Shown: positions 1-64,000 of the stretch, in pieces | Numbering within the stretch: position 1 is the stretch's first letter | Layout of the letters: each line of letters starts with the position of its first letter | Assembly (NCBI RefSeq): GCF_022023855.1 | Contig: NZ_CP059452.1 | Span: 117,501 to 181,500 of the forward strand | Direction: 5' to 3' | Source of the DNA: Azospirillum brasilense | Lineage (GTDB): Bacteria > Pseudomonadota > Alphaproteobacteria > Azospirillales > Azospirillaceae | DNA: 64,000 bases | Made by a program: the position numbers and the translations under genes | The notes under the pieces: generated by a model | The model's input: the letters and a program-made list of their open reading frames with translations, nothing else | Database searches by the model: none | Told to the model about the DNA's origin: nothing

Positions 1-747
<747 letters not shown>

Positions 748-879
748 CTTCCCAGCAGGATGCCCGCGCGCAGCGGCAAGCCCTGGGCGCACGAGCCAAC
801 ACCGCAAGACCAAGAACGCAGACGTCCTCACTTAACGAAACCCGCCCGTCCGGTCCGGATGGTTCGCGTGTGCCTTGGT

Positions 880-1000
880 GACCTGGTGGTCATGGCGAGG
901 CTCCCAACACCCGATCCCATTCCGAACTCGGCCGTGAAACGCCTCAGCGCCAATGGTACTGCGTCTTAAGACGTGGGAGAGTAGGTCGCCGCCAGGTCAC
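880..1000 (+). rRNA. 5S ribosomal RNA
   Basis: The 5S gene follows 23S after a spacer of about 130 bases. Helix I is formed by GTGACCTGG at 880-888 and CCAGGTCAC at 992-1000. The conserved CCGATCCCATTCCGAACTCG segment of loops B and C is present. Ends are set from the helix and could be off by a few bases. Confidence 0.95.
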
Positions 1001-1096
1001 CACGGCACACGCCAAGCCATCAAGGACTTGGATGGATGGGTTTCAACCACACTCGACAATCGTCATTGCACTGCCGGTTCCCAGCAGCCCAACACC

Positions 1097-1174
<78 letters not shown>

Positions 1175-1187
1175 ATCACCTGTTCGC

Positions 1188-1220
1188 CAAGGCCGGTTCC
1201 CATTCGGGACCGGCCTTTCG
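1188..1220 (+). terminator. rRNA operon terminator hairpin
   Basis: A strong stem (AAGGCCGGTTCCC with GGGACCGGCCTT, loop ATTC, one bulged T) lies 15 bases after the tRNA CCA end. It is followed by TTTCGCATTTCC, a weak T-rich tail. It is the likely intrinsic terminator of the rRNA operon. Confidence 0.8.
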
Positions 1221-1452
1221 CATTTCCTGACCGCAGATCCGATCAAGGCGCTTCGGGTCATGAGGCCGCATCGCCAGCCTCGTCGACAATTTCGGATGTT
1301 GGCTCCGGTTTTGGGGGGGTGAATTGTGCCGTTTTAGCACCAAGGCTGCTGCATACTTCCGCCCTTTCAGTCGAAATCGAGGGCTCGGGCGCCGAGGAAC
1401 GCCATTTTTTTGCCTGATCGTGTCCCGAAGCGTGGTGTAAGAGCCGAGGCGT
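1221..1452. other. spacer between rRNA operon and IS remnants
   Basis: No convincing gene is seen here. The stretch probably contains the outer end of the IS256-family remnant that begins at 1453. A stretch near 1340-1365, read on the minus strand (CGGAAGTATGCAGC), resembles one near 4259-4272 (CGGAAATATGCAGC) on the plus strand, so a short IS-end relic may be shared. This was compared only by eye. Confidence 0.4.
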
Positions 1453-2838
1453 TCATCTGGTCTCCGGCAGGTCTGGCCGAGAGGGCCACGTGGCCGCAGT
1501 AGGCAACGTGAGGACGAGATCATCGCGCAGTGGAGCGATGGTTTCCAGGGTCATGTAGCGCGCCCGCTGCACGGCCCATTCGTCGTTCTGTTCGAGCAGG
1601 ATGGCGCCGATCAGCCGGGTGATCGCCGCCTCGTTGGGGAAGATGCCGACGATCTCGGTGCGCCGCTTGATCTCTCCGTTCAACCGTTCCAGCGGGTTCG
1701 TACTGTGGATCTTGGCCCGATGCTCCTTGGGAAAGGTCATGAAGGCCAGCACATCCTCCCCGGCCTCGTCGAGCAGGGCGGCCAACTTGGGCAGCTTGGG
1801 GCGGACCTGATCGGCGACTTGGCGCCACTGCGCCTTGGCGGCGCCGGCGTTATCCTGGGCGAACGCAGTGGCGATGAAGGCCGACACCACGCGCCGGCCG
1901 CTCCGGCCGGCATGCGCCAGCGCGTTGCGCATGAAGTGTACCCGACAGCGCTGCCACGTGGCGCGGAACACCTTGGACACGGCGGCCTTGATGCCTTCGT
2001 GGGCGTCGGAGATCACCAGCTTCACCCCGGCCAGCCCACGACGCTTCAGCTTGCGCAGGAACTCGGTCCAGAAAGTTTCGGCCTCCGAGGTACCGAGTTG
2101 CGCGCCGTCGTGCCGCGCCGCGTCGGTGACGATGAAGCGCCGGATCAGACGGAACCGGCGGTCGATGGTGATGTGCGACTTGTAGCCGAACGCCGGGATC
2201 AGAAGTCCCTCCACCATGCGCGCCTCGGACCCGTCGAGCGTCGGCCCCGGCTTCGCCTTGACCCGTCCCCGCTTCACCGTCCAGCGCGCCTGTGTGTCCT
2301 TCTGGCGCGCCTTGGCCGGCGGCCAGGGCGGGTCTTCACCGTCACGGATCTGGCGCTTCTCCTCCCGGGTCAGCCGCTGCCGGGGCGCCTCCACGATGGA
2401 AGCGTCGATGATCTGGCCACCCAGAGCAAAGTAGCCACGCTCCTTCAGGTCCGCGTCGAAGCGGGCGAACAGACCCTCCATCGCTCCCGCTGTCACCAGC
2501 GCCTCGCGGAACAGCCAGATCGTCGTCCGGTCCGGAACCCGGTCGCCCAATCCCAAACCGAGGAACCGCATGAACGACAGCCGGTCGCGCACCTGATACT
2601 CCGCCTGCTCGTCCGACAGGCCGTACAGCGCCTGCAGCACCAGGATCTTGAACATCATCACCGCGTCCAGCGGCGGCCGTCCACCCCGGGAGCGATCCTT
2701 GCGCCCCAAGGCCGCGTCCAGCGTCGGGCGGAAAACCTCGAAGTCCACCACTGACAGCAGCCGCTCAAGCGGATCGCCGCTCTTGCTCAACTCCGCATAG
2801 CGGTCCTGAAGATCGAACAGCCCAGCTTGACCGGCCAT
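1453..2838 (-). CDS. chimeric transposase: IS5-family N-terminus joined in frame to IS256-family C-terminus
   Basis: The open frame reads through two unrelated transposases. Residues 1 to about 247 are an IS5-family transposase and match the copy at 4284-5375, including the first catalytic Asp context IIDASIVEAP. After DAARHDGAQL the sequence switches to an IS256 (Transposase_mut) C-terminus, with EAETFWTEFLR, LVISDAHEGIKAAV, RCRVHFMRNALAH and STNPLERLNGEIKRR. The switch lies at about 2096, where identity with the second IS5 copy stops. The likely start is the ATG at 2838, preceded by GGAGGG; an upstream in-frame start at 2856 is less likely. The IS5 half lacks its second Asp and catalytic Glu, and the IS256 half lacks the first Asp, so a working transposase is not expected. 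Confidence 0.85.
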   Translation of the reverse strand: MAGQAGLFDLQDRYAELSKSGDPLERLLSVVDFEVFRPTLDAALGRKDRSRGGRPPLDAVMMFKILVLQALYGLSDEQAEYQVRDRLSFMRFLGLGLGDRVPDRTTIWLFREALVTAGAMEGLFARFDADLKERGYFALGGQIIDASIVEAPRQRLTREEKRQIRDGEDPPWPPAKARQKDTQARWTVKRGRVKAKPGPTLDGSEARMVEGLLIPAFGYKSHITIDRRFRLIRRFIVTDAARHDGAQLGTSEAETFWTEFLRKLKRRGLAGVKLVISDAHEGIKAAVSKVFRATWQRCRVHFMRNALAHAGRSGRRVVSAFIATAFAQDNAGAAKAQWRQVADQVRPKLPKLAALLDEAGEDVLAFMTFPKEHRAKIHSTNPLERLNGEIKRRTEIVGIFPNEAAITRLIGAILLEQNDEWAVQRARYMTLETIAPLRDDLVLTLPTAATWPSRPDLPETR

Positions 2839-2911
2839 GCTCCCTCCACATCCCACTTCAAACCAAGGGAATCACGGGAACACCGACTGCGCTACCGTTT
2901 TTCGAGGTATC
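2096..2911 (-). mobile_element. IS5-family element copy 1, 5' part, truncated by recombination
   Basis: The sequence is nearly identical to 4630-5449, allowing for a 3-base difference at the G run near 2330/4865. Identity on the right ends exactly at GAGGTATCC (2911 here, 5449 in copy 2), which marks the element end. On the left, identity ends at the IS256 junction. The element therefore kept its promoter-proximal end and lost its distal part. Confidence 0.8.
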
Positions 2912-3018
2912 CAGGTGTCAACGCCAAGGGGCGGCTGCTGGGGAGCCGCCCAGGTTCGAAACCTCCTACACCGCCGGGAACCATTGGGAGTGCAAATCAA
3001 AACATAATTGGAACCAAT

Positions 3019-3842
3019 TTATTCATCCAATAGCCCAGAAGATTTAGCTATACTAAAAAATACATCTCCAGCATGCTCCATAAAATTCTTTGTAATATAA
3101 GAATGAGGGGCAAGTTGTCTGATTCTATCGTGCACCACACAAGCGCTTGCAGCAAAAACTATCTGCTCAAATACAGTCATATCATCTTTATCCTCAGTGA
3201 ATTCTTCCTTAACCTTAGAAATTGATTCATAGAGAAGCTCTAGCGCCCCTTCAGAAAGTGATAGCTTTCATCTTCACTTAAAAGTCCCATTCTTAAAAAT
3301 AGCTCAAGTAAATACAATTTATACCCTGGAACATCTTTCCACTCGGATTCATCTTTGAGCGTCAGAGCAAACAGTCTCATATAATGGCGCACTCTAGCAT
3401 GCCATACCAACTCGTGAGGAGTGCTTGCTTCAAAAGGTATGCGACAGCGAATCGGAACATCTTTACCACCAGTGCAGTGGCTATAAATGTCCCAGTAGCT
3501 ATAATCAATTTCAGGTATTGTATACCGCGCCTCGCGCGTTTCTATGTTCCTGCGAACTACAACGACCAAATCACTGCCAAGGATCCATTGCCTTACAGTG
3601 AGAGGATCTATGTACTCCGTCCAATCAGAAGGCACATCTTCTGGGATTGTCGTGCCTTTAGACTGAACAAATATTCGAAACGGCTCAATGATCTTAGAAA
3701 CTTTGTCGTGCATTACTACAAAGAAATCTTCTCCATAATCCTTAGAAATTGGATTGCATGCATATCCAAGCTCTACGAATTCTGCCTGTGTACGCAGATC
3801 AGCTCGATCTCCAGTGCTGTGATTATCATCCCTCTTTGCCAT
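3019..3842 (-). pseudogene. DUF4365-type protein, AT-rich, frameshifted near its 3' end
   Basis: The first 200 codons (3842 to 3240) read as a DUF4365-like domain: DYGEDFFVVM near residue 38, then IFVQSKGT, a D/E...QxK arrangement as in PD-(D/E)XK-like nucleases found in defence loci. The frame stops at 3240. Directly after it another frame stays open from about 3265 to the TAA at 3019 and reads like the true C-terminus (GALELLYESISKVKEEF, then VFAASACVVHDRIRQLAPHS). A single frameshift near 3250-3265 therefore split a protein of about 270 residues. Base use is strikingly AT-rich against the GC-rich surroundings, a sign of recent transfer. The nuclease role is inferred from the family only. 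Confidence 0.7.
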
Positions 3843-4283
3843 TTAATAATTCCTATTCAGCTAAAGGATGTTTCCAACAGGCACAATGATACGCAGATGT
3901 AGCATACATGAAATCTCCAACGCTTCCGCAGCGAATTGATCCTCGCATTTGATAATGAGGCGCCCTGAGGACCAGCGAAGAGCGATCAACGGCGAGGCGC
4001 TGGAGCGCTCGAGCCTGAACTTCTCGACCAAGATCCGCATCCGCGCCGCCGGCTGCTTGGCAAACTGGTAACTTCATTCCGACCGGCGAGGACGTTCGCG
4101 ACAGCAACGTGTTCACTACGCTGATGGCGAACCGCTGAATCAGACAGTTGAACACCTCGATAAACCGGCCTTGATCAACGGTTGAAGCCGCTGAAAGGGT
4201 GTGCCCCGATGAGAATCCGGCGATTTTGGCCGCCGAAGTACCAATTTCGTGCGAGAATGCGGAAATATGCAGCGGTTTTGGCG
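3843..4283. other. gene-poor stretch between DUF4365 gene and IS5 copy 2
   Basis: No supported gene is seen. The AT-rich composition changes back to GC-rich near 3950. A short plus-strand frame around 3965-4070 and another ending at 4138 could be relics of something older, but they match no family I recognise. The distal end of IS5 copy 2 should lie in 4180-4283, but without a clean second copy its edge cannot be fixed. Confidence 0.4.
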
Positions 4284-5375
4284 CTATGCGGGCGCAGTTC
4301 GCCCCTCAAGCCAAGCCAAGCGTCGGAAGTTGTAGGCGAGGTTGGCGATGCCGATCTTCACCGTCGCGCGGCCGAGGCCGATGGTGCGGATGAACAGCCC
4401 CATGCGCGCCTTCTGGTCGGCGAACACATGCTCGACGGCCGAGCGCACCGCCGAGCGGGCGCGGTTGGCACGCTGGTGGGGCTCCGGCATCGGCCGGCCC
4501 TTCGGCTTGCGGAAATGCACCATGCTGCGGCGCCCCGCCGCCGTGATGGCCGCTTCGTTGGTCTTCGAGCGGTAGGCGCTGTCCGCCCATACCCGGCTGT
4601 CGAAAGCGTCCGGGTTGAGCAGGCCCGGCAGTTGCGCGCCGTCGTGCCGCGCCGCGTCGGTGACGATGAAGCGCCGGATCAGACGGAACCGGCGGTCGAT
4701 GGTGATGTGCGACTTGTAGCCGAACGCCGGGATCAGAAGTCCCTCCACCATGCGCGCCTCGGACCCGTCGAGCGTCGGCCCCGGCTTCGCCTTGACCCGT
4801 CCCCGCTTCACCGTCCAGCGCGCCTGTGTGTCCTTCTGGCGCGCCTTGGCCGGCGGCCAGGGCGGGGGGTCTTCACCGTCACGGATCTGGCGCTTCTCCT
4901 CCCGGGTCAGCCGCTGCCGGGGCGCCTCCACGATGGAAGCGTCGATGATCTAGCCACCCAGAGCAAAGTAGCCACGCTCCTTCAGGTCCGCGTCGAAGCG
5001 GGCGAACAGACCCTCCATCGCTCCCGCTGTCACCAGCGCCTCGCGGAACAGCCAGATCGTCGTCCGGTCCGGAACCCGGTCGCCCAATCCCAAACCGAGG
5101 AACCGCATGAACGACAGCCGGTCGCGCACCTGATACTCCGCCTGCTCGTCCGACAGGCCGTACAGCGCCTGCAGCACCAGGATCTTGAACATCATCACCG
5201 CGTCCAGCGGCGGCCGTCCACCCCGGGAGCGATCCTTGCGCCCCAAGGCCGCGTCCAGCGTCGGGCGGAAAACCTCGAAGTCCACCATTGACAGCAGCCG
5301 CTCAAGCGGATCGCCGCTCTTGCTCAGTTCTGCGTAGCGATCCTGCAGATCGAACAGTCCAGGTTGCCCAGCCAT
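4284..5375 (-). pseudogene. IS5-family transposase, copy 2, interrupted by a stop codon
   Basis: This is the fuller copy of the IS5 transposase seen at 2096-2838. Translation starts at 5375 (GGAGGG upstream) and is stopped by TAG at 4950-4952, where copy 1 has CAG (Gln) in GGQIIDAS. Past the stop the frame continues open to 4284 and includes VWADSAYRSK (second catalytic Asp) and RSAVEHVFADQKARMG (catalytic Glu region). A 3-base insertion adds one Pro relative to copy 1. Without stop suppression it cannot make a full transposase, although all catalytic residues are still encoded. Confidence 0.88.
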
Positions 5376-5449
5376 GCTCCCTCCACATCCCACTTCAAAC
5401 CAAGGGAATCACGGGAACACCGACTGCGCTACCGTTTTTCGAGGTATCC
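4284..5449 (-). mobile_element. IS5-family element copy 2
   Basis: The right end is set at GAGGTATCC (5449), where identity with copy 1 stops. The left end lies somewhere in 4180-4283. The element interrupts an IS256-family transposase gene: the sequence immediately right of 5449 is codons of an IS256 N-terminus. Copy 1 has different flanking sequence, so the two are separate insertions. Confidence 0.75.
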
Positions 5450-5540
5450 GCTCGGCCGCGAAGCCGATCATCTCGCGCAGCACGTCGGTGTCAGGACACT
5501 TCTCCAGCAGCGCGCGAAACGCCATCATCTCGACGGTCAT
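5450..5540 (-). pseudogene. IS256-family transposase, N-terminal fragment (about 30 codons)
   Basis: Reading leftward from the ATG at 5540 gives MTVEMMAFRALLEK, then PDTDVLREMIGFAAER, the usual opening of IS256/Mutator transposases. It is cut off by the end of the IS5 copy at 5449. The stretch 5541-5697 to its right, containing CTACACCACGCTCAGGGACG, is probably the upstream leader and terminal region of the same element. Confidence 0.7.
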
Positions 5541-5676
5541 CGTGGTCACCCTTCGGTCGGGTTGAGGTGTGGTGACCAGACTCTACCGAAGGCCCACGAT
5601 GACCGCCCCGCTGTGGACGACCGGCCCGCCTACGCCAGCTTTGGGGGCGCTTCGGCGGGCCGGTTCCCCACAGTTC

Positions 5677-6481
5677 CTACACCACGCTCAGGGACGTGAC
5701 CCGGCATTGGGCGCCAGGGGCCACGGCGCGAGTGATCTCCTCCAGGTGCAGCGCCATCGCCTCACTCGTGCAGCGCGGCAGCACCAGGGCCGCGCCCTTG
5801 CCCTGGGCTGGGCAGATCGCGCCGAGCGCGTGCGCTGATCGTGCTGGGCCGCCGGTCGGGTGCCCCGGCGCGCCCAACGACGGGTGATCTTGTTTTCCTG
5901 GCCGACACGCGCCTCGTCCTGCCACCAGACTTCTATGGGCTTGCCGGCGGCCTCGTGCGCGGCGATCTGCGCCAGCAGGGCGGGGAAGTTTTTTTGAACG
6001 CCTCGGCGGCGCCGGGATCCTCGGCGTGGTGGCGGGGGCGGGCCGACAGCTTGCGCAAACCCAGAGCGCGCAGTTCCCGGCTCAGCGTCTGCTTGGAGAC
6101 GGTTACACGGAACTCGTTCCAGAGCCAGTGCAGCAGGTCGGCAATCCGCCAACGTACGACCCCATGCACCGCCGGGATCGGTCCATCCTCGACGACCTGG
6201 CACAGGGCCGCCCGGTGATGGTCGGCCAAGCGCGGCTGCGGGCCCGGCGCCTTGCCGGTCAGCAAGCCCGCCGGTCCCGCGTCATTGAAACGCAGCACCC
6301 AGTCGCGCACCGTTTGCAAGCCGACCCCGCCGATCTGCGCTGCAGCAAAACGCGGTTCTCCGTCGTAGATCGCCGCAAGGGTGAGCAGCCGGCGAACTTG
6401 GCCGGCATCGTGAGAGGCACGGGCAAGCCGACGCAGGGCGGCGGCATCGTAGTCACTGCGTAGCGGAACCGGAGCGGCCAT
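5677..6481 (-). pseudogene. IS630-family transposase, frameshifted and 3'-truncated
   Basis: The gene starts at 6481 (MAAPVPLRSDYDAAAL) with an HTH segment (RFAAAQIGGVGLQTVRDW) and the IS630 linker (RELRALGLRKLSARPRHH). The frame breaks in the run of seven Ts at 5989-5995; one more base restores FPALLAQIAAHEAAG and IEVWWQDEARVGQ, the DDE_3 catalytic segment. A second shift near 5840 leads to GAICPAQGKGAALVLPRC. The region with the remaining catalytic residues is missing. Not functional. Confidence 0.82.
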
Positions 6482-6575
6482 CGTGGACCTCGTCACCGTG
6501 GTCTCTGCGGTGAATCATGCGGCACGCTCCTCCGGCAATCGCTGCATGAGTCGTAATCCACAGGACTTGGTATTA

Positions 6576-7563
6576 GAGGCAGTTGAGAAGAAGTCCGAGG
6601 AAATTCAGTGCAAATGCGATGGCGGACGCGCGAGGCGCTTCACGAGAATGTGGCTCATCGCCATGTAAATGAATGCCTCCTCCGACTCTGGAAGGCGCTC
6701 GTAATCTTTTGACAAACGGCGATGTCTGCCAAGCCACGCGAATGTCCTTTCCACGACCCAGCGGCGCGCCAGAACATGGAAGCCTTTGGGAATTTCGGGA
6801 GGTTCCTGGCCAGGGGCGAGCCAAAAGCCCTGAATACCGGTCCACCAATGCTTGACGACTTCGATGGTCCAGCCGAGCCGGTCTTTGGCCCAGGTCTTCA
6901 GGCCTTGATAATGCGTGTCGGCCCAGACCAGCTGGATCGCGGGAAACCACAGGTGCAAGCCCGCCAGTAGGAGCATTCCTCCGGCCTTGTCATGAAGATC
7001 CGCCGGATGCACCCGCACCTTCAGAACGTCGCCTTCGGTGTCGACCAGAGCTTGCCGTTTCCGTCCACTGATCTTCTTGCCACCATCATACCCGCGCGGG
7101 CCGCCGGATTCGGTTGTTTTCACCGATTGACTGTCGATCGCCGCCGCCGTGGGTTGAGCTTTGCGGCCACGCCGCGTTCGATACTGCTCGCGCAGCGCCG
7201 CATTGACCTGTTCCCACTTCCCGCTTTTGCGCCAGCGGCGGAAGTGATCGTACACGTCCGTCCAAGGCGGCAGATCGTGGGGCATCATGCGCCAAGCGAT
7301 GCCGCCACGCAGGACATACAAACATCCGTCAATGATGCGCCTCAGGTCGTGTTTGCGCTGCGCTCCGCGATGCTCACTCTTCGTGAAGAGCTTCGAGACG
7401 ACCGCCCACTCGCCATCGGTCAAGTCTGTCGGGTAACGGTCCGGGGGCATGCGATCTCCTCCCAAGGCGCCGACTCTGCATGCTTGATCAACAGATCATT
7501 TGGGGCGCGCGTTTCGAGTCAGCATTGATGCTGTATTTTCTTATTATTCTTCTCAACTGCCTC
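6576..7563 (-). mobile_element. complete IS5-family element with terminal repeats and TTA target duplication
   Basis: Perfect 17-base inverted repeats (GAGGCAGTTGAGAAGAA at 6576-6592 and its complement at 7547-7563) bound a 988-base element. TTA lies directly outside both ends (6573-6575 and 7564-7566), a 3-base target duplication as made by IS5-family groups that target TNA. It is the only clean, potentially active element here and probably inserted last, between the IS630 and IS110 remains. Confidence 0.92.
6605..7450 (-). CDS. IS5-family transposase, intact
   Basis: The protein has 281 residues with a DUF4096-like N-terminus (LTDGEWAVVSKLF) and a DDE core: AAIDSQSVKTTE (first Asp), LVWADTHYQGLK (second Asp) and VVERTFAWLGRHRRLSKDYE (Glu with the Y-(2)R-(3)E-(6)K-like signature). 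The start at 7450 is chosen because GGGAGGAG precedes it. No frameshift or stop is seen, so the element could still move. Confidence 0.93.
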   Translation of the reverse strand: MPPDRYPTDLTDGEWAVVSKLFTKSEHRGAQRKHDLRRIIDGCLYVLRGGIAWRMMPHDLPPWTDVYDHFRRWRKSGKWEQVNAALREQYRTRRGRKAQPTAAAIDSQSVKTTESGGPRGYDGGKKISGRKRQALVDTEGDVLKVRVHPADLHDKAGGMLLLAGLHLWFPAIQLVWADTHYQGLKTWAKDRLGWTIEVVKHWWTGIQGFWLAPGQEPPEIPKGFHVLARRWVVERTFAWLGRHRRLSKDYERLPESEEAFIYMAMSHILVKRLARPPSHLH

Positions 7564-7666
7564 TTAGTAGCTGGCCGCCCCTGCGACTCACCCGGTGGCG
7601 CTGCGGGCGCGGATCCGTAGTTGTCGTGTTGCCCGCCGCTCCCGCCGTTTATGAGGGAGAGCCATC

Positions 7667-8897
7667 ATGCGACGCATTGTCGGAATGGACATCCTCCGCA
7701 CCTTTGCCAAGGTCGTGTTCTGGAAGGAAGGCCGGTTGCGCCCAGCCGGACGGGTCGACATGACCCGCTCGGGCCTGGAAGGCTTCGACCACCTGCTGAC
7801 CAAGGAGGACGAGGTCGTCGTCGAGGCGACCGGCAACAGCATGGCCGTCGTCCGCATCCTCTCGCCTTTCGTGGCGCGCGTGATCATCGCCAATCCGCTG
7901 GAGGTCAAGGCGATCGCCACGCCCACGTCAAGACCGACAAGATCGACGCCGGCGTGCTGGCCTCCTTGCGGGCCGCCGACATCCTGCCCGAGGTCTGGTT
8001 GCCCGCCGCCGAAACCGAGCGGCGCCGCCGCCTGATGACCCGGCGCAACCAAGTGGTCCGGTACCGCACACGGATCAAGAACGAGGTCCACGCGATCCTG
8101 CACGCGCATCTGATTCCGCCGTGCCCGCACGCCGACCTGTTCGGCTTACGGGGACGGGCTTGGCTGGCGCGCCAGCCGCTTCCCGAGGACGAACGGGCCG
8201 CCATCGAGCGCCATCTGCGCGAACTTGATCGGTTGTGCGAGGATCTGCAGGTGCTTGACCGCGAAGTCGCCCAGGCGTTCTGCGACGATCCCGCGGTCAG
8301 GCGACTGTTGACGATCTCCGGCGTCAACCTCACCGTCGCCGCCGGGCCGCTTGCCGCGATCGGCGATATCCATCGTTTCGACAGCCCGCAGAATCTGGTG
8401 AGCTACGTCGGGCTCAACCCCCGGGTTCACCAATCCGGCCTTGGGCTCGCCCAATACGGCCGCATCAGCAAGCGGGGCGGCCCCATGCCCGTGCCTTGCT
8501 GGTCGAGGCGGCCTAGGCAGCGGCCAAGGCGCCGGGGCTGTTGCGAGCGTTCTTCCTGCGCATCCGCGCCCGTCGTGGCCATCAGGTGGCGGCGATGGCG
8601 GTGGCCCGCAAGCTGGCGGTTCTGTGCCGGCACCTCCTGACTAAGGACGCCGATTACCAATGGGCGCGGCCGGCACTGGTCGCCCACAAGACCCGTGCCA
8701 TGGAATTGCACGCGGGCGCGCCGATGAGGAAGGGAAACCGACGCGGCACGGCCTACGCCTACAACGTCAAGGAGCTGCGCGATCACGAGATCGCTATGGC
8801 GGAACAAGCCCAACAGGCCTACGAGGAGTTCGTCAGCCACTGGCAGCCGCGCCGTCCCAAGACAGCGCCGCCAGCAGCAAAAGCAGCACCCGCGTGA
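7667..8897 (+). pseudogene. IS110/IS1111-family transposase, broken by frameshifts and a stop
   Basis: The gene starts at 7667 (MRRIVGMDILRTFAKVVFW) with the DEDD RuvC-like fold: VGMDI (D), VVVEATGNS (E) and HVKTDKIDAGVLA (DxxD). The C-terminal Transposase_20 part follows (LTISGVNLTVAAGPLAAIGD, SYVGLNPRVHQSG). The frame shifts near 7918 and again near 8483; after the second shift a TAG at 8514-8516 replaces an expected Trp. The tail ends at 8897. IS110 elements lack normal inverted repeats, so edges are not fixed. Confidence 0.85.
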
Positions 8898-9179
8898 GAG
8901 CTGTGACGGAGAATCGCCACCGATGACACCTACACGCTGAGCGCAAGATCAGCCCGCCCTTGGGACGAAGAAAGGGTCGCGCGGCACGGCTTGCCGTCAA
9001 GCCCTGCGCCAAAGGCGCACCGCTACGCGGCTGCGGGGCTTGACCGCGGCACCGCGCCGCGCGGAGGGGCATTCATGTCCCGAATGTCGGGAAGCGACCC
9101 GATACTTGCGAAGGCCCAGACCACGGTCGCGGGTGCAGAAGGCTGTCGGCAGGCCGGGTCACCTCGGGATTTGTTAATC
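8898..9179. other. spacer between IS110 and IS256 remnants
   Basis: No gene is seen. The first part is probably the 3' non-coding end of the IS110 element. GCAGGGCTTGACGGC-like segments on both strands around 8990-9050 (TTGCCGTCAAGCCCTGCG and GCGGCTGCGGGGCTTGACCGCG) form an imperfect inverted repeat. From about 9070 the sequence probably includes unrelated DNA brought next to the truncated IS256 transposase. Confidence 0.35.
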
Positions 9180-10195
9180 TCATCCGTGGTGTAAAGGATA
9201 CGCCGGACCTCGCGGGGGAAGGCGAAGAATGGGATGACCTCCTGCCACGCCCGCCGCCATGCCTTGCCGATGGCCGCATACTTTTCGCCCCAGGCTCCGT
9301 CTTCGAAGGCGGTCAGGGCCGCCTCGGCGGCCTTGTCATCGACGGCGTCGTAGACCGTCTTCAGCGCGGCGGCGATGGCCTTGCGGTCCTTCCAGGACGC
9401 GAACTCCATGCTGTGGCGCAGCAGGTGGACGATGCAGGTCTGGACGATCGTCTCGGGATGGGCGGCGGCTATCGCCTCGGGGAAAGCCCTTCAGCCCATC
9501 GACCACGGCCAGCAGGATGTCCTTACGCCCCGGTTCTTCAACTCGTTGAGGACGCGCAGCCAGAACTTGGCGCCTTCGTTCTGCTTGATCCACAGGCCCA
9601 GCACCTCCTTGGCGCCGTCGGCCCGCACGCCAATCGCCACGTGGATGGCCTTGTTGCGCACCAAGCCTTCATCCCGGATCTTGGCCCGGATGGCATCCAG
9701 GAACACCAGCGGGTAGATTGCCTCCAGGGACCGGTTCTGCCAGGTTGTCACCTCCTCGATCACTGCGTCCGTCAGCGTGGAGATCAGGGCGGCCGGCACC
9801 TCGATGCCATAAAGCTCCCGCAGGTGCCCGGTGATCTCCCGCGTTGACATGCCCCGCGCGTACATCGAAATGATCTTCTCGTCAAAGCCGGGGAACCGCC
9901 GCTGGTACTTGGCGATCAGTGCCGGGTCGAACGTTCCCGTCCGGTCGCGTGGAATGGACAAGTCCATCGACCCGCCCTCGGTCAACACCGTCTTGCGGCC
10001 GTAGCCGTTGCGACGGTTGCCGCTCTCGTCACCGGCCAAGTGATGATCCAGCTCCGCCTTCAGCGCCCGCTCCGTCAGCGCCTTCTTCAACTGGTCGAGC
10101 AGGCCGTTCGGATCGAACGCCGTCTTGGCATCAGTATCGGCCAGCAACTGGGCGAGGATGGCATCCGGGATAACGGGCTCTTTGCGTTGTGCCAT
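9180..10195 (-). pseudogene. IS256-family transposase, two frameshifts, C-terminus missing
   Basis: The gene starts at 10195 (MAQRKEPVIPDAILAQLLA). The Mutator core is recognisable: NRRNGYGRKTVLTEGGSMDL, then RDRTGTFDPALIAKYQRR, then VFLDAIRAKIRDEG (first Asp). A lost base near 9540 and a gained base near 9488 (CCCC run) shift the frame around KDILLAVVDGLKGFP (second Asp context), so the frame is restored after both changes. The sequence then runs to RREVRRILYTT-like residues near 9185 and ends before the catalytic Glu. Not functional. Confidence 0.85.
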
Positions 10196-10254
10196 GCAGG
10201 GGCTCCTTTCGCTTCAGGATAACCCCACCGAGCACGAAATTCCGGACACTCCCT
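9180..10254 (-). mobile_element. IS256-family element remnant inserted in the helicase remnant
   Basis: The transposase-proximal end lies at about 10225-10254 (minus strand GAGTGTCCGGAATTTCGTGC, an IS256-type terminal sequence). It abuts and ends the helicase reading frame of 10254-11511. The other end is missing. Confidence 0.6.
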
Positions 10255-11511
10255 CGCAGAACGCATACCCCTTGTGCAGCGACTCCAGGCAGGTGTCGCC
10301 CTGCTTGGACAGCTTGGCCGGAACCGCATGGCCCACCGCGCCCGCTCCATGGCCCGGCAGAGGGCGAAGTCCAAGCTGCGGGCGCCGCCCATCCAGCGCG
10401 ACCGCCCAACCTCGCCCGACGGCTCAACGGACACGAGACGGCGTGTCCAGTCCACAGCGATGACACGCCAGCTTCGACTGGCCAACAGCAGCGTGGCGCC
10501 CTCGCCCTCGCCCTCGCCCCGTTGCAGGCTGGTGGGATCGACCTGACCGATCTCCGCGGCACCGAAACGCACGGACAGCAGCAGCGGCGTGGTGAAGGCG
10601 GCCATCAGGTCCATGAAGTTCCGGCGGCCAGTCTCGCGGTCGCCGCGCGGTTCCATGCCGAGGATGCCACCGTCATCCGCGATGATGCCGCTTTCCAACA
10701 AATGATCGACGACGGAGCAGGCATGCTGATCATGGATGCCGGCGAACACGCGGCCGAGCCAGCCCCGCCAATCTCCTCTCGCCAATCCCCGTTCCTGGAG
10801 AATCAGGGCCATCACCTGGTGGGCAAGGAGGTGCAACGGGTCCGGGGGCGGCTCCACCAGCTCGACCCAGCCGCCCCACAGGCGGATGACACCGGCGGCC
10901 TGAAGGAACGCGCTTTCGGACGTCGCCAGGAACAGGCAATTGCGCGTGGAACCGGAGCGGCGCCCCGTGCGCCCAATGCGTTGGAGGAACGACGATACGC
11001 TCGACGGCGCGTCAATCTGGATGACCCGATCAAGGTCGCCGACATCGATCCCCGGTTCCAGGGTGCATGTGGCGACGATGACGCAGTCGTCACCGCTGGC
11101 GAAGGCCTCCTCCGAGCGGCGGCGCTCGTCGATGCCGAGCGAGCTGTGCGAGACAAAGGTCCGCACGCCTGCGGTTCGGAGCAATGCCCCCAGGCGCTCG
11201 ACCTTGCTGCGGCTGTCGCAGAAGACGAGCCGCTTTTCCCCTCGATGGACCCGCGACAGCACGGTCGCCGCGCTCTCCAGGGAGTCGACATGATCGAGCA
11301 TCACCTCGCCGCCAGCCGGCGGTCCCGGCTGACCGACCACATCGCCGTCCTCGCCGCACGACAGCCACGCCAGGAGGACATCCGGATTGCCGACAGTGGC
11401 TGACAGGCCGATGCGCTGGACCGGCCGCCCGGCGACACGGGAGAGCCGTTCGGCCACCGCCAGCAGGTGCCAGCCATGGTCATCCCCGGCGAAAGCGTGC
11501 AACACGCCCAT
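10254..11511 (-). pseudogene. Lhr-like helicase remnant (BrxHI-like), N-terminus deleted, C-terminus cut by IS256
   Basis: The frame preserves the second half of a superfamily 2 helicase: HAFAGDDHGWHLLAVAERL (just after the DExH box), IGLSATVGNPDVLLAWL (motif III), RLVFCDSRSKVERLGALL (motif IV), CVIVATCTLEPGIDVG (motif V) and FLQRIGRTGRRSG (motif VI). An Lhr-type C-terminal region follows. Walker A and the DExH box are lost at a deletion near 11505-11511 that joins it in frame to the kinase remnant upstream. The C-terminus is interrupted near 10254 by the IS256 element. Lhr-like helicases of this kind (BrxHI) accompany PglW in BREX type 2; the assignment is by family resemblance. Confidence 0.72.
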
Positions 11512-12943
11512 CGAGGCGATACGGGCCGGCACCTCCGGGTGGGTACCGGTGCGGATCAAATCGACGAGGCTCTTTGCATCGCCCCGTCCACCACATCCGG
11601 CACCCGCAGAGCTCCGCTGGCGCGCAGCCGCGCCGCGAGGTCGAGCGGCGTGGCCGCCGGCGGTTGCCCGGTGAACAGATGGAAGGCGATCGCGGCCAGC
11701 GAGAAGACGTCGTGATGCGGGCCGGACTGGGGGCCCCGCCGCTCAACGCTTCCGGCGCGATGTAGACCTTGGCTGGGTCCTCGACATAGCTGTCGAGACG
11801 AGTGGACCCGGAGGTGACATGGACGGTGCCGGTCGTGGTGGCCTCGCGCGCCGCCGTCTGCCAGTTCATCACCTACAAGCGCGGGAAGGGCTGCTCGACG
11901 TCGCGCACGAGGACGCTTTGGAGCGCGTGCGCACGGTGGTAGAGCCGCTTGCCACGGGCGTACTTCAGCGTCTCGGCAAGTTGGCGCAGGATGTGCAACC
12001 TGAGGTCCACCCCCATCCGCTCCAGATGCTCGTGCATCAGGAAGTCGAGCCGGATCGATTCGGGATATAGTCGAAGATCAGCGCCGGGCCGCGGTCGGTG
12101 TCCTTGTACTCCTGCACCCGAAGCACGCCGGAATGGTCGATGCCTTCCAGCACCTTGAGCTCCCGCGCCGCCAGCCGGCCGAGCGACTGGAGTTCCTCCT
12201 CGCCAGCCGCCGCCGCGTGGGGATAGAAGCGGATGCGCCGGGGAACGCCCAGCGACACGTGACGGCCGGCCCAGTCCTGCCAGCCGTCGCCTTCGGCGAG
12301 AATGCGCGTCAACTCGTAATCGGCGATGCGGCGCTCGCGCAGGGCCGGGGCCGGATGCCGGCCTCCGAGATCGCACGGCAGACCATGCGCGCCTGTTCGG
12401 CGGTCACCGGGGGACGTGGTGGTGCCGACGGCAGGCCGGCAGTCAGGGTGTTGATGATGCCTCCACCCCATTTCGACGGACGGGGCCCGAAGGTGGACAG
12501 CGCCGTAGCCGGATCGACCCGCCACACAAGCTCCGGGGCGGACAGAAAGATCACCGCCGTCACGTAGGGCAGGCGCAACCGGGCACGGGTGACCGCGGCC
12601 TGACATCCGAGCAGCCCGGCGAGACGCTCGGCCTTGCGGTTGGCGAGGATCAGCGGATTGTCGTCGGTGCGGCGGCGGCCTTCGGTGGTCCAGGTCCACT
12701 GTGGGGATCGCCGCCGAGCTGACCGGGACGGCTCTTGATCTCCACCAGGAACAGGCCGTGCGGCGACAGGATGGGCGCGTGGACCCCGTTGACCTTGCCG
12801 TCATCATCGATGAACTCGACATTCGACCAAGCGTACCAGGGGTCCTGATCCGGCAGCCGCTCGCGCAGAAACTCCAGGGCCTCGCGCTCCCAAGGGAACG
12901 GGGACTCGGTGATCGTCAACCAGCGCTGCGCAACCATGACCAT
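11512..12943 (-). pseudogene. NERD-domain serine/threonine kinase remnant (PglW-like), multiply frameshifted
   Basis: The first frame (12943 leftward) gives WLTITESPFPWEREALEFL, then WYAWSNVEFIDDDG and GLFLVEIKSRPGQLGGD, a NERD domain as at the start of BREX PglW kinases. After a shift near 12705 a second frame gives WTWTTEGRRRTDDNPLILAN and LPYVTAVIFLSAPELVW. A third gives the kinase N-lobe (ADYELTRILAEGDGWQDWAG). A fourth gives LDFLMHEHLERMGVDLRLHI and the catalytic-loop-like LYHRA..PQSVLV, then VYIAPEALSG (APE motif). At least four frameshifts make it dead. It ends at THPEVPARIASM, where a deletion joins it to the helicase remnant. Confidence 0.72.
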
Positions 12944-13049
12944 GAATACCTCTCCCGATAGCACGCACAGGATGTGACAGGCGCGTCGCCTGATCCAGGA
13001 GCGAGTTCCGTGGGATGAAGATCCAAGGCGCTGCCCAGCCCAGGGCGTG

Positions 13050-13364
13050 CTAGTGCCCCTGGGCGATCATGGCGTCAATCGCGGCGATGACCCGGATGTG
13101 CTCGCCATCGAGACTTCCTACTGCGGGACCGAGCACGCCGGTGGGGATGGTCGCCATCTGAAGAGGATTCAGGATGACCGTCGTACCGTCGATGGTGAAT
13201 TCCGGGTTCAGGGTCGGATCGCGGTACCTGACTTCGCTCGCCAGGACCAGCGGCACGACGACGCGATCCGCACGCTCCTTCCACCGGTCGCCCTGCACGA
13301 CGAGGACGAACGGGATCGCAGCCTTGGTGCGGCCCGGATTGCGGTGGACGTCGAACTGCGGCAT
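13050..13364 (-). CDS. ccdB: CcdB-family toxin
   Basis: A 104-residue CcdB-like protein: MPQFDVHRNPGR at the start (compare MQFKVYTYKRE in F-plasmid CcdB), IPFVLVVQGDRW in the middle and the conserved end GEHIRVIAAIDAMIAQGH. Known CcdB proteins poison DNA gyrase subunit A; the last residues (W-G-I in F CcdB) that contact gyrase are changed here to QGH, so gyrase targeting is not certain. It starts one base inside the antitoxin stop codon (TGATG overlap), typical of coupled expression. It may stabilise this transposon-rich region. Confidence 0.88.
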   Translation of the reverse strand: MPQFDVHRNPGRTKAAIPFVLVVQGDRWKERADRVVVPLVLASEVRYRDPTLNPEFTIDGTTVILNPLQMATIPTGVLGPAVGSLDGEHIRVIAAIDAMIAQGH

Positions 13365-13657
13365 CAGCGGCTCTCGTCGTCCGGCATGAAGTCACGATTC
13401 CACTCGTCGGAGAAACGGCCATGCCGTTCGTCGAAGGCATTCCACTCAGCGGCGACCTTCCGGCGATGTTCCTGATCGTCCTCCCGCTTCCGCCGTTCCG
13501 TCCGTGCCCACGTGGCAAGGAGCGTCTCGATCGTGCCGGAGAGATTGTCGGTATAGGCTTGGGCGACTCGAACGAGGTCTTCGTTGAGCGTGACGTTGAC
13601 ACGCTTCTTCGAAGCCCCGACATCGTAGCCCGCCGCGGTCCGCTGCATGTGACTCAT
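13364..13657 (-). CDS. ccdA: CcdA-family antitoxin
   Basis: A 97-residue antitoxin: KKRVNVTLNEDLVRVAQAY is the ribbon-helix-helix DNA-binding start, and the C-terminal EHRRKVAAEWNAFDERHGRF is the toxin-binding tail seen in CcdA. The start at 13657 (MSHMQRTA) is chosen because GGAGGG lies 4 bases upstream; longer readings to 13747 have no signal. CcdA proteins repress their own promoter together with CcdB, so the upstream region 13658-13830 probably holds the operator. It appears intact. Confidence 0.9.
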   Translation of the reverse strand: MSHMQRTAAGYDVGASKKRVNVTLNEDLVRVAQAYTDNLSGTIETLLATWARTERRKREDDQEHRRKVAAEWNAFDERHGRFSDEWNRDFMPDDESR

Positions 13658-13793
13658 GCTACCCTCCACCGTGTCGTGTGTATGGTAATGCGCATTGATG
13701 AGGCAGGCAAGAAGGCTCCTCCTCGAGGAGCAATGGAACGCCGCCAAGCACCGGGCAGTTCATCTCGCCATAGGCGCTTTTTCGGTGTGAAAG

Positions 13794-13823
13794 CTTCAAC
13801 GCCCTTCAACGAGCTTCAACGAA
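13794..13823. repeat. three tandem 10-base repeats, CTTCAACGNN
   Basis: CTTCAACGCC, CTTCAACGAG and CTTCAACGAA follow each other without gaps about 140 bases upstream of ccdA. One helical turn per unit is the spacing expected for cooperative binding by a small DNA-binding protein such as CcdA, but nothing else supports a function. Confidence 0.5.
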
Positions 13824-14094
13824 GCCCCAGTCAGTTCGCGTTAGGTTCCGTCATCTTCCGTGAACTGAAATCGAGAAATATCAATGGGTTCATCGCGGTG
13901 GCGGCGTCCCTCGCCGCCGAAACATTTTTTGGAATCCCGCGCCTTTTGCTCGAAGCGCCATCTCCTCCGCCCTCGAGCGGCATTCACACCAAAGGTGGCC
14001 GAATGAGCTTGCGCATGCCATGCGGGCTTTCTCACACAGGCGATTTATAGCGCCGCTACGCTATAATTCCCTAAACCTTGCATAACATTCCACG
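13824..14094. other. non-coding stretch upstream of ccdAB
   Basis: No gene is recognised here. The region 13855-14060 is of mixed composition with TTTTTTGG and AAATATCAATG segments, and ends in TTATAGCGCCGCTACGCTATAATTC, a palindromic motif (TATAGCG/CGCTATA at 14046-14065) of unknown role. Confidence 0.35.
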
Positions 14095-14406
14095 CAGCCA
14101 TGCCGCTTGGGATCGGGGGCGGCGAGGATGATGGCCTTGAGCGTCGCCTGTTCGCCTTCACTCAGCCACTCCGGCCGGCCGGGCAGCGGGCGGTCGTAGA
14201 GCCCGGCCTACGCCTTCCGCGTTGTAGCGCACCACCGCGTCGCGCAGGGCTTGGCGGTCCATGCCGGCCAGCCGCGCCGCTTCCGCCCGGCCCACCCCGT
14301 CGAGTGCATGGGCGATGGCGAACATCCGCGCCGCCACCCGCCCTTTGCTTTCGCGCCGCGCCAGGGCACGCAATTCGCTGGCGCTCAGGTCTTCCCGGAT
14401 CGGCAA
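14095..14406 (-). pseudogene. IS630-family transposase N-terminal fragment, frameshifted
   Basis: The frame from 14406 reads MPIREDLSASELRALARRES, then RMFAIAHALDGVGRAEAARL and MDRQALRDAVVRYNAEGVG, the HTH of IS630-type transposases. After a shift near 14200 it continues as GRPEWLSEGEQATLKAIILA. The catalytic domain is missing. It differs from the IS630 fragment at 5677-6481. Confidence 0.7.
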
Positions 14407-14836
14407 CGACGCTGGCTTTCGTTCTTCCCCATCGTGATGGTGAATCGAATCACGGATCGCGCGCTTTGGGAATCCCCCCAGTGAGTCAGCACTTCCGCTC
14501 CCCGGTATGACTGGTCCGTTGGCAACCTGCCAGAAATGTTCATTTTACGTTCTATCCGGAGAGAGGACTGTGCATTCTGAAAACCTCTGGTTTTCAATTC
14601 AATCCACTCGCGACATCTTTCCGTGTGGAGCATCCCTCCGCGGCTGATGCGTGCGTGCTCTCGCGGGGAGCAAGAAACTGTTGAGAAAATAGGGATTTTT
14701 ACGGGTGCATCTCCGCGCTTCCGACCAGTAACGCATCACGGACGCTCCTATATACCAATAATTAGCTCTTGGTCATGCATTGATCTGTCTGGGACCGGTG
14801 TGTGTGCCGGCCGCGTGACGTGAGGGCTGAAAGATC
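14407..14836. other. upstream region of the giant adhesin
   Basis: No gene is seen. A perfect 7-base hairpin (GAAAACC-TCT-GGTTTTC) lies at 14579-14595. The last 140 bases are more AT-rich (CTATATACCAATAATTAGCTC at 14750-14770) and probably hold the promoter of the adhesin gene. Confidence 0.4.
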
Positions 14837-17800
14837 GTGGCGAATCCAACCTTCACAATGATCGGCACCAACAGCTTCGGCCTTTCCGACACCGGAAGCG
14901 AGGCCGCCCCGGTGCTGGCGGATCTGGATGGTGATAACGATCTTGACCTTCTGGTCGGCAACGCGGACGGAAACACGCTCTTCTTCCGGAATACCGGAAC
15001 GACACTGTCGCCGACTTTCACGCTGGACAGCACCAATCCGTTCGGCATCACCAACGTCAGCGCGGGCGGCGCGCTCCCCGGTCTGGTGGACATCGACGGC
15101 GACGGCGATCTCGACCTGTTCATCGGCAACCATGCCGGCAGCACGCTGTTCTTCCGCAACAACGGGACCTCAGCGCAGGCGCCGACCTTCTCGCTGGAGG
15201 GCACCAATCCATTCGGCATCCAGAACGCCGGCAGCTACGGGGCGCCGAGCTTCGCCGATCTGGACGGCGATGACGATCTTGATCTTCTGATCGGCAGTGC
15301 GGACGGGAATATTTTCTTTTACCGCAACAGCGGCTCGACGCTGTTGCCGACCTTCACGCTGGCAGGAACCAATCCCTTCAGCCTCCCCCGCGACCTTGAC
15401 GGCTACGCGTCGCCCGCTCTGGCGGACATCAACGGGGACGGCCTCGTCGATCTCATTACCAAGAGCACCGTCTATGTCAACGTCGGCACGGCGGCGGCGC
15501 CGACCTTTTCGCTGTTCGCCACCAATCCCTATGGCAATCCCGGACCCGGTGCCTACCCGCGGCCCGCCCTGGGCGATCTCGACGGCGACGGCGACCGCGA
15601 TCTGGTGATCGGCGTCGACGGGGGCAGCCTGGAGTATTTCCGCAACGTCGCCCCGGTGACCGTGACCCTCGGCAACGGCGGCAACACGATCGCGCTGTCG
15701 CAGATCAACACTTTGACCGGCGGCACGGGTACCGACGTGGTCTCGCTGGTAGAAATCGGTGCGACCTACCTGGTCACCGGGATCGAGACGCTGACCGGCA
15801 GCACCGCCACCGACGCGGTGACGCTGGGCGGCGGCGGCAACACGCTGCTGGTGAGCCGGGTCGAGACGCTGGCCGGCGGCTCCGGCACCGACGTGGTGAC
15901 GCTGGGCTCCTTCGGGAACACGATGCTGGTGAGCGGCGTCGAGACGCTGACCGGCGGCATCGGCACCGATGTGGCGATCCTGGGCTCCCTCGGGAACACG
16001 CTGCTGGTGGACGGCGTCGAGACGCTGACCGGCGGCCTCGGCATCGACGTGGTGACGCTGGGCAACAGCGCGGGCAACACGCTGACGGTGTTCCGGCTGG
16101 AGACGCTGACCGGCGGGGCCGGTACCGACGTGGTGACGTTCGCCAGCGGCGGCAACACGCTGCTGGCGGAGGGCATCGAAACGCTGACCGGCGCCGTCGG
16201 TGTCGATTCGGTGACGCTGGGCAACGGCGGCAACACGGTGACGGTCCGCTTGCTGGAGAGCCTCATCGGCGGCTCCGGCACCGACATCGTGACGCTGGGC
16301 ACCGGCGGCAACGCGCTGACGGTCCGGCTCATGGAGAGCATCATCGGCGGCTCCGGGTCCGACACCGTGACGCTGGGCACCGGCGGCAACACGGTGTGGG
16401 TGAGCGGCGTCGAGACGCTGCTGGGTGGTTCCGGGGCCGACACCGCGACGCTGGACAGCAATGGCAACACGCTGACGACCCGGCTTGTGGAGACGCTGTT
16501 CGGCGGCTCCGGGTCCGACACCGTGACGCTGGGCACCGGCGGCAACACGCTGTGGGTGAGCGGCGTCGAGACGCTGCTGGGTGGTTCCGGGGCCGACACC
16601 GCGACGCTCGCCAGCGGCGGCAACACGGTGACGGTCCGCTTGCTGGAGAGCCTCATCGGCGGCTCCGGCACCGACATCGTGTTGCTCGGCACCGGCGGCA
16701 ACACGCTGAGGGTGAGCGGCATCGAGACGCTGACTGGCGGTTCCGGCACCGACGTGGTGACGCTGCTCACCGGCGGGAACACGTTGACGGTGTCGCTGCT
16801 GGAGTCGCTGCTCGGCGCCATCGGCACCGACGTGGTGACGCTGGGCAGCGCCGGCAACACCATGCTGGTGTCCGCTCTGGAAACGCTGACCGGCGGTTCC
16901 GGCCTCGACGTGGTGACGGTCTCCGCCAGCGGACTGACCGCGCTGGTCACCGGCATCGAGACGTTGAACGGCAACAGCGGTAGGGACGCCGTGACGCTCG
17001 GCGACAGCGCGGGCACCACCATCCAGGTGTCGCGGCTGGAGACGCTGACCGGCAGCGTCGGCACCGATGTGGTGACGTTTGGCGGAACCTTCGGCAACAC
17101 CTTGATGGTCAGCGGCATCGAGACGCTGACCGGCGGCACCGCGACCGACGTTGTGACGCTGGGCAGCGACGGCAACACCATCGAGGTGTCGGAGGTCGAG
17201 ACGCTGTTTGGCGGCTCCGGCACAGATGTCGTGACGCTGGGCGGCGGCGGCAACACGCTGCTGGTCAGGCTGCTGGAGACGCTGACCGGCGGTTCCGGCA
17301 CCGACGTGGTGACGTTCGGCACCGGCGGCAACGTGATGACGGCGAGCGGTGTCGAAACGATCAAGGGCGGCAGCGGCCTCGACATCGTGACGCTCGGCGA
17401 CAGTGCCGGCAACACGCTCACAGTGTGGCGGATCGAGACGCTGATCGGCACGTCCGGCACCGACGCGGTGACGCTGGGCAGCGCCGGCAACACGCTGCTG
17501 GTGGATGGTGTCGAGACGGTGAGCGGCGGCATCGGCACCGACTTGGTGGAACTGGGCAGCGCCGGCAACACGCTGCTGGTGAGCGGCGTCGAGACGCTGA
17601 CCGGCGGCACCGGCACCGACGTGGTGACGCTGGGCGGCGGCGGCAACACGCTGCTGGTGAGTGGTGTCGAAACGTTGACCGGCGGTGCCGACACCGACGT
17701 GGTCACGCTGGGCAGCGACGGCAACACTCTGGCGGTGACCATGCTGGAGACGCTGATCGGTGGGACCGGTACGGACGTGGTGACTTTCTCCCCGGCCGGC

Positions 17801-20800
17801 AACCAGGGGACGCTCTTCGTTTCCGGTGTTGAGACCGTCTACACACCGTTCCAAACTTTGACGCTCAACGGTATCGACACACTGATCGTGCTGCCGGCCA
17901 GCCCGACAGTCCCGGTGCTCAACCCGGCGTCGGATAGCGGAGTGGTCGGTGACGCCTTGACGAACGCGTCGCAGCCCACGTTGACGGGGACGGCCGACGC
18001 CGACAGTGTCGTGCATTTGTACGGAAACGGTGTTGAGATCGGGACAGGAACGGCCGACAGCTCCGGTGCTTGGACGGTGATCCCTGGCACGGCGCTTGCT
18101 GACGGAATCTGGACGTTGACGGCCAGGGGGACCCTATCCGGCATCGTGGGCGGGGTGTCGGGGCCTCTCCTGGTGACCATCGACACCGGCGCCTCATCGC
18201 CAACCGCTTTGGCACTGGCGGCTTCGTCGAACAGCGGGTCCACGGCGGACACGCTGACGAACGTGACGGCGCCGGTGATCACCGGCAGCGTGGCCGAGGC
18301 TGGCGTTGTGGTGCTGTACGAGGGCAGCACCGCTCTTGGTACGGTGACCGCTGCGGCGGCAGGGGCGTGGAGCATCACCGCAGCCTCGCTGAGCGACGGT
18401 GCGCACACGCTGACCGCGACGGTGACCGATGCGGCGGGCAACAGCTCCTCGGCATCCGCGGCGCTGACCGTGACCATCGACACCGGCGCCTCATCGCCAA
18501 CCGCTTTGGCACTGGCGGCTTCGTCGAACAGCGGGTCGACCTCCGACACGCTGACCAACGTGGCAGCACCGGTGATCACCGGCAGCGTGGCCGAGGCTGG
18601 CGTTGTGGTGCTGTACGAGGGCAGCACCGCTCTTGGCACCGTGACCGCTGCGGCGGCAGGGGCGTGGAGCATCACCGCAGCCTCGCTGAGCGACGGTGCG
18701 CACACGCTGACCGCGACGGTGACCGATGCGGCGGGCAACAGCTCCTCGGCATCCGCGGCGCTGACCGTGACCATCGACACCGGCGCCTCATCGCCAACCG
18801 CTTTGGCACTGGCGGCTTCGTCGAACAGCGGGTCGACCTCCGACACGCTGACCAACGTGGCAGCACCGGTGATCACCGGCAGCGTGGCCGAGGCTGGCGT
18901 TGTGGTGCTGTACGAGGGCAGCACCGCTCTTGGCACCGTGACCGCTGCGGCGGCAGGGGCGTGGAGCATCACCGCAGCCTCGCTGAGCGACGGTGCGCAC
19001 ACGCTGACCGCGACGGTGACCGATGCGGCGGGCAACAGCTCCTCGGCATCCGCGGCGCTGACCGTGACCATCGACACCGGCGCCTCATCGCCAACCGCTT
19101 TGGCACTGGCGGCTTCGTCGAACAGCGGGTCGACCTCCGACACGCTGACCAACGTGGCAGCACCGGTGATCACCGGCAGCGTGGCCGAGGCTGGCGTTGT
19201 GGTGCTGTACGAGGGCAGCACCGCTCTTGGCACCGTGACCGCTGCGGCGGCAGGGGCGTGGAGCATCACCGCAGCCTCGCTGAGCGACGGTGCGCACACG
19301 CTGACCGCGACGGTGACCGACGCGGCGGGCAACAGCTCCTCGGCATCCGCGGCGCTGACCGTGACCATCGACACCGGCGCCTCATCGCCAACCGCTTTGG
19401 CGCTTGCCGTGGGTTCGAACAGCGGGTTGACCTCCGACACGCTGACGAACGTGACGGCGCCGGTGATCACCGGCAGCGTGGCCGAGGCTGGCGTTGTGGT
19501 GCTGTACGAGGGCAGCACCGCTCTTGGTACGGTGACCGCTGCGGCGGCAGGGGCGTGGAGCATCACCGCAGCCTCGCTGAGCGACGGTGCGCACACGCTG
19601 ACCGCGACGGTGACCGACGCGACGGGCAACAGCTCCTCGGCATCCGCGGCGCTGACCGTGACCATCGACACCGGAGCAAGTGCTCCGACGGGTCTTGCTT
19701 TGGCTGCGGCATCCAACAGCGGGTCCACGGTGGACACGCTGACCAACGTGACGGCACCGGTGATCACCGGCAGCGTGGCCGAAGCCGGCGTCGTAGTGCT
19801 GTACGAGGGCAGCACCGCTCTTGGCACCGTGACCGCTGCGGCGGCAGGGGCGTGGAGCATCACCGCAGCCTCGCTGAGCGACGGTGCGCACACGCTGACC
19901 GCGACGGTGACCGATGCGGCGGGCAACAGCTCCTCGGCATCCGCGGCGCTGACCGTGACCATCGACACCGGCGCCTCATCGCCAACCGCTTTGGCGCTTG
20001 CCGTGGGTTCGAACAGCGGGTCGACCTCCGACACGCTGACCAACGTGGCAGCACCGGTGATCACCGGCAGCGTGGCCGAGGCTGGCGTTGTGGTGCTGTA
20101 CGAGGGCAGCACCGCTCTTGGTACGGTGACCGCTGCGGCGGCAGGGGCGTGGAGCATCACCGCAGCCTCGCTGAGCGACGGTGCGCACACGCTGACCGCG
20201 ACGGTGACCGATGCGGCGGGCAACAGCTCCTCGGCATCCGCGGCGCTGACCGTGACCATCGACACCGGCGCCTCATCGCCAACCGCTTTGGCGCTTGCCG
20301 TGGGTTCGAACAGCGGGTTGACCTCCGACACGCTGACGAACGTGACGGCGCCGGTGATCACCGGCAGCGTGGCCGAGGCTGGCGTTGTGGTGCTGTACGA
20401 GGGCAGCACCGCTCTTGGTACGGTGACCGCTGCGGCGGCAGGGGCGTGGAGCATCACCGCAGCCTCGCTGAGCGACGGTGCGCACACGCTGACCGCGACG
20501 GTGACCGACGCGGCAGGCAACAGCTCCTCGGCATCCGCGGCGCTGACCGTGACCATCGACACCGGAACACCGTCCGTTGCTATCGCGCTGAGCAGGGCGA
20601 CACTTGGGGTGGGGGAGACGGCAACCGTCACCTTTACGTTCAGTGAGGCGCCGGTTGGATTCTCGCTCTCGGCCGTCACAGCACAGAATGGGACGCTTTC
20701 AGACCTGTCCGTTCTGCCTGGAAGCGACGGATTGGTGTACACAGCCACCCTAACCCCAAGCGTGGAAATCAACACTTCCGACAGCCGGATCACCGTTGCT

Positions 20801-23800
20801 GCGGGATGGAGCGACACCGCTGGAAACACTCCAACGGCAGTGGCAACGTCGGCCGGCTATGCCATCGACACCCGGAGCCCGCCCGTCAACACGGCCCCCG
20901 TCATCGGCGGCGCGGCAGCCGGTCAAGCGGTCAACGACACCGCCAGCAGCCAGCCCTTCGCCACCCTGACCGTGTCCGACAGCCAGACCACCCAGACGCA
21001 GACGGTTGTCGTGACGGTCCGGAATTCGAGTGGCACCGTCGGCGATGCCACCGGCGTCTTCAGCACCCCCAGCCTCATCGCCAGTGGTTTTGCCAAATCG
21101 GCCACCGGCACCTACACTCTGACCGCCAGTTCCGCGGCGGCGGCCCAGGCCGCCCTGCGGCTGCTCGACTTCCAGCCAGCGGCCAACCGGGCCGCTCCGG
21201 GCACCCAGGAGACCACGGCCTTCACCGTGACAGTAACCGACGCGGACGGCGCATCGGCGACGAACACAACGACCAGCGTCAATGTCCTGTCGATCAACGA
21301 CGCTCCGGTGCTGGGCCAGGCGCTCGGCACCAGCAATGTGGACCAGGGACAGGCCTTTTCCTACACGATCCCTGCGGAAGCCTTCACCGACACGGACACC
21401 GGCGACAGCCTGACCTTCAGCGCGACCAGCGGCGACGGCTCGGCGCTGCCCGCCTGGCTCAGCTTCGATGCGGCCACCGGGCGCCTGTCCGGTACGCCGG
21501 GCAACGCCGACGTCGGCACCCGGACGGTGCGCGTCACCGCGACCGATTCCTCCGGCGCGACGGTCTCGGACCTGCTGACCATCGAGGTCGCCAACGTCAA
21601 CGACGGGCCGGTCGCGGCGAACGATGCGGGAGACACAGACCGGCTCACCCCGGTCACGGTGGTTGCGGCAAGCGGCGTCCTCGCCAACGACACGGACCCC
21701 GATGTCGGCGACAGGCTGGCCGTCAGCGCGGTGAACGGCGACGCCACCAATGTTGGCCGGGCCATCACATTGGCCGGTGGCGGCCGGCTGACGCTGAACG
21801 CCGACGGCGGCTACAGCTTCGACCCGGCGGGAGGCTACGGCACGCTGCTGTTTGGCCAGACCCGGCAGGAGACGGTCAGCTACACCGTCACCGACCGGGC
21901 CGGTGCGACCTCAACCGCGACGCTCACCATCACGGTCCGGGGCGTCAACACCGCTCCGGCGGTGCAGGTGGCCAAGCACGTCGCGATCGACCAGAATTCC
22001 AGCCGCGTCGGCCTGTCGATCGACAAGCCGGTCGATCCGGAAGGAGATCCGCTGACCATCACGGTGACCGGTCTGCCAACGGTCGGGACGCTCCAGCGGT
22101 ACGACGGCACGGCGCTCGCCGTCGGCGACACCTTGACGCCGGACCAGCTCGCCGCGGTGATCTACACACCGCCCTTCGGCGCCACCGGGGCCGCGGGGTC
22201 CTTCAGCTACGCCGTTTCGGACGGGACCCATCTGGTCGGCCGTGCGGTGACGATCAGCCTGACGCCGGTGCAATGGCTGAGCCTCACCCCGTCCAGCCTG
22301 TCGATCGCGGAGGGGAACAGCGGCTTTGCCAACCTGACCTACACGATCACCCGGCGCGGCGACACCTCGGGCGCCACCACGGTCAAATGGCAGGTCGACA
22401 CGAACGGCTTGAGCGGCAGCATCGCCGACGCGGCCGATTTCGGCGGCACGCTGCCCAGCGGCAACGTCACCTTCGCGGCCGGGGAGACCAGCAAGACCAT
22501 CACCGTTCCGATCAGCGGCGACCGGCAGGTCGAGGGGAATGAGCAGTTCCGGGTCCTGCTCTTCTCCCCATCGACCACGGTGGCCGACGCCAAGATCACG
22601 GTGGAGACCGCGACGGCGACCGGCACCATCCTCAACGACGACCGTGCCGCCACGATCACCGCGGTGACCGGCCCGACCGCCGGCCGCTACTTGGCGGCGC
22701 GCGGCGACACGCTGGACTTCACCGTCGCCTTCAGCGACGCGGTCAGCGTCTCCGGCACCGGCGTGCCTCGGCTGGCGCTGACCATCGGGACCCAGACCCG
22801 CTACGCCACCTTCCTGCGCGTGGAGTCCGGCAAACTGGTGTTCCGCTATGCCGTCGGCGCGGGCGATCTGGACAACGACGGCATCGTGGTCGCGGGGACC
22901 ATCGACCCGAACGGCGCGCAGATCCGCGACAGCGTCGGCAACACCGTCACCAACCTCGGTTTCGGCGCCGCCGCGCCGGTCACCAGCCATGTGCTGGTCA
23001 ACGTCCGCGGCGGCCACGCCATCGACGGCTACATCGCCGGCGCCACGGTGTTCGCCGACGCCAATGCCAACGGCCAGCTTGACGACGGCGAGGCGTTCGG
23101 GACCACCAACGCGGTGGGGAACTGGTCGATCCCCGGCGGGGCCGGACCCATCGTCATGATCGGGGGCACCGACATCTCGACCAATCTGCCCTTCACCGGC
23201 GTCTACGAGGCTCCAAGTTCCGCGTCCGTCATCACACCGCTGACCACCATCATCATGGGCATGGCGGGGCTCGCCGGAACAGACAGCGAGATCGCCGCTG
23301 CGGCGACCGAACTGAAGGGCAAGCTCGGCCTCGACGCCAGCCTCGACCTGCTCACCTACGACCCCATCGTCGCGGTGACCACGGCCGGGGCGGGCGCCGC
23401 GGCCATCGCGACGGCACTGAAGACGCAATCCGCCGCCGCCAGCGTCGCCAACGTGATCGTCCAGGGCAGCGCCGTGCTCGCCGGCGTGGTGATCGGCACG
23501 CCGCGGGCCAGCGGCGTGATCGGGCGGGCGCTGGTGGGTGCCATCGCCGACGCGGTCAAGGCCGTCCCGGCCGGCGGCACGATCGACCTCGCCGATCCGG
23601 TGGTCATCGCCGCCATCCTGGCCGCTGCCGGTGCGCGGATCGGGGCTGTGGACAGCGCGAAGCTGACCATGGTGACGGGCGGTGCTGCCAACGTCATCGC
23701 TGCATCGAACGGCGCGGTGATCACCGCCGGCACGACCAACAGCGGCGGCATCGACGGGCTGACCCAGATGGCCCAGGCGCAAGTGGTGGCGCAGGGCACG

Positions 23801-26800
23801 GCGGCGGACGAACTGCGCAGCGGCACCGCCGCGGGCGATGTGTCGGGGGCCGTCACCGCCTTCACCGGCACGAACCTCCAGCAGCAGATCAGCGCGGCCC
23901 AGGTTGCCGTGGTCATCCCGTCGCGTCTCGTCATCGCGGCGACCGACGCCGACAAGCGCGAGGGGGACGGCACCAACCCGGGGGGCACCACCGCCTTCAC
24001 CTTCACCGTCACCCGCGCCGGCAACACGGGGGGCGCCCTGACGGTGGCTTGGACGGTGGCGGCCGGTGACGGGGCGGGAGGCGCCACGCTCGACGCCGCC
24101 GATTTCGGCGGGAGCCTGCCGTCGGGCACCGTCTCCTTCGCCGACGGTGAGGCGACGAAGACCATCACCATCCTGGTGTCGGGCGATACGGACATCGAGC
24201 CGGACGAGACCTTCACCGTCACCCTGTCCAGTCCGTCCGTCACGGCGACGGCGATCGAGACGGCGTCGGCGTCGGGGACCATTCGCAACGAGGACCCGAT
24301 CGATCCGCAATTGACCCTGCCGCCCGCAAGGACGGTGGTGGCGGGGACGGCCACGGCCATCGCCGGTTTGTCGATTATGGATGGCGACAGCGCCACCGTG
24401 ACGGTGATCCTGACGCCCGGCAACGGCAGCCTCGGCCTCGCCGGCCCCGCATCGGTCAGCACGGCCGGTGACGGCACCCTGACGCTCACCGGCAGCGTGG
24501 CCGACGTCAACACGACTCTCGCCTCGCTGGTCTTCACCGGGGCCGGCGGACAGACGGCAGGCAGCATCGCGGTGACGGTGGCCGACGGCGATGCCTCGAC
24601 GCCGGACGCCTCGGGCACGCTCGCCATCGCCATCCAGTCGCCGCCCGCCAACGTTCTGCCGAGCAGCCCGACCCTGGTCGCCGGCCGCTCGACCGAGGTG
24701 CTGGGGCTGGAGGTCACGGACATCGACGGCGGCACCATGACCGTCGTGCTGACGCCGACCAACGGCGCCATCACCCTGCCGCTCTACGGTTCGGCCACGA
24801 CGAGCGACCTCGGCAACGGCAAGGTCCGGCTCACCGGTTCGCTGGAGGACGTGAACCGCACGCTGCAGCAGCTCGAATTCATCGCGTCGCGCAGCGTCAC
24901 CAGCGCGTCGATCCGGTTCGAATCTTCCGACGACCAGCCGCTGACCCCCGACTCCGACAGCCTGCTGGTCATCGGCGTGCTGTCCTCGCCCGAGCACACG
25001 GCGCCCACCGCCCTGTCGGTGATTTCCGGCGTGGCGACGGCGGTGACCGGCCTGTCGGTCAGCGACTATGACAGCCCGACGCTGCAGGTGACGCTGACCC
25101 CGACCAACGGCGCGCTGGCTCTGACGGCGCAGGGCGGGGTGACCCTGACCCAGCCGTCCGCGGGCGTCTGGCGCCTGCTTGGCACCCAGGCCGACATCAC
25201 GGCCACGCTGGCCACCGTGACCTTCACCGGAACGGCGGGCCAGACCTCCGGCACGATCCGGGTGACGACCAGCGACCTCGGCACACTGACGACCGACGCC
25301 GAGGCGACCATCGCGGTGACCATCGCCGATCCGGCGACCCTGGTCGCTCCGACGCTCACCCTGCCGCAGCCGATCACCCTGGAACAGGGCCTCGCCACGG
25401 CTCTGGCGGGCATCCAGATCGCCGATCCGGACAGCCCGTCGATCACGGTGACCCTGACGCCGTCCCAGGCGACTTTGGGGGCCACAGCGGCGGGGCAGGC
25501 GAGCGTAACGACGGCGGGCGACGGAACGATGACCATCAGCGGGTCGGTCGCCGACGTGAACGCGACCCTGGCCGCCCTGCGGATCACTGGCGGCACCGCC
25601 GCCACGGCGACGGTCGCGGTGACCGTGAGCGACGGCCTCACCACGCCGGCCACCGGCACGCTGACCCTGCCGATGGTGGACACCACCCCGCCGGGCAGCC
25701 CGACGATCACCGCCGTGAGCACCGACTCCGCCGGCACGCTGCCGGTGACGGTCACCAACACCAACCGCAACCGGCTCTTCGTCCGCGGCACGGCGGAAGC
25801 CGACAGCCGGGTCGTCCTGTCCGACGGCGGGACGGAGGTGGCGACGGTCACCGCCGACGCGCAAGGCGCCTGGGTCGCCGATCTCAGCGCGGCGCCGCTC
25901 CTGGACGGCACCCACGCCTTCACCGCCCGGGCGACCGACGCGGCGGGCAACAGCGGTCCGGCGTCCGGCGCCCTGTCGGTCGTCATCGACACCGTCGCCC
26001 CGACGACGCCGTCGGTGGCCTTCAACGACGCGTCCATCGACCAGGCCAAGCAGAGCAACGTCGGATTTGCCCTCTCCGGCGGCGAGGCCGGGGCGACCTA
26101 TCGCTGGACGCTGTCCTCCTCGGGCGGTGGCGGTCCGCTGACGGGCGCCGGAACGCTCGCTGGTGCGGGCGGCACGGTCGGCGGGATCGACGTGTCCGGC
26201 CTGCTCGACGGCACGCTGTCCCTCTCGGTCACGCTGACCGACGCGGCGGGCAACGTCTCGGCGGCCGGGACGGCGACCGCGGCGAAGGCGGCGGGAGCGG
26301 TGGTGGACGGCACGCAGGTCCAGACGCTCGCGTCGCAGTCCAACGGACGGGCCGTCAGCACCGTGGTGATCCAGGCGCCCGCTGCCGGCCGCACGGAGGA
26401 TCCCAGCAGCCCGAACGCCGGGCTGGCCGACGTGCCGCTGGTCCGGGAGACGGTGACCGATCCGTCAACCGGGCAGCCGACGCTGGCGACCACGTTGCAG
26501 ATCGGGTTGCCGACCGGAGTGGGCGTCGCGGCGAGCGGCCCGATAGCCCGCGAGGGGGTGAGCCTCGCACAGGCCGACCTGATCCAGGCGATCGAGACGC
26601 GCACGACGGCGGGGTCAGTCTCGCGGTCCGACCTGTCCAGCGGCGGCGTCCGCTTCCTGAGTACGCTGCCGCAGCAGACGTCCTTGCTGCTGCGCACGCT
26701 TGCCTTCACCGCGCCCGGCGCGCCAGGGGCGGCGGTCCGGGTCACCGGCGCCATGCCGGGCTCCACCATGCCGACGGCTCTGGTCATCGACACCACCGGG

Positions 26801-27751
26801 GTCTCAGGGCCGCTGACCATCCAGCTCGACACCGTGTCGTTCGCCGCGGTGATCGGGTCGGCGACGTTGACCGGCGGCGAGGGCAATCAGGTGGTGTATG
26901 GCGACGCCGGCAGCCAGTCGATCATCCTCGGCCCCGGCGACGATGTCCTGTCGGGCGGCGGCGGCAACGACACGGTGGCCAGCACGCTCGGCAACGACAC
27001 GCTGTATGGCGACGGCGGCGACGACCTGATGCACGGGGGCGACGGCGACGACCTGATGGATGCCGGCGCCGACAACGACACGATGGGCGGCGGGGCCGGC
27101 AACGACACGATGGGCGGCGGAGCCGGCAACGACATCCTGATCGGGGAAGGCGGCAGCGACGCTCTGTTCGGCGGCACGGGCAACGACACCCTCTTCGGCG
27201 GCGACGGAGACGACACGCTGTTCGGCGAGGACGGCAACGACATCCTGTCGTTGGGAATGGGCAACGACATCGCCAGCGGTGGCGATGGGGGCGACACGCT
27301 GTTCGGCGAGGACGGCAACGACACCCTCTTCGGCGGGGCCGGCAACGACATCCTGTCGCTGGGGATGGGCAACGACCTGACCGATGGCGGGGCGGGCAGC
27401 GACACGCTGTTCGGCGAGGATGGCAACGACACGCTGTTCGGCGGCGCCGGCGACGATGTGCTGGTTGGCGGGGCGGGCAACGACGTGCTGTTCTCCGATG
27501 GCGGTGCGGACACGCTGTGGGGTGGTGCCGGGGCGGACGTCTTCGCCCTTGGTGGTGCATCCGGCGGATCGATGATGATGGATTTCACTGCGGGCACCGA
27601 TCGGCTGGCGCTTTTCGACTCCTCGCTCGATCTCAAAAGCGTGATCGCGTCGGCGAGGGTGGTGAACGGCAACACCGTGCTCGATCTGCGGCCGGGGGTG
27701 AGCGTCACCATCGTCGGGCAGACCGGTGATGCCGCCCGCTGGTTCACCTGA
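14837..27751 (+). CDS. giant RTX-type secreted adhesin, 4,304 residues
   Basis: A single unbroken frame from a GTG start (GAGGG about 10 bases upstream). Domains in order: five FG-GAP/VCBS units with Ca-binding DxDGDxDL motifs (residues 1-272); about 27 repeats of a 26-residue unit of the type GNTLLVSGVETLTGGSGTDV (274-988); one diverged and eight near-identical 99-residue Ig-like repeats (1022-1907); further Ig, cadherin-like and VCBS units (1908-2478); Calx-beta domains (about 2482-2605 and 3029-3155); a BapA-like segment with DANANGQLDDGEA (2722-3028); four related beta units (3155-3615); and over twenty RTX nonapeptides of the GGxGxDxLx type (4022-4242). The end (FALGGASGG, DFTAGTDRL) is typical of type I secretion substrates. 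No N-terminal signal peptide is seen. It should be exported by a TolC/ABC system encoded elsewhere and act in biofilm formation or surface attachment. Confidence 0.93.
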   Translation: MANPTFTMIGTNSFGLSDTGSEAAPVLADLDGDNDLDLLVGNADGNTLFFRNTGTTLSPTFTLDSTNPFGITNVSAGGALPGLVDIDGDGDLDLFIGNHAGSTLFFRNNGTSAQAPTFSLEGTNPFGIQNAGSYGAPSFADLDGDDDLDLLIGSADGNIFFYRNSGSTLLPTFTLAGTNPFSLPRDLDGYASPALADINGDGLVDLITKSTVYVNVGTAAAPTFSLFATNPYGNPGPGAYPRPALGDLDGDGDRDLVIGVDGGSLEYFRNVAPVTVTLGNGGNTIALSQINTLTGGTGTDVVSLVEIGATYLVTGIETLTGSTATDAVTLGGGGNTLLVSRVETLAGGSGTDVVTLGSFGNTMLVSGVETLTGGIGTDVAILGSLGNTLLVDGVETLTGGLGIDVVTLGNSAGNTLTVFRLETLTGGAGTDVVTFASGGNTLLAEGIETLTGAVGVDSVTLGNGGNTVTVRLLESLIGGSGTDIVTLGTGGNALTVRLMESIIGGSGSDTVTLGTGGNTVWVSGVETLLGGSGADTATLDSNGNTLTTRLVETLFGGSGSDTVTLGTGGNTLWVSGVETLLGGSGADTATLASGGNTVTVRLLESLIGGSGTDIVLLGTGGNTLRVSGIETLTGGSGTDVVTLLTGGNTLTVSLLESLLGAIGTDVVTLGSAGNTMLVSALETLTGGSGLDVVTVSASGLTALVTGIETLNGNSGRDAVTLGDSAGTTIQVSRLETLTGSVGTDVVTFGGTFGNTLMVSGIETLTGGTATDVVTLGSDGNTIEVSEVETLFGGSGTDVVTLGGGGNTLLVRLLETLTGGSGTDVVTFGTGGNVMTASGVETIKGGSGLDIVTLGDSAGNTLTVWRIETLIGTSGTDAVTLGSAGNTLLVDGVETVSGGIGTDLVELGSAGNTLLVSGVETLTGGTGTDVVTLGGGGNTLLVSGVETLTGGADTDVVTLGSDGNTLAVTMLETLIGGTGTDVVTFSPAGNQGTLFVSGVETVYTPFQTLTLNGIDTLIVLPASPTVPVLNPASDSGVVGDALTNASQPTLTGTADADSVVHLYGNGVEIGTGTADSSGAWTVIPGTALADGIWTLTARGTLSGIVGGVSGPLLVTIDTGASSPTALALAASSNSGSTADTLTNVTAPVITGSVAEAGVVVLYEGSTALGTVTAAAAGAWSITAASLSDGAHTLTATVTDAAGNSSSASAALTVTIDTGASSPTALALAASSNSGSTSDTLTNVAAPVITGSVAEAGVVVLYEGSTALGTVTAAAAGAWSITAASLSDGAHTLTATVTDAAGNSSSASAALTVTIDTGASSPTALALAASSNSGSTSDTLTNVAAPVITGSVAEAGVVVLYEGSTALGTVTAAAAGAWSITAASLSDGAHTLTATVTDAAGNSSSASAALTVTIDTGASSPTALALAASSNSGSTSDTLTNVAAPVITGSVAEAGVVVLYEGSTALGTVTAAAAGAWSITAASLSDGAHTLTATVTDAAGNSSSASAALTVTIDTGASSPTALALAVGSNSGLTSDTLTNVTAPVITGSVAEAGVVVLYEGSTALGTVTAAAAGAWSITAASLSDGAHTLTATVTDATGNSSSASAALTVTIDTGASAPTGLALAAASNSGSTVDTLTNVTAPVITGSVAEAGVVVLYEGSTALGTVTAAAAGAWSITAASLSDGAHTLTATVTDAAGNSSSASAALTVTIDTGASSPTALALAVGSNSGSTSDTLTNVAAPVITGSVAEAGVVVLYEGSTALGTVTAAAAGAWSITAASLSDGAHTLTATVTDAAGNSSSASAALTVTIDTGASSPTALALAVGSNSGLTSDTLTNVTAPVITGSVAEAGVVVLYEGSTALGTVTAAAAGAWSITAASLSDGAHTLTATVTDAAGNSSSASAALTVTIDTGTPSVAIALSRATLGVGETATVTFTFSEAPVGFSLSAVTAQNGTLSDLSVLPGSDGLVYTATLTPSVEINTSDSRITVAAGWSDTAGNTPTAVATSAGYAIDTRSPPVNTAPVIGGAAAGQAVNDTASSQPFATLTVSDSQTTQTQTVVVTVRNSSGTVGDATGVFSTPSLIASGFAKSATGTYTLTASSAAAAQAALRLLDFQPAANRAAPGTQETTAFTVTVTDADGASATNTTTSVNVLSINDAPVLGQALGTSNVDQGQAFSYTIPAEAFTDTDTGDSLTFSATSGDGSALPAWLSFDAATGRLSGTPGNADVGTRTVRVTATDSSGATVSDLLTIEVANVNDGPVAANDAGDTDRLTPVTVVAASGVLANDTDPDVGDRLAVSAVNGDATNVGRAITLAGGGRLTLNADGGYSFDPAGGYGTLLFGQTRQETVSYTVTDRAGATSTATLTITVRGVNTAPAVQVAKHVAIDQNSSRVGLSIDKPVDPEGDPLTITVTGLPTVGTLQRYDGTALAVGDTLTPDQLAAVIYTPPFGATGAAGSFSYAVSDGTHLVGRAVTISLTPVQWLSLTPSSLSIAEGNSGFANLTYTITRRGDTSGATTVKWQVDTNGLSGSIADAADFGGTLPSGNVTFAAGETSKTITVPISGDRQVEGNEQFRVLLFSPSTTVADAKITVETATATGTILNDDRAATITAVTGPTAGRYLAARGDTLDFTVAFSDAVSVSGTGVPRLALTIGTQTRYATFLRVESGKLVFRYAVGAGDLDNDGIVVAGTIDPNGAQIRDSVGNTVTNLGFGAAAPVTSHVLVNVRGGHAIDGYIAGATVFADANANGQLDDGEAFGTTNAVGNWSIPGGAGPIVMIGGTDISTNLPFTGVYEAPSSASVITPLTTIIMGMAGLAGTDSEIAAAATELKGKLGLDASLDLLTYDPIVAVTTAGAGAAAIATALKTQSAAASVANVIVQGSAVLAGVVIGTPRASGVIGRALVGAIADAVKAVPAGGTIDLADPVVIAAILAAAGARIGAVDSAKLTMVTGGAANVIAASNGAVITAGTTNSGGIDGLTQMAQAQVVAQGTAADELRSGTAAGDVSGAVTAFTGTNLQQQISAAQVAVVIPSRLVIAATDADKREGDGTNPGGTTAFTFTVTRAGNTGGALTVAWTVAAGDGAGGATLDAADFGGSLPSGTVSFADGEATKTITILVSGDTDIEPDETFTVTLSSPSVTATAIETASASGTIRNEDPIDPQLTLPPARTVVAGTATAIAGLSIMDGDSATVTVILTPGNGSLGLAGPASVSTAGDGTLTLTGSVADVNTTLASLVFTGAGGQTAGSIAVTVADGDASTPDASGTLAIAIQSPPANVLPSSPTLVAGRSTEVLGLEVTDIDGGTMTVVLTPTNGAITLPLYGSATTSDLGNGKVRLTGSLEDVNRTLQQLEFIASRSVTSASIRFESSDDQPLTPDSDSLLVIGVLSSPEHTAPTALSVISGVATAVTGLSVSDYDSPTLQVTLTPTNGALALTAQGGVTLTQPSAGVWRLLGTQADITATLATVTFTGTAGQTSGTIRVTTSDLGTLTTDAEATIAVTIADPATLVAPTLTLPQPITLEQGLATALAGIQIADPDSPSITVTLTPSQATLGATAAGQASVTTAGDGTMTISGSVADVNATLAALRITGGTAATATVAVTVSDGLTTPATGTLTLPMVDTTPPGSPTITAVSTDSAGTLPVTVTNTNRNRLFVRGTAEADSRVVLSDGGTEVATVTADAQGAWVADLSAAPLLDGTHAFTARATDAAGNSGPASGALSVVIDTVAPTTPSVAFNDASIDQAKQSNVGFALSGGEAGATYRWTLSSSGGGGPLTGAGTLAGAGGTVGGIDVSGLLDGTLSLSVTLTDAAGNVSAAGTATAAKAAGAVVDGTQVQTLASQSNGRAVSTVVIQAPAAGRTEDPSSPNAGLADVPLVRETVTDPSTGQPTLATTLQIGLPTGVGVAASGPIAREGVSLAQADLIQAIETRTTAGSVSRSDLSSGGVRFLSTLPQQTSLLLRTLAFTAPGAPGAAVRVTGAMPGSTMPTALVIDTTGVSGPLTIQLDTVSFAAVIGSATLTGGEGNQVVYGDAGSQSIILGPGDDVLSGGGGNDTVASTLGNDTLYGDGGDDLMHGGDGDDLMDAGADNDTMGGGAGNDTMGGGAGNDILIGEGGSDALFGGTGNDTLFGGDGDDTLFGEDGNDILSLGMGNDIASGGDGGDTLFGEDGNDTLFGGAGNDILSLGMGNDLTDGGAGSDTLFGEDGNDTLFGGAGDDVLVGGAGNDVLFSDGGADTLWGGAGADVFALGGASGGSMMMDFTAGTDRLALFDSSLDLKSVIASARVVNGNTVLDLRPGVSVTIVGQTGDAARWFT
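15656..17800 (+). repeat. array of about 27 degenerate 78-base repeats (26 residues each) in the adhesin
   Basis: Each unit encodes a variant of GNTLLVSGVETLTGGSGTDV followed by about six residues such as VTLGSF. The regular hydrophobic pattern, the Gly-Gly turn and the conserved Asn and Asp suggest a beta-solenoid in which each unit is one coil. The units vary, so the array is older than the 297-base repeats that follow. Confidence 0.8.
18180..20556 (+). repeat. eight 297-base tandem repeats (99-residue Ig-like units) in the adhesin
   Basis: Units begin near 18180, 18477, 18774, 19071, 19368, 19665, 19962 and 20259. Units 2-4 are almost identical in DNA sequence; units 5, 7 and 8 share the AVGSNSG variant; unit 6 is the most diverged (ASAPTGLALAAASNSG). 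Near-identity at silent positions points to recent duplication or gene conversion, so copy number probably varies among strains. Confidence 0.93.
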
Positions 27752-27753
27752 CG

Positions 27754-27779
27754 GGAGGGGGGCGCCGTGCGTCCCCTCC
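27754..27779 (+). terminator. hairpin after the adhesin gene
   Basis: GGAGGGG (27754-27760) pairs with CCCCTCC (27773-27779), directly after the adhesin stop codon, followed by TTCC. It is a likely but weak intrinsic terminator. Confidence 0.5.
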
Positions 27780-27822
27780 TTCCGCGCTGTTGGCCGCGGA
27801 ATGGGTGGTGTTATCGTCGGGT

Positions 27823-28656
27823 ATGGCTGCGCGTGTGCTGAGGCTTTTTCCGGGACCGCCCGAAGAGGTGGCGTTGGCGGGGCTGTATGTGGCCGATGCG
27901 CTGCACAGCTTGGGCAGCGCATCGGCGCCGTTCGTCTATGCGAGCTTCGTCGCCAGCCTGGACGGGCGCATCGCGCTGCAGGATGGCGAAGCGAGCCGCC
28001 TTCCAGTCGAGATCACCAGCGAGAGTGATTTCCGCCTGTTCCTCGAACTGCAGGCCCAGGCCGATTGCCTCGTCACCCATGGCGGCTATCTGCGCGACCT
28101 CGCGGCAGGCCGGTTGGACGACGTGCTGCAGGTCGGGACGCGCGCCATGGACCGCGACCTCGCGCGGTGGAGGCTGGAGAACGGCTTGTCCGCCCAGCCG
28201 GCTATCGTGATCGCCAGCGCCAGCCTCGATTTTCCGATTCCGCAGTCGGTCATCCGGGAGAAGCAGCGTGTTCTGATCGCGACCGGTCGGCAGGCCCCGC
28301 GCGATCGGGTCGACGCGTTGCGCGCGCGTGGCTTCCCGGTGATCCTAGCTGGAGACGGTGCATCGGTGGAGGGGGCGCCTCTGGTCCGGGAACTCGGCAA
28401 CCTCGGCTTCCGCAGCGTGTATCTGCTGACCGGCCCCCGCATGCTGTCCACCATGCTGCGGGACGGAATGCTGTCGCGGCTTTATCTCACCATCGCGCAC
28501 CGCGTGGTGGGAGGGGAGAGCTTTCACACCATGGCGACGGGGCCACGGTTGGAGGGAGCCGGCCGCCTGCGCCTGTCCTCGCTGCATTACGACAGCGCGG
28601 CACCGGATGGGGCGGGCCAATGGTTCGCCCGGTTCGAGCCGCTGCGCCCGGCGTGA
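27823..28656 (+). CDS. RibD C-terminal / dihydrofolate-reductase-like protein
   Basis: The protein has a RibD_C (DHFR-like) fold: FVYASFVASLDGRIAL near the start, the substrate-side segment LVTHGGYLRDLAAGRLDD and the C-terminal GFRSVYLLTGPRMLSTMLRD with LYLTIAHRVVGGESF. Such proteins reduce pyrimidine or pterin rings with NAD(P)H. At the border of an H4MPT cluster it could serve as a dihydromethanopterin reductase or another pterin reductase, but this is inference from position. The start at 27823 (MAARVLRL) is preferred over 27790 because the conserved region starts soon after it; no clear ribosome site decides. Confidence 0.75.
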   Translation: MAARVLRLFPGPPEEVALAGLYVADALHSLGSASAPFVYASFVASLDGRIALQDGEASRLPVEITSESDFRLFLELQAQADCLVTHGGYLRDLAAGRLDDVLQVGTRAMDRDLARWRLENGLSAQPAIVIASASLDFPIPQSVIREKQRVLIATGRQAPRDRVDALRARGFPVILAGDGASVEGAPLVRELGNLGFRSVYLLTGPRMLSTMLRDGMLSRLYLTIAHRVVGGESFHTMATGPRLEGAGRLRLSSLHYDSAAPDGAGQWFARFEPLRPA

Positions 28657-28712
28657 GGCCGGTTTCCAAACTCAGACCGGTCCGTGAACAGCGGCCTTGT
28701 TGAAACGAGCAT

Positions 28713-28746
28713 GCGGGCAGGGGAGACGTGTCTCGCCGCTGCCCGC
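28713..28746. terminator. bidirectional hairpin between the RibD-like gene and pqqA
   Basis: GCGGGCAG at 28713-28720 pairs with CTGCCCGC at 28739-28746, and inside it GAGAC pairs with GTCTC. It lies between two convergent genes and could end transcription from both sides. Confidence 0.55.
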
Positions 28747-28800
28747 AGGAAGGTCGGTGGTGGGCATAATGAGGCATACGGCGTCGCCGTTACCACGCCA

Positions 28801-28881
28801 TCAAAGCTGTGCGCAGGCGTAGGCGTTGATTTCGGTGCCGACGGCGATCACGCGGATTTTCGGTTTGCGCCAAGTCTTCAT
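28801..28881 (-). CDS. pqqA: PqqA, pyrroloquinoline quinone precursor peptide
   Basis: A 26-codon gene encoding MKTWRKPKIRVIAVGTEINA followed by YACAQL. It has the PqqA hallmarks: the MKxWxKP start and the conserved Glu and Tyr in the ExxxY spacing (E17, Y21) that are cross-linked by the radical SAM enzyme PqqE to build PQQ. GAGGGAG lies 7 bases upstream of the ATG. No pqqBCDE genes are in the window. PQQ is the cofactor of XoxF encoded at 57297-59180. Confidence 0.95.
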   Translation of the reverse strand: MKTWRKPKIRVIAVGTEINAYACAQL

Positions 28882-29164
28882 GGTGCGCTCCCTCAGTTTT
28901 TGGATGGAAAGGACCATCTGCGGTTTTGGTCCTCTCCAGAAAGCCTACCGGTCCGATCCTGGTGCGGCCATCCTACGAATGGATAGCGGCACGGAAAATA
29001 CGGATGGATTTTTTGTGGTCAATGAATGCCGAATTTATTTGGCACTGATTGCGATCGGGCGGTCATCCCCGCGGCGACCTCCGAATGCGTGCTTGAGAGC
29101 GAATGCCGGATCGTCCCACCATGAGGACGCGCTTCTTCGGACAGACCAGCATGGACCCGACCCG
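28882..29164. other. divergent spacer, probable pqqA promoter region
   Basis: It contains a hairpin (AGGACCA at 28910-28916 with TGGTCCT at 28927-28933) about 30 bases ahead of pqqA, and a T-rich patch (GGATTTTTTGTGG near 29003). It may be the pqqA leader. No gene is seen. Confidence 0.4.
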
Positions 29165-29506
29165 ATGATGAGGAATGGTGTTCCGGTTGCGTTGCTCGCG
29201 CTTCTGATCGGTTGCGGCACGGCGCGGGCCGAGGACGGTTATCCCACCTACGCCCGCGTCGATTACGTTCTTGGCTGCATGCTGTCCAACGGCCAGGGGC
29301 CGGACGTCGTGCGCAAGTGCTCCTGCAGCATCGACGAGATCGCCGCGCATTTCCCCTACGACAGCTACGTGGCGGTGGAAACCGCGCGGGGCATGCAGGA
29401 GGCACCGGGCGAGCGCGCCGCGCTGATGCGCGACGTCGGGTGGATCAAGGATCTGCTGAACGAATTCCGGCAAGCCCAGGTCGCCGCCGACCTGAAATGC
29501 TTCTGA
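29165..29506 (+). CDS. small exported cysteine-containing protein, function unknown
   Basis: A 113-residue protein with a short signal peptide (MMRNGVPVALLALLIGCGTA, processed before EDGYPTY). The mature part has four Cys, three of them in LGCMLSNGQ and VRKCSCSIDEIAAHFPYDSY. The CSC pattern could bind a metal or form disulfides in the periplasm. The gene faces away from the SoxYZ-like gene and lies between pqqA and the quinoprotein genes, so a role in methanol dehydrogenase maturation or electron transfer is possible, but I do not recognise a named family. Confidence 0.75.
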   Translation: MMRNGVPVALLALLIGCGTARAEDGYPTYARVDYVLGCMLSNGQGPDVVRKCSCSIDEIAAHFPYDSYVAVETARGMQEAPGERAALMRDVGWIKDLLNEFRQAQVAADLKCF

Positions 29507-29533
29507 GCGGTCCGGCGGCGGTGCAGGCGACCT

Positions 29534-30364
29534 TCACGAACCGGAATTGGCGCGGATCGGCCAGCTCTCCTGGAAAATCCGCCCGTTCGAATCCTCGGCG
29601 GTGACATCCAGCGTTCCCTGCTCCTCCGGCACCAGGGAGAAATGGATGCTGGGGTCTTCGCTCAACGAGATGTCCGATTGCACGTCGAGCACCGGCGCCC
29701 CGTTGTAGCGGATGGCGACGGTTTTCACGTAGTGGGCGGGGATGAAGTAATAGTTGAGCTGGTCGTACTGCATGCCGGTGTAGTTGGGGTGGCTGATCAG
29801 CAGTTGCGCGGTCAGCGGCTTTCCGGCGGCGATGTTGTCGGGCAGGTTCAGCTTCATCTTGCCCATGCGGGCGACGGCGAGCTGGGCGTTCTTCAGTGCC
29901 GGAGCGGAGCACCCTCCGGACGCCTTGACGAATTGCGTGGTGCGGAGCAGCCGCCCGTCGCTGGTCTCCGCGACGGCGGTGATGTTGGTGTAGGCGTTCA
30001 CCCGCAGACGGGTGTCGATCGCCTGCGGGCTGTCGCCATGGGCGAAACGGAAGGTCGCGGCCATCGGCACGGGATTCTCATCGACGATGAGATGGACCGC
30101 GGTCACCTGGACGCCGCTTCCCGGCGCCGTCACGATCCGGATGGGCACGACCGCCGCGTCGTTGGCCCGCTTCGGAGCCTCCAGGCTGAGGAGCGGCCCG
30201 GCATCCTCGACCGTGCGGCCCGAGAAATACATGTCGCGCAGCATGTCCCAGCGTTCCTCCTGCGGCGAGGCCGCCAGAGCGCCCACGCTGCCCAGGCACA
30301 GCCAGGCGGCGCCCGACAGCGTGACGCCCGACAACCTGCGGATGATCCGGTGTGGTGTGGTCAT
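29534..30364 (-). CDS. quinoprotein-associated SoxYZ-like carrier protein
   Basis: 276 residues with a signal peptide (GAAWLCLGSVGALA). The fused SoxY-SoxZ arrangement is visible: DMYFSGRTVEDAGPLLSLEA and VVPIRIVTAPGSGVQVTAVH in the SoxY half, and the SoxZ-like end IHFSLVPEEQGTLDVTAEDS. Known members (TIGR04557 type) sit beside PQQ dehydrogenase genes. The usual SoxY carrier Cys near GGCG is represented only by KASGGCSAPALKN at the domain junction. It is followed on the same strand by its usual partner metallohydrolase (30369-31367), only 4 bases away. Confidence 0.88.
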   Translation of the reverse strand: MTTPHRIIRRLSGVTLSGAAWLCLGSVGALAASPQEERWDMLRDMYFSGRTVEDAGPLLSLEAPKRANDAAVVPIRIVTAPGSGVQVTAVHLIVDENPVPMAATFRFAHGDSPQAIDTRLRVNAYTNITAVAETSDGRLLRTTQFVKASGGCSAPALKNAQLAVARMGKMKLNLPDNIAAGKPLTAQLLISHPNYTGMQYDQLNYYFIPAHYVKTVAIRYNGAPVLDVQSDISLSEDPSIHFSLVPEEQGTLDVTAEDSNGRIFQESWPIRANSGS

Positions 30365-30368
30365 GGTG

Positions 30369-31367
30369 TCATTCCCATTCCAGTTCGGCGAAGGCCGCCG
30401 TCACGTTGCGCGGGTTGTAGGAGTCGAACAGGCGCCAGCGCGGCGCCTCGTCGGCGGCGACCGTTTCGACCGCCTGCTGAATCGTGCCGTGGGCGGCCTG
30501 GACCTTGCGGACACCCTCGACGACCCGGCTCAGGTAGCGGCGCAGGTCCCCGGCCGCGTCCGGCCATGGGGCAGAGGGCGGGCCGTGTCCGGGGACGACG
30601 CGCGCCGCCGGTTCTGCGGCCAGAGCGTCGAGGGTGCGCAGCCAGCCGAGGACCGAACCGTCGATGGCCGGCGCCCGCTCCACGAACAGCAGGTCCCCGG
30701 CCCACAGCGTCTTCGTCTGCCGGTCGAGCACCGTCAGGTCGTTGTCCGTGTGGGCCACCGGCCACGCGACAAGGTCGAGCACGCGCCCGCCCAGATCCAG
30801 CTCCAGGCGGTCGGAAACCACGAGGGTCGGCGGGATGATCCGGACCTCCGCGGCGGCGGCGGCACCGACCGCGGCGTCGAACGCCTGCCGGTAATGCTCA
30901 CTGCGTGCCGCCAGGGCTGCCTGGAGGTTGCCGTGGGCGACGAAATCGGGCCGGTCGGGCAGGAAGGCCACGTTTCCCAGAATATGGTCCGGGTGCATGT
31001 GGGTGTTGACGACGTAGCGGATGGGCCGGTCGGTGTGGACGCGGATCGCCTCACGCAAACGATGTCCCACAATTGGTGAGCCACCGCTGTCGATCACGGC
31101 GACGGCGTCGTTCCCGACGACGAACCCGCAGTTGGCGATATCCCCGGCGTTGGTCGCGTCGGTTTCCTCGTGGTGGCCGGCGTGCACGAACACACCGGGG
31201 GCGACCTCGAACACGGGCAGGGGATCGGCCGTCGCCGGGGCCGCCGCCCCAAACAGCCAGACGGACAGCCAGACGCCGGCCAGCGCCGTGTGAGCGGACG
31301 GCCGAAGGGCCGTGTGAGCGGACGGCCGGAGGAACGTGGCCGCAGCAGCCATCGTCCGGTCCTGCAT
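30369..31367 (-). CDS. quinoprotein relay zinc metallohydrolase (SoxH-related)
   Basis: A metallo-beta-lactamase-fold protein with a signal peptide. Zinc ligands are visible in NTHMHPDHILGN (HxHxDH), PVAHTDNDL (His) and VVPGHGPP (His). It matches the family found with PQQ-dependent dehydrogenases and SoxYZ-like carriers; the substrate is not known. The first in-frame codon of the longest reading (31376) is TTG; the ATG at 31367 (MQDRTMAAAATF) is the better start. An exact 24-base duplication (31285-31332 region) doubles the residues RPSAHTAL in the signal region. Confidence 0.88.
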   Translation of the reverse strand: MQDRTMAAAATFLRPSAHTALRPSAHTALAGVWLSVWLFGAAAPATADPLPVFEVAPGVFVHAGHHEETDATNAGDIANCGFVVGNDAVAVIDSGGSPIVGHRLREAIRVHTDRPIRYVVNTHMHPDHILGNVAFLPDRPDFVAHGNLQAALAARSEHYRQAFDAAVGAAAAAEVRIIPPTLVVSDRLELDLGGRVLDLVAWPVAHTDNDLTVLDRQTKTLWAGDLLFVERAPAIDGSVLGWLRTLDALAAEPAARVVPGHGPPSAPWPDAAGDLRRYLSRVVEGVRKVQAAHGTIQQAVETVAADEAPRWRLFDSYNPRNVTAAFAELEWE

Positions 31368-31372
31368 TGTGT

Positions 31373-32470
31373 TCAATCAGGCAAGTATGAAACCGCCCCG
31401 ACGGGGGCGGCAACCGGGCAAAGGTGTTTGTGCGGCGCACCGTCGAAGGCCAGCCAGCCGACGCTGACGGCGGGGGCGAACCATCCCGCACGCTCCCGCA
31501 AGGCCGGCGCCACCGGCAGATGCGCTTCGAAGTCCCGGTAGACCGCCCCCCGGCGTTCGGCCAGACGCCGCACCAGGAAACGGCCAACCCCGGCGCCGAC
31601 GAGCGGCGGGGCGTCGGCCATCGAGCCCCGCGACAGCACCTGATCGAGCGCGTCCTCGATCCGGCGGAACTGGCGTTCCGCGAGATGGCCGGCAAGGCGG
31701 CGGGCCTTCGGCAAGCCGTCCGGCTCCAGATCGTCGCCGACCATCCGCAGCAGGCGCCGCGCGCTGGCCGTGATGCCGTGGTCGCGCCCGTCCGCCGTCG
31801 GGTGTTGGTCGGCGCCCTCCGGCAGCGTTCCGGTCAGGCGGTGAACGTCGGCCATGGTCGCGAACAGCTCCGCCATCAGCGTGCGCCGGCCCCCGCCATA
31901 GGGAACGGCCCGGGCGACCGCCATGACCGGTGTGCGCACGACGCCCGTGTAGACCAGTTCGCCGCTGTCCAGCCGCTCGGCATCGGAATAGCCGGCATGG
32001 AGAGGACCGCCGCTGACGAGCGGGACGATGTCGGTCGTGGTGCTTCCGACATCCAGCAGGACGCCGTCTCCGCCCGCCGCGGCCACCAATGCGGTGGCGT
32101 ACCAGTTGGCAGAGGCCACCGCCTCCGCGCAGTCGGGCACGGCGTCGACCGGCACCAACCCGCGGGGGCCGGCGAAGACGCTGAGCGTCGCGGCGGGCAG
32201 GGTGGACCGCATCGTGGCGGCGATGCGGCGCACGCCGTCCGCGCGGTCGTCGAACAGGTCGGCCAATTCCCCGGTCATCGTCGCAGCGACGTGGCATGGC
32301 TTGCCCCAGCGGGCGATCACCGCCGCGACGGCCTGCTCCAAGCGGTCGAGGCCCAGCCAGAGCGGGCAGGGCCACTGGTCGAGGTCGCGGAGCATCCCCG
32401 TTTCGTCGAACAGGGCGGCCTTCAGATGCGCTCCGCCGATATCCAATCCGATCAACGCGCCGCCACCCAT
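31373..32470 (-). CDS. MfnF-like H4MPT-linked C1 transfer protein (hydantoinase/ASKHA fold)
   Basis: 365 residues: an N-terminal ASKHA phosphate loop (LIGLDIGGAHLKAALFDETG), a second one (GVLLDVGSTTTDIVPLVSGG), and RLDSGELVYTGVVRTPVMAV. This is the TIGR03123-type protein always found with H4MPT C1-transfer genes. Archaeal relatives (MfnF) join the aminomethylfuran phosphate to gamma-glutamyltyramine in methanofuran synthesis, so the same is expected here. It lies in a minus-strand run with the MfnD-like gene 3 bases upstream and the metallohydrolase 6 bases downstream. Confidence 0.85.
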   Translation of the reverse strand: MGGGALIGLDIGGAHLKAALFDETGMLRDLDQWPCPLWLGLDRLEQAVAAVIARWGKPCHVAATMTGELADLFDDRADGVRRIAATMRSTLPAATLSVFAGPRGLVPVDAVPDCAEAVASANWYATALVAAAGGDGVLLDVGSTTTDIVPLVSGGPLHAGYSDAERLDSGELVYTGVVRTPVMAVARAVPYGGGRRTLMAELFATMADVHRLTGTLPEGADQHPTADGRDHGITASARRLLRMVGDDLEPDGLPKARRLAGHLAERQFRRIEDALDQVLSRGSMADAPPLVGAGVGRFLVRRLAERRGAVYRDFEAHLPVAPALRERAGWFAPAVSVGWLAFDGAPHKHLCPVAAPVGAVSYLPD

Positions 32471-32473
32471 GGC

Positions 32474-33472
32474 TCACCCCTCAAGCGTCAGAAGGACCGG
32501 TTCGATGCGCGTCACCGGCGGCGGCGGAACCGGCGGGTCGCGCGCCAGATCAAGCACCGCGGCGGCGGCGTTCAGCCCCGTCGCGCGCCGCAACCCCACC
32601 GAGGAGGTGGTCAGGCGCGGGTTGACCTCGATGATCGTCGGCCCGTCGGGACCGACGATGACATCGACGCCCACGGAGCCGAACAGGCCGGGCAGTGCCG
32701 CCGCAACGCCCTGCGCGAGATCGGTAAGGGCGGGGGTCAGCTTCATCCCGCCGATGGTGCCACCGCCGTAGGAGAAGCGTCCGCCGGACAGCGAAACGGT
32801 CTGGCGATTGGTGGTCAGCGGCCACGCTCGTCCATCACGGCAGAGCATCGACAGGCTGGCCGGCGTGCCGGGCTGGAAGGGCTGCACCACGAAGCCGCTC
32901 CGGTCCGCCTCGGCCAGCCAGCCCTTCCAGTCGGCATGGTCGCGGATCAGCCGGGTGTCGACGCATCCGGCCCCGTCGTCGGGCTTGACGACCCATGGCC
33001 CGTTCCCCGGCGGCCCGTCCGCAGCGACGGTACCGACGCGCCAGACCGGGACGACGGGCAGCCCGGCCGCCGACAGCACGGTCGCGGTCGTCGCTTTGCT
33101 GGACGCGACGGCCACCGCGTCGGCGCTGCTGTTGAGCAGGCGGCGCCCGCTGGCCTCGACCATGCGGCTGAAGCGCTCCAGCGCGCCGTCGGTTTCCGGG
33201 GCGATCGGCCAGACGCCGTTCGCCTGCCGGGCGAGGTCCTCCCAAAGCGACCAGGACTCACGCGGGTCGGTGGTGGTTATGCTGCGCACGGGCGCCGCGA
33301 GCGGCGGAAGGCGGGCGTCGCGGGTGACGGTCACCGCCACCCCCGGCACTTCCAGCAGGTCGGCCAGCAGGGCGTGGAGCATCAGGTCGCCCTCGCGGGC
33401 GAGGCTGGCGGGGATGGCGGCGTCCGAGGGCATGCCGCCGCCGGTCACGAACTCACAGACCAAGATGCGCAT
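32474..33472 (-). CDS. ATP-grasp ligase, MfnD-like (tyramine-glutamate ligase type)
   Basis: 332 residues. It starts MRILVCEFVTGGGM and carries ATP-grasp features: SSKATTATVLSAAGLPVVPV (lid/ATP lysine region), GPWVVKPDDGAGCVDTRLI (nucleotide Lys), and VDVIVGPDGPTIIEVNPRLT (Mg-binding E-x-N). Archaeal MfnD adds glutamate to tyramine during methanofuran synthesis. Neighbouring MfnF- and MfnB/E-type genes support a methanofuran role, but the exact substrate is inferred. The ATG at 33472 is preferred over an upstream one at 33487 because it starts the conserved core. Confidence 0.8.
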   Translation of the reverse strand: MRILVCEFVTGGGMPSDAAIPASLAREGDLMLHALLADLLEVPGVAVTVTRDARLPPLAAPVRSITTTDPRESWSLWEDLARQANGVWPIAPETDGALERFSRMVEASGRRLLNSSADAVAVASSKATTATVLSAAGLPVVPVWRVGTVAADGPPGNGPWVVKPDDGAGCVDTRLIRDHADWKGWLAEADRSGFVVQPFQPGTPASLSMLCRDGRAWPLTTNRQTVSLSGGRFSYGGGTIGGMKLTPALTDLAQGVAAALPGLFGSVGVDVIVGPDGPTIIEVNPRLTTSSVGLRRATGLNAAAAVLDLARDPPVPPPPVTRIEPVLLTLEG

Positions 33473-33506
33473 GAGCTCCGCCATCATGCAGCCGAGGGAG
33501 GGCGAG

Positions 33507-34214
33507 ATGTTCCACGTCGTTCCGGTGATCGACTTGAGGGAAGGCGGCGTGGTGCACGCCCGCCGCGGGGACCGGGGCCGCTACCCGTCCCTGCGCTCCT
33601 CGCTGTGCGCCGGCAACGACCCGGTGGCGGTGGTCGGTGGTCTGCTGCGTCTGCATCCCTTCCGCGTCGTCTACGCCGCCGACCTCGACGCCATCCAGGG
33701 CACCGGCGGCAACCGCTTGGCGCTGGCGCGGCTGAAAGCGGCCTTCCCGGACGTCGGGTTCTGGGTCGATGCCGGGTTCCGCACCGCCGATGAGGTGCGG
33801 GGCTTCGTTGCGTCGGGGCTCGGTGACGCGGTGCTCGGCAGCGAGAGCCTGGACGGCCTCGCGCCGCTCGCCGCGCTGAAGGCCGATCCGGTTTGGGACC
33901 GGGTAATCCTCTCGCTCGACTTCCGCGACCGCTTCGTCGGGCCGCCCGGCCTGCTGGAGAGTCCCGACCTGTGGCCGCAGAGGATCATCGTCATGACCCT
34001 GGCCCGTGTCGGTTCGGGGGAGGGGCCGGACTGGGGCCGACTCGCGGAGATCGGCCGGACCAAGCCGCAGGCCAGCCTGTTCGCCGCCGGCGGTGTGCGC
34101 AATGGCGACGACCTCCGGGACCTCGCGGGGCGCGGCAGCGCCGGCGCCCTGGTGGCGACGGCGCTGCACGACGGGCGCCTCGGCGGCACGGAGCTGGATG
34201 CCCTGAACCGGTAA
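33507..34214 (+). CDS. HisA/HisF-related TIM-barrel protein of the C1 cluster
   Basis: 235 residues resembling HisA: VVPVIDLREGGVVHARRGDR (beta-1 Asp), VVYAADLDAIQGTG, VGFWVDAGFRT and the phosphate loop ASLFAAGGVRNGDDL. True histidine HisA is normally in a his operon; this form occurs in H4MPT gene clusters and its reaction is not known, perhaps a step of methanofuran or pterin-side-chain synthesis. It is the only plus-strand gene within this minus-strand block. GGGAGGGCGAG lies just upstream of the ATG. Confidence 0.85.
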   Translation: MFHVVPVIDLREGGVVHARRGDRGRYPSLRSSLCAGNDPVAVVGGLLRLHPFRVVYAADLDAIQGTGGNRLALARLKAAFPDVGFWVDAGFRTADEVRGFVASGLGDAVLGSESLDGLAPLAALKADPVWDRVILSLDFRDRFVGPPGLLESPDLWPQRIIVMTLARVGSGEGPDWGRLAEIGRTKPQASLFAAGGVRNGDDLRDLAGRGSAGALVATALHDGRLGGTELDALNR

Positions 34215-34219
34215 GCCGG

Positions 34220-34747
34220 TCACGCGGCGAAGGGGTGCTTCACCTTGTCCTTCTGGCTCATCAGGTCCTGCGCGCTCGGGAAGCTGGCGACCGCGCGCTC
34301 GATGGCCTCCTTGGTGGCGCGGTAGTTGTAGTCCTGGATCTTGGCGTTGTCCTTGGCTTCCCAATGGATGAAGACGCCGACGCAGATGAAGATGTTGTCG
34401 ATCTCGTCCTGCGGGATGGTGCCTTCCGACACGCAGTCGGCCACGGCCTTGGCGACGGCGTGCTGGGCGGGGCCGAACATCTGCACCGCCTGTTCCGCGC
34501 CCTTGATGGTGACCTTGTTGAACAGGATGGTCGCCGGCTTGCACATCAGGTTGGGTGCGACGACCGCGAGAAGGGCGGTGAAGCCGTCCTTGTTGTTGGT
34601 CAGCGCGTTGCAGAAGGCCGTTTCCACGGCGCTGCCGCGCGGTCCCATGATCAGGTCAATGTGGGCGACCTCGTTCCCATCACCGACCAGCGATTCGCCG
34701 ACGAGCACGCGGTTGATCTTCGTGGACTGTCCTCCCCACATCGGCAT
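34220..34747 (-). CDS. fae: formaldehyde-activating enzyme Fae
   Basis: 175 residues, full length for Fae. It condenses formaldehyde with H4MPT to methylene-H4MPT in the cytoplasm. Diagnostic segments: [20 protein letters not shown] (with the catalytic-type His), [18 protein letters not shown] and [20 protein letters not shown]. The start at 34747 (MPMWGGQ) is set by an AGGGAGAGAGG ribosome site. Methylene-H4MPT then goes to MtdB (38683-39579). Confidence 0.97.
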
Positions 34748-34758
34748 GTCCTCTCTCC

Positions 34759-35703
34759 CTAGTGTTGCCGGCGTTCTTCGTGGAGCGCATCTTTTCGAAG
34801 AACGTCCGTTATGACGGGCGGCTGCGGGGATTGCATGAGCCAGAACGCAAGGAGGCAACCCACGACAATATCCGCGGTCGTTCCCGGGTTGACGCCATTG
34901 TATTTGAGGTCCCGGTCCAGTTCCGCCAAGCGCGATCGCGTTAGCGTGAATGCACGATCCGGGGCCGTGTTTTCCCTCAATTCCGAAGCCCGTGCGCGTA
35001 ACCATTCAGAACGCTCCCGCCCGTATTTTCGGATGACATGGCTGTCGGGCAGGGTGGCGAGGAATTCGACATAAATCATTTCCGTGGCCTGTTCGAACCC
35101 CGCCCCGGCGTCCAGCCATCGCCGCAGGCTCGGCACGCCGGTGTCGAAGATGTCTGCGAAGCCCGTTGCGTATTGACGGGCGATGGTGTCGCGGTCCTGC
35201 GCCTCCCGCATGGCGTCGAGCAGGGTCACCCGCGCCGGGGCGTGCACGTCCGCCCCCTCGACGCGGCCCAACCCGGCAGGTTCGGCCAGCGTGATCGCCT
35301 GGAAGGCCAGATCGGCATCCGCCACCGTCAGGCTGCCGAGGACATGGCGCAACCGGTCGCGCAAGGGGGCGTCGCCGGGCATCAGCACGGCCTGGGCCAG
35401 CGGTGCGGCCAGCAGCAGAATGCCGAGGTTGGTGTTGCAGCCGACGGCGTCCCGCGTGGCGCGGACGGCGGCGTGCAGCCTCTCCCCGACGCCCAGCCCC
35501 GGCCGCGCGAGGATGGGCGCGGTCGTCTCGGCGCTGGCGAGGAATTGGGCGACGGTCATGCCATGCCCCTCGGCATGGATGTGGACGTTTCCGGGCTTCA
35601 GCGCGCGCAGCTCCAGATGGCAGGCGGCGCGGTAGGCGCCAGCAACGCCGGAGGCCGGATCGGGGGGAATCGGCGCCCAGTCGATCATGCGTCCACCGAT
35701 CAT
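34759..35703 (-). CDS. CitG/MdcB-family triphosphoribosyl-dephospho-CoA synthase-like protein
   Basis: About 314 residues. The CitG fold is shown by [20 protein letters not shown] (the LKPG-N motif), [20 protein letters not shown] and [15 protein letters not shown]. CitG enzymes transfer phosphoribosyl units from ATP to dephospho-CoA; no citrate lyase genes are near, so here it probably supplies a phosphoribosyl group for H4MPT side-chain synthesis, where homologues are regular neighbours. The start at 35703 overlaps the upstream stop (ATGA); an internal ATG at 35688 is possible. Confidence 0.8.
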
Positions 35704-36587
35704 GCGCCGACGTGTTCCACGAAGTCGGCGGCCAGAGCGTCGGCGATATCCACCGCGCTGACCCGTTGCAACCCTTGCCACGCCGGCATGCTGTTGACCT
35801 CCAGCACCAGCCAGCACCCCGTCCGGTCCTGGATCAGATCGACGCCCGCATAACTCGCACCCACCGCCGCGGTGGCGCGGACGGCGAGCGCGGCGGGTTC
35901 GTCGTCGGCGGGGGCGGCCTCGCACGCCCCCCCCTGGTGGACGTTGGTGATCCAACTCCGCCCGTGCCGGGTCATCGCGGCGACCGCCCGTCCGCCCACC
36001 ACGAAGACGCGGCGGTCCCGCCACGCGCCTTCGGTCCGCGGCGGTATGAAGGGCTGGAGATAGTAGACGCCGCCGACCGCTTCGGCGTCGGGCAGCGCGT
36101 CGGGTCCGTCCAGCCGTTGCAGGCCGCGACCCTGCGCGCCGAACAGCGGCTTCAGCACCTGATCGGGCGTGCGGTCGAGGAGGCGCCGGGTCGGTTCGGC
36201 CTCCTGCGTGGCGAGGGCCGGTGGAGTGGGCAGGCCGGCGCGGGCCAGCAGGAAGCTGGTCATGCTCTTGTCCACGCAGCGCTCGATGGCCCCCGCGCCG
36301 TTGCAGACCGGCACCCCGAGGTTGCGCAGCGCGTGGAGCACGCCGAGGCGCAGCGTCACCTGTTCGAAGCTGCCCTGGCCCACCGCGCGGACGAAGACGC
36401 CCGCCGGCAGCGTGTCCTCGAAGCCGGGGATCAGCAGACCGGTCGCCGTGTGGCCGACGGCGATCCCGCAGCGCCGCGGCGAGACGCAGCGGCAGGGCAG
36501 GCCGCGTGCCTCGATGGCCCGGACCAGCCGCGGCGTGTGCCAGTCGGGCCGCTCGGTGAGGATGAGGGCGGCGCGCTCACCGGACAT
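35700..36587 (-). CDS. RimK-type ATP-grasp ligase (MptN-like)
   Basis: 295 residues: GAGAIERCVDKSMTSFLLAR (RimK N-lobe), DQVLKPLFGAQGRGLQRL (ATP Lys and Gly loop), AGVDLIQDRTGCWLVLEVNS (metal-binding E-x-N). RimK/MptN enzymes add glutamate; archaeal MptN converts H4MPT to tetrahydrosarcinapterin. Its product in bacteria is not established. The start at 36587 overlaps the mch end by 11 bases. Confidence 0.82.
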   Translation of the reverse strand: MSGERAALILTERPDWHTPRLVRAIEARGLPCRCVSPRRCGIAVGHTATGLLIPGFEDTLPAGVFVRAVGQGSFEQVTLRLGVLHALRNLGVPVCNGAGAIERCVDKSMTSFLLARAGLPTPPALATQEAEPTRRLLDRTPDQVLKPLFGAQGRGLQRLDGPDALPDAEAVGGVYYLQPFIPPRTEGAWRDRRVFVVGGRAVAAMTRHGRSWITNVHQGGACEAAPADDEPAALAVRATAAVGASYAGVDLIQDRTGCWLVLEVNSMPAWQGLQRVSAVDIADALAADFVEHVGA

Positions 36588-37566
36588 CGCGGAACGAGCG
36601 CTCCACGAGGTTCGGGGCGAGGGTTCCACCGTGGAAGCTGCGCCCGCTGTCCAGAGCGGTGACGGTCACGTGCGCCGGGCTGAACAGCATGGAATCGATG
36701 GCGTAGAAGTCCCCCTTCGCCGCCGCGAAAATCTCCGCGAAGGGGCGCCCGTGGTCCCGCGAGGCGGCGGAGGGCAGGCGCTGCGCCAGATCCTCCGCCG
36801 CGTCGTCCGGACCGGTGACGTGCAGATGGACGGTGCCGCCGTAGAGGATCGCGTCGTTGGTGCGGCCCATCGCGGTGAGGAAACCGCCGCCCGGCGGGGG
36901 AAGCGGCGCCATGCCGATGCCGTCGACGACGCGGTCGAGCGGGAAGCCTAGGGCATGCAGCTTGTGCAGGGCGACCTCCAGCACGCGGGCGACCACCTGG
37001 GTGGTCCCGGCGAGGCTCTGCGTCGGGGTGAGGACCAGGGTCAGCCGGTCCGCGGCGATGCCGCAGGTGGTGGCGATTTGGGCGATCAGTTCGGCGGGCG
37101 GCACCGCCGTCGCTTCCATGACGAAGGCCGCCGCGTCGGCCGTGTCGCGGTAGGCCAGTTCGTCGAACAGTGCCTCCTGCCGGGCCAACGCGCGGCCGGG
37201 GCCGGAGCCGAGCGCGAAGAAGGCGCCCTTTCCGCTGCCGTGGCTGAGGCTCCAGCCGGCATACTGGCTGCCGAGGCAAGCGAGGACCGGCTGCGCGCTG
37301 TGGACGGTGACGCCGAACGGCCAGGACGGCAGGCTGGAGATCGGGCCGAACGCTACCCGGCCAAGGCCGCCCATGCACAGCTCGGCGATGCGCCGTCCGG
37401 CCTCCAGCCCGCCGGGATGGCCGATCCCGGCATCGACGACGCAGGCCCCGCCGACCCTCTGGATGCCGAGACGGAGCAGCGGGGCATCGGCCACCAGCCG
37501 TTCGACCAGCGGCGCCGACAGCGCGGCGAGGCTCGGGCGCGGATCGGACGGCGTTTCCGTGGTCAT
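36577..37566 (-). CDS. mch: methenyltetrahydromethanopterin cyclohydrolase Mch
   Basis: 329 residues, normal for Mch. It hydrolyses methenyl-H4MPT to 5-formyl-H4MPT. Diagnostic stretches: VVDAGIGHPGGLEAGRRIAE, CMGGLGRV, ACLGSQYAGWSLS, SGPGRALA and TNDAILYGGTVHL. It acts between MtdB and the Fhc complex. The start at 37566 overlaps the upstream stop by ATGA. Confidence 0.96.
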   Translation of the reverse strand: MTTETPSDPRPSLAALSAPLVERLVADAPLLRLGIQRVGGACVVDAGIGHPGGLEAGRRIAELCMGGLGRVAFGPISSLPSWPFGVTVHSAQPVLACLGSQYAGWSLSHGSGKGAFFALGSGPGRALARQEALFDELAYRDTADAAAFVMEATAVPPAELIAQIATTCGIAADRLTLVLTPTQSLAGTTQVVARVLEVALHKLHALGFPLDRVVDGIGMAPLPPPGGGFLTAMGRTNDAILYGGTVHLHVTGPDDAAEDLAQRLPSAASRDHGRPFAEIFAAAKGDFYAIDSMLFSPAHVTVTALDSGRSFHGGTLAPNLVERSFRDVR

Positions 37567-38717
37567 GGCTGCATCTCCATCGCGGCGAGGGCCGCCAGTT
37601 CGCGTTGCCGCCGCTCGGCGTGATGCCGCGCCGCGCCGACGCTTGGGCCGGCGCCGAACACCGTGCAGACCGGCTCGCCGCGCCCGATAGTGACGGGCGC
37701 CGCCGGCCGGTCCGCGGTCCAGGCCGGCCAGCACCGGCCCGCCTCGATGCGGAGGGGCGCATCGGCGTAGAGCACCGCGGCGGCCCGGCATCCCGGCAAG
37801 GCAGGCAGGCGGTCGGGCAGGCGCCTGGCGCAGGCGTCCAGGTGGAGGGCGAGCAGCGACGGCAGCGGCGGACGGTCGAAGACGTCCAGCGTCGCGCCGG
37901 GACGCGGATTGATCTCCAACAGATGAAAGTCCGATCCGGTCACCAGGAAATCGGCGCTGTTCAGCCCGACCAGCTCGAACGCCGCCGCAAGGCGGTTGAT
38001 CATGGCCGGCACGGTCGCGGTCCAGCGCTCCGGACAGCGCCACGGTCCGGCCGCCCCGCCGTAGCGGTAAGGGCTTTCCGGGGTCGGCGCGGTCCACTGC
38101 CGGCTCAGCCCGACGATGACGGCGCGGTCACCGTCCGCGAGGAAGAGGACCGACAGGGCATGACCGGCGACGCGGCGCTGGACGTACCAGCCCGGTTCGG
38201 GCCGCGTCCCCGCCGCGGGGGTGATGTGCGCACCGCCGCTGCCGCCGATCCGTTTCCGCAGAAGGTCACCGGACGATCCGTCCAAGGCTGCCCCGACCGG
38301 AGGGTGGGAGATGCCGAGCCCGTGCAGGATCGCGGCGAAGCGGAGCGGGTCCTTGACACGCGCCACCACCTCGGGCCGGTTGCCCATCACCGGCCGATCC
38401 TCCGCGAGGCGCGCCAGAAGCGCCGGGTCGTCCTCGAAGCCGGCGCCATAGACCAGCGGCAGACCGCGCAGCTCCGCCCGCGCCAGGGCGTCCAGAAGGG
38501 GGGCGAATTCCAGGCGCAGCCCCTCGGCGGGCAGGCGCAGGCAGGGCTCGGCAAGCTGCATGGTGTCCAGATCGGCGAACAGATCGATGGACGCCGGCCG
38601 CCGGCCGGCGCGGCGGGCAGCGGCGGCCAGTGCCCGCGCCGATAGGGCCGCGACGACGATGTTCGGACCTTCCGCCACCGGCTCAGCCGGCGATCTGGCG
38701 GGCGGCGTCGTAGGCAT
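37563..38717 (-). CDS. ATP-grasp domain protein of H4MPT clusters, substrate unknown
   Basis: Up to 384 residues. The ATP-grasp core shows VKDPLRFAAILHGLG, GAHITPAAGTRPEPGWYVQR, SVLFLADGD and LNSADFLVTGSDFHLLEINP (metal-binding E-x-N). It is the third ATP-grasp enzyme in the cluster and presumably ligates an amino acid or glutamate onto a cofactor intermediate; the substrate is not known. A start at 38717 overlaps mtdB by 35 bases; a GTG at 38678, just after the mtdB stop, is an alternative. Confidence 0.78.
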   Translation of the reverse strand: MPTTPPARSPAEPVAEGPNIVVAALSARALAAAARRAGRRPASIDLFADLDTMQLAEPCLRLPAEGLRLEFAPLLDALARAELRGLPLVYGAGFEDDPALLARLAEDRPVMGNRPEVVARVKDPLRFAAILHGLGISHPPVGAALDGSSGDLLRKRIGGSGGAHITPAAGTRPEPGWYVQRRVAGHALSVLFLADGDRAVIVGLSRQWTAPTPESPYRYGGAAGPWRCPERWTATVPAMINRLAAAFELVGLNSADFLVTGSDFHLLEINPRPGATLDVFDRPPLPSLLALHLDACARRLPDRLPALPGCRAAAVLYADAPLRIEAGRCWPAWTADRPAAPVTIGRGEPVCTVFGAGPSVGAARHHAERRQRELAALAAMEMQP

Positions 38718-39579
38718 CGCAGAAATCCAGATACACCGCCGACTTCGCCGCGGCGAGGCGCGTCAGCAGGGCGTGCTGCACCCGGAACTTGACCGCGCCG
38801 ACCGCCAGCGCGCCGACACCGACGCCGCGCCCGCCGGGAAGCGGCGTACCGTTGTCCTTGGGGCCGACCCCTTCGATCCCGGACGGCGGAACCGCGTTGA
38901 TGTCCGCCGCGACCAGCAGGCGGCCCGCCGCGGCGAGGTTGCGCGCCGACAGGATCTGAACGCCGGCCCGCCCGCAGCCGAACACCACCTCGGCATCGCC
39001 GAGCAGCGCTTCCCGAGCCGCGTCGTCGGGCGCGTCGGCGCAGGCAAGCTCCACCCCGAAGCGTCGGCGGAACTCGGCGGCCTTCGGTTCGACGCCCGAC
39101 AGACCGCGGTGACTGACCAGGGTGACGCGGGCGCCAGCGAGGGCCGCGATCACGGCGGCGATTCCGCCGACCACGCCGGTCGCGCCGAACACCTTGAGGG
39201 TCAGCCCCTTGATCCCGTCCGGATGGCTGCGGCGCAGGGCGCGCTCGACGACGGCGACCATGGCGCCGGCCGTCGTGAAGGCGCCCGACGGATCGACCAT
39301 GACCGAGATGGTGAAGGGCGCGAACATGGCCTTGCGGGCGGCGTCCATCATGTCGAGCGCCAGGACCGCGTCGCGCCCACCGATGAACAGCCCGGTGCGC
39401 GCCGCGTTCGCCGGGTCGCGGGAGAACATGGCGTCCTGGGTGATGCCGGTGACCTCTTCCAGCGCGACGCCGGTGTAGGGGAACAGCGGCCCCATGCCGG
39501 CGTCCGCCGCCATGTTGACGTCGAAGGCGCTGACGTGCTTCAGCGGCGTCAGCATGTGCAGAACGTAGGGTGCGGCCAT
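38683..39579 (-). CDS. mtdB: NAD(P)-dependent methylene-H4MPT dehydrogenase MtdB
   Basis: 298 residues. It oxidises methylene-H4MPT to methenyl-H4MPT with NAD or NADP. Features: PYVLHMLTPLKHVSAFDVNM at the start, a Rossmann loop VFGATGVVGGIAAVIA, and DINAVPPSGIEGVGP near the end. The N-terminal LKHVSAFDVNMAADAG is typical of the MtdA/MtdB family; the neighbouring fae, mch and fhc favour MtdB over the folate enzyme MtdA. The start at 39579 is the only good ATG before the conserved region. Confidence 0.94.
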   Translation of the reverse strand: MAAPYVLHMLTPLKHVSAFDVNMAADAGMGPLFPYTGVALEEVTGITQDAMFSRDPANAARTGLFIGGRDAVLALDMMDAARKAMFAPFTISVMVDPSGAFTTAGAMVAVVERALRRSHPDGIKGLTLKVFGATGVVGGIAAVIAALAGARVTLVSHRGLSGVEPKAAEFRRRFGVELACADAPDDAAREALLGDAEVVFGCGRAGVQILSARNLAAAGRLLVAADINAVPPSGIEGVGPKDNGTPLPGGRGVGVGALAVGAVKFRVQHALLTRLAAAKSAVYLDFCDAYDAARQIAG

Positions 39580-39613
39580 GGCGCGCCTCCCGCTTGGCTC
39601 GGGTGTGGAGGGG

Positions 39614-40609
39614 TCAGGAGGCCCGCAGCACCACCCGGTCGGTGGTGGATTCCAGCGTCGCGCCGTCGTTGCGGCCGCGGGCCAGATGGAAGTCCAGCGC
39701 GGTCCCCGCCCAGCGGCGCCGCGCCTCCGCCAGCAGGGCCTCGGCCCGCCGGGCGTCGCCGACGATGGCGAAGCCGGTCGGCCCCCAGGACGTCTGTCCG
39801 ACGCCGGGAATCCCCTCGGCCTCCAGCCACGCCAGCGCGTCGGCCACCAGGGGGCTGGTGAAGCGCCCACCCTGGACCGGGGCGAAATGATCGCCCACCG
39901 TGCGTTGCAGCTCGCCCACCGCCTGCCCGAAGCGGTCGGCATCGCCCTCGATCAGGGCCGGAAGCGCCGCCATGACGATCAGGCGGCAGAGATGTCCGGC
40001 CCGCTCCGCCGGAAAGGGCGGCAGCGCTTTGAAGGCCTGCAGCTCGGCGGTGCCGTGCAAACCCTGGCCGTCGCGGTGCAGGATCAGCAGCACCCGCCAC
40101 GCCTCCGGAAAGGGCAGGCGGGCGACGATGGGCGGCGGTGCGTCGTCCGGCCCGCGGCCGCCGTCGAGGATCACGCCACCCTTCTCGAAGGCGCCAATCC
40201 CGATGCCGGAGCGGGCGCCGCGCTCCAGCTCCGCGGCGAGGCGGCGGACCGTCGAAGGCCGCCCGTGCAGATGCGCGAGCGCGGTGCCGACCGCCAGACC
40301 GAGCTGGGTGCCGGAGCCCAGCCCGACATGCTCGGGAATGGCCTCCTCCACGGTCAGTTCGGCGCGGGCCGGCCAGCGGAAGCGGTCGCAGACCGCCCGC
40401 GCGGCCGTCAGCGCGCGCTCCGCCGACGGGCCGCTCGCGCAGAGGCGGTCGGACGGGCGCGCCCGGAGGGTCGTTGCCATCCCGTCGAGCGTCAGCCCCA
40501 GGCTGCCGAAACGGCGGCCCAGGCCGCCGTTCATGTCGAGAAAACCCAGATGCAATCGCGCGGGCGCCGTGACCCGCAACTCCCTGACTTCATCGACGCC
40601 GAGTGGCAT
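39614..40609 (-). CDS. mptG: beta-ribofuranosylaminobenzene 5'-phosphate synthase-like GHMP protein
   Basis: 331 residues of the RFA-P synthase type: RVTAPARLHLGFLDMNGGLG, EEAIPEHVGLGSGTQLGLAV (GHMP glycine-rich loop) and GVGQTSWGPTGFAIVGD. This enzyme joins 4-aminobenzoate to phosphoribosyl pyrophosphate with loss of CO2, the first committed step of H4MPT synthesis. It is the first gene of the leftward block, divergent from the pterin dehydratase-fhc operon. Confidence 0.9.
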   Translation of the reverse strand: MPLGVDEVRELRVTAPARLHLGFLDMNGGLGRRFGSLGLTLDGMATTLRARPSDRLCASGPSAERALTAARAVCDRFRWPARAELTVEEAIPEHVGLGSGTQLGLAVGTALAHLHGRPSTVRRLAAELERGARSGIGIGAFEKGGVILDGGRGPDDAPPPIVARLPFPEAWRVLLILHRDGQGLHGTAELQAFKALPPFPAERAGHLCRLIVMAALPALIEGDADRFGQAVGELQRTVGDHFAPVQGGRFTSPLVADALAWLEAEGIPGVGQTSWGPTGFAIVGDARRAEALLAEARRRWAGTALDFHLARGRNDGATLESTTDRVVLRAS

Positions 40610-40742
40610 AAGGACCTCACTCGTTTAAGGAAAGTTGCGTCGTTCTTTTGGCTATGATAATCTTGCGTTAAAAAAAGACCCCGATCCAATAGTATATACC
40701 TCTTCGGGGTGAGGACTGTTCGGTCACTTCGGGGAGGAAGAC
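40610..40742. promoter_or_regulatory. divergent control region between mptG and the fhc operon
   Basis: It is AT-richer than its surroundings. TATGATAAT at 40653-40661 is a plausible extended -10 element. ACCCCGA (40678-40684) and TCGGGGT (40704-40710) form an inverted repeat between it and the ATG at 40743. GGGGAGGAAG is the ribosome site of the first plus-strand gene. Confidence 0.5.
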
Positions 40743-41120
40743 ATGACCGCGGTTCAGGAAACCACCTATTCCGATACGGAAATCGCTGAGCGACTGCAGC
40801 AAATATTGCCGCGGTGGCGGTTCGAGGACGGCTGGATCCGGCGGAAGTACAAGACGAACAGTTGGAAGGGTACCCTGATGGTGATCAACGCGGTCGGCCA
40901 TCTGGCGGAGGCGGCGTGGCATCACCCGGACCTCACCGCCTCCTACGCCTGGGTCGAGGTGCGGCTGAAGACCCATTCCGCCAAGGGCATCACCGACAAG
41001 GATTTCGACCTCGCCCGCAAGATCGAGGAGGTCATCCAGTGGCAGCCCGCCCGTGACGGCGGCGCGCTGGAGGGAACGCCCAAGGACGATCCGCGCTTCG
41101 CCTACATCAAGTACGACTGA
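40743..41120 (+). CDS. pterin-4a-carbinolamine dehydratase-like protein
   Basis: 125 residues of the PCD/DcoH fold: IAERLQQILPRWRFEDGWIR and INAVGHLAEAAWHHPDLTAS (the EAxxHHPD active-site motif) and YAWVEVRLKTHSAKGITDKD. Such enzymes dehydrate carbinolamine pterins; in H4MPT clusters the exact pterin substrate is unknown. First gene of the plus-strand operon that continues with fhcB 4 bases later. Confidence 0.92.
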   Translation: MTAVQETTYSDTEIAERLQQILPRWRFEDGWIRRKYKTNSWKGTLMVINAVGHLAEAAWHHPDLTASYAWVEVRLKTHSAKGITDKDFDLARKIEEVIQWQPARDGGALEGTPKDDPRFAYIKYD

Positions 41121-41124
41121 CGGC

Positions 41125-42414
41125 ATGGCGAGCGAGCGACCAATCCCTCATGCCGTCCATCGTGACGTTGTGTGTCCGTTCTGCGGCCTCGGCTGCGACG
41201 ACCTGACCATCGAGGAGGAACCACCCTCGACGCTGACGGTTCGCTCCACCGATTGCCCGGTGGCGCGCGAGGGATACTCCCGAACGACGGCGGCGGAACC
41301 TCCACGCGTCGCGGGCGTCGCGGTGCCGCTGGCGGAGGCGGTGGAGGCCGCGGCCGCGGTGCTGGCGGCGGCGCAGACGCCCCTGGTGGCCGGGCTCGGC
41401 ACCGACGTCGATGGGGCGCGGGCCGCCCTGGCGCTCGCCGAACGGCTGGGCGCGGTGGTCGATCACGCGCTGTCCGACGGGCTGTACCGAAATCTGACGG
41501 TGCTCCAGCGCACGGGCTGGATCGCCACCACCCTGGCCGAGCTGCGCAACCGCTGCGACCTTCTGCTGGTGGCCGGACCGGACCCGGCGGCGCTGCACCC
41601 GCGCCTCTTCGAGCGCTGGGTGGCGCCCGCGCCGGCCCTCCAGACACCGCCATCGCGGGAGATGGTGTTCCTGTGCGGCGAACCTCTGGACAGCACGCGC
41701 GCTGCTCTTTCGGGTCTTCCCGTCACGGTGCTGGCCGGTGATCCTGCGAAGATTGAGGACGCGGCGGCGGCGCTGGCCGCGTCCTTGCCCGATCCGTCCC
41801 GTGCCTCGGGAGCCGCTGGCATCGCGGCCGGCGACATCGCCGCCCTGGCGGAGCGGTTGGTGATGGCCCGCTACGCGGTCGTGGCCTGGGCCGCCGCCGC
41901 CTTCGAGGGGCCGCACGCCGACCTGACGGTGGAGCGGCTGGTCCGCCTCGTGCGCGACGCGAACCGCCACACCCGCTGCGCCGGCCTGCCGCTGGCCGGG
42001 CACGACAATGTGATCGGGGTCAATCAGGTCTGCACATGGCGCTTTGGAGTGCCGCTGCGCATGTCGCTGGCCGGAGGGGCGCCGCTGCACGATCCCCACC
42101 GCTTCGCCTGGGCGCGGTACACGGCCGTGGCGGACGCCGTCGTCTGGGTGTCCGCCTTCCGGCCGGAGGTGCCGGCCTTTCCCACGGGGCAGACCGTCGT
42201 CGCGCTGGCCCCACCGGGAACCGCCTTTGCCGACGAACCGGCGGTGTTCATTCCCGTCGGAACGCCGGGCATCGACCATGCGGCCCACGTCTTCCGCAGC
42301 GACACAGTGGTCGCCCTGCGCGCGCGGGGCCTGATCGACCGTGGCTTGCCGGACACCGCGACCGTGCTGAAAGCCATTGCCGCCGCCCTGCCGCAGGAGG
42401 CCCCCGCATGCTGA
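41125..42414 (+). CDS. fhcB: formyltransferase/hydrolase complex subunit B (FmdB/FwdB homologue)
   Basis: 429 residues. It starts with a Cys-rich CPFCGLGCDDLTIE motif and TDCPVA, like tungsten/molybdenum formylmethanofuran dehydrogenase subunit B. Bacterial FhcB works in a complex that hydrolyses formyl groups to formate and is thought not to be redox-active. Later segments include AGLPLAGHDNVIGVNQVCTW. It overlaps fhcA by 7 bases, so the subunits are translated together. Confidence 0.93.
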   Translation: MASERPIPHAVHRDVVCPFCGLGCDDLTIEEEPPSTLTVRSTDCPVAREGYSRTTAAEPPRVAGVAVPLAEAVEAAAAVLAAAQTPLVAGLGTDVDGARAALALAERLGAVVDHALSDGLYRNLTVLQRTGWIATTLAELRNRCDLLLVAGPDPAALHPRLFERWVAPAPALQTPPSREMVFLCGEPLDSTRAALSGLPVTVLAGDPAKIEDAAAALAASLPDPSRASGAAGIAAGDIAALAERLVMARYAVVAWAAAAFEGPHADLTVERLVRLVRDANRHTRCAGLPLAGHDNVIGVNQVCTWRFGVPLRMSLAGGAPLHDPHRFAWARYTAVADAVVWVSAFRPEVPAFPTGQTVVALAPPGTAFADEPAVFIPVGTPGIDHAAHVFRSDTVVALRARGLIDRGLPDTATVLKAIAAALPQEAPAC

Positions 42415-44057
42415 CGAAACTCGCCGGGGGGCGCATTTACGACCCAGCCAACGGGCGCGACGGCGCGGTGGACGACCTGTTCCTCCAGGACGGGCGGATC
42501 GTCGCCGATCCCGGCCCCGGCGCCGCGCCGGACGAGGTCCACGACCTGTCCGGGCGGGTCGTGATGGCCGGCGCCATCGACATCCACAGCCACATCGCCG
42601 GGGGAAAGGTCAACATCGCGCGTCTGCTGATGGCGGAGGAGCATCGCGCGTCGGCGCAGGAGCCTTGCGGATGCGTCGGCCTCGCCACCCCGTCCACATA
42701 CGCCACCGGCTGCCGCTACGCCCAGATGGGTTACACGGCGGCCTTCGAGCCGGCGATGCTGCCGAGCAACGCCCGCCACGCCCACCTGGAAATGGCGGAC
42801 ATTCCGCTGATCGACACCGGCGGCTATCTGGTGCTGGGCAACGACGACCTGCTGCTGGAACTTCTCGCCTCCGGGGCCGGGGAGGAGGCAGTGGCCGATT
42901 ACGTCGGCTTCATGCTGAACGCCACGCGCAGCCTCGCGGTCAAGGCGGTGAATCCCGGCGGAATCAACGCCTTCAAGTACAACCAGCGCCGCCTCGACGT
43001 GGACGAGAACGGCCCCTTCCACGCCATCACGCCGCGCCGCATCCTCACCGCCCTGGCGGGGGCGGTGCAGCGGCTGGGGATCCCGCACCCGTTGCACCTG
43101 CACGGCTTCAATCTCGGCGTCCCCGGCAATGTCGAGGCGACGCTCGACAGCATCGCGGCGGTCGATGGCCTGCGGCTCCACCTCACCCACGTCCAGTTCC
43201 ACGCCTATGGCGCCGAGGGCGACCGGAAATTCTCCTCCGCCGCCGCGCGCGTGGCCGAGGCGGTCAACCGCCGGCCCAACATCTCGGTGGACGTCGGGCA
43301 GATCATGTTCGGCCAGACGGTGACAGCCTCGGCCGACACCATGGCGCAGATGAACAACGCCGGGCTCGCCCACCCGAAGAAATGGGTGATGATGGACATC
43401 GAATGCGACGCGGGCTGCGGCGTCGTGCCCTTCCGTTACCGCGACAAGGCCTTCGTCAACGCGCTGCAATGGGCGATCGGGCTGGAACTGTTCCTGCTGA
43501 TTGAGGACCCATGGCGCGTCTTCCTCACCACCGACCACCCCAACGGCGCGCCCTTCACCAGCTATCCCGAGCTGATCCGCCTGCTGATGGATCGCGATTA
43601 TCGCCTCGCCCGGATGGCGGAGCTGCACCCGGCGTTGCCGGAGCACACCATCTTGGGATCGCTGACGCGCGAGTATTCGCTGGGCGAGATCGCCGCTATG
43701 ACCCGCGCCGCCCCGGCGCGCATCCTGGGCCTGTCCGACCGTGGCCATCTCGGTCCGGGGGCGGTCGCCGACATCACCGTCTACACCGACCGGCCGGACC
43801 GCCGCGCCATGTTCGAGAAACCGGACCTCGTCTTCAAGGATGGCCGGCTGATCGTCCGCGATGGCGTGGTGGTGGCGTTCCTCCAGGGGCGCACGCATGT
43901 GGTGGAGCCCGCCTACGATCCGACGATCGAGTCCTGGATGGCGCGCCGTTTCGACGAGCGCATGGGCCAGCGGCTGACGCATTTCCGCATCGCGGAGGAG
44001 GAGATCCGCGGCGGCATCGGCCTGATCCGCCACGCGTGTCAGCCCGGATCATTTTGA
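42408..44057 (+). CDS. fhcA: formyltransferase/hydrolase complex subunit A (amidohydrolase)
   Basis: 549 residues of the amidohydrolase fold as in FwdA/FmdA: AGAIDIHSHIAGGKVN (HxH metal ligands), NAFKYNQRRL, PLHLHGFNLGVPGN, LHLTHVQFHAYG and FLTTDHPNGAPFTSYPELIR. It hydrolyses formyl-methanofuran to methanofuran and formate. It sits between fhcB and fhcD, the usual BADC order. Confidence 0.96.
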   Translation: MLTKLAGGRIYDPANGRDGAVDDLFLQDGRIVADPGPGAAPDEVHDLSGRVVMAGAIDIHSHIAGGKVNIARLLMAEEHRASAQEPCGCVGLATPSTYATGCRYAQMGYTAAFEPAMLPSNARHAHLEMADIPLIDTGGYLVLGNDDLLLELLASGAGEEAVADYVGFMLNATRSLAVKAVNPGGINAFKYNQRRLDVDENGPFHAITPRRILTALAGAVQRLGIPHPLHLHGFNLGVPGNVEATLDSIAAVDGLRLHLTHVQFHAYGAEGDRKFSSAAARVAEAVNRRPNISVDVGQIMFGQTVTASADTMAQMNNAGLAHPKKWVMMDIECDAGCGVVPFRYRDKAFVNALQWAIGLELFLLIEDPWRVFLTTDHPNGAPFTSYPELIRLLMDRDYRLARMAELHPALPEHTILGSLTREYSLGEIAAMTRAAPARILGLSDRGHLGPGAVADITVYTDRPDRRAMFEKPDLVFKDGRLIVRDGVVVAFLQGRTHVVEPAYDPTIESWMARRFDERMGQRLTHFRIAEEEIRGGIGLIRHACQPGSF

Positions 44058-44070
44058 TGGGGGCGTTCTG

Positions 44071-44970
44071 ATGCGGCTCAACGGCGTCCACATCGAGGAC
44101 ACCTTCGCCGAGGCCTTCCCCATGCTCGGCACGCGGCTGGTGATCACCGCCGATACGCCGGCCTGGGTGCAGGCGGCGGTGGTCAGCATGACGGGTTTCG
44201 CCACCTCGGTCATCGCCTGCGGCTGCGAGGCGGCACTGGAGCGCGTGTTGCCATCCGATGAAACCCCGGACTCCCGGCCCGGCGCCGCGGTGCTGCTGTT
44301 TGCCATGTCCAGGGCGGAACTGGCGAAGCAGGTGGCGCGCCGCGTCGGGCAGTGTGTCATGACCTGCCCCGGAACGGCCTGCTACGCGGGACTGCGGAAC
44401 GGGCCGACAATCCCGCTCGGCAACGCATTGCGCTATTTCGGCGACGGCTGGCAGATCGCCAAGCGGGTGGGCAGCCGTCGCTATTGGCGCATTCCGGTGA
44501 TGGACGGCGAGTTCCTGTGCGAGGCGGCCACCGCGGCGGTCGACGGCGTCGGCGGCGGCAACTTCATCATCCTGGCGGCGGACCGCCGCGCCGGGCTGGC
44601 GGCGGCGCAGGCTGCGGTCCTGGCGATCCGCGAGGTGCCGGGCGCCATCCTGCCCTTTCCCGGTGGGGTGGTCCGCTCCGGCTCCAAGATCGGCGGCAAG
44701 TACAAGGGCATGATCGCCTCCACCAACACCGCCTTCTGCCCGACGCTTCGGGCGGCGGTGCCGGCGTCTCTGGTGCCGGAGGGGGTGGAGTCCATCCTTG
44801 AACTGGTCATCGACGGCGTGAACGAAGCGGCGGTCGGCGCCGCCATGCGCGCGGGCATCACCGCGGTCGCCGGCCAAGGCGCCACGGGTGGCGTGGTGTC
44901 GGTCACCGCCGGCAACTACGGCGGCAAGCTCGGCCGCTACCAGTTCCGCCTGCACGAGGTGATGGCATGA
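44071..44970 (+). CDS. fhcD: formylmethanofuran:H4MPT formyltransferase (FhcD/Ftr)
   Basis: 299 residues, full length for Ftr. It moves the formyl group from formyl-H4MPT to methanofuran. Features: HIEDTFAEAFPMLGTRLVIT at the start, CVMTCPGTACYAGL, GSKIGGKYKGMIASTNTAFC and a GNYGGKLGRYQFRLHE end. The stop overlaps the start of fhcC (ATGA). Confidence 0.97.
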   Translation: MRLNGVHIEDTFAEAFPMLGTRLVITADTPAWVQAAVVSMTGFATSVIACGCEAALERVLPSDETPDSRPGAAVLLFAMSRAELAKQVARRVGQCVMTCPGTACYAGLRNGPTIPLGNALRYFGDGWQIAKRVGSRRYWRIPVMDGEFLCEAATAAVDGVGGGNFIILAADRRAGLAAAQAAVLAIREVPGAILPFPGGVVRSGSKIGGKYKGMIASTNTAFCPTLRAAVPASLVPEGVESILELVIDGVNEAAVGAAMRAGITAVAGQGATGGVVSVTAGNYGGKLGRYQFRLHEVMA

Positions 44971-45791
44971 GCGGCGTCATCCTCACCACGCGCGATCCTT
45001 CTGGTCCGCCGATCGACATGACTGGCGTCCTGCCCGAACGACTGATTGAGGGCGGGCGGGAGGCGCTGGCCAGGCTGATGCTGGTCCGTGGGCGGGGGCG
45101 TCACCGGTTGGACGCGCTGTTCACGCTGGAGGACGGCGGCCCTCCCGGTACCCTGATCCTGCGTCCCGGCGGCGCGATGCTCGACGGAGTGGGGGCGGGC
45201 ATGACCGCCGGGGATCTCCAGGTCGAGGGGGAGTGCGGCGCCTACGCTGGCAGCGCCATGCGCGGTGGCACGCTGACCGTCGCGGGGAGCTGCGGCGCCT
45301 TCGCTGCCGCCGGGATGGTCGGCGGGTGCCTGCGCGTCGCGGGCGATGCCGGGGACTTCCTGGGGGCGCCGCTGGCCGGTGGCACGCGTGGCATGAGCGG
45401 CGGCTCCGCCGTCGTCATGGGCAACGCCGGGGACCGTGTCGGCGAGCGGATGCGCCGTGGCCTGATCGCCGTCCACGGACGGGTGGGGAGCCTGTGCGGC
45501 GCCCGGATGATCGCTGGGACCATCGTCGTCGGCGCCGGTTGCGGTCCCGATGCGGGGCAGGCCATGCGGCGCGGTTCCATCCTGCTGTCCCAAGCGCCGG
45601 ATGCTGTTCCGTCCGGCTTCGTCGATGGCGGCATGAACGACTGGCTGTTTCTGGACCTGATGCGGAAGGAGCTGATCGATGGCGGGGCTTGGCCCAGTGG
45701 ATTCCCAACCGCCGGAACCCGTGCCCGGCGCCTTATCGGCGACCGGTCGGCTGGAGGAGTTGGAGAGGTGCTTATCCTTTCGACGGCGTAG
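44967..45791 (+). CDS. fhcC: formyltransferase/hydrolase complex subunit C
   Basis: 274 residues with the right-handed beta-helix of glutamate-synthase alpha C-terminal type (GXXG repeats): GECGAYAGSAMRGGTLTVAG, GDAGDFLGAPLAGGTRGMSG and NAGDRVGERMRRGLIAVHG. This fold is shared by FwdC/FmdC. It completes the fhcBADC set and is followed 13 bases later by the PQQ-associated transporter genes, so all may be one transcript. Confidence 0.94.
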   Translation: MSGVILTTRDPSGPPIDMTGVLPERLIEGGREALARLMLVRGRGRHRLDALFTLEDGGPPGTLILRPGGAMLDGVGAGMTAGDLQVEGECGAYAGSAMRGGTLTVAGSCGAFAAAGMVGGCLRVAGDAGDFLGAPLAGGTRGMSGGSAVVMGNAGDRVGERMRRGLIAVHGRVGSLCGARMIAGTIVVGAGCGPDAGQAMRRGSILLSQAPDAVPSGFVDGGMNDWLFLDLMRKELIDGGAWPSGFPTAGTRARRLIGDRSAGGVGEVLILSTA

Positions 45792-45804
45792 CGGGCGCAC
45801 TCCC

Positions 45805-46995
45805 GTGAGCCGGGCCGGCGCCCTTCTGACCATTGCCGCAGCGCTCCTGTTCGGAGCCCCGGCCTGGGGTGCCGATCCGCTGGAGGTCCGCATCGGCTAT
45901 CTGACCCGCGCGGAGGAGCTGCGGATTCCACAGACCTTCCTCGAACCGGTGTCGGAGGACGAGGGCGTCCAGGGCGCCCGCCTCGCCATCGCCGACAACA
46001 ACACGACCGGGCGGTTCCTCAATCAGCGCTTCGATCTGGTCGAGGTGACGGTGCCTGAGGACGGGCGCGTCGAGGACGCCGTGCGCGACCTCGCCGGGCA
46101 GGGCGTGCGCCTGCTCGTCGCCGACCTCAAGGAGGATGCGCTGCTCGCCGCGGCGGCGGCGCCCGAGGCGGGCGACATGCTGATCTTCAACACCCGCGCC
46201 CCGGACGACGACCTGCGCAACGAGCGCTGCCGCGCCAACCTGCTGCACGTGACGCCCAGCCGGCGGATGCAGGCCGACGCGCTGGCCCAGTATCTCGCGT
46301 CCCGGAAATGGATGAACTGGCTGCTGGTGGTCGGGCGGACGCCGCAGGACGCCGCCTACGCCGACGCGGTCCGCGCCGCCGCCAAGCGCTACCGCGCCAA
46401 AATCATCGAGGAGAAGCGTTGGACGTTCGAGGACGCGAACCGCCGCGTCGACACCGGCCACGTCACCGTCCAGTCGGAAATCCTGACCTTCACCCAGGGC
46501 ACCGAGCATGACGTGCTGGTCGTTGCCGACGAGGCGGACGGGTTCGGCGAGTATCTGCTCTATCAGACGTGGCTGCCCCGCCCGGTCGTCGGCACCCATG
46601 GGCTCGTCCCGACGGCGTGGTCGCGCGTGCATGAGCAGTGGGGGGCGACGCAGATCCACAGCCGCTTCGAACGGCAGGCCGGACGCTGGATGCGCCCGCG
46701 CGACTACACCGCCTGGATGGCCGTCCGCGCGGTGGGCGAGGCGGCGACGCGCACCAAGTCCGCCGACCCCGCGGCGCTCGCCGCCTTCGTGCGCGGCCCG
46801 GACTTCACCCTGCCGGCCTTCAAGGGGCAGGGGCTGACCTTCCGCGACTGGGACGGGCAGCTTCGGCAGCCGGTGCTGCTGGCCGGGCCGCGGGTGCTCG
46901 TCTCGGTGTCGCCGCAGCCGGGCTACCTGCACCAGTTCTCGGAACTCGACACGCTCGGCGACGACCGCCCGGAAAGCCGGTGCCGCAACCGCTGA
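45805..46995 (+). CDS. PQQ-associated ABC transporter substrate-binding protein (LutA/PedA-like)
   Basis: 396 residues with a signal peptide (ALLTIAAALLFGAPAWG) and a Leu/Ile/Val-binding-like fold: LEVRIGYLTRAEELRIPQTF, then DDDLRNERCRANLLHVTPS, and GQGLTFRDWDGQLRQPVLLA near the end. It belongs to the TIGR03863 type associated with PQQ-dependent catabolism. Orthologous sets (lut in Methylobacterium, ped in Pseudomonas) are linked to lanthanide handling, which fits a nearby XoxF; the ligand is inferred. The GTG at 45805 places the signal peptide correctly. Confidence 0.86.
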   Translation: MSRAGALLTIAAALLFGAPAWGADPLEVRIGYLTRAEELRIPQTFLEPVSEDEGVQGARLAIADNNTTGRFLNQRFDLVEVTVPEDGRVEDAVRDLAGQGVRLLVADLKEDALLAAAAAPEAGDMLIFNTRAPDDDLRNERCRANLLHVTPSRRMQADALAQYLASRKWMNWLLVVGRTPQDAAYADAVRAAAKRYRAKIIEEKRWTFEDANRRVDTGHVTVQSEILTFTQGTEHDVLVVADEADGFGEYLLYQTWLPRPVVGTHGLVPTAWSRVHEQWGATQIHSRFERQAGRWMRPRDYTAWMAVRAVGEAATRTKSADPAALAAFVRGPDFTLPAFKGQGLTFRDWDGQLRQPVLLAGPRVLVSVSPQPGYLHQFSELDTLGDDRPESRCRNR

Positions 46996-47034
46996 GAAGA
47001 GCCCCGGCAGGGGGCAACCATGGGAGGGAACGTG

Positions 47035-48015
47035 ATGTCGTTAACCGGAGGAGCCGCCCGGATCGGCGCGTTAGCGCTGCTGGGCTTCGCCGTCGCCCAG
47101 CCCGCGCAGGCGGACACCATCTTCGTGTCGAACGAGAAGAGCAACACCATCTCGGTGGTGGACGGCGGCAAGCTGCAGGTGGTCGCCACGATCAAGGTCG
47201 GCCGCCGGCCGCGCGGCATCACCTTCAACGAGGACATGACGCAGATCTTCGTCTGCGTCGGTGACGACAACCGGATCGACGTCATCGACGTGGCGACCCA
47301 GAAGGTCGTTGACCGGCTGCCCTCCGGCCCCGATCCGGAGCTGTTCGTCCTGGACCCGCAGGGGCACCGGCTCTACGTCGCCAACGAGGACGACAACATG
47401 GTCTCGGTGGTCGACATCGCGAGCAAGAAGATCATCGGCGAGATCCAGGTGGGGGTGGAGCCGGAGGGCATGGGCGTCAGCCCGGACGGCAAGATCCTGG
47501 TGAACACGTCCGAAACGACGAACATGGCCCATTTCATCGACACGGAGTCGCACAAGATCATCGACAACGTGCTGGTCGACGCGCGCCCGCGCGTCGCCCA
47601 GTTCACGGGAGATGGGCGGTTCGTCTGGGTATCGTCCGAGGTCGGCGGAACGGTCAGCGTCATCGATGCGGCGTCGCGCAAGCTCGTCCATAAGATCAGC
47701 TTCGCGGTTCAGGGCGTCCCGCGCGAATCCATCCAGCCGGTCGGCATCCAATTGACCAGCGATGGTCAACGCGCCTTCGTCGCCCTCGGCCCGGCCAACC
47801 GGGTCGCCGAGGTCGATGCCAAGACCTACGAGGTGAAGCGCTACCATCTCGTCGGCCAGCGTGTGTGGAATCTGGCGCTGTCACCGGACGAGAAGCGCCT
47901 CTACACGACGAACGGCGTCAGCAACGACATGTCGGTGATGGACCTGGAGCGCGGCCGGGTCGTGAAGTCGATCTCGGTCGGCGGCGCGCCTTGGGGCGTG
48001 ATCGTCAAGCCGTGA
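47035..48015 (+). CDS. PQQ-associated YVTN beta-propeller protein (LutD-like)
   Basis: 326 residues with a signal peptide (LALLGFAVAQPAQA) and about seven YVTN-type propeller blades: DTIFVSNEKSNTISVVDGGK, DGRFVWVSSEVGGTVSVID and RLYTTNGVSNDMSVMDLERG. It matches the beta-propeller that accompanies the PQQ-associated ABC transporter (TIGR03866 type). Located in the periplasm, its role (binding or scaffolding) is not known. An upstream ATG at 47020 is in frame; the one at 47035 has a better signal peptide. Confidence 0.88.
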   Translation: MSLTGGAARIGALALLGFAVAQPAQADTIFVSNEKSNTISVVDGGKLQVVATIKVGRRPRGITFNEDMTQIFVCVGDDNRIDVIDVATQKVVDRLPSGPDPELFVLDPQGHRLYVANEDDNMVSVVDIASKKIIGEIQVGVEPEGMGVSPDGKILVNTSETTNMAHFIDTESHKIIDNVLVDARPRVAQFTGDGRFVWVSSEVGGTVSVIDAASRKLVHKISFAVQGVPRESIQPVGIQLTSDGQRAFVALGPANRVAEVDAKTYEVKRYHLVGQRVWNLALSPDEKRLYTTNGVSNDMSVMDLERGRVVKSISVGGAPWGVIVKP

Positions 48016-48033
48016 TGGGGGGCTTTCCAAATC

Positions 48034-48056
48034 CCCTCTCCCCTCTGGGGAGAGGG
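48034..48056. repeat. intergenic palindrome
   Basis: CCCTCTCCCC, loop TCT, and GGGGAGAGGG form a perfect 10-base stem. Such palindromes are scattered between genes in GC-rich proteobacteria (REP-like). Here it lies between the propeller and ATPase genes and could act as an mRNA end or stability element. Confidence 0.7.
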
Positions 48057-48096
48057 CTAGCAGGCGAGCGCAACGGCTCCCGGCGATGGAGACGAC

Positions 48097-48892
48097 ATGG
48101 ATTGCTTCGAAACGGCGCCACCCGACCCGCAAGCCCGTTCCGGTGACGCCGCGGCGGAACCGGTCCTGGCGGTCGAGGGGCTGAGTCACAGTTTTGGATC
48201 GCGGACGGCGCTGGACGGCGTGTCGTTCGGCGTCCCCGCGGGGCGGTTCACGGTGTTGCTGGGGCTCAACGGCGCCGGGAAGACGACGCTCTTCTCCCTG
48301 ATCACGCGAATCTACAACACCCGCCAGGGGAGCATGCGGGTCTTCGGCTTCGACATGCGCCGGCACCCGGCCCAGGCGCTGGCGCGCATCGGCGTGGTGT
48401 TCCAGCAGCCGACGCTCGACCCGGACCTGACCGTCATCCAGAACCTGCGCTACCACGGTGGGCTGCACGGCTTGGCGTCCGCCGACATAGAAGCCCGGGC
48501 AGGGGAGGAACTCGCCCGCATCGGCTTGGCCGAGCGCGCGGACGAGCCGGGTGCGCACCCTGTCCGGCGGGCAGCGGCGGCGGGTGGAGATCGCCCGCGC
48601 GCTGCTGCATCGCCCGAGCCTGCTGCTGCTGGACGAGCCGACCGTCGGGCTCGACATCGAGCTGCGCCGGCAGGTCCTCGACCATGTGCACGACCTCTGC
48701 CGGGAGCGCGGGCTGGCCGTGCTCTGGGCGACCCACCTGATCGACGAGGCGCGCGACGGCGACGGAGTCGTGGTGCTGCACCGCGGGCGCGTGCTGGTGT
48801 CCGGGCTGGTGGATGAGGTGCGCGCCGCCACCGGTACCGCGACTTTGGATGATGCCTTCGCCCGCCTGACGGCGAAGGGGGTGGTGGAATGA
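48097..48892 (+). pseudogene. ABC transporter ATP-binding protein (LutE/PedB-like), interrupted by a +1 frameshift
   Basis: Two frames together make a complete ATPase of about 264 residues. The first (from 48097) has VLLGLNGAGKTTLFSL (Walker A) and VVFQQPTLDPDLTV (Q-loop). The second (to 48892) has RTLSGGQRRRVEIARALLHR (signature), LLLDEPTVGLD (Walker B) and LWATHLIDEA (switch His). An extra G in ACGAGCCGGGTGCGC at 48549-48551 breaks the frame; with one G fewer, ADEPVRTLSGG reads cleanly. It is either a real inactivating change or a sequence error. If real, the transporter would lack its motor. Confidence 0.88.
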
Positions 48893-49704
48893 ACGCGACG
48901 CTCTATTGGCGCTGCCTGCGTGCGGTCATCGTCCGCGAAGGGTTGCGCTTCGTGCACCAGCGCGAGCGGTTCTTCGCCGCCCTGGTGCGGCCGCTGGTCT
49001 GGCTGGTCATCTTCGCGGTGGGCTTCCGCGCGGTGCTCGGCCTGTCGATCATCCCACCTTATGAGACCTACATCCTCTACGAGGATTACGTGACGCCGGG
49101 GTTGGTGGCGATGATCCAGCTCTTCAACGGGATGCAGAGTTCGCTGTCCATGGTCTACGACCGCGAGATGGGCAGCATGAAGACCCTGCTGGTCAGCCCG
49201 TTGCCGCGCTGGTACCTTCTGGTCTGCAAGCTGCTGGCCGGCGTTCTGGTGTCCATCGCCCAGGTCTACGTCTTCCTCGCCATCGCTTGGTTCTGGGGCG
49301 TCCAGCCGCCGGAACTCGGCTATCTCGCCGTGCTGCCGGCCTTGGTGCTGAGCGGGCTGATGCTGGGCGCGCTCGGCCTCCTGCTGTCCTCCTTCATCCG
49401 GCAACTGGAGAATTTCGCGGGCGTGATGAACTTCGTCATCTTCCCGATGTTCTTCGCCTCCTCCGCGCTCTACCCGCTGTGGCGCATCCGCGAGGGCAGC
49501 CCGACGCTCGCCTGGATCGCCGGGATCAACCCCTTCACGCAGGCCGTCGAGCTGATCCGCTTCGCTCTGTATCTGCAATTCAACGGCACGGCGTTCCTGG
49601 CTGTCACCGCGTGCCTCGTGCTGTTCCTCGGGGGGGCGATCCTCGCCTACGACCCTGGACGGGGGTTCTGGGCCCGCCGCGGCGGGCCGGCGGAACAGGG
49701 GTGA
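48889..49704 (+). CDS. ABC-2 type transporter permease (LutF/PedC-like)
   Basis: 271 residues with about six membrane segments (ALVRPLVWLVIFAVGF, LLVCKLLAGVLVSIAQVYVF, LGALGLLLSSFI, NFVIFPMFFASSALYPLW, AFLAVTACLVLFLGGAIL). It contains the ABC-2 pattern MVYDREMGSMKTLLVSPLPR. It is the membrane partner of the ATPase gene it overlaps by 4 bases. ABC-2 permeases are usually exporters, so the direction of transport is not settled by sequence. Confidence 0.9.
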   Translation: MNATLYWRCLRAVIVREGLRFVHQRERFFAALVRPLVWLVIFAVGFRAVLGLSIIPPYETYILYEDYVTPGLVAMIQLFNGMQSSLSMVYDREMGSMKTLLVSPLPRWYLLVCKLLAGVLVSIAQVYVFLAIAWFWGVQPPELGYLAVLPALVLSGLMLGALGLLLSSFIRQLENFAGVMNFVIFPMFFASSALYPLWRIREGSPTLAWIAGINPFTQAVELIRFALYLQFNGTAFLAVTACLVLFLGGAILAYDPGRGFWARRGGPAEQG

Positions 49705-49798
49705 CAGGACGAGCGGAACCGCCCCCGGCGACCTGCGGTTGATGGAGCAGACGACCGTCCGGTCATCCCGCCGGGCGGGCACGGGTGGAGGAAACGTC

Positions 49799-49981
49799 AT
49801 GACGGGAAATTCCGACAAGACTCAGGACCAGCCTCGCGGCGAGAAGAGCGTTCTCGGCAGCGAGCAGGAATTCAAGAAGGACCAACCGCAGGACGCCGGG
49901 CGGGATGAGCGGGCGAAGGAGGACATCGGCCGCATGGGCGAAGCGTCCCGCCAGAACCGCAGCACGAAGGACGCGGGTTAG
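49799..49981 (+). CDS. small hydrophilic protein, function unknown
   Basis: A 60-residue, highly charged and Gln/Asp-rich protein (MTGNSDKTQDQPRGEK, then RAKEDIGRMGEASRQN) with no signal peptide or membrane segment, probably disordered. GGTGGAGG lies 6 bases upstream of the ATG at 49799. It resembles small stress-related proteins in composition only. Confidence 0.65.
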   Translation: MTGNSDKTQDQPRGEKSVLGSEQEFKKDQPQDAGRDERAKEDIGRMGEASRQNRSTKDAG

Positions 49982-50033
49982 CAGCGCCCGATCTTTCCCA
50001 TATTCGTCCAACATCATGCCGGAGGACAGGTCC

Positions 50034-50438
50034 ATGAAACATCTGCACATCCTGGCCGGTGCGTCTCTGCTGGCCCTCGCGTCGGCCGCGGCGGCGGTTC
50101 CGGCGTCGGCCCAAAGCACGGGCGGCGCGATGCCTCAAGGCTCGGGAAGCCAAAGCTCCAGCCCTTCGACCGGCGCTCTGCCGGACAACTCCCTGGCTGG
50201 GCAGCGACAGGGCACCGTCGGCGGCTCGGTTTCCCAGGGCGGCGGACAAGGCGGCACGTCCGGCACATCCACGCCTGACTCGCCGGCGTCCGGTGCGTCG
50301 GGCGGTTCCACGAGCGGCACCGGCGCTCTGCCGGACAACTCCCTGGCCGGACAGCGGCAGGGCACCATCGGTGGCGGCTCGGTGTCGCAGGGCGGCAACG
50401 CCACCTCCCAGCCGCCGAAGCAGAGCACCGGGCAGTAG
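50034..50438 (+). CDS. small secreted Gly/Ser-rich protein with an internal duplication
   Basis: 134 residues: a clear signal peptide (LAGASLLALASAAAAVPASA) and a low-complexity mature part. A 16-residue unit, GALPDNSLAGQRQGTV, occurs twice (near residues 47 and 98 of the precursor), each followed by GG(G)SVSQGG. No family is recognised. GGAGGACAGG lies upstream of the ATG at 50034. The protein is likely periplasmic or extracellular. Confidence 0.75.
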   Translation: MKHLHILAGASLLALASAAAAVPASAQSTGGAMPQGSGSQSSSPSTGALPDNSLAGQRQGTVGGSVSQGGGQGGTSGTSTPDSPASGASGGSTSGTGALPDNSLAGQRQGTIGGGSVSQGGNATSQPPKQSTGQ

Positions 50439-50450
50439 TGGGTCGCGCGT

Positions 50451-51155
50451 TCAACCGGTGAGGGGCTGCTCCGGGACGGCGTCGCGGACCGCGGCCAGCG
50501 CGGCCGGGTCCAACGCGCTGCCCCGGTCGGCACCGGCGCACAGCGCGGTGCGGAAACCGAGATAATCGGGTGCGAGCGGCAGCAATGCCGGAATGTCATC
50601 CAGGCGCAGTGAACCGGCGAGCCCGGTCAACAGGCCGTAACCGCGTGCCTGTGCCAGGAAGCGCGCCAGTTCGTCCTTCGTCTTGTGCCGCAGCAACCCG
50701 CCGGAGGCTTTTCCCGCGGTGTCGAGCATGGCTCCGGCGAAGCCGGCTTTCGCGATATCAGGAAGCAATGTGCCGGGGTCGGTCCAAAGATCGGCGAACA
50801 GCACGGCGACGATGCGGGTGCCCCGCCGGGCCTCCGGCGCCAGCGCGGCCACGCAGCCCACCGGATCGCCGGACGGAAACAGGCCGATCTTCACGTACTC
50901 GACCCCGCAGGCCGAGGTTTCGGCGACGCGCCTCGTCACGGCCGCAGGGACCATCGGCAGGTCGCCCACCGTGGCGCTCAGCGGCGCGCGGATGAGCCAT
51001 TGGCGGGCCGTATCGACGGCGCGGACAATGCCGTCCAGCGGCCATGCCCCGAGCGCGCCTGTTTTCGGGTCCTTCAAATCCAGAATGTCCGCACCCCCCC
51101 GTGCGGCGAGCGTCAGTTCCTCAAGGGACGCAACGCTGGCGAGCAGCCGGGTCAT
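50451..51155 (-). CDS. mfnB: (5-formylfuran-3-yl)methyl phosphate synthase MfnB
   Basis: 234 residues of the DUF556/MfnB family: LLASVASLEELTLAARGGAD, ILDLKDPKTGALGAWP (Lys motif), GVEYVKIGLFPSGD, AVLFADLW and LDTAGKASGGLLRHKT. MfnB makes the furan precursor from two glyceraldehyde 3-phosphates, the first step of methanofuran synthesis. It is the last gene of a leftward operon. Confidence 0.92.
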   Translation of the reverse strand: MTRLLASVASLEELTLAARGGADILDLKDPKTGALGAWPLDGIVRAVDTARQWLIRAPLSATVGDLPMVPAAVTRRVAETSACGVEYVKIGLFPSGDPVGCVAALAPEARRGTRIVAVLFADLWTDPGTLLPDIAKAGFAGAMLDTAGKASGGLLRHKTKDELARFLAQARGYGLLTGLAGSLRLDDIPALLPLAPDYLGFRTALCAGADRGSALDPAALAAVRDAVPEQPLTG

Positions 51156-51730
51156 GGTGCCTTCTCCCCGTTTGCCCGGTGATCGGCGATGCGGTCGAGC
51201 AGCCAGCCCCACGCCTCCAGTTCCATGGGACCGGCGGTCTTGCCGATGGCGATGGACAGATAGTCAATTTCGCGGTCGATCTTCTCGGGCGGCAGGAGAT
51301 GCAGGCGGCTGACCAGGATCGCACCCTCCACCACGGCGGCCTGCGCCCGGTTGAAGCCGCGGAAGGGGCGGTGGGTGGCGCGATGCACCGGCCGGCAGTC
51401 CAGGCGCGGGCGCACCCCGTCGTCCTCCACCGCGGCCACTTCCAGTTCCTCATGCGCCAGCGCCCCGGCGAGTACCGCGCCACGGATGCGCTCCGCCGGG
51501 ACGGTCGGCCAGTCGCGTTGCCGCCCGGTGACGCAGCCGGCGAACACCCGGACGTCGTCGGTGAAGTTCACCACCGCGCAGCGCGTGGCGAGCAGGTTGT
51601 CGAGCGTGCGTGATGGGCGAAAGGGGGCCAGGACATAGCCGGTCTCGGTCACCGTTGCCCCCATGGGAGCGATGTGGACGTTGCCCGCCGCGTCGCTGCT
51701 GGTGATGATGGTTTCGCGGATGAAGGTCAC
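51152..51730 (-). CDS. DUF447-family flavin-reductase-like protein
   Basis: 192 residues: IRETIITSSDAAGNVHIAPM, GYVLAPFRPSRTLDNLLATR, CAVVNFTDDVRVFAGCVTG and RPFRGFNRAQAAVVEGAILV are typical of DUF447, a split-barrel protein found with H4MPT genes in archaea and methylotrophs. Its reaction is unknown; an FMN-dependent reduction during cofactor synthesis is possible. The start is a GTG at 51730 that overlaps the upstream stop (GTGA). Confidence 0.85.
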   Translation of the reverse strand: MTFIRETIITSSDAAGNVHIAPMGATVTETGYVLAPFRPSRTLDNLLATRCAVVNFTDDVRVFAGCVTGRQRDWPTVPAERIRGAVLAGALAHEELEVAAVEDDGVRPRLDCRPVHRATHRPFRGFNRAQAAVVEGAILVSRLHLLPPEKIDREIDYLSIAIGKTAGPMELEAWGWLLDRIADHRANGEKAP

Positions 51731-53094
51731 GTCTCGCGCCCCCCCGTGCCGTCCGGCGCGTCCACCGCCACGCCCCAGCGCAGTTCGTTGTCCTGGCTGT
51801 AGCGCTTGCCGAGTTGCCATGCGATCTGCGCGCGCGCCAGCTCCGCCCCGAGATAGAAGGCGTGCCCCATGTCGGTGCGGGGATCGATGTGCGGGAGCAG
51901 GGCGAAGGGATCGCCGGCCACATGGTGCCCATCGCGGTTGTAGAGATGGAGCCCCTGTTCCGTCACCTCGATCCGGTAGTTCGGGTCGCGGATGCGGGCG
52001 GCGAGGTCGGCCACCTGCTCCGGCGTGCTGGTGAAGGGCTTGCGGTCGCGCAGGCAGAGCAGGGCGTCGCCAAAGTTGCGGGGCAGGGCGCCGGCCTCTG
52101 CGGCGGCGAGGAACTGGCGCCGCGCCGCGTCGAACTCGCGGATGGTCCGGCGGCAATGGGGGCTGACCTGCACCGTCAGGATGTGGTCGATGCGCAGTTC
52201 GGAGACGATCCCCATCAGAAGCGCGGTCATCCCCGGCGTGTCGGCGTCGGTCAGTTCGGTGACGTTGCCGATCCCCATCAGGATTTCCAGGTCGGGGTGG
52301 CGCGCCCGGACCTTGCGGTAGCGGAGCAGGGAGTCGGTGAAGCCGTGATGGATCGGCTCCAGGATCGGGTCGGCGATGCAGCGCCGACCCTCGCCGCGGA
52401 CCGCGTCCAGCGCGCGGTCGAGCGACGGCAGATCGCCCGGCGTGGTGGGGATGACGATGGGCACCGCGTCGGTCTCGCGGGCGACCCAGGCGGTCTCCTC
52501 GGTCAGGCTGAGCAGGTAGGAAGCGCCCGCCGCGGCGCCGCGCAGCAACTCCTTGGGATCGAGGGAGTCGACGCTGACCGTGTGGCCGGCCTCGCGCAGC
52601 GCCGTCACCGCCTCCTCCAGATGGGGGAAGGGATGGTCGGGCAGCCCGCCGAGGTCGATCACGTCGGCCCCGTCCGCCGCGAAGCGGGCGGCGCGCTCCA
52701 AGATCGCCGGCACGCCGAGCAGCGGCGCCTCGACGATCTCGGCGAAGATCCTGGTGCGGTAGCGGCTGAGATCGAGCGGGGCGGCCTGACGCCGGAAATG
52801 CTGGGGCAGATCATCCAGCTCGTCCGGACCGCGCTCGAAGGGCACGCCGAAATGGGCGGACAGCCGGTCGAGGTCGCCGCGGAAACGCCCCGGCAGCAGG
52901 ACGAGGTCGGCCCCCTCGGTCGAGGCGAGGCGGCGCAGCACGATCTCCGTCGTCGCCAGCGCCGCGACCTTGATGCCGAGATTGACCACGGTGGTCTGGA
53001 ACTCCAGCGGCTCCAGCGCGGCGAGCACATGGCGCAGGCGCGGTTCGGCCAGCGCGCCAGTCAGGAACAGGACGTGCTTGGGGCGCTCAGCCAT
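51727..53094 (-). CDS. dihydropteroate-synthase-like protein of the H4MPT cluster
   Basis: About 455 residues. An N-terminal part (HVLFLTGALAEPRLRHVLAA) is followed by a TIM-barrel DHPS-like domain: ADGADVIDLGGLPDHPFPHL, TVSVDSLDPKELLRGAAAGA and ILMGIGNVTELTDADTPGMT. The family (TIGR00284 type) is tied to H4MPT organisms and probably joins the pterin to the RFA-P product, as DHPS does in folate synthesis; this is inferred. Start possible at 53094 or 53100. Confidence 0.87.
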   Translation of the reverse strand: MAERPKHVLFLTGALAEPRLRHVLAALEPLEFQTTVVNLGIKVAALATTEIVLRRLASTEGADLVLLPGRFRGDLDRLSAHFGVPFERGPDELDDLPQHFRRQAAPLDLSRYRTRIFAEIVEAPLLGVPAILERAARFAADGADVIDLGGLPDHPFPHLEEAVTALREAGHTVSVDSLDPKELLRGAAAGASYLLSLTEETAWVARETDAVPIVIPTTPGDLPSLDRALDAVRGEGRRCIADPILEPIHHGFTDSLLRYRKVRARHPDLEILMGIGNVTELTDADTPGMTALLMGIVSELRIDHILTVQVSPHCRRTIREFDAARRQFLAAAEAGALPRNFGDALLCLRDRKPFTSTPEQVADLAARIRDPNYRIEVTEQGLHLYNRDGHHVAGDPFALLPHIDPRTDMGHAFYLGAELARAQIAWQLGKRYSQDNELRWGVAVDAPDGTGGRET

Positions 53095-53728
53095 CGGCAT
53101 CCTGTTGATCGACGGGCAGGGCAAGGTGGGTGCCGCACGGGTTGCCCTGGTCCAGCGCCTTGGCGAAGCGCCGGTGCTCGTCCCGCGACACGCACCAGAC
53201 GGCCCCGCCGTAGCGCGCCATGCGGTCCGGCAAGGCCGGATCGACGATGCCCTCCGTTACGAGCTGCGTCACGGGAGTGACGGCGTCCGGCAACGGGGCT
53301 GACTTGACGAGGACCGCGCAGGTGGCACCGAGCGCACCGGCCAGCCAGACCGCCAGACTGTCGGACGTGACGTCCCAGCTTTCCGCCACGTCGGCGCTGT
53401 CCGCCAGGGGAAGCGGCATCCAGACGGTCGGGCCTGGCCGGCCGCGCAGATCGGCGAGGCTGCGGGCGGGGGACAGCCGCGGCTCCAGGTCGACCAGGGC
53501 GGTTCCGTACTGCTCCATGGCGAGCAGGGCCATGCGGTGCGCGGCGCGGTCGCCGAAGCCGAGCGCCGGCTGGGCGTCGCGGACGGCCTCGGCGAAGGGG
53601 CCGCCGCCAGGGACGATCACGACGCGCAGCCGGCGCGCCGCGGCCAGGATCTCCAGCCAGCGTCGCAATTCGGGGGCGCGCCACAGGCTGCCGCCCAGCT
53701 TCACGACCCACAGTGGCGCGCTGCTCAT
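53087..53728 (-). CDS. mfnE: amino-acid-kinase-fold protein, MfnE-like furan phosphate kinase
   Basis: 213 residues: WVVKLGGSLWRAPELRRWLE (phosphate-binding GGS), VIVPGGGPFAEAVRDAQ, and WDVTSDSLAVWLAGALGATC. The fold and its place between mfnB-related genes match MfnE, which phosphorylates aminomethylfuran phosphate to the diphosphate in methanofuran synthesis. The start at 53728 overlaps the folB-like stop (ATGA). Confidence 0.85.
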   Translation of the reverse strand: MSSAPLWVVKLGGSLWRAPELRRWLEILAAARRLRVVIVPGGGPFAEAVRDAQPALGFGDRAAHRMALLAMEQYGTALVDLEPRLSPARSLADLRGRPGPTVWMPLPLADSADVAESWDVTSDSLAVWLAGALGATCAVLVKSAPLPDAVTPVTQLVTEGIVDPALPDRMARYGGAVWCVSRDEHRRFAKALDQGNPCGTHLALPVDQQDADG

Positions 53729-54159
53729 GATCCCGTTTGCGCTCCCTCGGGGCGGGTGCGTTCGATCACCACGCCGACGCCGCCGGATTCCGGAACGACA
53801 TCCAGCTTCTCCACCTGCACCCGCGCGCGGGTCACATCCGGGTTGGAGAAGCACAAGGCGAGAATCCGGTCGCCCAGCGTCTCGACGAGGTTCACATGGG
53901 CGCCGTCGCGCAGGGCGCGGATGCCGTCGATTAGGAAATCGTACGACAGCACCTCGTCCAGGCTGTCGGTCATCGGCCGGTCAGGCCAGGGCAGCGTCAG
54001 CGAGACGTTGATCCGGACGCGCTGCGTGCGGTCCTTCTCCTGGTCCCAGACGCCGATCCTGAACTGGTCCACATAGTCGCGCAGCGTGATGTCGTAGTAC
54101 CGGACGCGGCTCGCCGCCGGGCGGTACGGCACATAGGAGAGCAAAGCGTCGTCGGCCAA
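53725..54159 (-). CDS. dihydroneopterin aldolase-like protein
   Basis: 144 residues of the FolB/tunnelling fold: RYYDITLRDYVDQFRIGVWD, QRVRINVSLTLPWP, SYDFLIDGIRALRDGAHVNL, VETLGDRILALCF. FolB cleaves dihydroneopterin; in H4MPT clusters it probably acts on the pterin precursor. It is the first gene of the leftward mfnB operon; AGGAGGATCG is the ribosome site upstream of the ATG. Confidence 0.9.
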   Translation of the reverse strand: MADDALLSYVPYRPAASRVRYYDITLRDYVDQFRIGVWDQEKDRTQRVRINVSLTLPWPDRPMTDSLDEVLSYDFLIDGIRALRDGAHVNLVETLGDRILALCFSNPDVTRARVQVEKLDVVPESGGVGVVIERTRPEGAQTGS

Positions 54160-54222
54160 GCGATCCTCCTCCCCGTGTCGGACGAAGGTTGGCTCCCCCG
54201 CCTCGGATGTCGTCAGGGTTCG

Positions 54223-54747
54223 TCACCGGTCGGACGGCGGCGCGGCCAGCAGGCGGTGGCGCAGCAGCCAGTCGACGCCGCGCCGCCATGACCGCTCGTT
54301 GTCGCCGCGGATGTCCGCGTTCGCGACGGCGATGATCTCGCCGTCTCCACCGCCATCTCCGGTGCGGCGCATTATAATCTGCATGTTGAGGATCAGCGTG
54401 CTGATCTTATGGATGAAACCCGTCACCACGATGTCCGCGCCGGCCCGGCGCCCGAGGTCGCGTTCGCAGCCGTTGCACCGATAGAGCGACGCCGGCACCT
54501 CCGCGGCGACGGCGCTGTCGCGAACGCCGGTCACCTCGTAACCGCCATCCCTCAGCCCATCGCGCAGCAGAGCCGTGACCCGCTCCAGCCGTCCGGCATG
54601 GTCCGGATCGGAGGGTTCCCGGCTGGTGTCCACCAGTTCCAGATCGAAGACCAGAACCTTGGCCGGCGTCTGCGCCGCCGCCGGGACCGCACCGCTCAAC
54701 AGCAGCAGGAACAGGAGCGCCATCGCGGCGAATTCCGTTGGCCTCAT
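54223..54747 (-). CDS. DUF2380-type exported protein
   Basis: 174 residues with a signal peptide (MALLFLLLLSGAVPAAAQ). The mature part: KVLVFDLELVDTSREPSDPD, RDGGYEVTGV, LYRCNGCERDLGRRAGADIV and FIHKISTLILNMQIIMR. DUF2380 proteins occur next to PQQ-dependent alcohol dehydrogenase genes; no role is known. The two Cys (CNGC) could be a disulfide. The ATG at 54747 is preferred because the longer frame would overlap the divergent gene. Confidence 0.8.
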   Translation of the reverse strand: MRPTEFAAMALLFLLLLSGAVPAAAQTPAKVLVFDLELVDTSREPSDPDHAGRLERVTALLRDGLRDGGYEVTGVRDSAVAAEVPASLYRCNGCERDLGRRAGADIVVTGFIHKISTLILNMQIIMRRTGDGGGDGEIIAVANADIRGDNERSWRRGVDWLLRHRLLAAPPSDR

Positions 54748-54796
54748 CCGAATGCGTGGATGGGCAAGGGCGCCCGATATCCGGCAGACTCTCATC

Positions 54797-55411
54797 ATGC
54801 GTCACCGCTCCGCTGTCCTTGCCGCCGCGTTGCTCGCCCTGGCGTCCGTCCCGGCGGGGGCGGCCGGGAGCGATCCGGACTGGCCCTGCGTCCAGATCCT
54901 CGTGCCGACCCTGTCGTCCGGCCAGATCTGGCCCGGAGACCCCATCGAGGGGAAGGAAGGCGACTGGCGCGACATTCCCGGCACCGAGCCGGTCCTGAAG
55001 CAAATCCTCGACCGCCGGCTCGATCCAGAGCAGGAGCAGGCGGCGATCGACCGCTTCGCCGACCAGTTGGAGGCCGACGGGGCAGCGGCGGACCGCAACG
55101 CCGCCCTCACCGCCCTGTTCGCCGGAGCCTTCGAGGCGCTCAACCGGGAGCGCGGGCAAGCCATTTCGGCCATCAAGCGCTACGCCCACCAGCAGCGCGT
55201 CCTGCTCGACGGCATCGACGCGGCGCTGACCCGCCTCCAGGCGCTCCCCGCCGACGCTCCCGAGGCGGTGGCGCTGCGCGAGGAGATCGCGTGGCGGCGA
55301 CGCATCCTCGACGAGCGGCGGCGCAACCAGACGGCGCTGTGCGAGCAGCCGGTCCAACTCGAACAGAAGGCCGGCCGCATCGCCCGGAACATCGCAGCCC
55401 GCCTGGACTGA
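54797..55411 (+). CDS. exported helical protein of C1 clusters, function unknown
   Basis: 204 residues with a signal peptide (AVLAAALLALASVPAGA). The mature part begins DPDWPCVQILVPTLSSGQIW and continues as a long helical, charged region (AISAIKRYAHQQRVLLDGID, then WRRRILDERRRNQTALCEQP), probably a coiled-coil-like bundle, with one Cys near each end. Similar proteins accompany quinoprotein dehydrogenase genes. It diverges from the DUF2380 gene and converges with xoxJ. Confidence 0.78.
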   Translation: MRHRSAVLAAALLALASVPAGAAGSDPDWPCVQILVPTLSSGQIWPGDPIEGKEGDWRDIPGTEPVLKQILDRRLDPEQEQAAIDRFADQLEADGAAADRNAALTALFAGAFEALNRERGQAISAIKRYAHQQRVLLDGIDAALTRLQALPADAPEAVALREEIAWRRRILDERRRNQTALCEQPVQLEQKAGRIARNIAARLD

Positions 55412-55426
55412 GGCTAACCGCTTCGA

Positions 55427-56737
55427 TCAGTTCGACGCGCCGCCGGCGAAGGGTTCAACCGTCTCCAGCCCGTATCCCGCCTCCTGCCAGCGCATGGCGC
55501 CGTCAGAATACCAGTAGACGTTGCCGTATCCCCACTCCACGGCGCGCTTCGCGGCGTTCCAGGACATCCAGCAATCCGGCTCGCAGAAGAAGACCAGCCG
55601 GGCGGCCCGATCCCCGTGACTCACGGTCTCCAGCCCAGCGCGGAAATAGCGCTCCTGCTCGCCCGACAGGCTGCCGTAGCCGACGTTGGGCAGCCAGACC
55701 GCCCCCGGCAGGCTGCGGCGGGGTGGCGGAACCCACACGGCCGACGCCGGACGGTCGGCCGGGCGCGGCGGGGCCGGCATCACGTCGATCAGCCGCGTGT
55801 CGGGATAATGCTCGATCAGCCGCCGCAGCTCCGCCAGGGTCACGGTGGCAGCACCCGACAGGCCGGCGGGGGTCGGGGCGCGGTACTGGTCCATCCGGTA
55901 GCCCGGCGGCTCGATGGCGGCGGCGGTCTTCAGCGCGCCGTCGGGGCCGATGATCGGGACGTGGTAGCGCAGCAGGATGCGGTCGATGTCGTCCTGACGG
56001 CGCTTGATGAAATCGTTGAGCCAGTGCTTCCATTCCGGCTCGTCGGAGCGGATGCCCATGGAGATGTTGAATTGTAGCCGGGCGCCCGCCGGCTCCTTGA
56101 CCAGCGGAACGACGGTCAGCGGCTCGGTCTGCTGGGCGGCGAAATAGCCGGCGATCGGCCCCCAGATCACCGCGGCGTCGGTCTTGCCGGCGGCCACGTC
56201 CTCGATGGCGTCGCGGGCCGGGTTGTTGGCGCGCGTGTCGGTGTTGAGCTGGTAGGGCTCCGTCCGGGTGATGCCATAGAGGCGCAGCAGGTTGACCGCG
56301 GGCGTTTTCTCGACGACGCCGATGCGGGCGTCTTTCAGGGACGGATCGCCCACGCTCTCCGCCCGAATGCCCGACTTGGTGCGGTAGACGAGGGAATAGA
56401 CGGTCCGATAATAGGGGTTGGTGTTCTGCATCAACTCTTCGCCGGACGCCGTTCCCATCACGAGGTCGCACTGCCGCGCACGCAGCGTGTTACGGACGAA
56501 GCCGATGGTCTGCGGCCACCAGTAATAGGTCACCGGCTTCTTCAGGTCCTCGCCGATGAGCCGGGCGATCTCGTTCTCGAAACCCTCCATCCTTTCGTTG
56601 GAATAGGGCAGAAGGTTGCCGTCGGCGCAGACGCGCACGGTCTCGCGCTCCGTCACCTCGACGGCGTGAACCGGTGCGGTGACGGGCAGCAGAGCCGCGG
56701 CGATGGCAACGACGGTGAGCACAGAAGGAAATGCCAT
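55427..56737 (-). CDS. xoxJ: XoxJ-like substrate-binding protein fused to a CXXCW rhodanese-like domain
   Basis: 436 residues. Residues 1 to about 285 are a periplasmic binding protein of the MxaJ/XoxJ type (signal peptide VVAIAAALLPVTAPVHA; VRVCADGNLLPYSNERMEGF; ARQCDLVMGTASGEEL). From about residue 290 a second family follows: GYRMDQYRAPTPAGLSGAA, RLIDVMPAPPRPADRP, LPGAVWLPNVGYGSLSG and FFCEPDCWMSWNAAKRAVEW, the CXXCW protein (TIGR03865 type) usually encoded separately near PQQ dehydrogenases. XoxJ is thought to help activate XoxF. There is no stop or frameshift between the two parts. Operon with xoxG, whose stop is 21 bases upstream. Confidence 0.9.
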   Translation of the reverse strand: MAFPSVLTVVAIAAALLPVTAPVHAVEVTERETVRVCADGNLLPYSNERMEGFENEIARLIGEDLKKPVTYYWWPQTIGFVRNTLRARQCDLVMGTASGEELMQNTNPYYRTVYSLVYRTKSGIRAESVGDPSLKDARIGVVEKTPAVNLLRLYGITRTEPYQLNTDTRANNPARDAIEDVAAGKTDAAVIWGPIAGYFAAQQTEPLTVVPLVKEPAGARLQFNISMGIRSDEPEWKHWLNDFIKRRQDDIDRILLRYHVPIIGPDGALKTAAAIEPPGYRMDQYRAPTPAGLSGAATVTLAELRRLIEHYPDTRLIDVMPAPPRPADRPASAVWVPPPRRSLPGAVWLPNVGYGSLSGEQERYFRAGLETVSHGDRAARLVFFCEPDCWMSWNAAKRAVEWGYGNVYWYSDGAMRWQEAGYGLETVEPFAGGASN

Positions 56738-56758
56738 GAAGGGTCTTCCTCCGCCGGA

Positions 56759-57196
56759 TCAGCCGCCGATGCGTTGCGGGCGTCCGCCGGGCAGCACGCC
56801 GTCGGCCCGCGCCTTCAGGTAGCGGTAGATGTCGTCCAGGTGATCCATGATGTTCGGGTCGAGGCCGAAGGAGGGCATCACCTTGTCGCCGGTGGCGCCC
56901 TGATTCTGGCGGCCGTTGACGACGACCTCCTTGAACTCGTCGTAGCTGATGCGTTTGAGCGAGTCCGCGAGGCTGGGGGCGAAGGATGATCCCGAGGCGT
57001 CGAAGCCGTGGCAGGTGTGGCAGGTCGCGTGGAAGCGGCGGTAGCCGTTGTAGGTTCCCTTGTCCACCTGACCGTCCTTGACGATGTAGGTCGGTGTCCC
57101 GTCGGGGGTCGTCGGCGCGTCCTGCGCCAGGGCGGCGAAACAGGCGACGGTGCCCACGGTCAGCGCACCGGTCAGCAAGCCAAGTCTGCGTTTCAT
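56759..57196 (-). CDS. xoxG: XoxG, cytochrome c electron acceptor of XoxF
   Basis: 145 residues: a signal peptide (LLTGALTVGTVACFAALA), one haem c site CHTCH in ATCHTCHGFDASGSSFAPSL, and the distal Met region KVMPSFGLDPNIMDHLDDIY. It takes electrons from XoxF in the periplasm. It lies 100 bases downstream of xoxF, separated by a terminator-like hairpin. Confidence 0.92.
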   Translation of the reverse strand: MKRRLGLLTGALTVGTVACFAALAQDAPTTPDGTPTYIVKDGQVDKGTYNGYRRFHATCHTCHGFDASGSSFAPSLADSLKRISYDEFKEVVVNGRQNQGATGDKVMPSFGLDPNIMDHLDDIYRYLKARADGVLPGGRPQRIGG

Positions 57197-57253
57197 GGAT
57201 GTCGAGATCCTTGCCCGGAAGCCGGGTCCCAGTAAATGCCGAAGGCTCTAAAG

Positions 57254-57284
57254 CAAAACCCCCGGTGCGTTGCGGCACCGGGGG
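57254..57284 (-). terminator. hairpin with T-rich tail between xoxF and xoxG
   Basis: GCACCGGGGG (57275-57284 complement strand order) pairs perfectly with CCCCCGGTGC (57259-57268) around a 6-base loop. Read in the xoxF direction it is followed by TTTTGCTTT. It is a Rho-independent terminator or attenuator that should lower expression of xoxG and xoxJ relative to xoxF. Confidence 0.82.
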
Positions 57285-57296
57285 CAGGTCTGCCGA

Positions 57297-59180
57297 TCAC
57301 TTCTGGTCCGGAACGTGGAACACCGTCAGGACGCCGCCGAGCTGCGTGTACTCGCCCAGCGACTGGTGGGCGCCGACCGCGCCGAGGCCGGCGGTCGCCA
57401 CGCCCGTACCGCCGGCGCGGTTGGGGTGGACGGCCTGATGCCACTGGTTCGCCCCGGATTCCTGGGTCAGACCGGCGGCGAGACCGATGCCGGCCCAGCC
57501 GCCGACGCCGGACAGGACGGCCACATACTGCTTGCCGTTGTGGGTGTAGGTGTTGATGTTGCCGATGATGCCGGACGGGGTCTTGAACCGCCACAGCTCG
57601 TTGCCGTCCTTCATGTCGACGGCGACGAGGTAGCCTTCCAGCGTGCCGTAATAAGCGACGCCGCCCTTGGTCGACAGGGCGCCGCTCCACACCGCGAACC
57701 GCTCCGGCCGCGACCAGACGATCTTGCCGGCCGCCGCGTCCCAGGCGATGAAGTTGCCCATGCCACCGTGCGAGTTCGGCGTCGGGTACATCGACACGGT
57801 CGAGCCGACATAGGCCTGACCGGCCGTGTAGGAGACGGAGAACGGCTCGTAGTCCATGCAGATGTGGTTGGTCGGGACGTAGAACAGCCCGGTGTCCGGC
57901 GAGAAGGAGGCCGGCTGCTGGTCCTTGGTGCCGAGAGCCGCCGGGCACACGGCCGCGGTGTTCTTGTCCTCGCCGTTGGCGAAGGTGCTGTATTTGTCGA
58001 CGACGTTCGGCCGTCCGGTCTTCATGTCGACGTCGGTCGCCCAGTTGACCGTCGGGTCGTATTTCTGCGCGACGAGCAGCTCGCCGGTCGCCCGGTCCAG
58101 CGTGTAGGCGAAGCCGTTGCGGTCGAAGTTGACCAGGACCTTGCGCTGCTGGCCGTTCATGTTGATGTCGGCCAGGATGTTCTCATTGACGCCGTCGAAG
58201 TCCCACTCGTCGAAGGGCGTCTTCTGGTAGACCCACTTCGCCTCCCCGGTGTCGGGATCGCGGGCGAAGATGGTCATCGACCATTTGTTGTCGCTCTTGG
58301 CCCGGTCCTTGTCGACGGCCCGCTGCGTCGGGTTCCAGGTACCAGGGTTGCCGGTGCCGTAATAGATCAGGTTGAGCGCCGGATCGTAGGTATACCATCC
58401 CCAGGTCGTCCCGCCGCCGCGCTTCCATTCCTCGCCCGGCCAAGTCGAGACGCCGAGGTCTTTCTGCCCGATCGGCTTGCCCATCATCATCGTCTTCGAC
58501 GGATCGATCTTCACGTCGGCATCGGGACCGGTCGAGAAGGCCCGCCACACCATCTTGCCGCTGTTCGTGTCGTATGCCGTCAGATGCCCGCGCACCCCGA
58601 ACTCGCCGCCGCTGATGCCGACGAAGACCTTGTCCTTGACCACCAGCGGGGCCGCCGTCAGGGTCTCGCCCTTGGTGTGGTCGCCGTTCTTGGCCTTCCA
58701 CATCTCCTTGCCGGTCTTGGCGTCGAGTGCCACCAGCGTGTTGTCCGCCTGGGCCAGGAAGACCTTGCCGTCGGCGACGGCGACGCCGCGGTTGACGGTG
58801 TCGCAGCACATCACCGGGATGACGGTCGGGTCCTGGACCGATTCATATTTCCAGATGACCCGCCCCGGGTTGTTGAGGTCCAGCGCGAAGACCTTGTTGG
58901 GGAACGGCGTGTGAATGTACATCACGTCGCCGACGACGATCGGCCCGCCTTCATGGCCGCGCAGAACTCCGGTCGAGAACGACCACGCGACCTGGAGATT
59001 CTTGACGTTGTTGGTGGTGATCTGGTCGAGGGGGCTGTACCGCTGCCCGGCATAATTGCCGAGCTGGGACGCCCAGTTGTTGGGGTTCGCTTCATTCTTG
59101 AGAATACTGTCGTTCGCAGAAACCGAGCCGGCGGCGACGACAGCGACAGACGCCAGAAGCCAGCGAGACAACACCTTCAT
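57297..59180 (-). CDS. xoxF: XoxF, lanthanide-dependent PQQ methanol dehydrogenase
   Basis: 627 residues: signal peptide ([16 protein letters not shown] before NDSIL), the adjacent-Cys disulfide in [13 protein letters not shown] that touches PQQ, and tryptophan-docking propeller repeats ([19 protein letters not shown]). The metal-site motif is [12 protein letters not shown]: the catalytic Asp followed two residues later by a second Asp, which is the lanthanide-coordinating residue absent from calcium-type MxaF (Ala there). It oxidises methanol, and possibly formaldehyde, in the periplasm, passing electrons to XoxG. A strong candidate for the main methanol dehydrogenase, since mxaF is not seen here. 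Confidence 0.97.
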
Positions 59181-59658
59181 GACGATCCCTCCCGTTGTAG
59201 CGCTTATTGTTACCCAAAAACCAATGGGCTTCTTGCTTATGGGCGCGACACTGATTGCAAAAGGGCGTTGTCGCGCGGATGTTGTTGCGCGGTATGTTCG
59301 GTTCTGAATTCAATATTCAGAAAAGCTGACGCCAAATTGGTACTTAATGCTATATTGGGACCATCTTCTCGTCAAGGCTCTGCCGAATAGAAAAAACCAA
59401 ACAATCGCCCTATGCCAGATTTATCCAGGAACGACCACAAATTGGGAGTAAGTGGATAATCCTTCAAAACATGATTTTGTAATTTATTTATTTGCAGTTT
59501 CGAGCGCTAATTTTGTGCAGAGCAGCAATGTTTGCTGCAAAGCAGCGCGGCCCGATTCGTGACGTCGGCTGTTGATGCATGCGTTCCGGCCTTCGTCCGC
59601 CTTGGCGGAAGCGCCGAAGGTGCCGGCTCATCGAGCTTTCGCACAGGAAACGCGAACC
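59181..59658. promoter_or_regulatory. AT-rich xoxF upstream region with an inverted repeat
   Basis: This region is more AT-rich than the surroundings. TTCTGAAT (59302-59309) and ATTCAGAA (59315-59322) form a perfect 8-base inverted repeat about 125 bases upstream of xoxF, a candidate operator. Further stretches such as GATTTTGTAATTTATTTATT (59470-59489) may hold promoters for either side. No gene is seen. Confidence 0.5.
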
Positions 59659-59853
59659 ATGTTTGAACTGGTTCTGGTGATCTGTCTGGCCGTGCGGCCG
59701 GACCACTGCGCCATCGAGCGTCCACTCTCCTTCGAACGGTATCCGACCGCGGTGGAATGCACGCACAACAGCTACGTCCACGTCGTGCATTGGCTCTTGG
59801 AACATCCCAATTGGAACGTTCGCCAATGGCGGTGCGAGCAGCCCGGGGCCTGA
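59659..59853 (+). CDS. small four-cysteine protein, paralogue 1
   Basis: 64 residues starting MFELVLVICLAVRPDHCAIE. Cysteines at 9, 17, 34 and 59 align with those of the gene at 60181-60399, as does the pattern W-x(4)-HPNW-x-V-x(4)-C near the end (HWLLEHPNWNVRQWRCEQP). The N-terminus is hydrophobic but short, so membrane location is unclear. Family and function are unknown. GAAACGCGAACC precedes the ATG; the ribosome site is weak. Confidence 0.65.
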   Translation: MFELVLVICLAVRPDHCAIERPLSFERYPTAVECTHNSYVHVVHWLLEHPNWNVRQWRCEQPGA

Positions 59854-60180
59854 CGTCAGCGCAGGTTGCTTCAAGGACAGGAAACACTTCACTCAACGTT
59901 CCGTTGACCTGCGGCGCGCCGACTCCAGACTTGCGCGAAGGCTCCTCTGGACCTTGCGGCCCGTTCCGCTTCATCCGTTGCATCAACGGCTTCGGAAACT
60001 CCTAACGTTTAGGCATTGGTTAACCTTCGATGCCTAATGATTCGGCGCCCTGTGGCTTGGCTCATTTCCGAGCAGCCGGAATCCCGCAATCCTGTCCTCG
60101 TCCTGGGCATGGCATGCGGCTTGCTCTCGCTGATCCACACGATGTTGGCACAGCCGTGCCGTTGCGTTTTGGAGCGCCCG
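59854..60180. other. spacer between the two paralogous small genes
   Basis: It contains a long inverted repeat, TTAGGCAT (60009-60016) and ATGCCTAA (60030-60037), with the palindrome GGTTAACC (60018-60025) inside it; a candidate operator for the 60181 gene. No gene is supported. Confidence 0.5.
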
Positions 60181-60399
60181 ATGTTTGTTACCCTGTCGAT
60201 GATCTTCTGCCTGGCGTCCGACCCGACCCAGTGCCGGACCATCAACCCGATGGTTCCCGACACCGAACCCCTGACCATGTCGAGCTGCCCGATCGCCGGC
60301 CAGATCGAGAGCGCCAAGTGGATCAATGACCACCCGAAGTACGAGCTTCAGCGCATCCAGTGCACGGTGGGCAAGCGGTTCAAGCAGCAGGGCGCGTGA
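60181..60399 (+). CDS. small four-cysteine protein, paralogue 2
   Basis: 72 residues starting MFVTLSMIFCLASDPTQC. Cys 10, 18, 36 and 61 match paralogue 1, and the end (KWINDHPKYELQRIQCTVGK) has the same W/HP/C arrangement. The ATG at 60181 has GGAG 8 bases upstream; an in-frame codon at 60016 is less likely. Function unknown. Confidence 0.7.
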   Translation: MFVTLSMIFCLASDPTQCRTINPMVPDTEPLTMSSCPIAGQIESAKWINDHPKYELQRIQCTVGKRFKQQGA

Positions 60400-60428
60400 G
60401 GGATTGACGGGGACGGCTCGGTGCCGTC

Positions 60429-61844
60429 TCACGCCAGCGCCGCGGCTCGCCGCAGGTCGGCCACGAACGCCGCCTGCGCCCGCCGCCGTTCCTCCTCCCC
60501 CGGAAGCCTCAGCAGGTAGGACGGGTGGACGGTGACGAAGCCGTTCCACCCGTCGAAGGCCATCGGTCCGCGCTCGCGCAGCACCGCAACGGGCCGGCCG
60601 GTCATCGCCAGGGCCGCGGTGGCTCCCAGCGCGACGACGAGGCGGGGACGGACGAAGCCAAGCTCCGTCATCAGCCACCAGCGGTAATGCTTGACCTCGC
60701 CGGCGGTGGGCGACTGGTGGATGCGCCGCTTGCCGCGCTGGGTGAACTTGAAGTGCTTGACGGCGTTGGTCAGGTAGAGGCCGCCGCGGTCGATCCCGGC
60801 CTCCTCCAGCGCGGCGGTCAGCAACTGGCCGGCGGGGCCGACGAAGGGGCGGCCCTCGCGGTCCTCCTGGTCGCCCGGCTGCTCGCCGACGATGGCGATG
60901 GCCGCACCTTCCGGCCCCTCGCCCAGCACCGCCTGCGTCGCCCCCGGCACCAGCGGTTCGGAGCGTTGGATCAGGCGGTTCAGGTCGGCGAGGCTGTCCG
61001 GGGCTTGCCGGGCCATCGCCGCCACGGCCTTCTCGGGCATGCGGCGGCGCGGGACGGCGGCCTCCGCCTCCAGCATCGCCTGAACGCGGGCGGGGGCGGA
61101 GCGGACCATGGCCGGGATGGCCGCCGTCTCCGGCATGTTGGCCCAGTATTTCCGCGGCATCTCCGCCCGCATGGCCGTCGGGTTGACCCGCGCCGGGTTG
61201 AAGGTGCTCTCGTAATAGCGTTGCCAGCCCTCGGCGAAGCGGTCATCGACAAGACGGTCATGGGCCGGCGCGTCCGGACGCTCGGCGGGCGGGCCGCTCA
61301 TCAGGCGCCGGCGGTCCCAGTGCAGCGAGCCCTTCGGGGTGAGGATCGTCCACGCCATGCTTTCGAAGCGCTCGACGAAGAAGGGGGCGACGGCTTCGAC
61401 GATGTGATGGTCGGGTTCGAACCACGCGACGTAACGCTCCTCCCCATCCGGGCCGGGCAGGGCGCGGAAGCGCAGGAAGGCGTGCATCTTGTGGATGTCC
61501 CGGCGAACCGCCTTGTCGAGCCGTTCCAGCAGGTGCACCAGCGGGTCGGCGTGCTGGTCGAGCAGAGCCCGCTCACCGTTCAGCACGCGCCAGACCAGCC
61601 GGTAGAGCAGGGCGTAGCGTTCCGGATCGCTGTGGCAGACGACGGTTTCGATCAGCCGACCGACCGCCTGGGGCAGGAAGACCCGGGCGCCGTCTTCGGA
61701 CGGCGGGGCGTCATCACCAAACAGCGACGGCGCGCCGACGCTCCACAGCACTTCGTCGGGCGCCGTCCGGGCGGCGGCGAGCCGGCGCACCGCTTGGCGG
61801 AAGCCGTCGAGATCCGCCCCTTCCCGCAAGGTGATCGTGTGCAT
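60429..61844 (-). CDS. UdgX-family uracil-DNA binding protein fused to a DUF4130 domain
   Basis: 471 residues. The N-terminal half is DUF4130 (VVCHSDPERYALLYRLVWRV, IHKMHAFLRFRALPGPDGEE, YVAWFEPDHHIVEAVAPFFV). The C-terminal half is a family 4-type uracil-DNA glycosylase with the UdgX-specific insertion KRRIHQSP, whose His forms a covalent bond with the abasic site in characterised UdgX, plus GEQPGDQEDREGRPFVGPAG and VTVHPSYLLRL. It probably repairs or sequesters uracil-containing DNA. It overlaps operonically (2 bases) with the radical SAM gene. Confidence 0.93.
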   Translation of the reverse strand: MHTITLREGADLDGFRQAVRRLAAARTAPDEVLWSVGAPSLFGDDAPPSEDGARVFLPQAVGRLIETVVCHSDPERYALLYRLVWRVLNGERALLDQHADPLVHLLERLDKAVRRDIHKMHAFLRFRALPGPDGEERYVAWFEPDHHIVEAVAPFFVERFESMAWTILTPKGSLHWDRRRLMSGPPAERPDAPAHDRLVDDRFAEGWQRYYESTFNPARVNPTAMRAEMPRKYWANMPETAAIPAMVRSAPARVQAMLEAEAAVPRRRMPEKAVAAMARQAPDSLADLNRLIQRSEPLVPGATQAVLGEGPEGAAIAIVGEQPGDQEDREGRPFVGPAGQLLTAALEEAGIDRGGLYLTNAVKHFKFTQRGKRRIHQSPTAGEVKHYRWWLMTELGFVRPRLVVALGATAALAMTGRPVAVLRERGPMAFDGWNGFVTVHPSYLLRLPGEEERRRAQAAFVADLRRAAALA

Positions 61845-61846
61845 CG

Positions 61847-63064
61847 TCAGAACAGGCTCAGTTGGCTGGACGGCGTGACCAAGCGCTGGCGCAGGTCCAG
61901 CCGGTCGGTCAGCCCGCCCGCGGGGTGGTAATCGGCGGCGATCAGGAAGGGGCGGGCGCGCCGCAGCCCGCTCGACAACCGCCCCAGATCCTCCATGCGC
62001 AGGCGGGTGTGGCGGCGCGCCGACAAGATCTTGTCCACGGCGCGCGCGCCCAGCCCCGGCACCCGCAGCAGCATCTCGCGGTCGGCGCGGTTGACGTCCA
62101 CCGGGAAGCGCTCGCGGTTCTTCAGCGCCCAGGCCAGCTTGGGGTCAATGCCGAGGTCGAGCATCCCGCCTTCGCCGCCGGACGCGATCTCCTCCACGGT
62201 GAAGCCGTAATAGCGCAGCAGCCAGTCGGCCTGATACAGCCGGCTCTCCCGCTGCAAAGGCGGCGGCTTGACCGGCAGCACAGAGCTGGCCTCCGGGATC
62301 GGGCTGAAGGCGGAGTAGTAGACGCGGCGCAGCCCGTAGCGCTGGTAGAGCGTGCCGCTGGTCTCCAGGACGGAACGGTCGGTGGCGTCGTCGGCCCCGA
62401 CGATCAACTGGGTGCTCTGGCCGGCGGGGGAGAAGCGGCGCCGCTCCTCCTTGGCCTCGACGATGCGCTCGTTGACCTGCCCCATCACCGCCTTGATGGT
62501 GCCGCCGTTCTTCTCCGGCGCGAAGGCCTTCAGGCTGTGGTCGGAAGGCAGTTCGAGGTTGATCGACAGGCGGTCCGCCCACAGCCCGGCCTGCTCGATC
62601 AGCCAGGGGCTGGCTTCGGGGATGGTCTTCAGGTGGATGTAGCCGGCAAAGCCGTGGTCGCGCCGCAGGGTCCGCGCCACCAGCATCATCTGCTCCATCG
62701 TGTGATCCGGCGAGCGGATGATGCCGGAGGACAGGAACAGCCCCTCGATGCAATTGCGCTTGTAGAAGCCGAGGGTCAGTTCCACCACCTCCTCCACCGT
62801 GAAGCGGGCGCGGCGGACGTTGGAGGAGCGCCGGTTGATGCAGTACATGCAGTCGAACAGGCAGTGGTTGGTCAGCAGGATCTTCAGGAGCGAGACGCAG
62901 CGCCCGTCTGGCGTGTAGGCATGGCAGATGCCGGCGCCGGTGGTCGAGCCCAGCCCCTCCTTGCCGCCGCGCCGCGGCTTGGCGCCGGACGAGGCGCAGG
63001 AGGCGTCGTATTTCGCCGCGTCGGCCAGAATGCCGAGCTTCTCGATCAAGGCGTCGTCCATCAT
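61847..63064 (-). CDS. radical SAM protein linked to UdgX
   Basis: 405 residues: a CLFDCMYCINRRSSN motif (CxxxCxxC, 4Fe-4S), DRLSINLELPSDHSLKAFAP, and a helix-hairpin-helix at the C-terminus (VNRADREMLLRVPGLGARAV). This is the TIGR03916-type partner of the UDG-family protein, presumed to act in DNA modification or repair; the reaction is unknown. The ATG at 63064 (MMDDALIEKL) is preferred to one at 63085. Confidence 0.92.
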   Translation of the reverse strand: MMDDALIEKLGILADAAKYDASCASSGAKPRRGGKEGLGSTTGAGICHAYTPDGRCVSLLKILLTNHCLFDCMYCINRRSSNVRRARFTVEEVVELTLGFYKRNCIEGLFLSSGIIRSPDHTMEQMMLVARTLRRDHGFAGYIHLKTIPEASPWLIEQAGLWADRLSINLELPSDHSLKAFAPEKNGGTIKAVMGQVNERIVEAKEERRRFSPAGQSTQLIVGADDATDRSVLETSGTLYQRYGLRRVYYSAFSPIPEASSVLPVKPPPLQRESRLYQADWLLRYYGFTVEEIASGGEGGMLDLGIDPKLAWALKNRERFPVDVNRADREMLLRVPGLGARAVDKILSARRHTRLRMEDLGRLSSGLRRARPFLIAADYHPAGGLTDRLDLRQRLVTPSSQLSLF

Positions 63065-63208
63065 CCCATCCCACGCTGCTTGCATGTTCTTAATATGTTC
63101 TCACGGGGTGGGGAGGCAAGCGGCGTGTGCGGCGCCGGGTGGGACAAAGTCCGATCAGGGCCTCTCGGGCAATCTTGGATGGCAGCGACGCGGGACCACA
63201 TATCCGGG

Positions 63209-64000
63209 ATGACCTCGAACTCGCCGTTGCGGCTCGGCCGCCGCACCGTCCTTGCCGCCGTCGCTGCCGCGTCCCTCGGCGGCCTGATGCGCCCGCTGCT
63301 TGCCGCCCACCCGGCGGCTGGGGCCGCGTTCGATCCGGTGCTGCTGGACCGCGCGATCAAGCGGGCGGCCGGACTCGACCAGATCCATGCGTTGGTCATC
63401 GGGCGGAACGGCGAGGTGGTGTCGGCGGAGGCTTTCCGCGGACCGGCGGTGAACCGCGCTGTGAACGTGAAGTCGGTGTCCAAGACCATTGCCGCCTCGC
63501 TCGCCGGAATTGCCATCGACCGCGGGGTCCTGCGCGGCGTCGATGTCACCCTCGCCGAGGCGGCGCCGGGACTGGTTCCGGCGGGCGTCGATCCACGGGT
63601 GCGCCGGATCACCATCGCTGACCTTCTGACCATGCAGGCCGGTCTGGAGCCGACCTCCGGGCCGGGCTACGGCCGCTGGATCAACAGCCGCAATTGGATC
63701 GCCGACGCGCTGCGCCGTCCCTTCGTCACCGAGCCGGGCGCCCGCATGCTCTATTCGACCGGGAGCTACCATTTGCTGGGCGCGGCGCTGTCCAGCGCGT
63801 CGGGGCGCAGCCTGCTGTCCCTGGCGCGGGACTGGCTGGGCGAGCCGCTGGGGATCGAGGTGCCGTCCTGGACGCGCGACCCGCAGGGCTTCTATCTCGG
63901 CGGGAACAACATGGCGCTGTCGCCGCTCGACCTGTTCCGCTTCGGCGAGCTGTGGCGGCTGGGCGGCCTGTGGAACGGGCAGCCGGTCATCAGCACCGCC
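63209..64000 (+). CDS. serine hydrolase of the beta-lactamase/penicillin-binding type, 3'-truncated by the window
   Basis: The frame opens at 63209 with MTSNSPLRLGRRTVLAA, a twin-arginine-like signal, and runs off the right edge. Active-site features visible: SVSK in NVKSVSKTIAASLAGIAIDR (SxxK) and YSTGSYHLLGAALSSASG (Tyr of the YxN-type motif). ITIADLLTMQAGL and SPLDLFRFGELW are typical of class C beta-lactamase-like esterases. Substrate not predictable. It diverges from the radical SAM gene. Confidence 0.88.
   Translation, partial: MTSNSPLRLGRRTVLAAVAAASLGGLMRPLLAAHPAAGAAFDPVLLDRAIKRAAGLDQIHALVIGRNGEVVSAEAFRGPAVNRAVNVKSVSKTIAASLAGIAIDRGVLRGVDVTLAEAAPGLVPAGVDPRVRRITIADLLTMQAGLEPTSGPGYGRWINSRNWIADALRRPFVTEPGARMLYSTGSYHLLGAALSSASGRSLLSLARDWLGEPLGIEVPSWTRDPQGFYLGGNNMALSPLDLFRFGELWRLGGLWNGQPVISTA

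Follow-up and report, generated by a model that had tools for sequence, protein, structure and literature searches.

A broken remnant of a type 2 BREX operon, with its outer genes fused in frame, in Azospirillum brasilense

The Pgl system of Streptomyces coelicolor, the first type 2 BREX system described, is a working system that has a PglW kinase (PMC4365076). Here we describe a locus in a stretch of Azospirillum brasilense DNA (the window: 64,000 nucleotides, contig NZ_CP059452.1, positions 117,501 to 181,500) that resembles the Streptomyces system by the name of PglW alone and that differs from it in lacking pglX, pglY and pglZ. The minus strand from 12943 to 10250 carries the broken outer ends of a type 2 BREX operon, fused in frame, with the middle deleted. 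We confirm that this relic is a genuine but ordinary gene fossil whose deletion junction is unusually clear. It is a clear example of the loss of a large defence operon, in which a deletion between 10-bp repeats would have fused the two outer genes. No relic of this kind was found among the listed papers on BREX decay or Azospirillum BREX, as covered by titles and the openings of abstracts with few subscription journals included.

Intact type 2 BREX loci of Azospirillum

PglW scored above the curated cut-off in 4 of the 82 genomes of the order, all of them Azospirillum (4 of 45 genomes of the genus, the window's own included): A. cavernae K2W22B-5 (G011, NZ_QYUL01000001), A. halopraeferens DSM 3675 (G017), A. 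oryzae COC8 (G024) and Azospirillum sp. B21 (G037). A fifth locus, on plasmid NZ_CP054621 of A. oryzae KACC 14407, has scores identical to those of COC8. All five loci read pglW-pglX-pglY-pglZ-brxD-brxHI, in the same order and on one strand, which is the type 2 gene set according to PMC12839542. The A. cavernae proteins match, in order, PglW, an unassigned 259-aa ORF, PglX, BrxC/PglY, PglZ, BrxD and BrxHI, and the six named ones find counterparts in the other four loci, each unbroken and in the same order, at 72–95% identity.

In all five Azospirillum loci, two of which (those of A. oryzae) score identically, pglW and brxHI stand apart, each as its own gene at one end of the operon. The same arrangement, with pglW opening the operon and a separate DEAD/DEAH helicase gene closing it behind brxD, was found in three annotated plasmid records from other classes and phyla (Thiodictyon, Polaromonas and Streptomyces; H2, H3 and H6, taken from 828 matching records); in the Thiodictyon record, pglX itself is annotated as two pieces. 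Nowhere among these eight are the two parts naturally one gene, the arrangement that would have spoken against the preliminary description of the locus.

The pglW and brxHI remnants

The relic and its neighbours comprise the following features.

9186 to 10249, minus strand: truncated IS256-family (Mutator) element that ends brxHI; Transposase_mut / IS256 in two separate ORFs
10250 to 11510, minus strand: brxHI remnant; residues from about 158 to at least 549 of about 700, covering the second helicase lobe and some of the C-terminal domain
11501 to 11510, minus strand: deletion junction; single remaining copy, with two mismatches, of a 10-bp direct repeat
11511 to 12943, minus strand: pglW remnant; roughly the N-terminal third of PglW, with the NERD domain and the start of the kinase region
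13042 to 13884, minus strand: ccdAB toxin-antitoxin pair; Pfam CcdA / CcdB, 87.8% identity to A. cavernae
14086 to 14510, strand not assigned: IS630-like fragment at the outer edge of the relic region, repeated in many Azospirillum genomes

We read the minus strand from 12943 to 10250 in three frames and searched six pieces (12943 to 11559) and one long piece (11571-10252) separately against three libraries (PADLOC, NCBIfam and Pfam). The six pieces fell in line and without overlap on the PADLOC PglW profile PDLC02512 (3-77, 80-197, 200-295, 299-351, 359-402 and 406-460 of 1403), with E-values from 1e-30 to 2.2e-7. NCBIfam NF033442 (BREX_PglW) was the top match for 6 of 6 pieces, and Pfam NERD was found on the first (E 8.2e-7). 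The pieces are spread over three frames and one in-frame stop (TAG) interrupts them; the preliminary description had counted at least four frames, more than a single strand holds. Thus, of a PglW with NERD nuclease, kinase and C-terminal half, what is left is profile positions 3-460 of 1403 plus 21 residues.

The long piece matches the PADLOC BrxHI profile PDLC02503 at positions 158-549 of 698 (E 1.2e-157), so that a BrxHI with both lobes is not present, and Helicase_C is the sole Pfam domain above cut-off in it. Its alignment with intact BrxHI shows that the segment with Walker A (residues 45-53) is gone and that the junction lands on the DELH box (155-158), of which the D and E are not retained. 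The helicase had indeed been described as lacking Walker A and DExH. The first ~1160 bases of the brxHI part are free of frame breaks, and the frame is lost after residue 410 of the long piece, near the 3' end. A helicase stretch that reads TSTLELGID in two intact relatives is otherwise kept and carries a leucine-to-proline change.

Both parts are 89–90% identical in DNA to one intact operon, that of A. cavernae: 88.9% over window 11501-13007 (the pglW region) and 90.5% over 10244-11510 (brxHI). The two loci also share ccdAB upstream of pglW, and they differ in that the A. cavernae operon is intact (pglW, orf259, pglX, pglY/brxC, pglZ, brxD, brxHI) and has an extra 343-aa ORF between ccdAB and pglW. 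This ORF (L026 8902-9933, minus strand) had no match in PADLOC (at 1e-10) or in Pfam (at 1e-5), and it is not found between ccdAB and pglW either in the window or in a second species that keeps a pglW stub (G045, see below).

Could the pieces come from another NERD-kinase system, such as MADS? On the first piece, the match to the MADS kinase MAD6 was far weaker than that to PglW (3.2e-6 vs 1.9e-31), and the MkoA and PD-T4-6 kinases likewise fell far below PglW, so these candidates were rejected. The best PADLOC matches of the pieces are PglW and BrxHI. A dead BREX-like module made of a PglW-type NERD kinase and a BrxHI-type helicase had been proposed beforehand, and the family search bears this out far beyond chance, with all pieces matching these two families and no unrelated kinase or helicase as a best match. 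Comparisons with the relatives support the further proposal that this is a former phage-defence locus, namely a dead type 2 BREX remnant. Its left end, first placed at 10254, needs a slight shift: BrxHI similarity runs to about 10250, where the IS256-family element begins.

Does a BREX system of this kind survive elsewhere in the genome? When the A. cavernae operon DNA, starting at the pglW breakpoint and reaching beyond the brxHI end, was compared with the genome, it found the relic and 9 weak matches of at most 90 bp, with 40 of 1162 first-look candidates scored. PglZ is part of the three-protein BREX core (PMC12839542), and no PglZ domain (PF08665) was present in the genome among the candidates, 4 of 4 of which were scored. 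The core genes pglX, pglY/brxC and pglZ were thus not found in the genome, and neither was brxD in a DNA search that covers A. cavernae-like brxD and not distant BrxD. A surviving system was therefore not found by operon DNA or by PglZ. Domain scans call for caution here, as they can give PglW and BrxHI matches in genomes without such a system. Neither the pglW part nor the brxHI part is a working gene, and no working system is encoded by the remnant. Taken together, the comparisons make it very probable that this Azospirillum lineage once had a complete type 2 BREX (Pgl) operon and lost it by deletion and decay.

Deletion junction and decay

The first 21 residues of the long piece are PglW, 100% identical to PglW of A. 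cavernae, and residues 24-410 are BrxHI. Because both lie in a single frame, the in-frame fusion is real, just as the preliminary description had read the kinase passing into the helicase. In A. halopraeferens, A. oryzae COC8, Azospirillum sp. B21 and plasmid NZ_CP054621, the kept parts of the window lie 16.4–19.7 kb apart, at a lower DNA identity (75–84%). The deleted span thus measures about 15.5 kb on A. cavernae, 16.4–16.5 kb on COC8, B21 and the plasmid, and 19.7 kb on A. halopraeferens, in keeping with the earlier suggestion that a large deletion had removed everything between the two genes.

What made the deletion? The alignments of the window with A. cavernae pglW and with A. cavernae brxHI share ten bases, and both places in A. 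cavernae read TGGACGAGTT, once within pglW and once in the DELH-box codons of brxHI, where it covers the codons for D and E. One copy, differing at two bases, is left in the window. The shared breakpoint sequence is 10 bp identical in A. cavernae and 7 bp in A. halopraeferens. The GC-rich pglW and brxHI genes of A. cavernae share 43 runs of at least 10 bases, so that such runs are not rare and the 10-bp repeat alone does not prove the mechanism; a fraction of 5.6e-5 of all A. cavernae pglW/brxHI breakpoint pairs fall in such runs. Because both A. cavernae breakpoints carry the same 10 bp and the window retains one copy, the best explanation of the deletion, on present comparisons, is that short direct repeats recombined or slipped.

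The deletion would thus have run from the 10-bp repeat in pglW to its second copy in the DELH-box codons of brxHI and have removed about 15.5 kb: the rest of pglW, pglX, pglY, pglZ, brxD and the first lobe of brxHI. It joined the outer genes pglW and brxHI in frame, as the comparison with relatives shows. From the clean junction, the simplest reading is that it was one event.

Alternatively, a mobile element could have made the internal deletion, by an IS-mediated adjacent deletion or by recombination of two IS copies. IS remnants do flank the relic on both sides and are scattered from 1.4 to 10.2 kb of the window, and brxHI terminates at the end of an IS256 element. The pglW/brxHI junction itself, however, is without IS sequence, and in the closest relative the same 10 bp are found at both of its breakpoints, which makes this origin very unlikely. 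The earlier view that the locus decayed through IS activity and deletion thus holds for the deletion and, at the brxHI end, for IS activity, whereas the fusing deletion itself points to short direct repeats.

At the other end of brxHI, we compared three IS256 copies from other Azospirillum genomes, brxHI flank included. On the brxHI side, their matches stop at 10253, 10246 and 10281, and the opposite ends of the copies bear an inverted terminal repeat ending at 10246-10255. The element's end on this side is placed at 10246-10255 by two of the three copies, the third alignment reaching 10281. On the other side, all three match the window only up to 9186, so the copy in the window is truncated; its transposase frame is also interrupted (two ORFs). 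The last part of A. cavernae brxHI had no match in the window by DNA comparison. An IS256-family element thus cuts off the 3' end of brxHI, as the match limits show, and the remainder of brxHI beside it was presumably lost.

Compared with A. cavernae, the pglW part holds five frame-breaking indels and the brxHI part two uncompensated single-base ones, among which single indels could include sequence errors, one genome of the species being compared; A. halopraeferens against A. cavernae gave 0. We then assigned codon-position changes by parsimony to the branches of the window, A. cavernae and A. halopraeferens, in an unrooted comparison. For pglW, changes at codon positions 1/2/3 were 22/20/42 on the window branch, 11/8/35 for A. 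cavernae and 22/7/95 for A. halopraeferens; hence, positions 1+2 vs 3 stand at 42:42 on the window branch vs 48:130 on the branches of the two relatives (Fisher p 4.5e-4). For brxHI, they were 10/15/30, 7/4/23 and 21/17/80, giving 25:30 vs 49:103 (p 0.10, not significant alone). Tested together, the two parts gave p 1.3e-4. From these p values, relaxed constraint is clear for the pglW part and only suggestive for the brxHI part. The remnant thus combines indels that break the frame with a stop and an excess, demonstrated for pglW, of changes at constrained codon positions, and these features show decay.

Might the BrxHI half still be made and kept, perhaps as a binding or interfering fragment? 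The frame stays open through the junction, and an ORF that begins with an ATG at 11511 and stops at 10087 would yield 474 residues, of which about the first 390 are BrxHI with the second helicase lobe. Compared with pglW, brxHI also has fewer breaks of frame and weaker signs of relaxation. Yet this half lacks the ATPase core, with Walker A lost and the DELH box not kept, its 3' end is out of frame and cut by the IS element, and it carries the leucine-to-proline change in the TSTLELGID stretch. Neither PglZ nor other operon DNA was found in the genome, which also argues against a maintained half, and we consider one highly improbable. That the two parts are instead a natural one-gene NERD-kinase-helicase fusion, formed without a deletion, would suit their shared frame at the junction and can practically be dismissed, given that both PglW and BrxHI are cut inside conserved regions there and that every intact relative examined (5 of 5 Azospirillum loci and the three plasmid records) has a gene for each.

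Other relics and genomic setting

In G045 (L049, G045:C1:571000-590000), ccdAB is followed without a gap by the leader of pglW and its first 18 codons, after which the DNA is unlike the five BREX loci. The same 19 kb hold a SIR2 defence gene, beyond ccdAB as seen from pglW, and a type I restriction-like helicase. ccdAB is thus upstream of pglW in the window and in A. cavernae, and of the pglW stub in G045, so the operon seems, from this stub, to have been lost at the ccdAB-linked place in a second species too. Partial pglW genes, in two frames each, occur in G078 (L068) and G081 (L066) without other Pgl genes in the stretch fetched, and a less certain pglW fragment, of about 51% identity, occurs in G046 (L070). 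Among the 82 genomes of the order, 4 intact pglW genes thus face 4 or 5 relics (the window, G045, G078, G081 and the less certain G046), a ratio that is biased and small, the survey having used pglW alone and the G045 stub having been met through ccdAB. Relics being about as common as intact copies in this pglW-only search of the order hints at a quick turnover of type 2 BREX.

PglX is reported to be toxic when functional PglZ is missing (PMC4365076). Since stepwise loss would expose this toxicity and the joint removal of pglX and pglZ avoids that state, type 2 BREX may be lost by preferred one-step deletions that take both genes together and leave pglW stubs, an idea that we put forward tentatively and think rather unlikely.

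An rRNA operon and tRNA-Met lie at window 1-1173, and the locus had been described as an island next to an rRNA operon. With the right flank as a query, 14 genomes besides the window's own match nearly the whole query in one stretch; 7 relatives that share this flank were fetched. The conserved right flank starts at about 14508-14582, and similarity ends there in 7 of 7. In 6 of them, the 5–18 kb fetched beyond the flank edge had zero match to window 1-14507 on both strands; the seventh, G004 (19 kb fetched), gave only IS-tract matches, among which is an IS256 copy in inverted orientation, and a single match of 123 bp beside tRNA-Met. No rRNA operon, ccdAB or relic lies beside the right flank in any of the 7 fetched relatives, and a conserved defence slot by the rRNA operon was therefore rejected. 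The rRNA operon is thus not the ancestral setting: it and tRNA-Met became neighbours later, with a tract of IS remnants as the link.

That tract, at window 1400-9200 between the rRNA operon/tRNA-Met and the relic, holds transposase remnants (Mutator/IS256, DDE/DUF772, IS630-like and IS110), and parts of it are also found beside the same right flank in G004. On the outer side, the IS630-like fragment carries HTH_28/HTH_29 and a weak, below-cut-off IS630 match. Beyond it, window 14837-27751 (plus strand) is occupied by a 4304-aa ORF with many bacterial Ig-like domains, Calx-beta, cadherin-like, FG-GAP and RTX repeats, predicted to be a giant surface or secreted protein, and all 7 fetched relatives have its start region at this flank.
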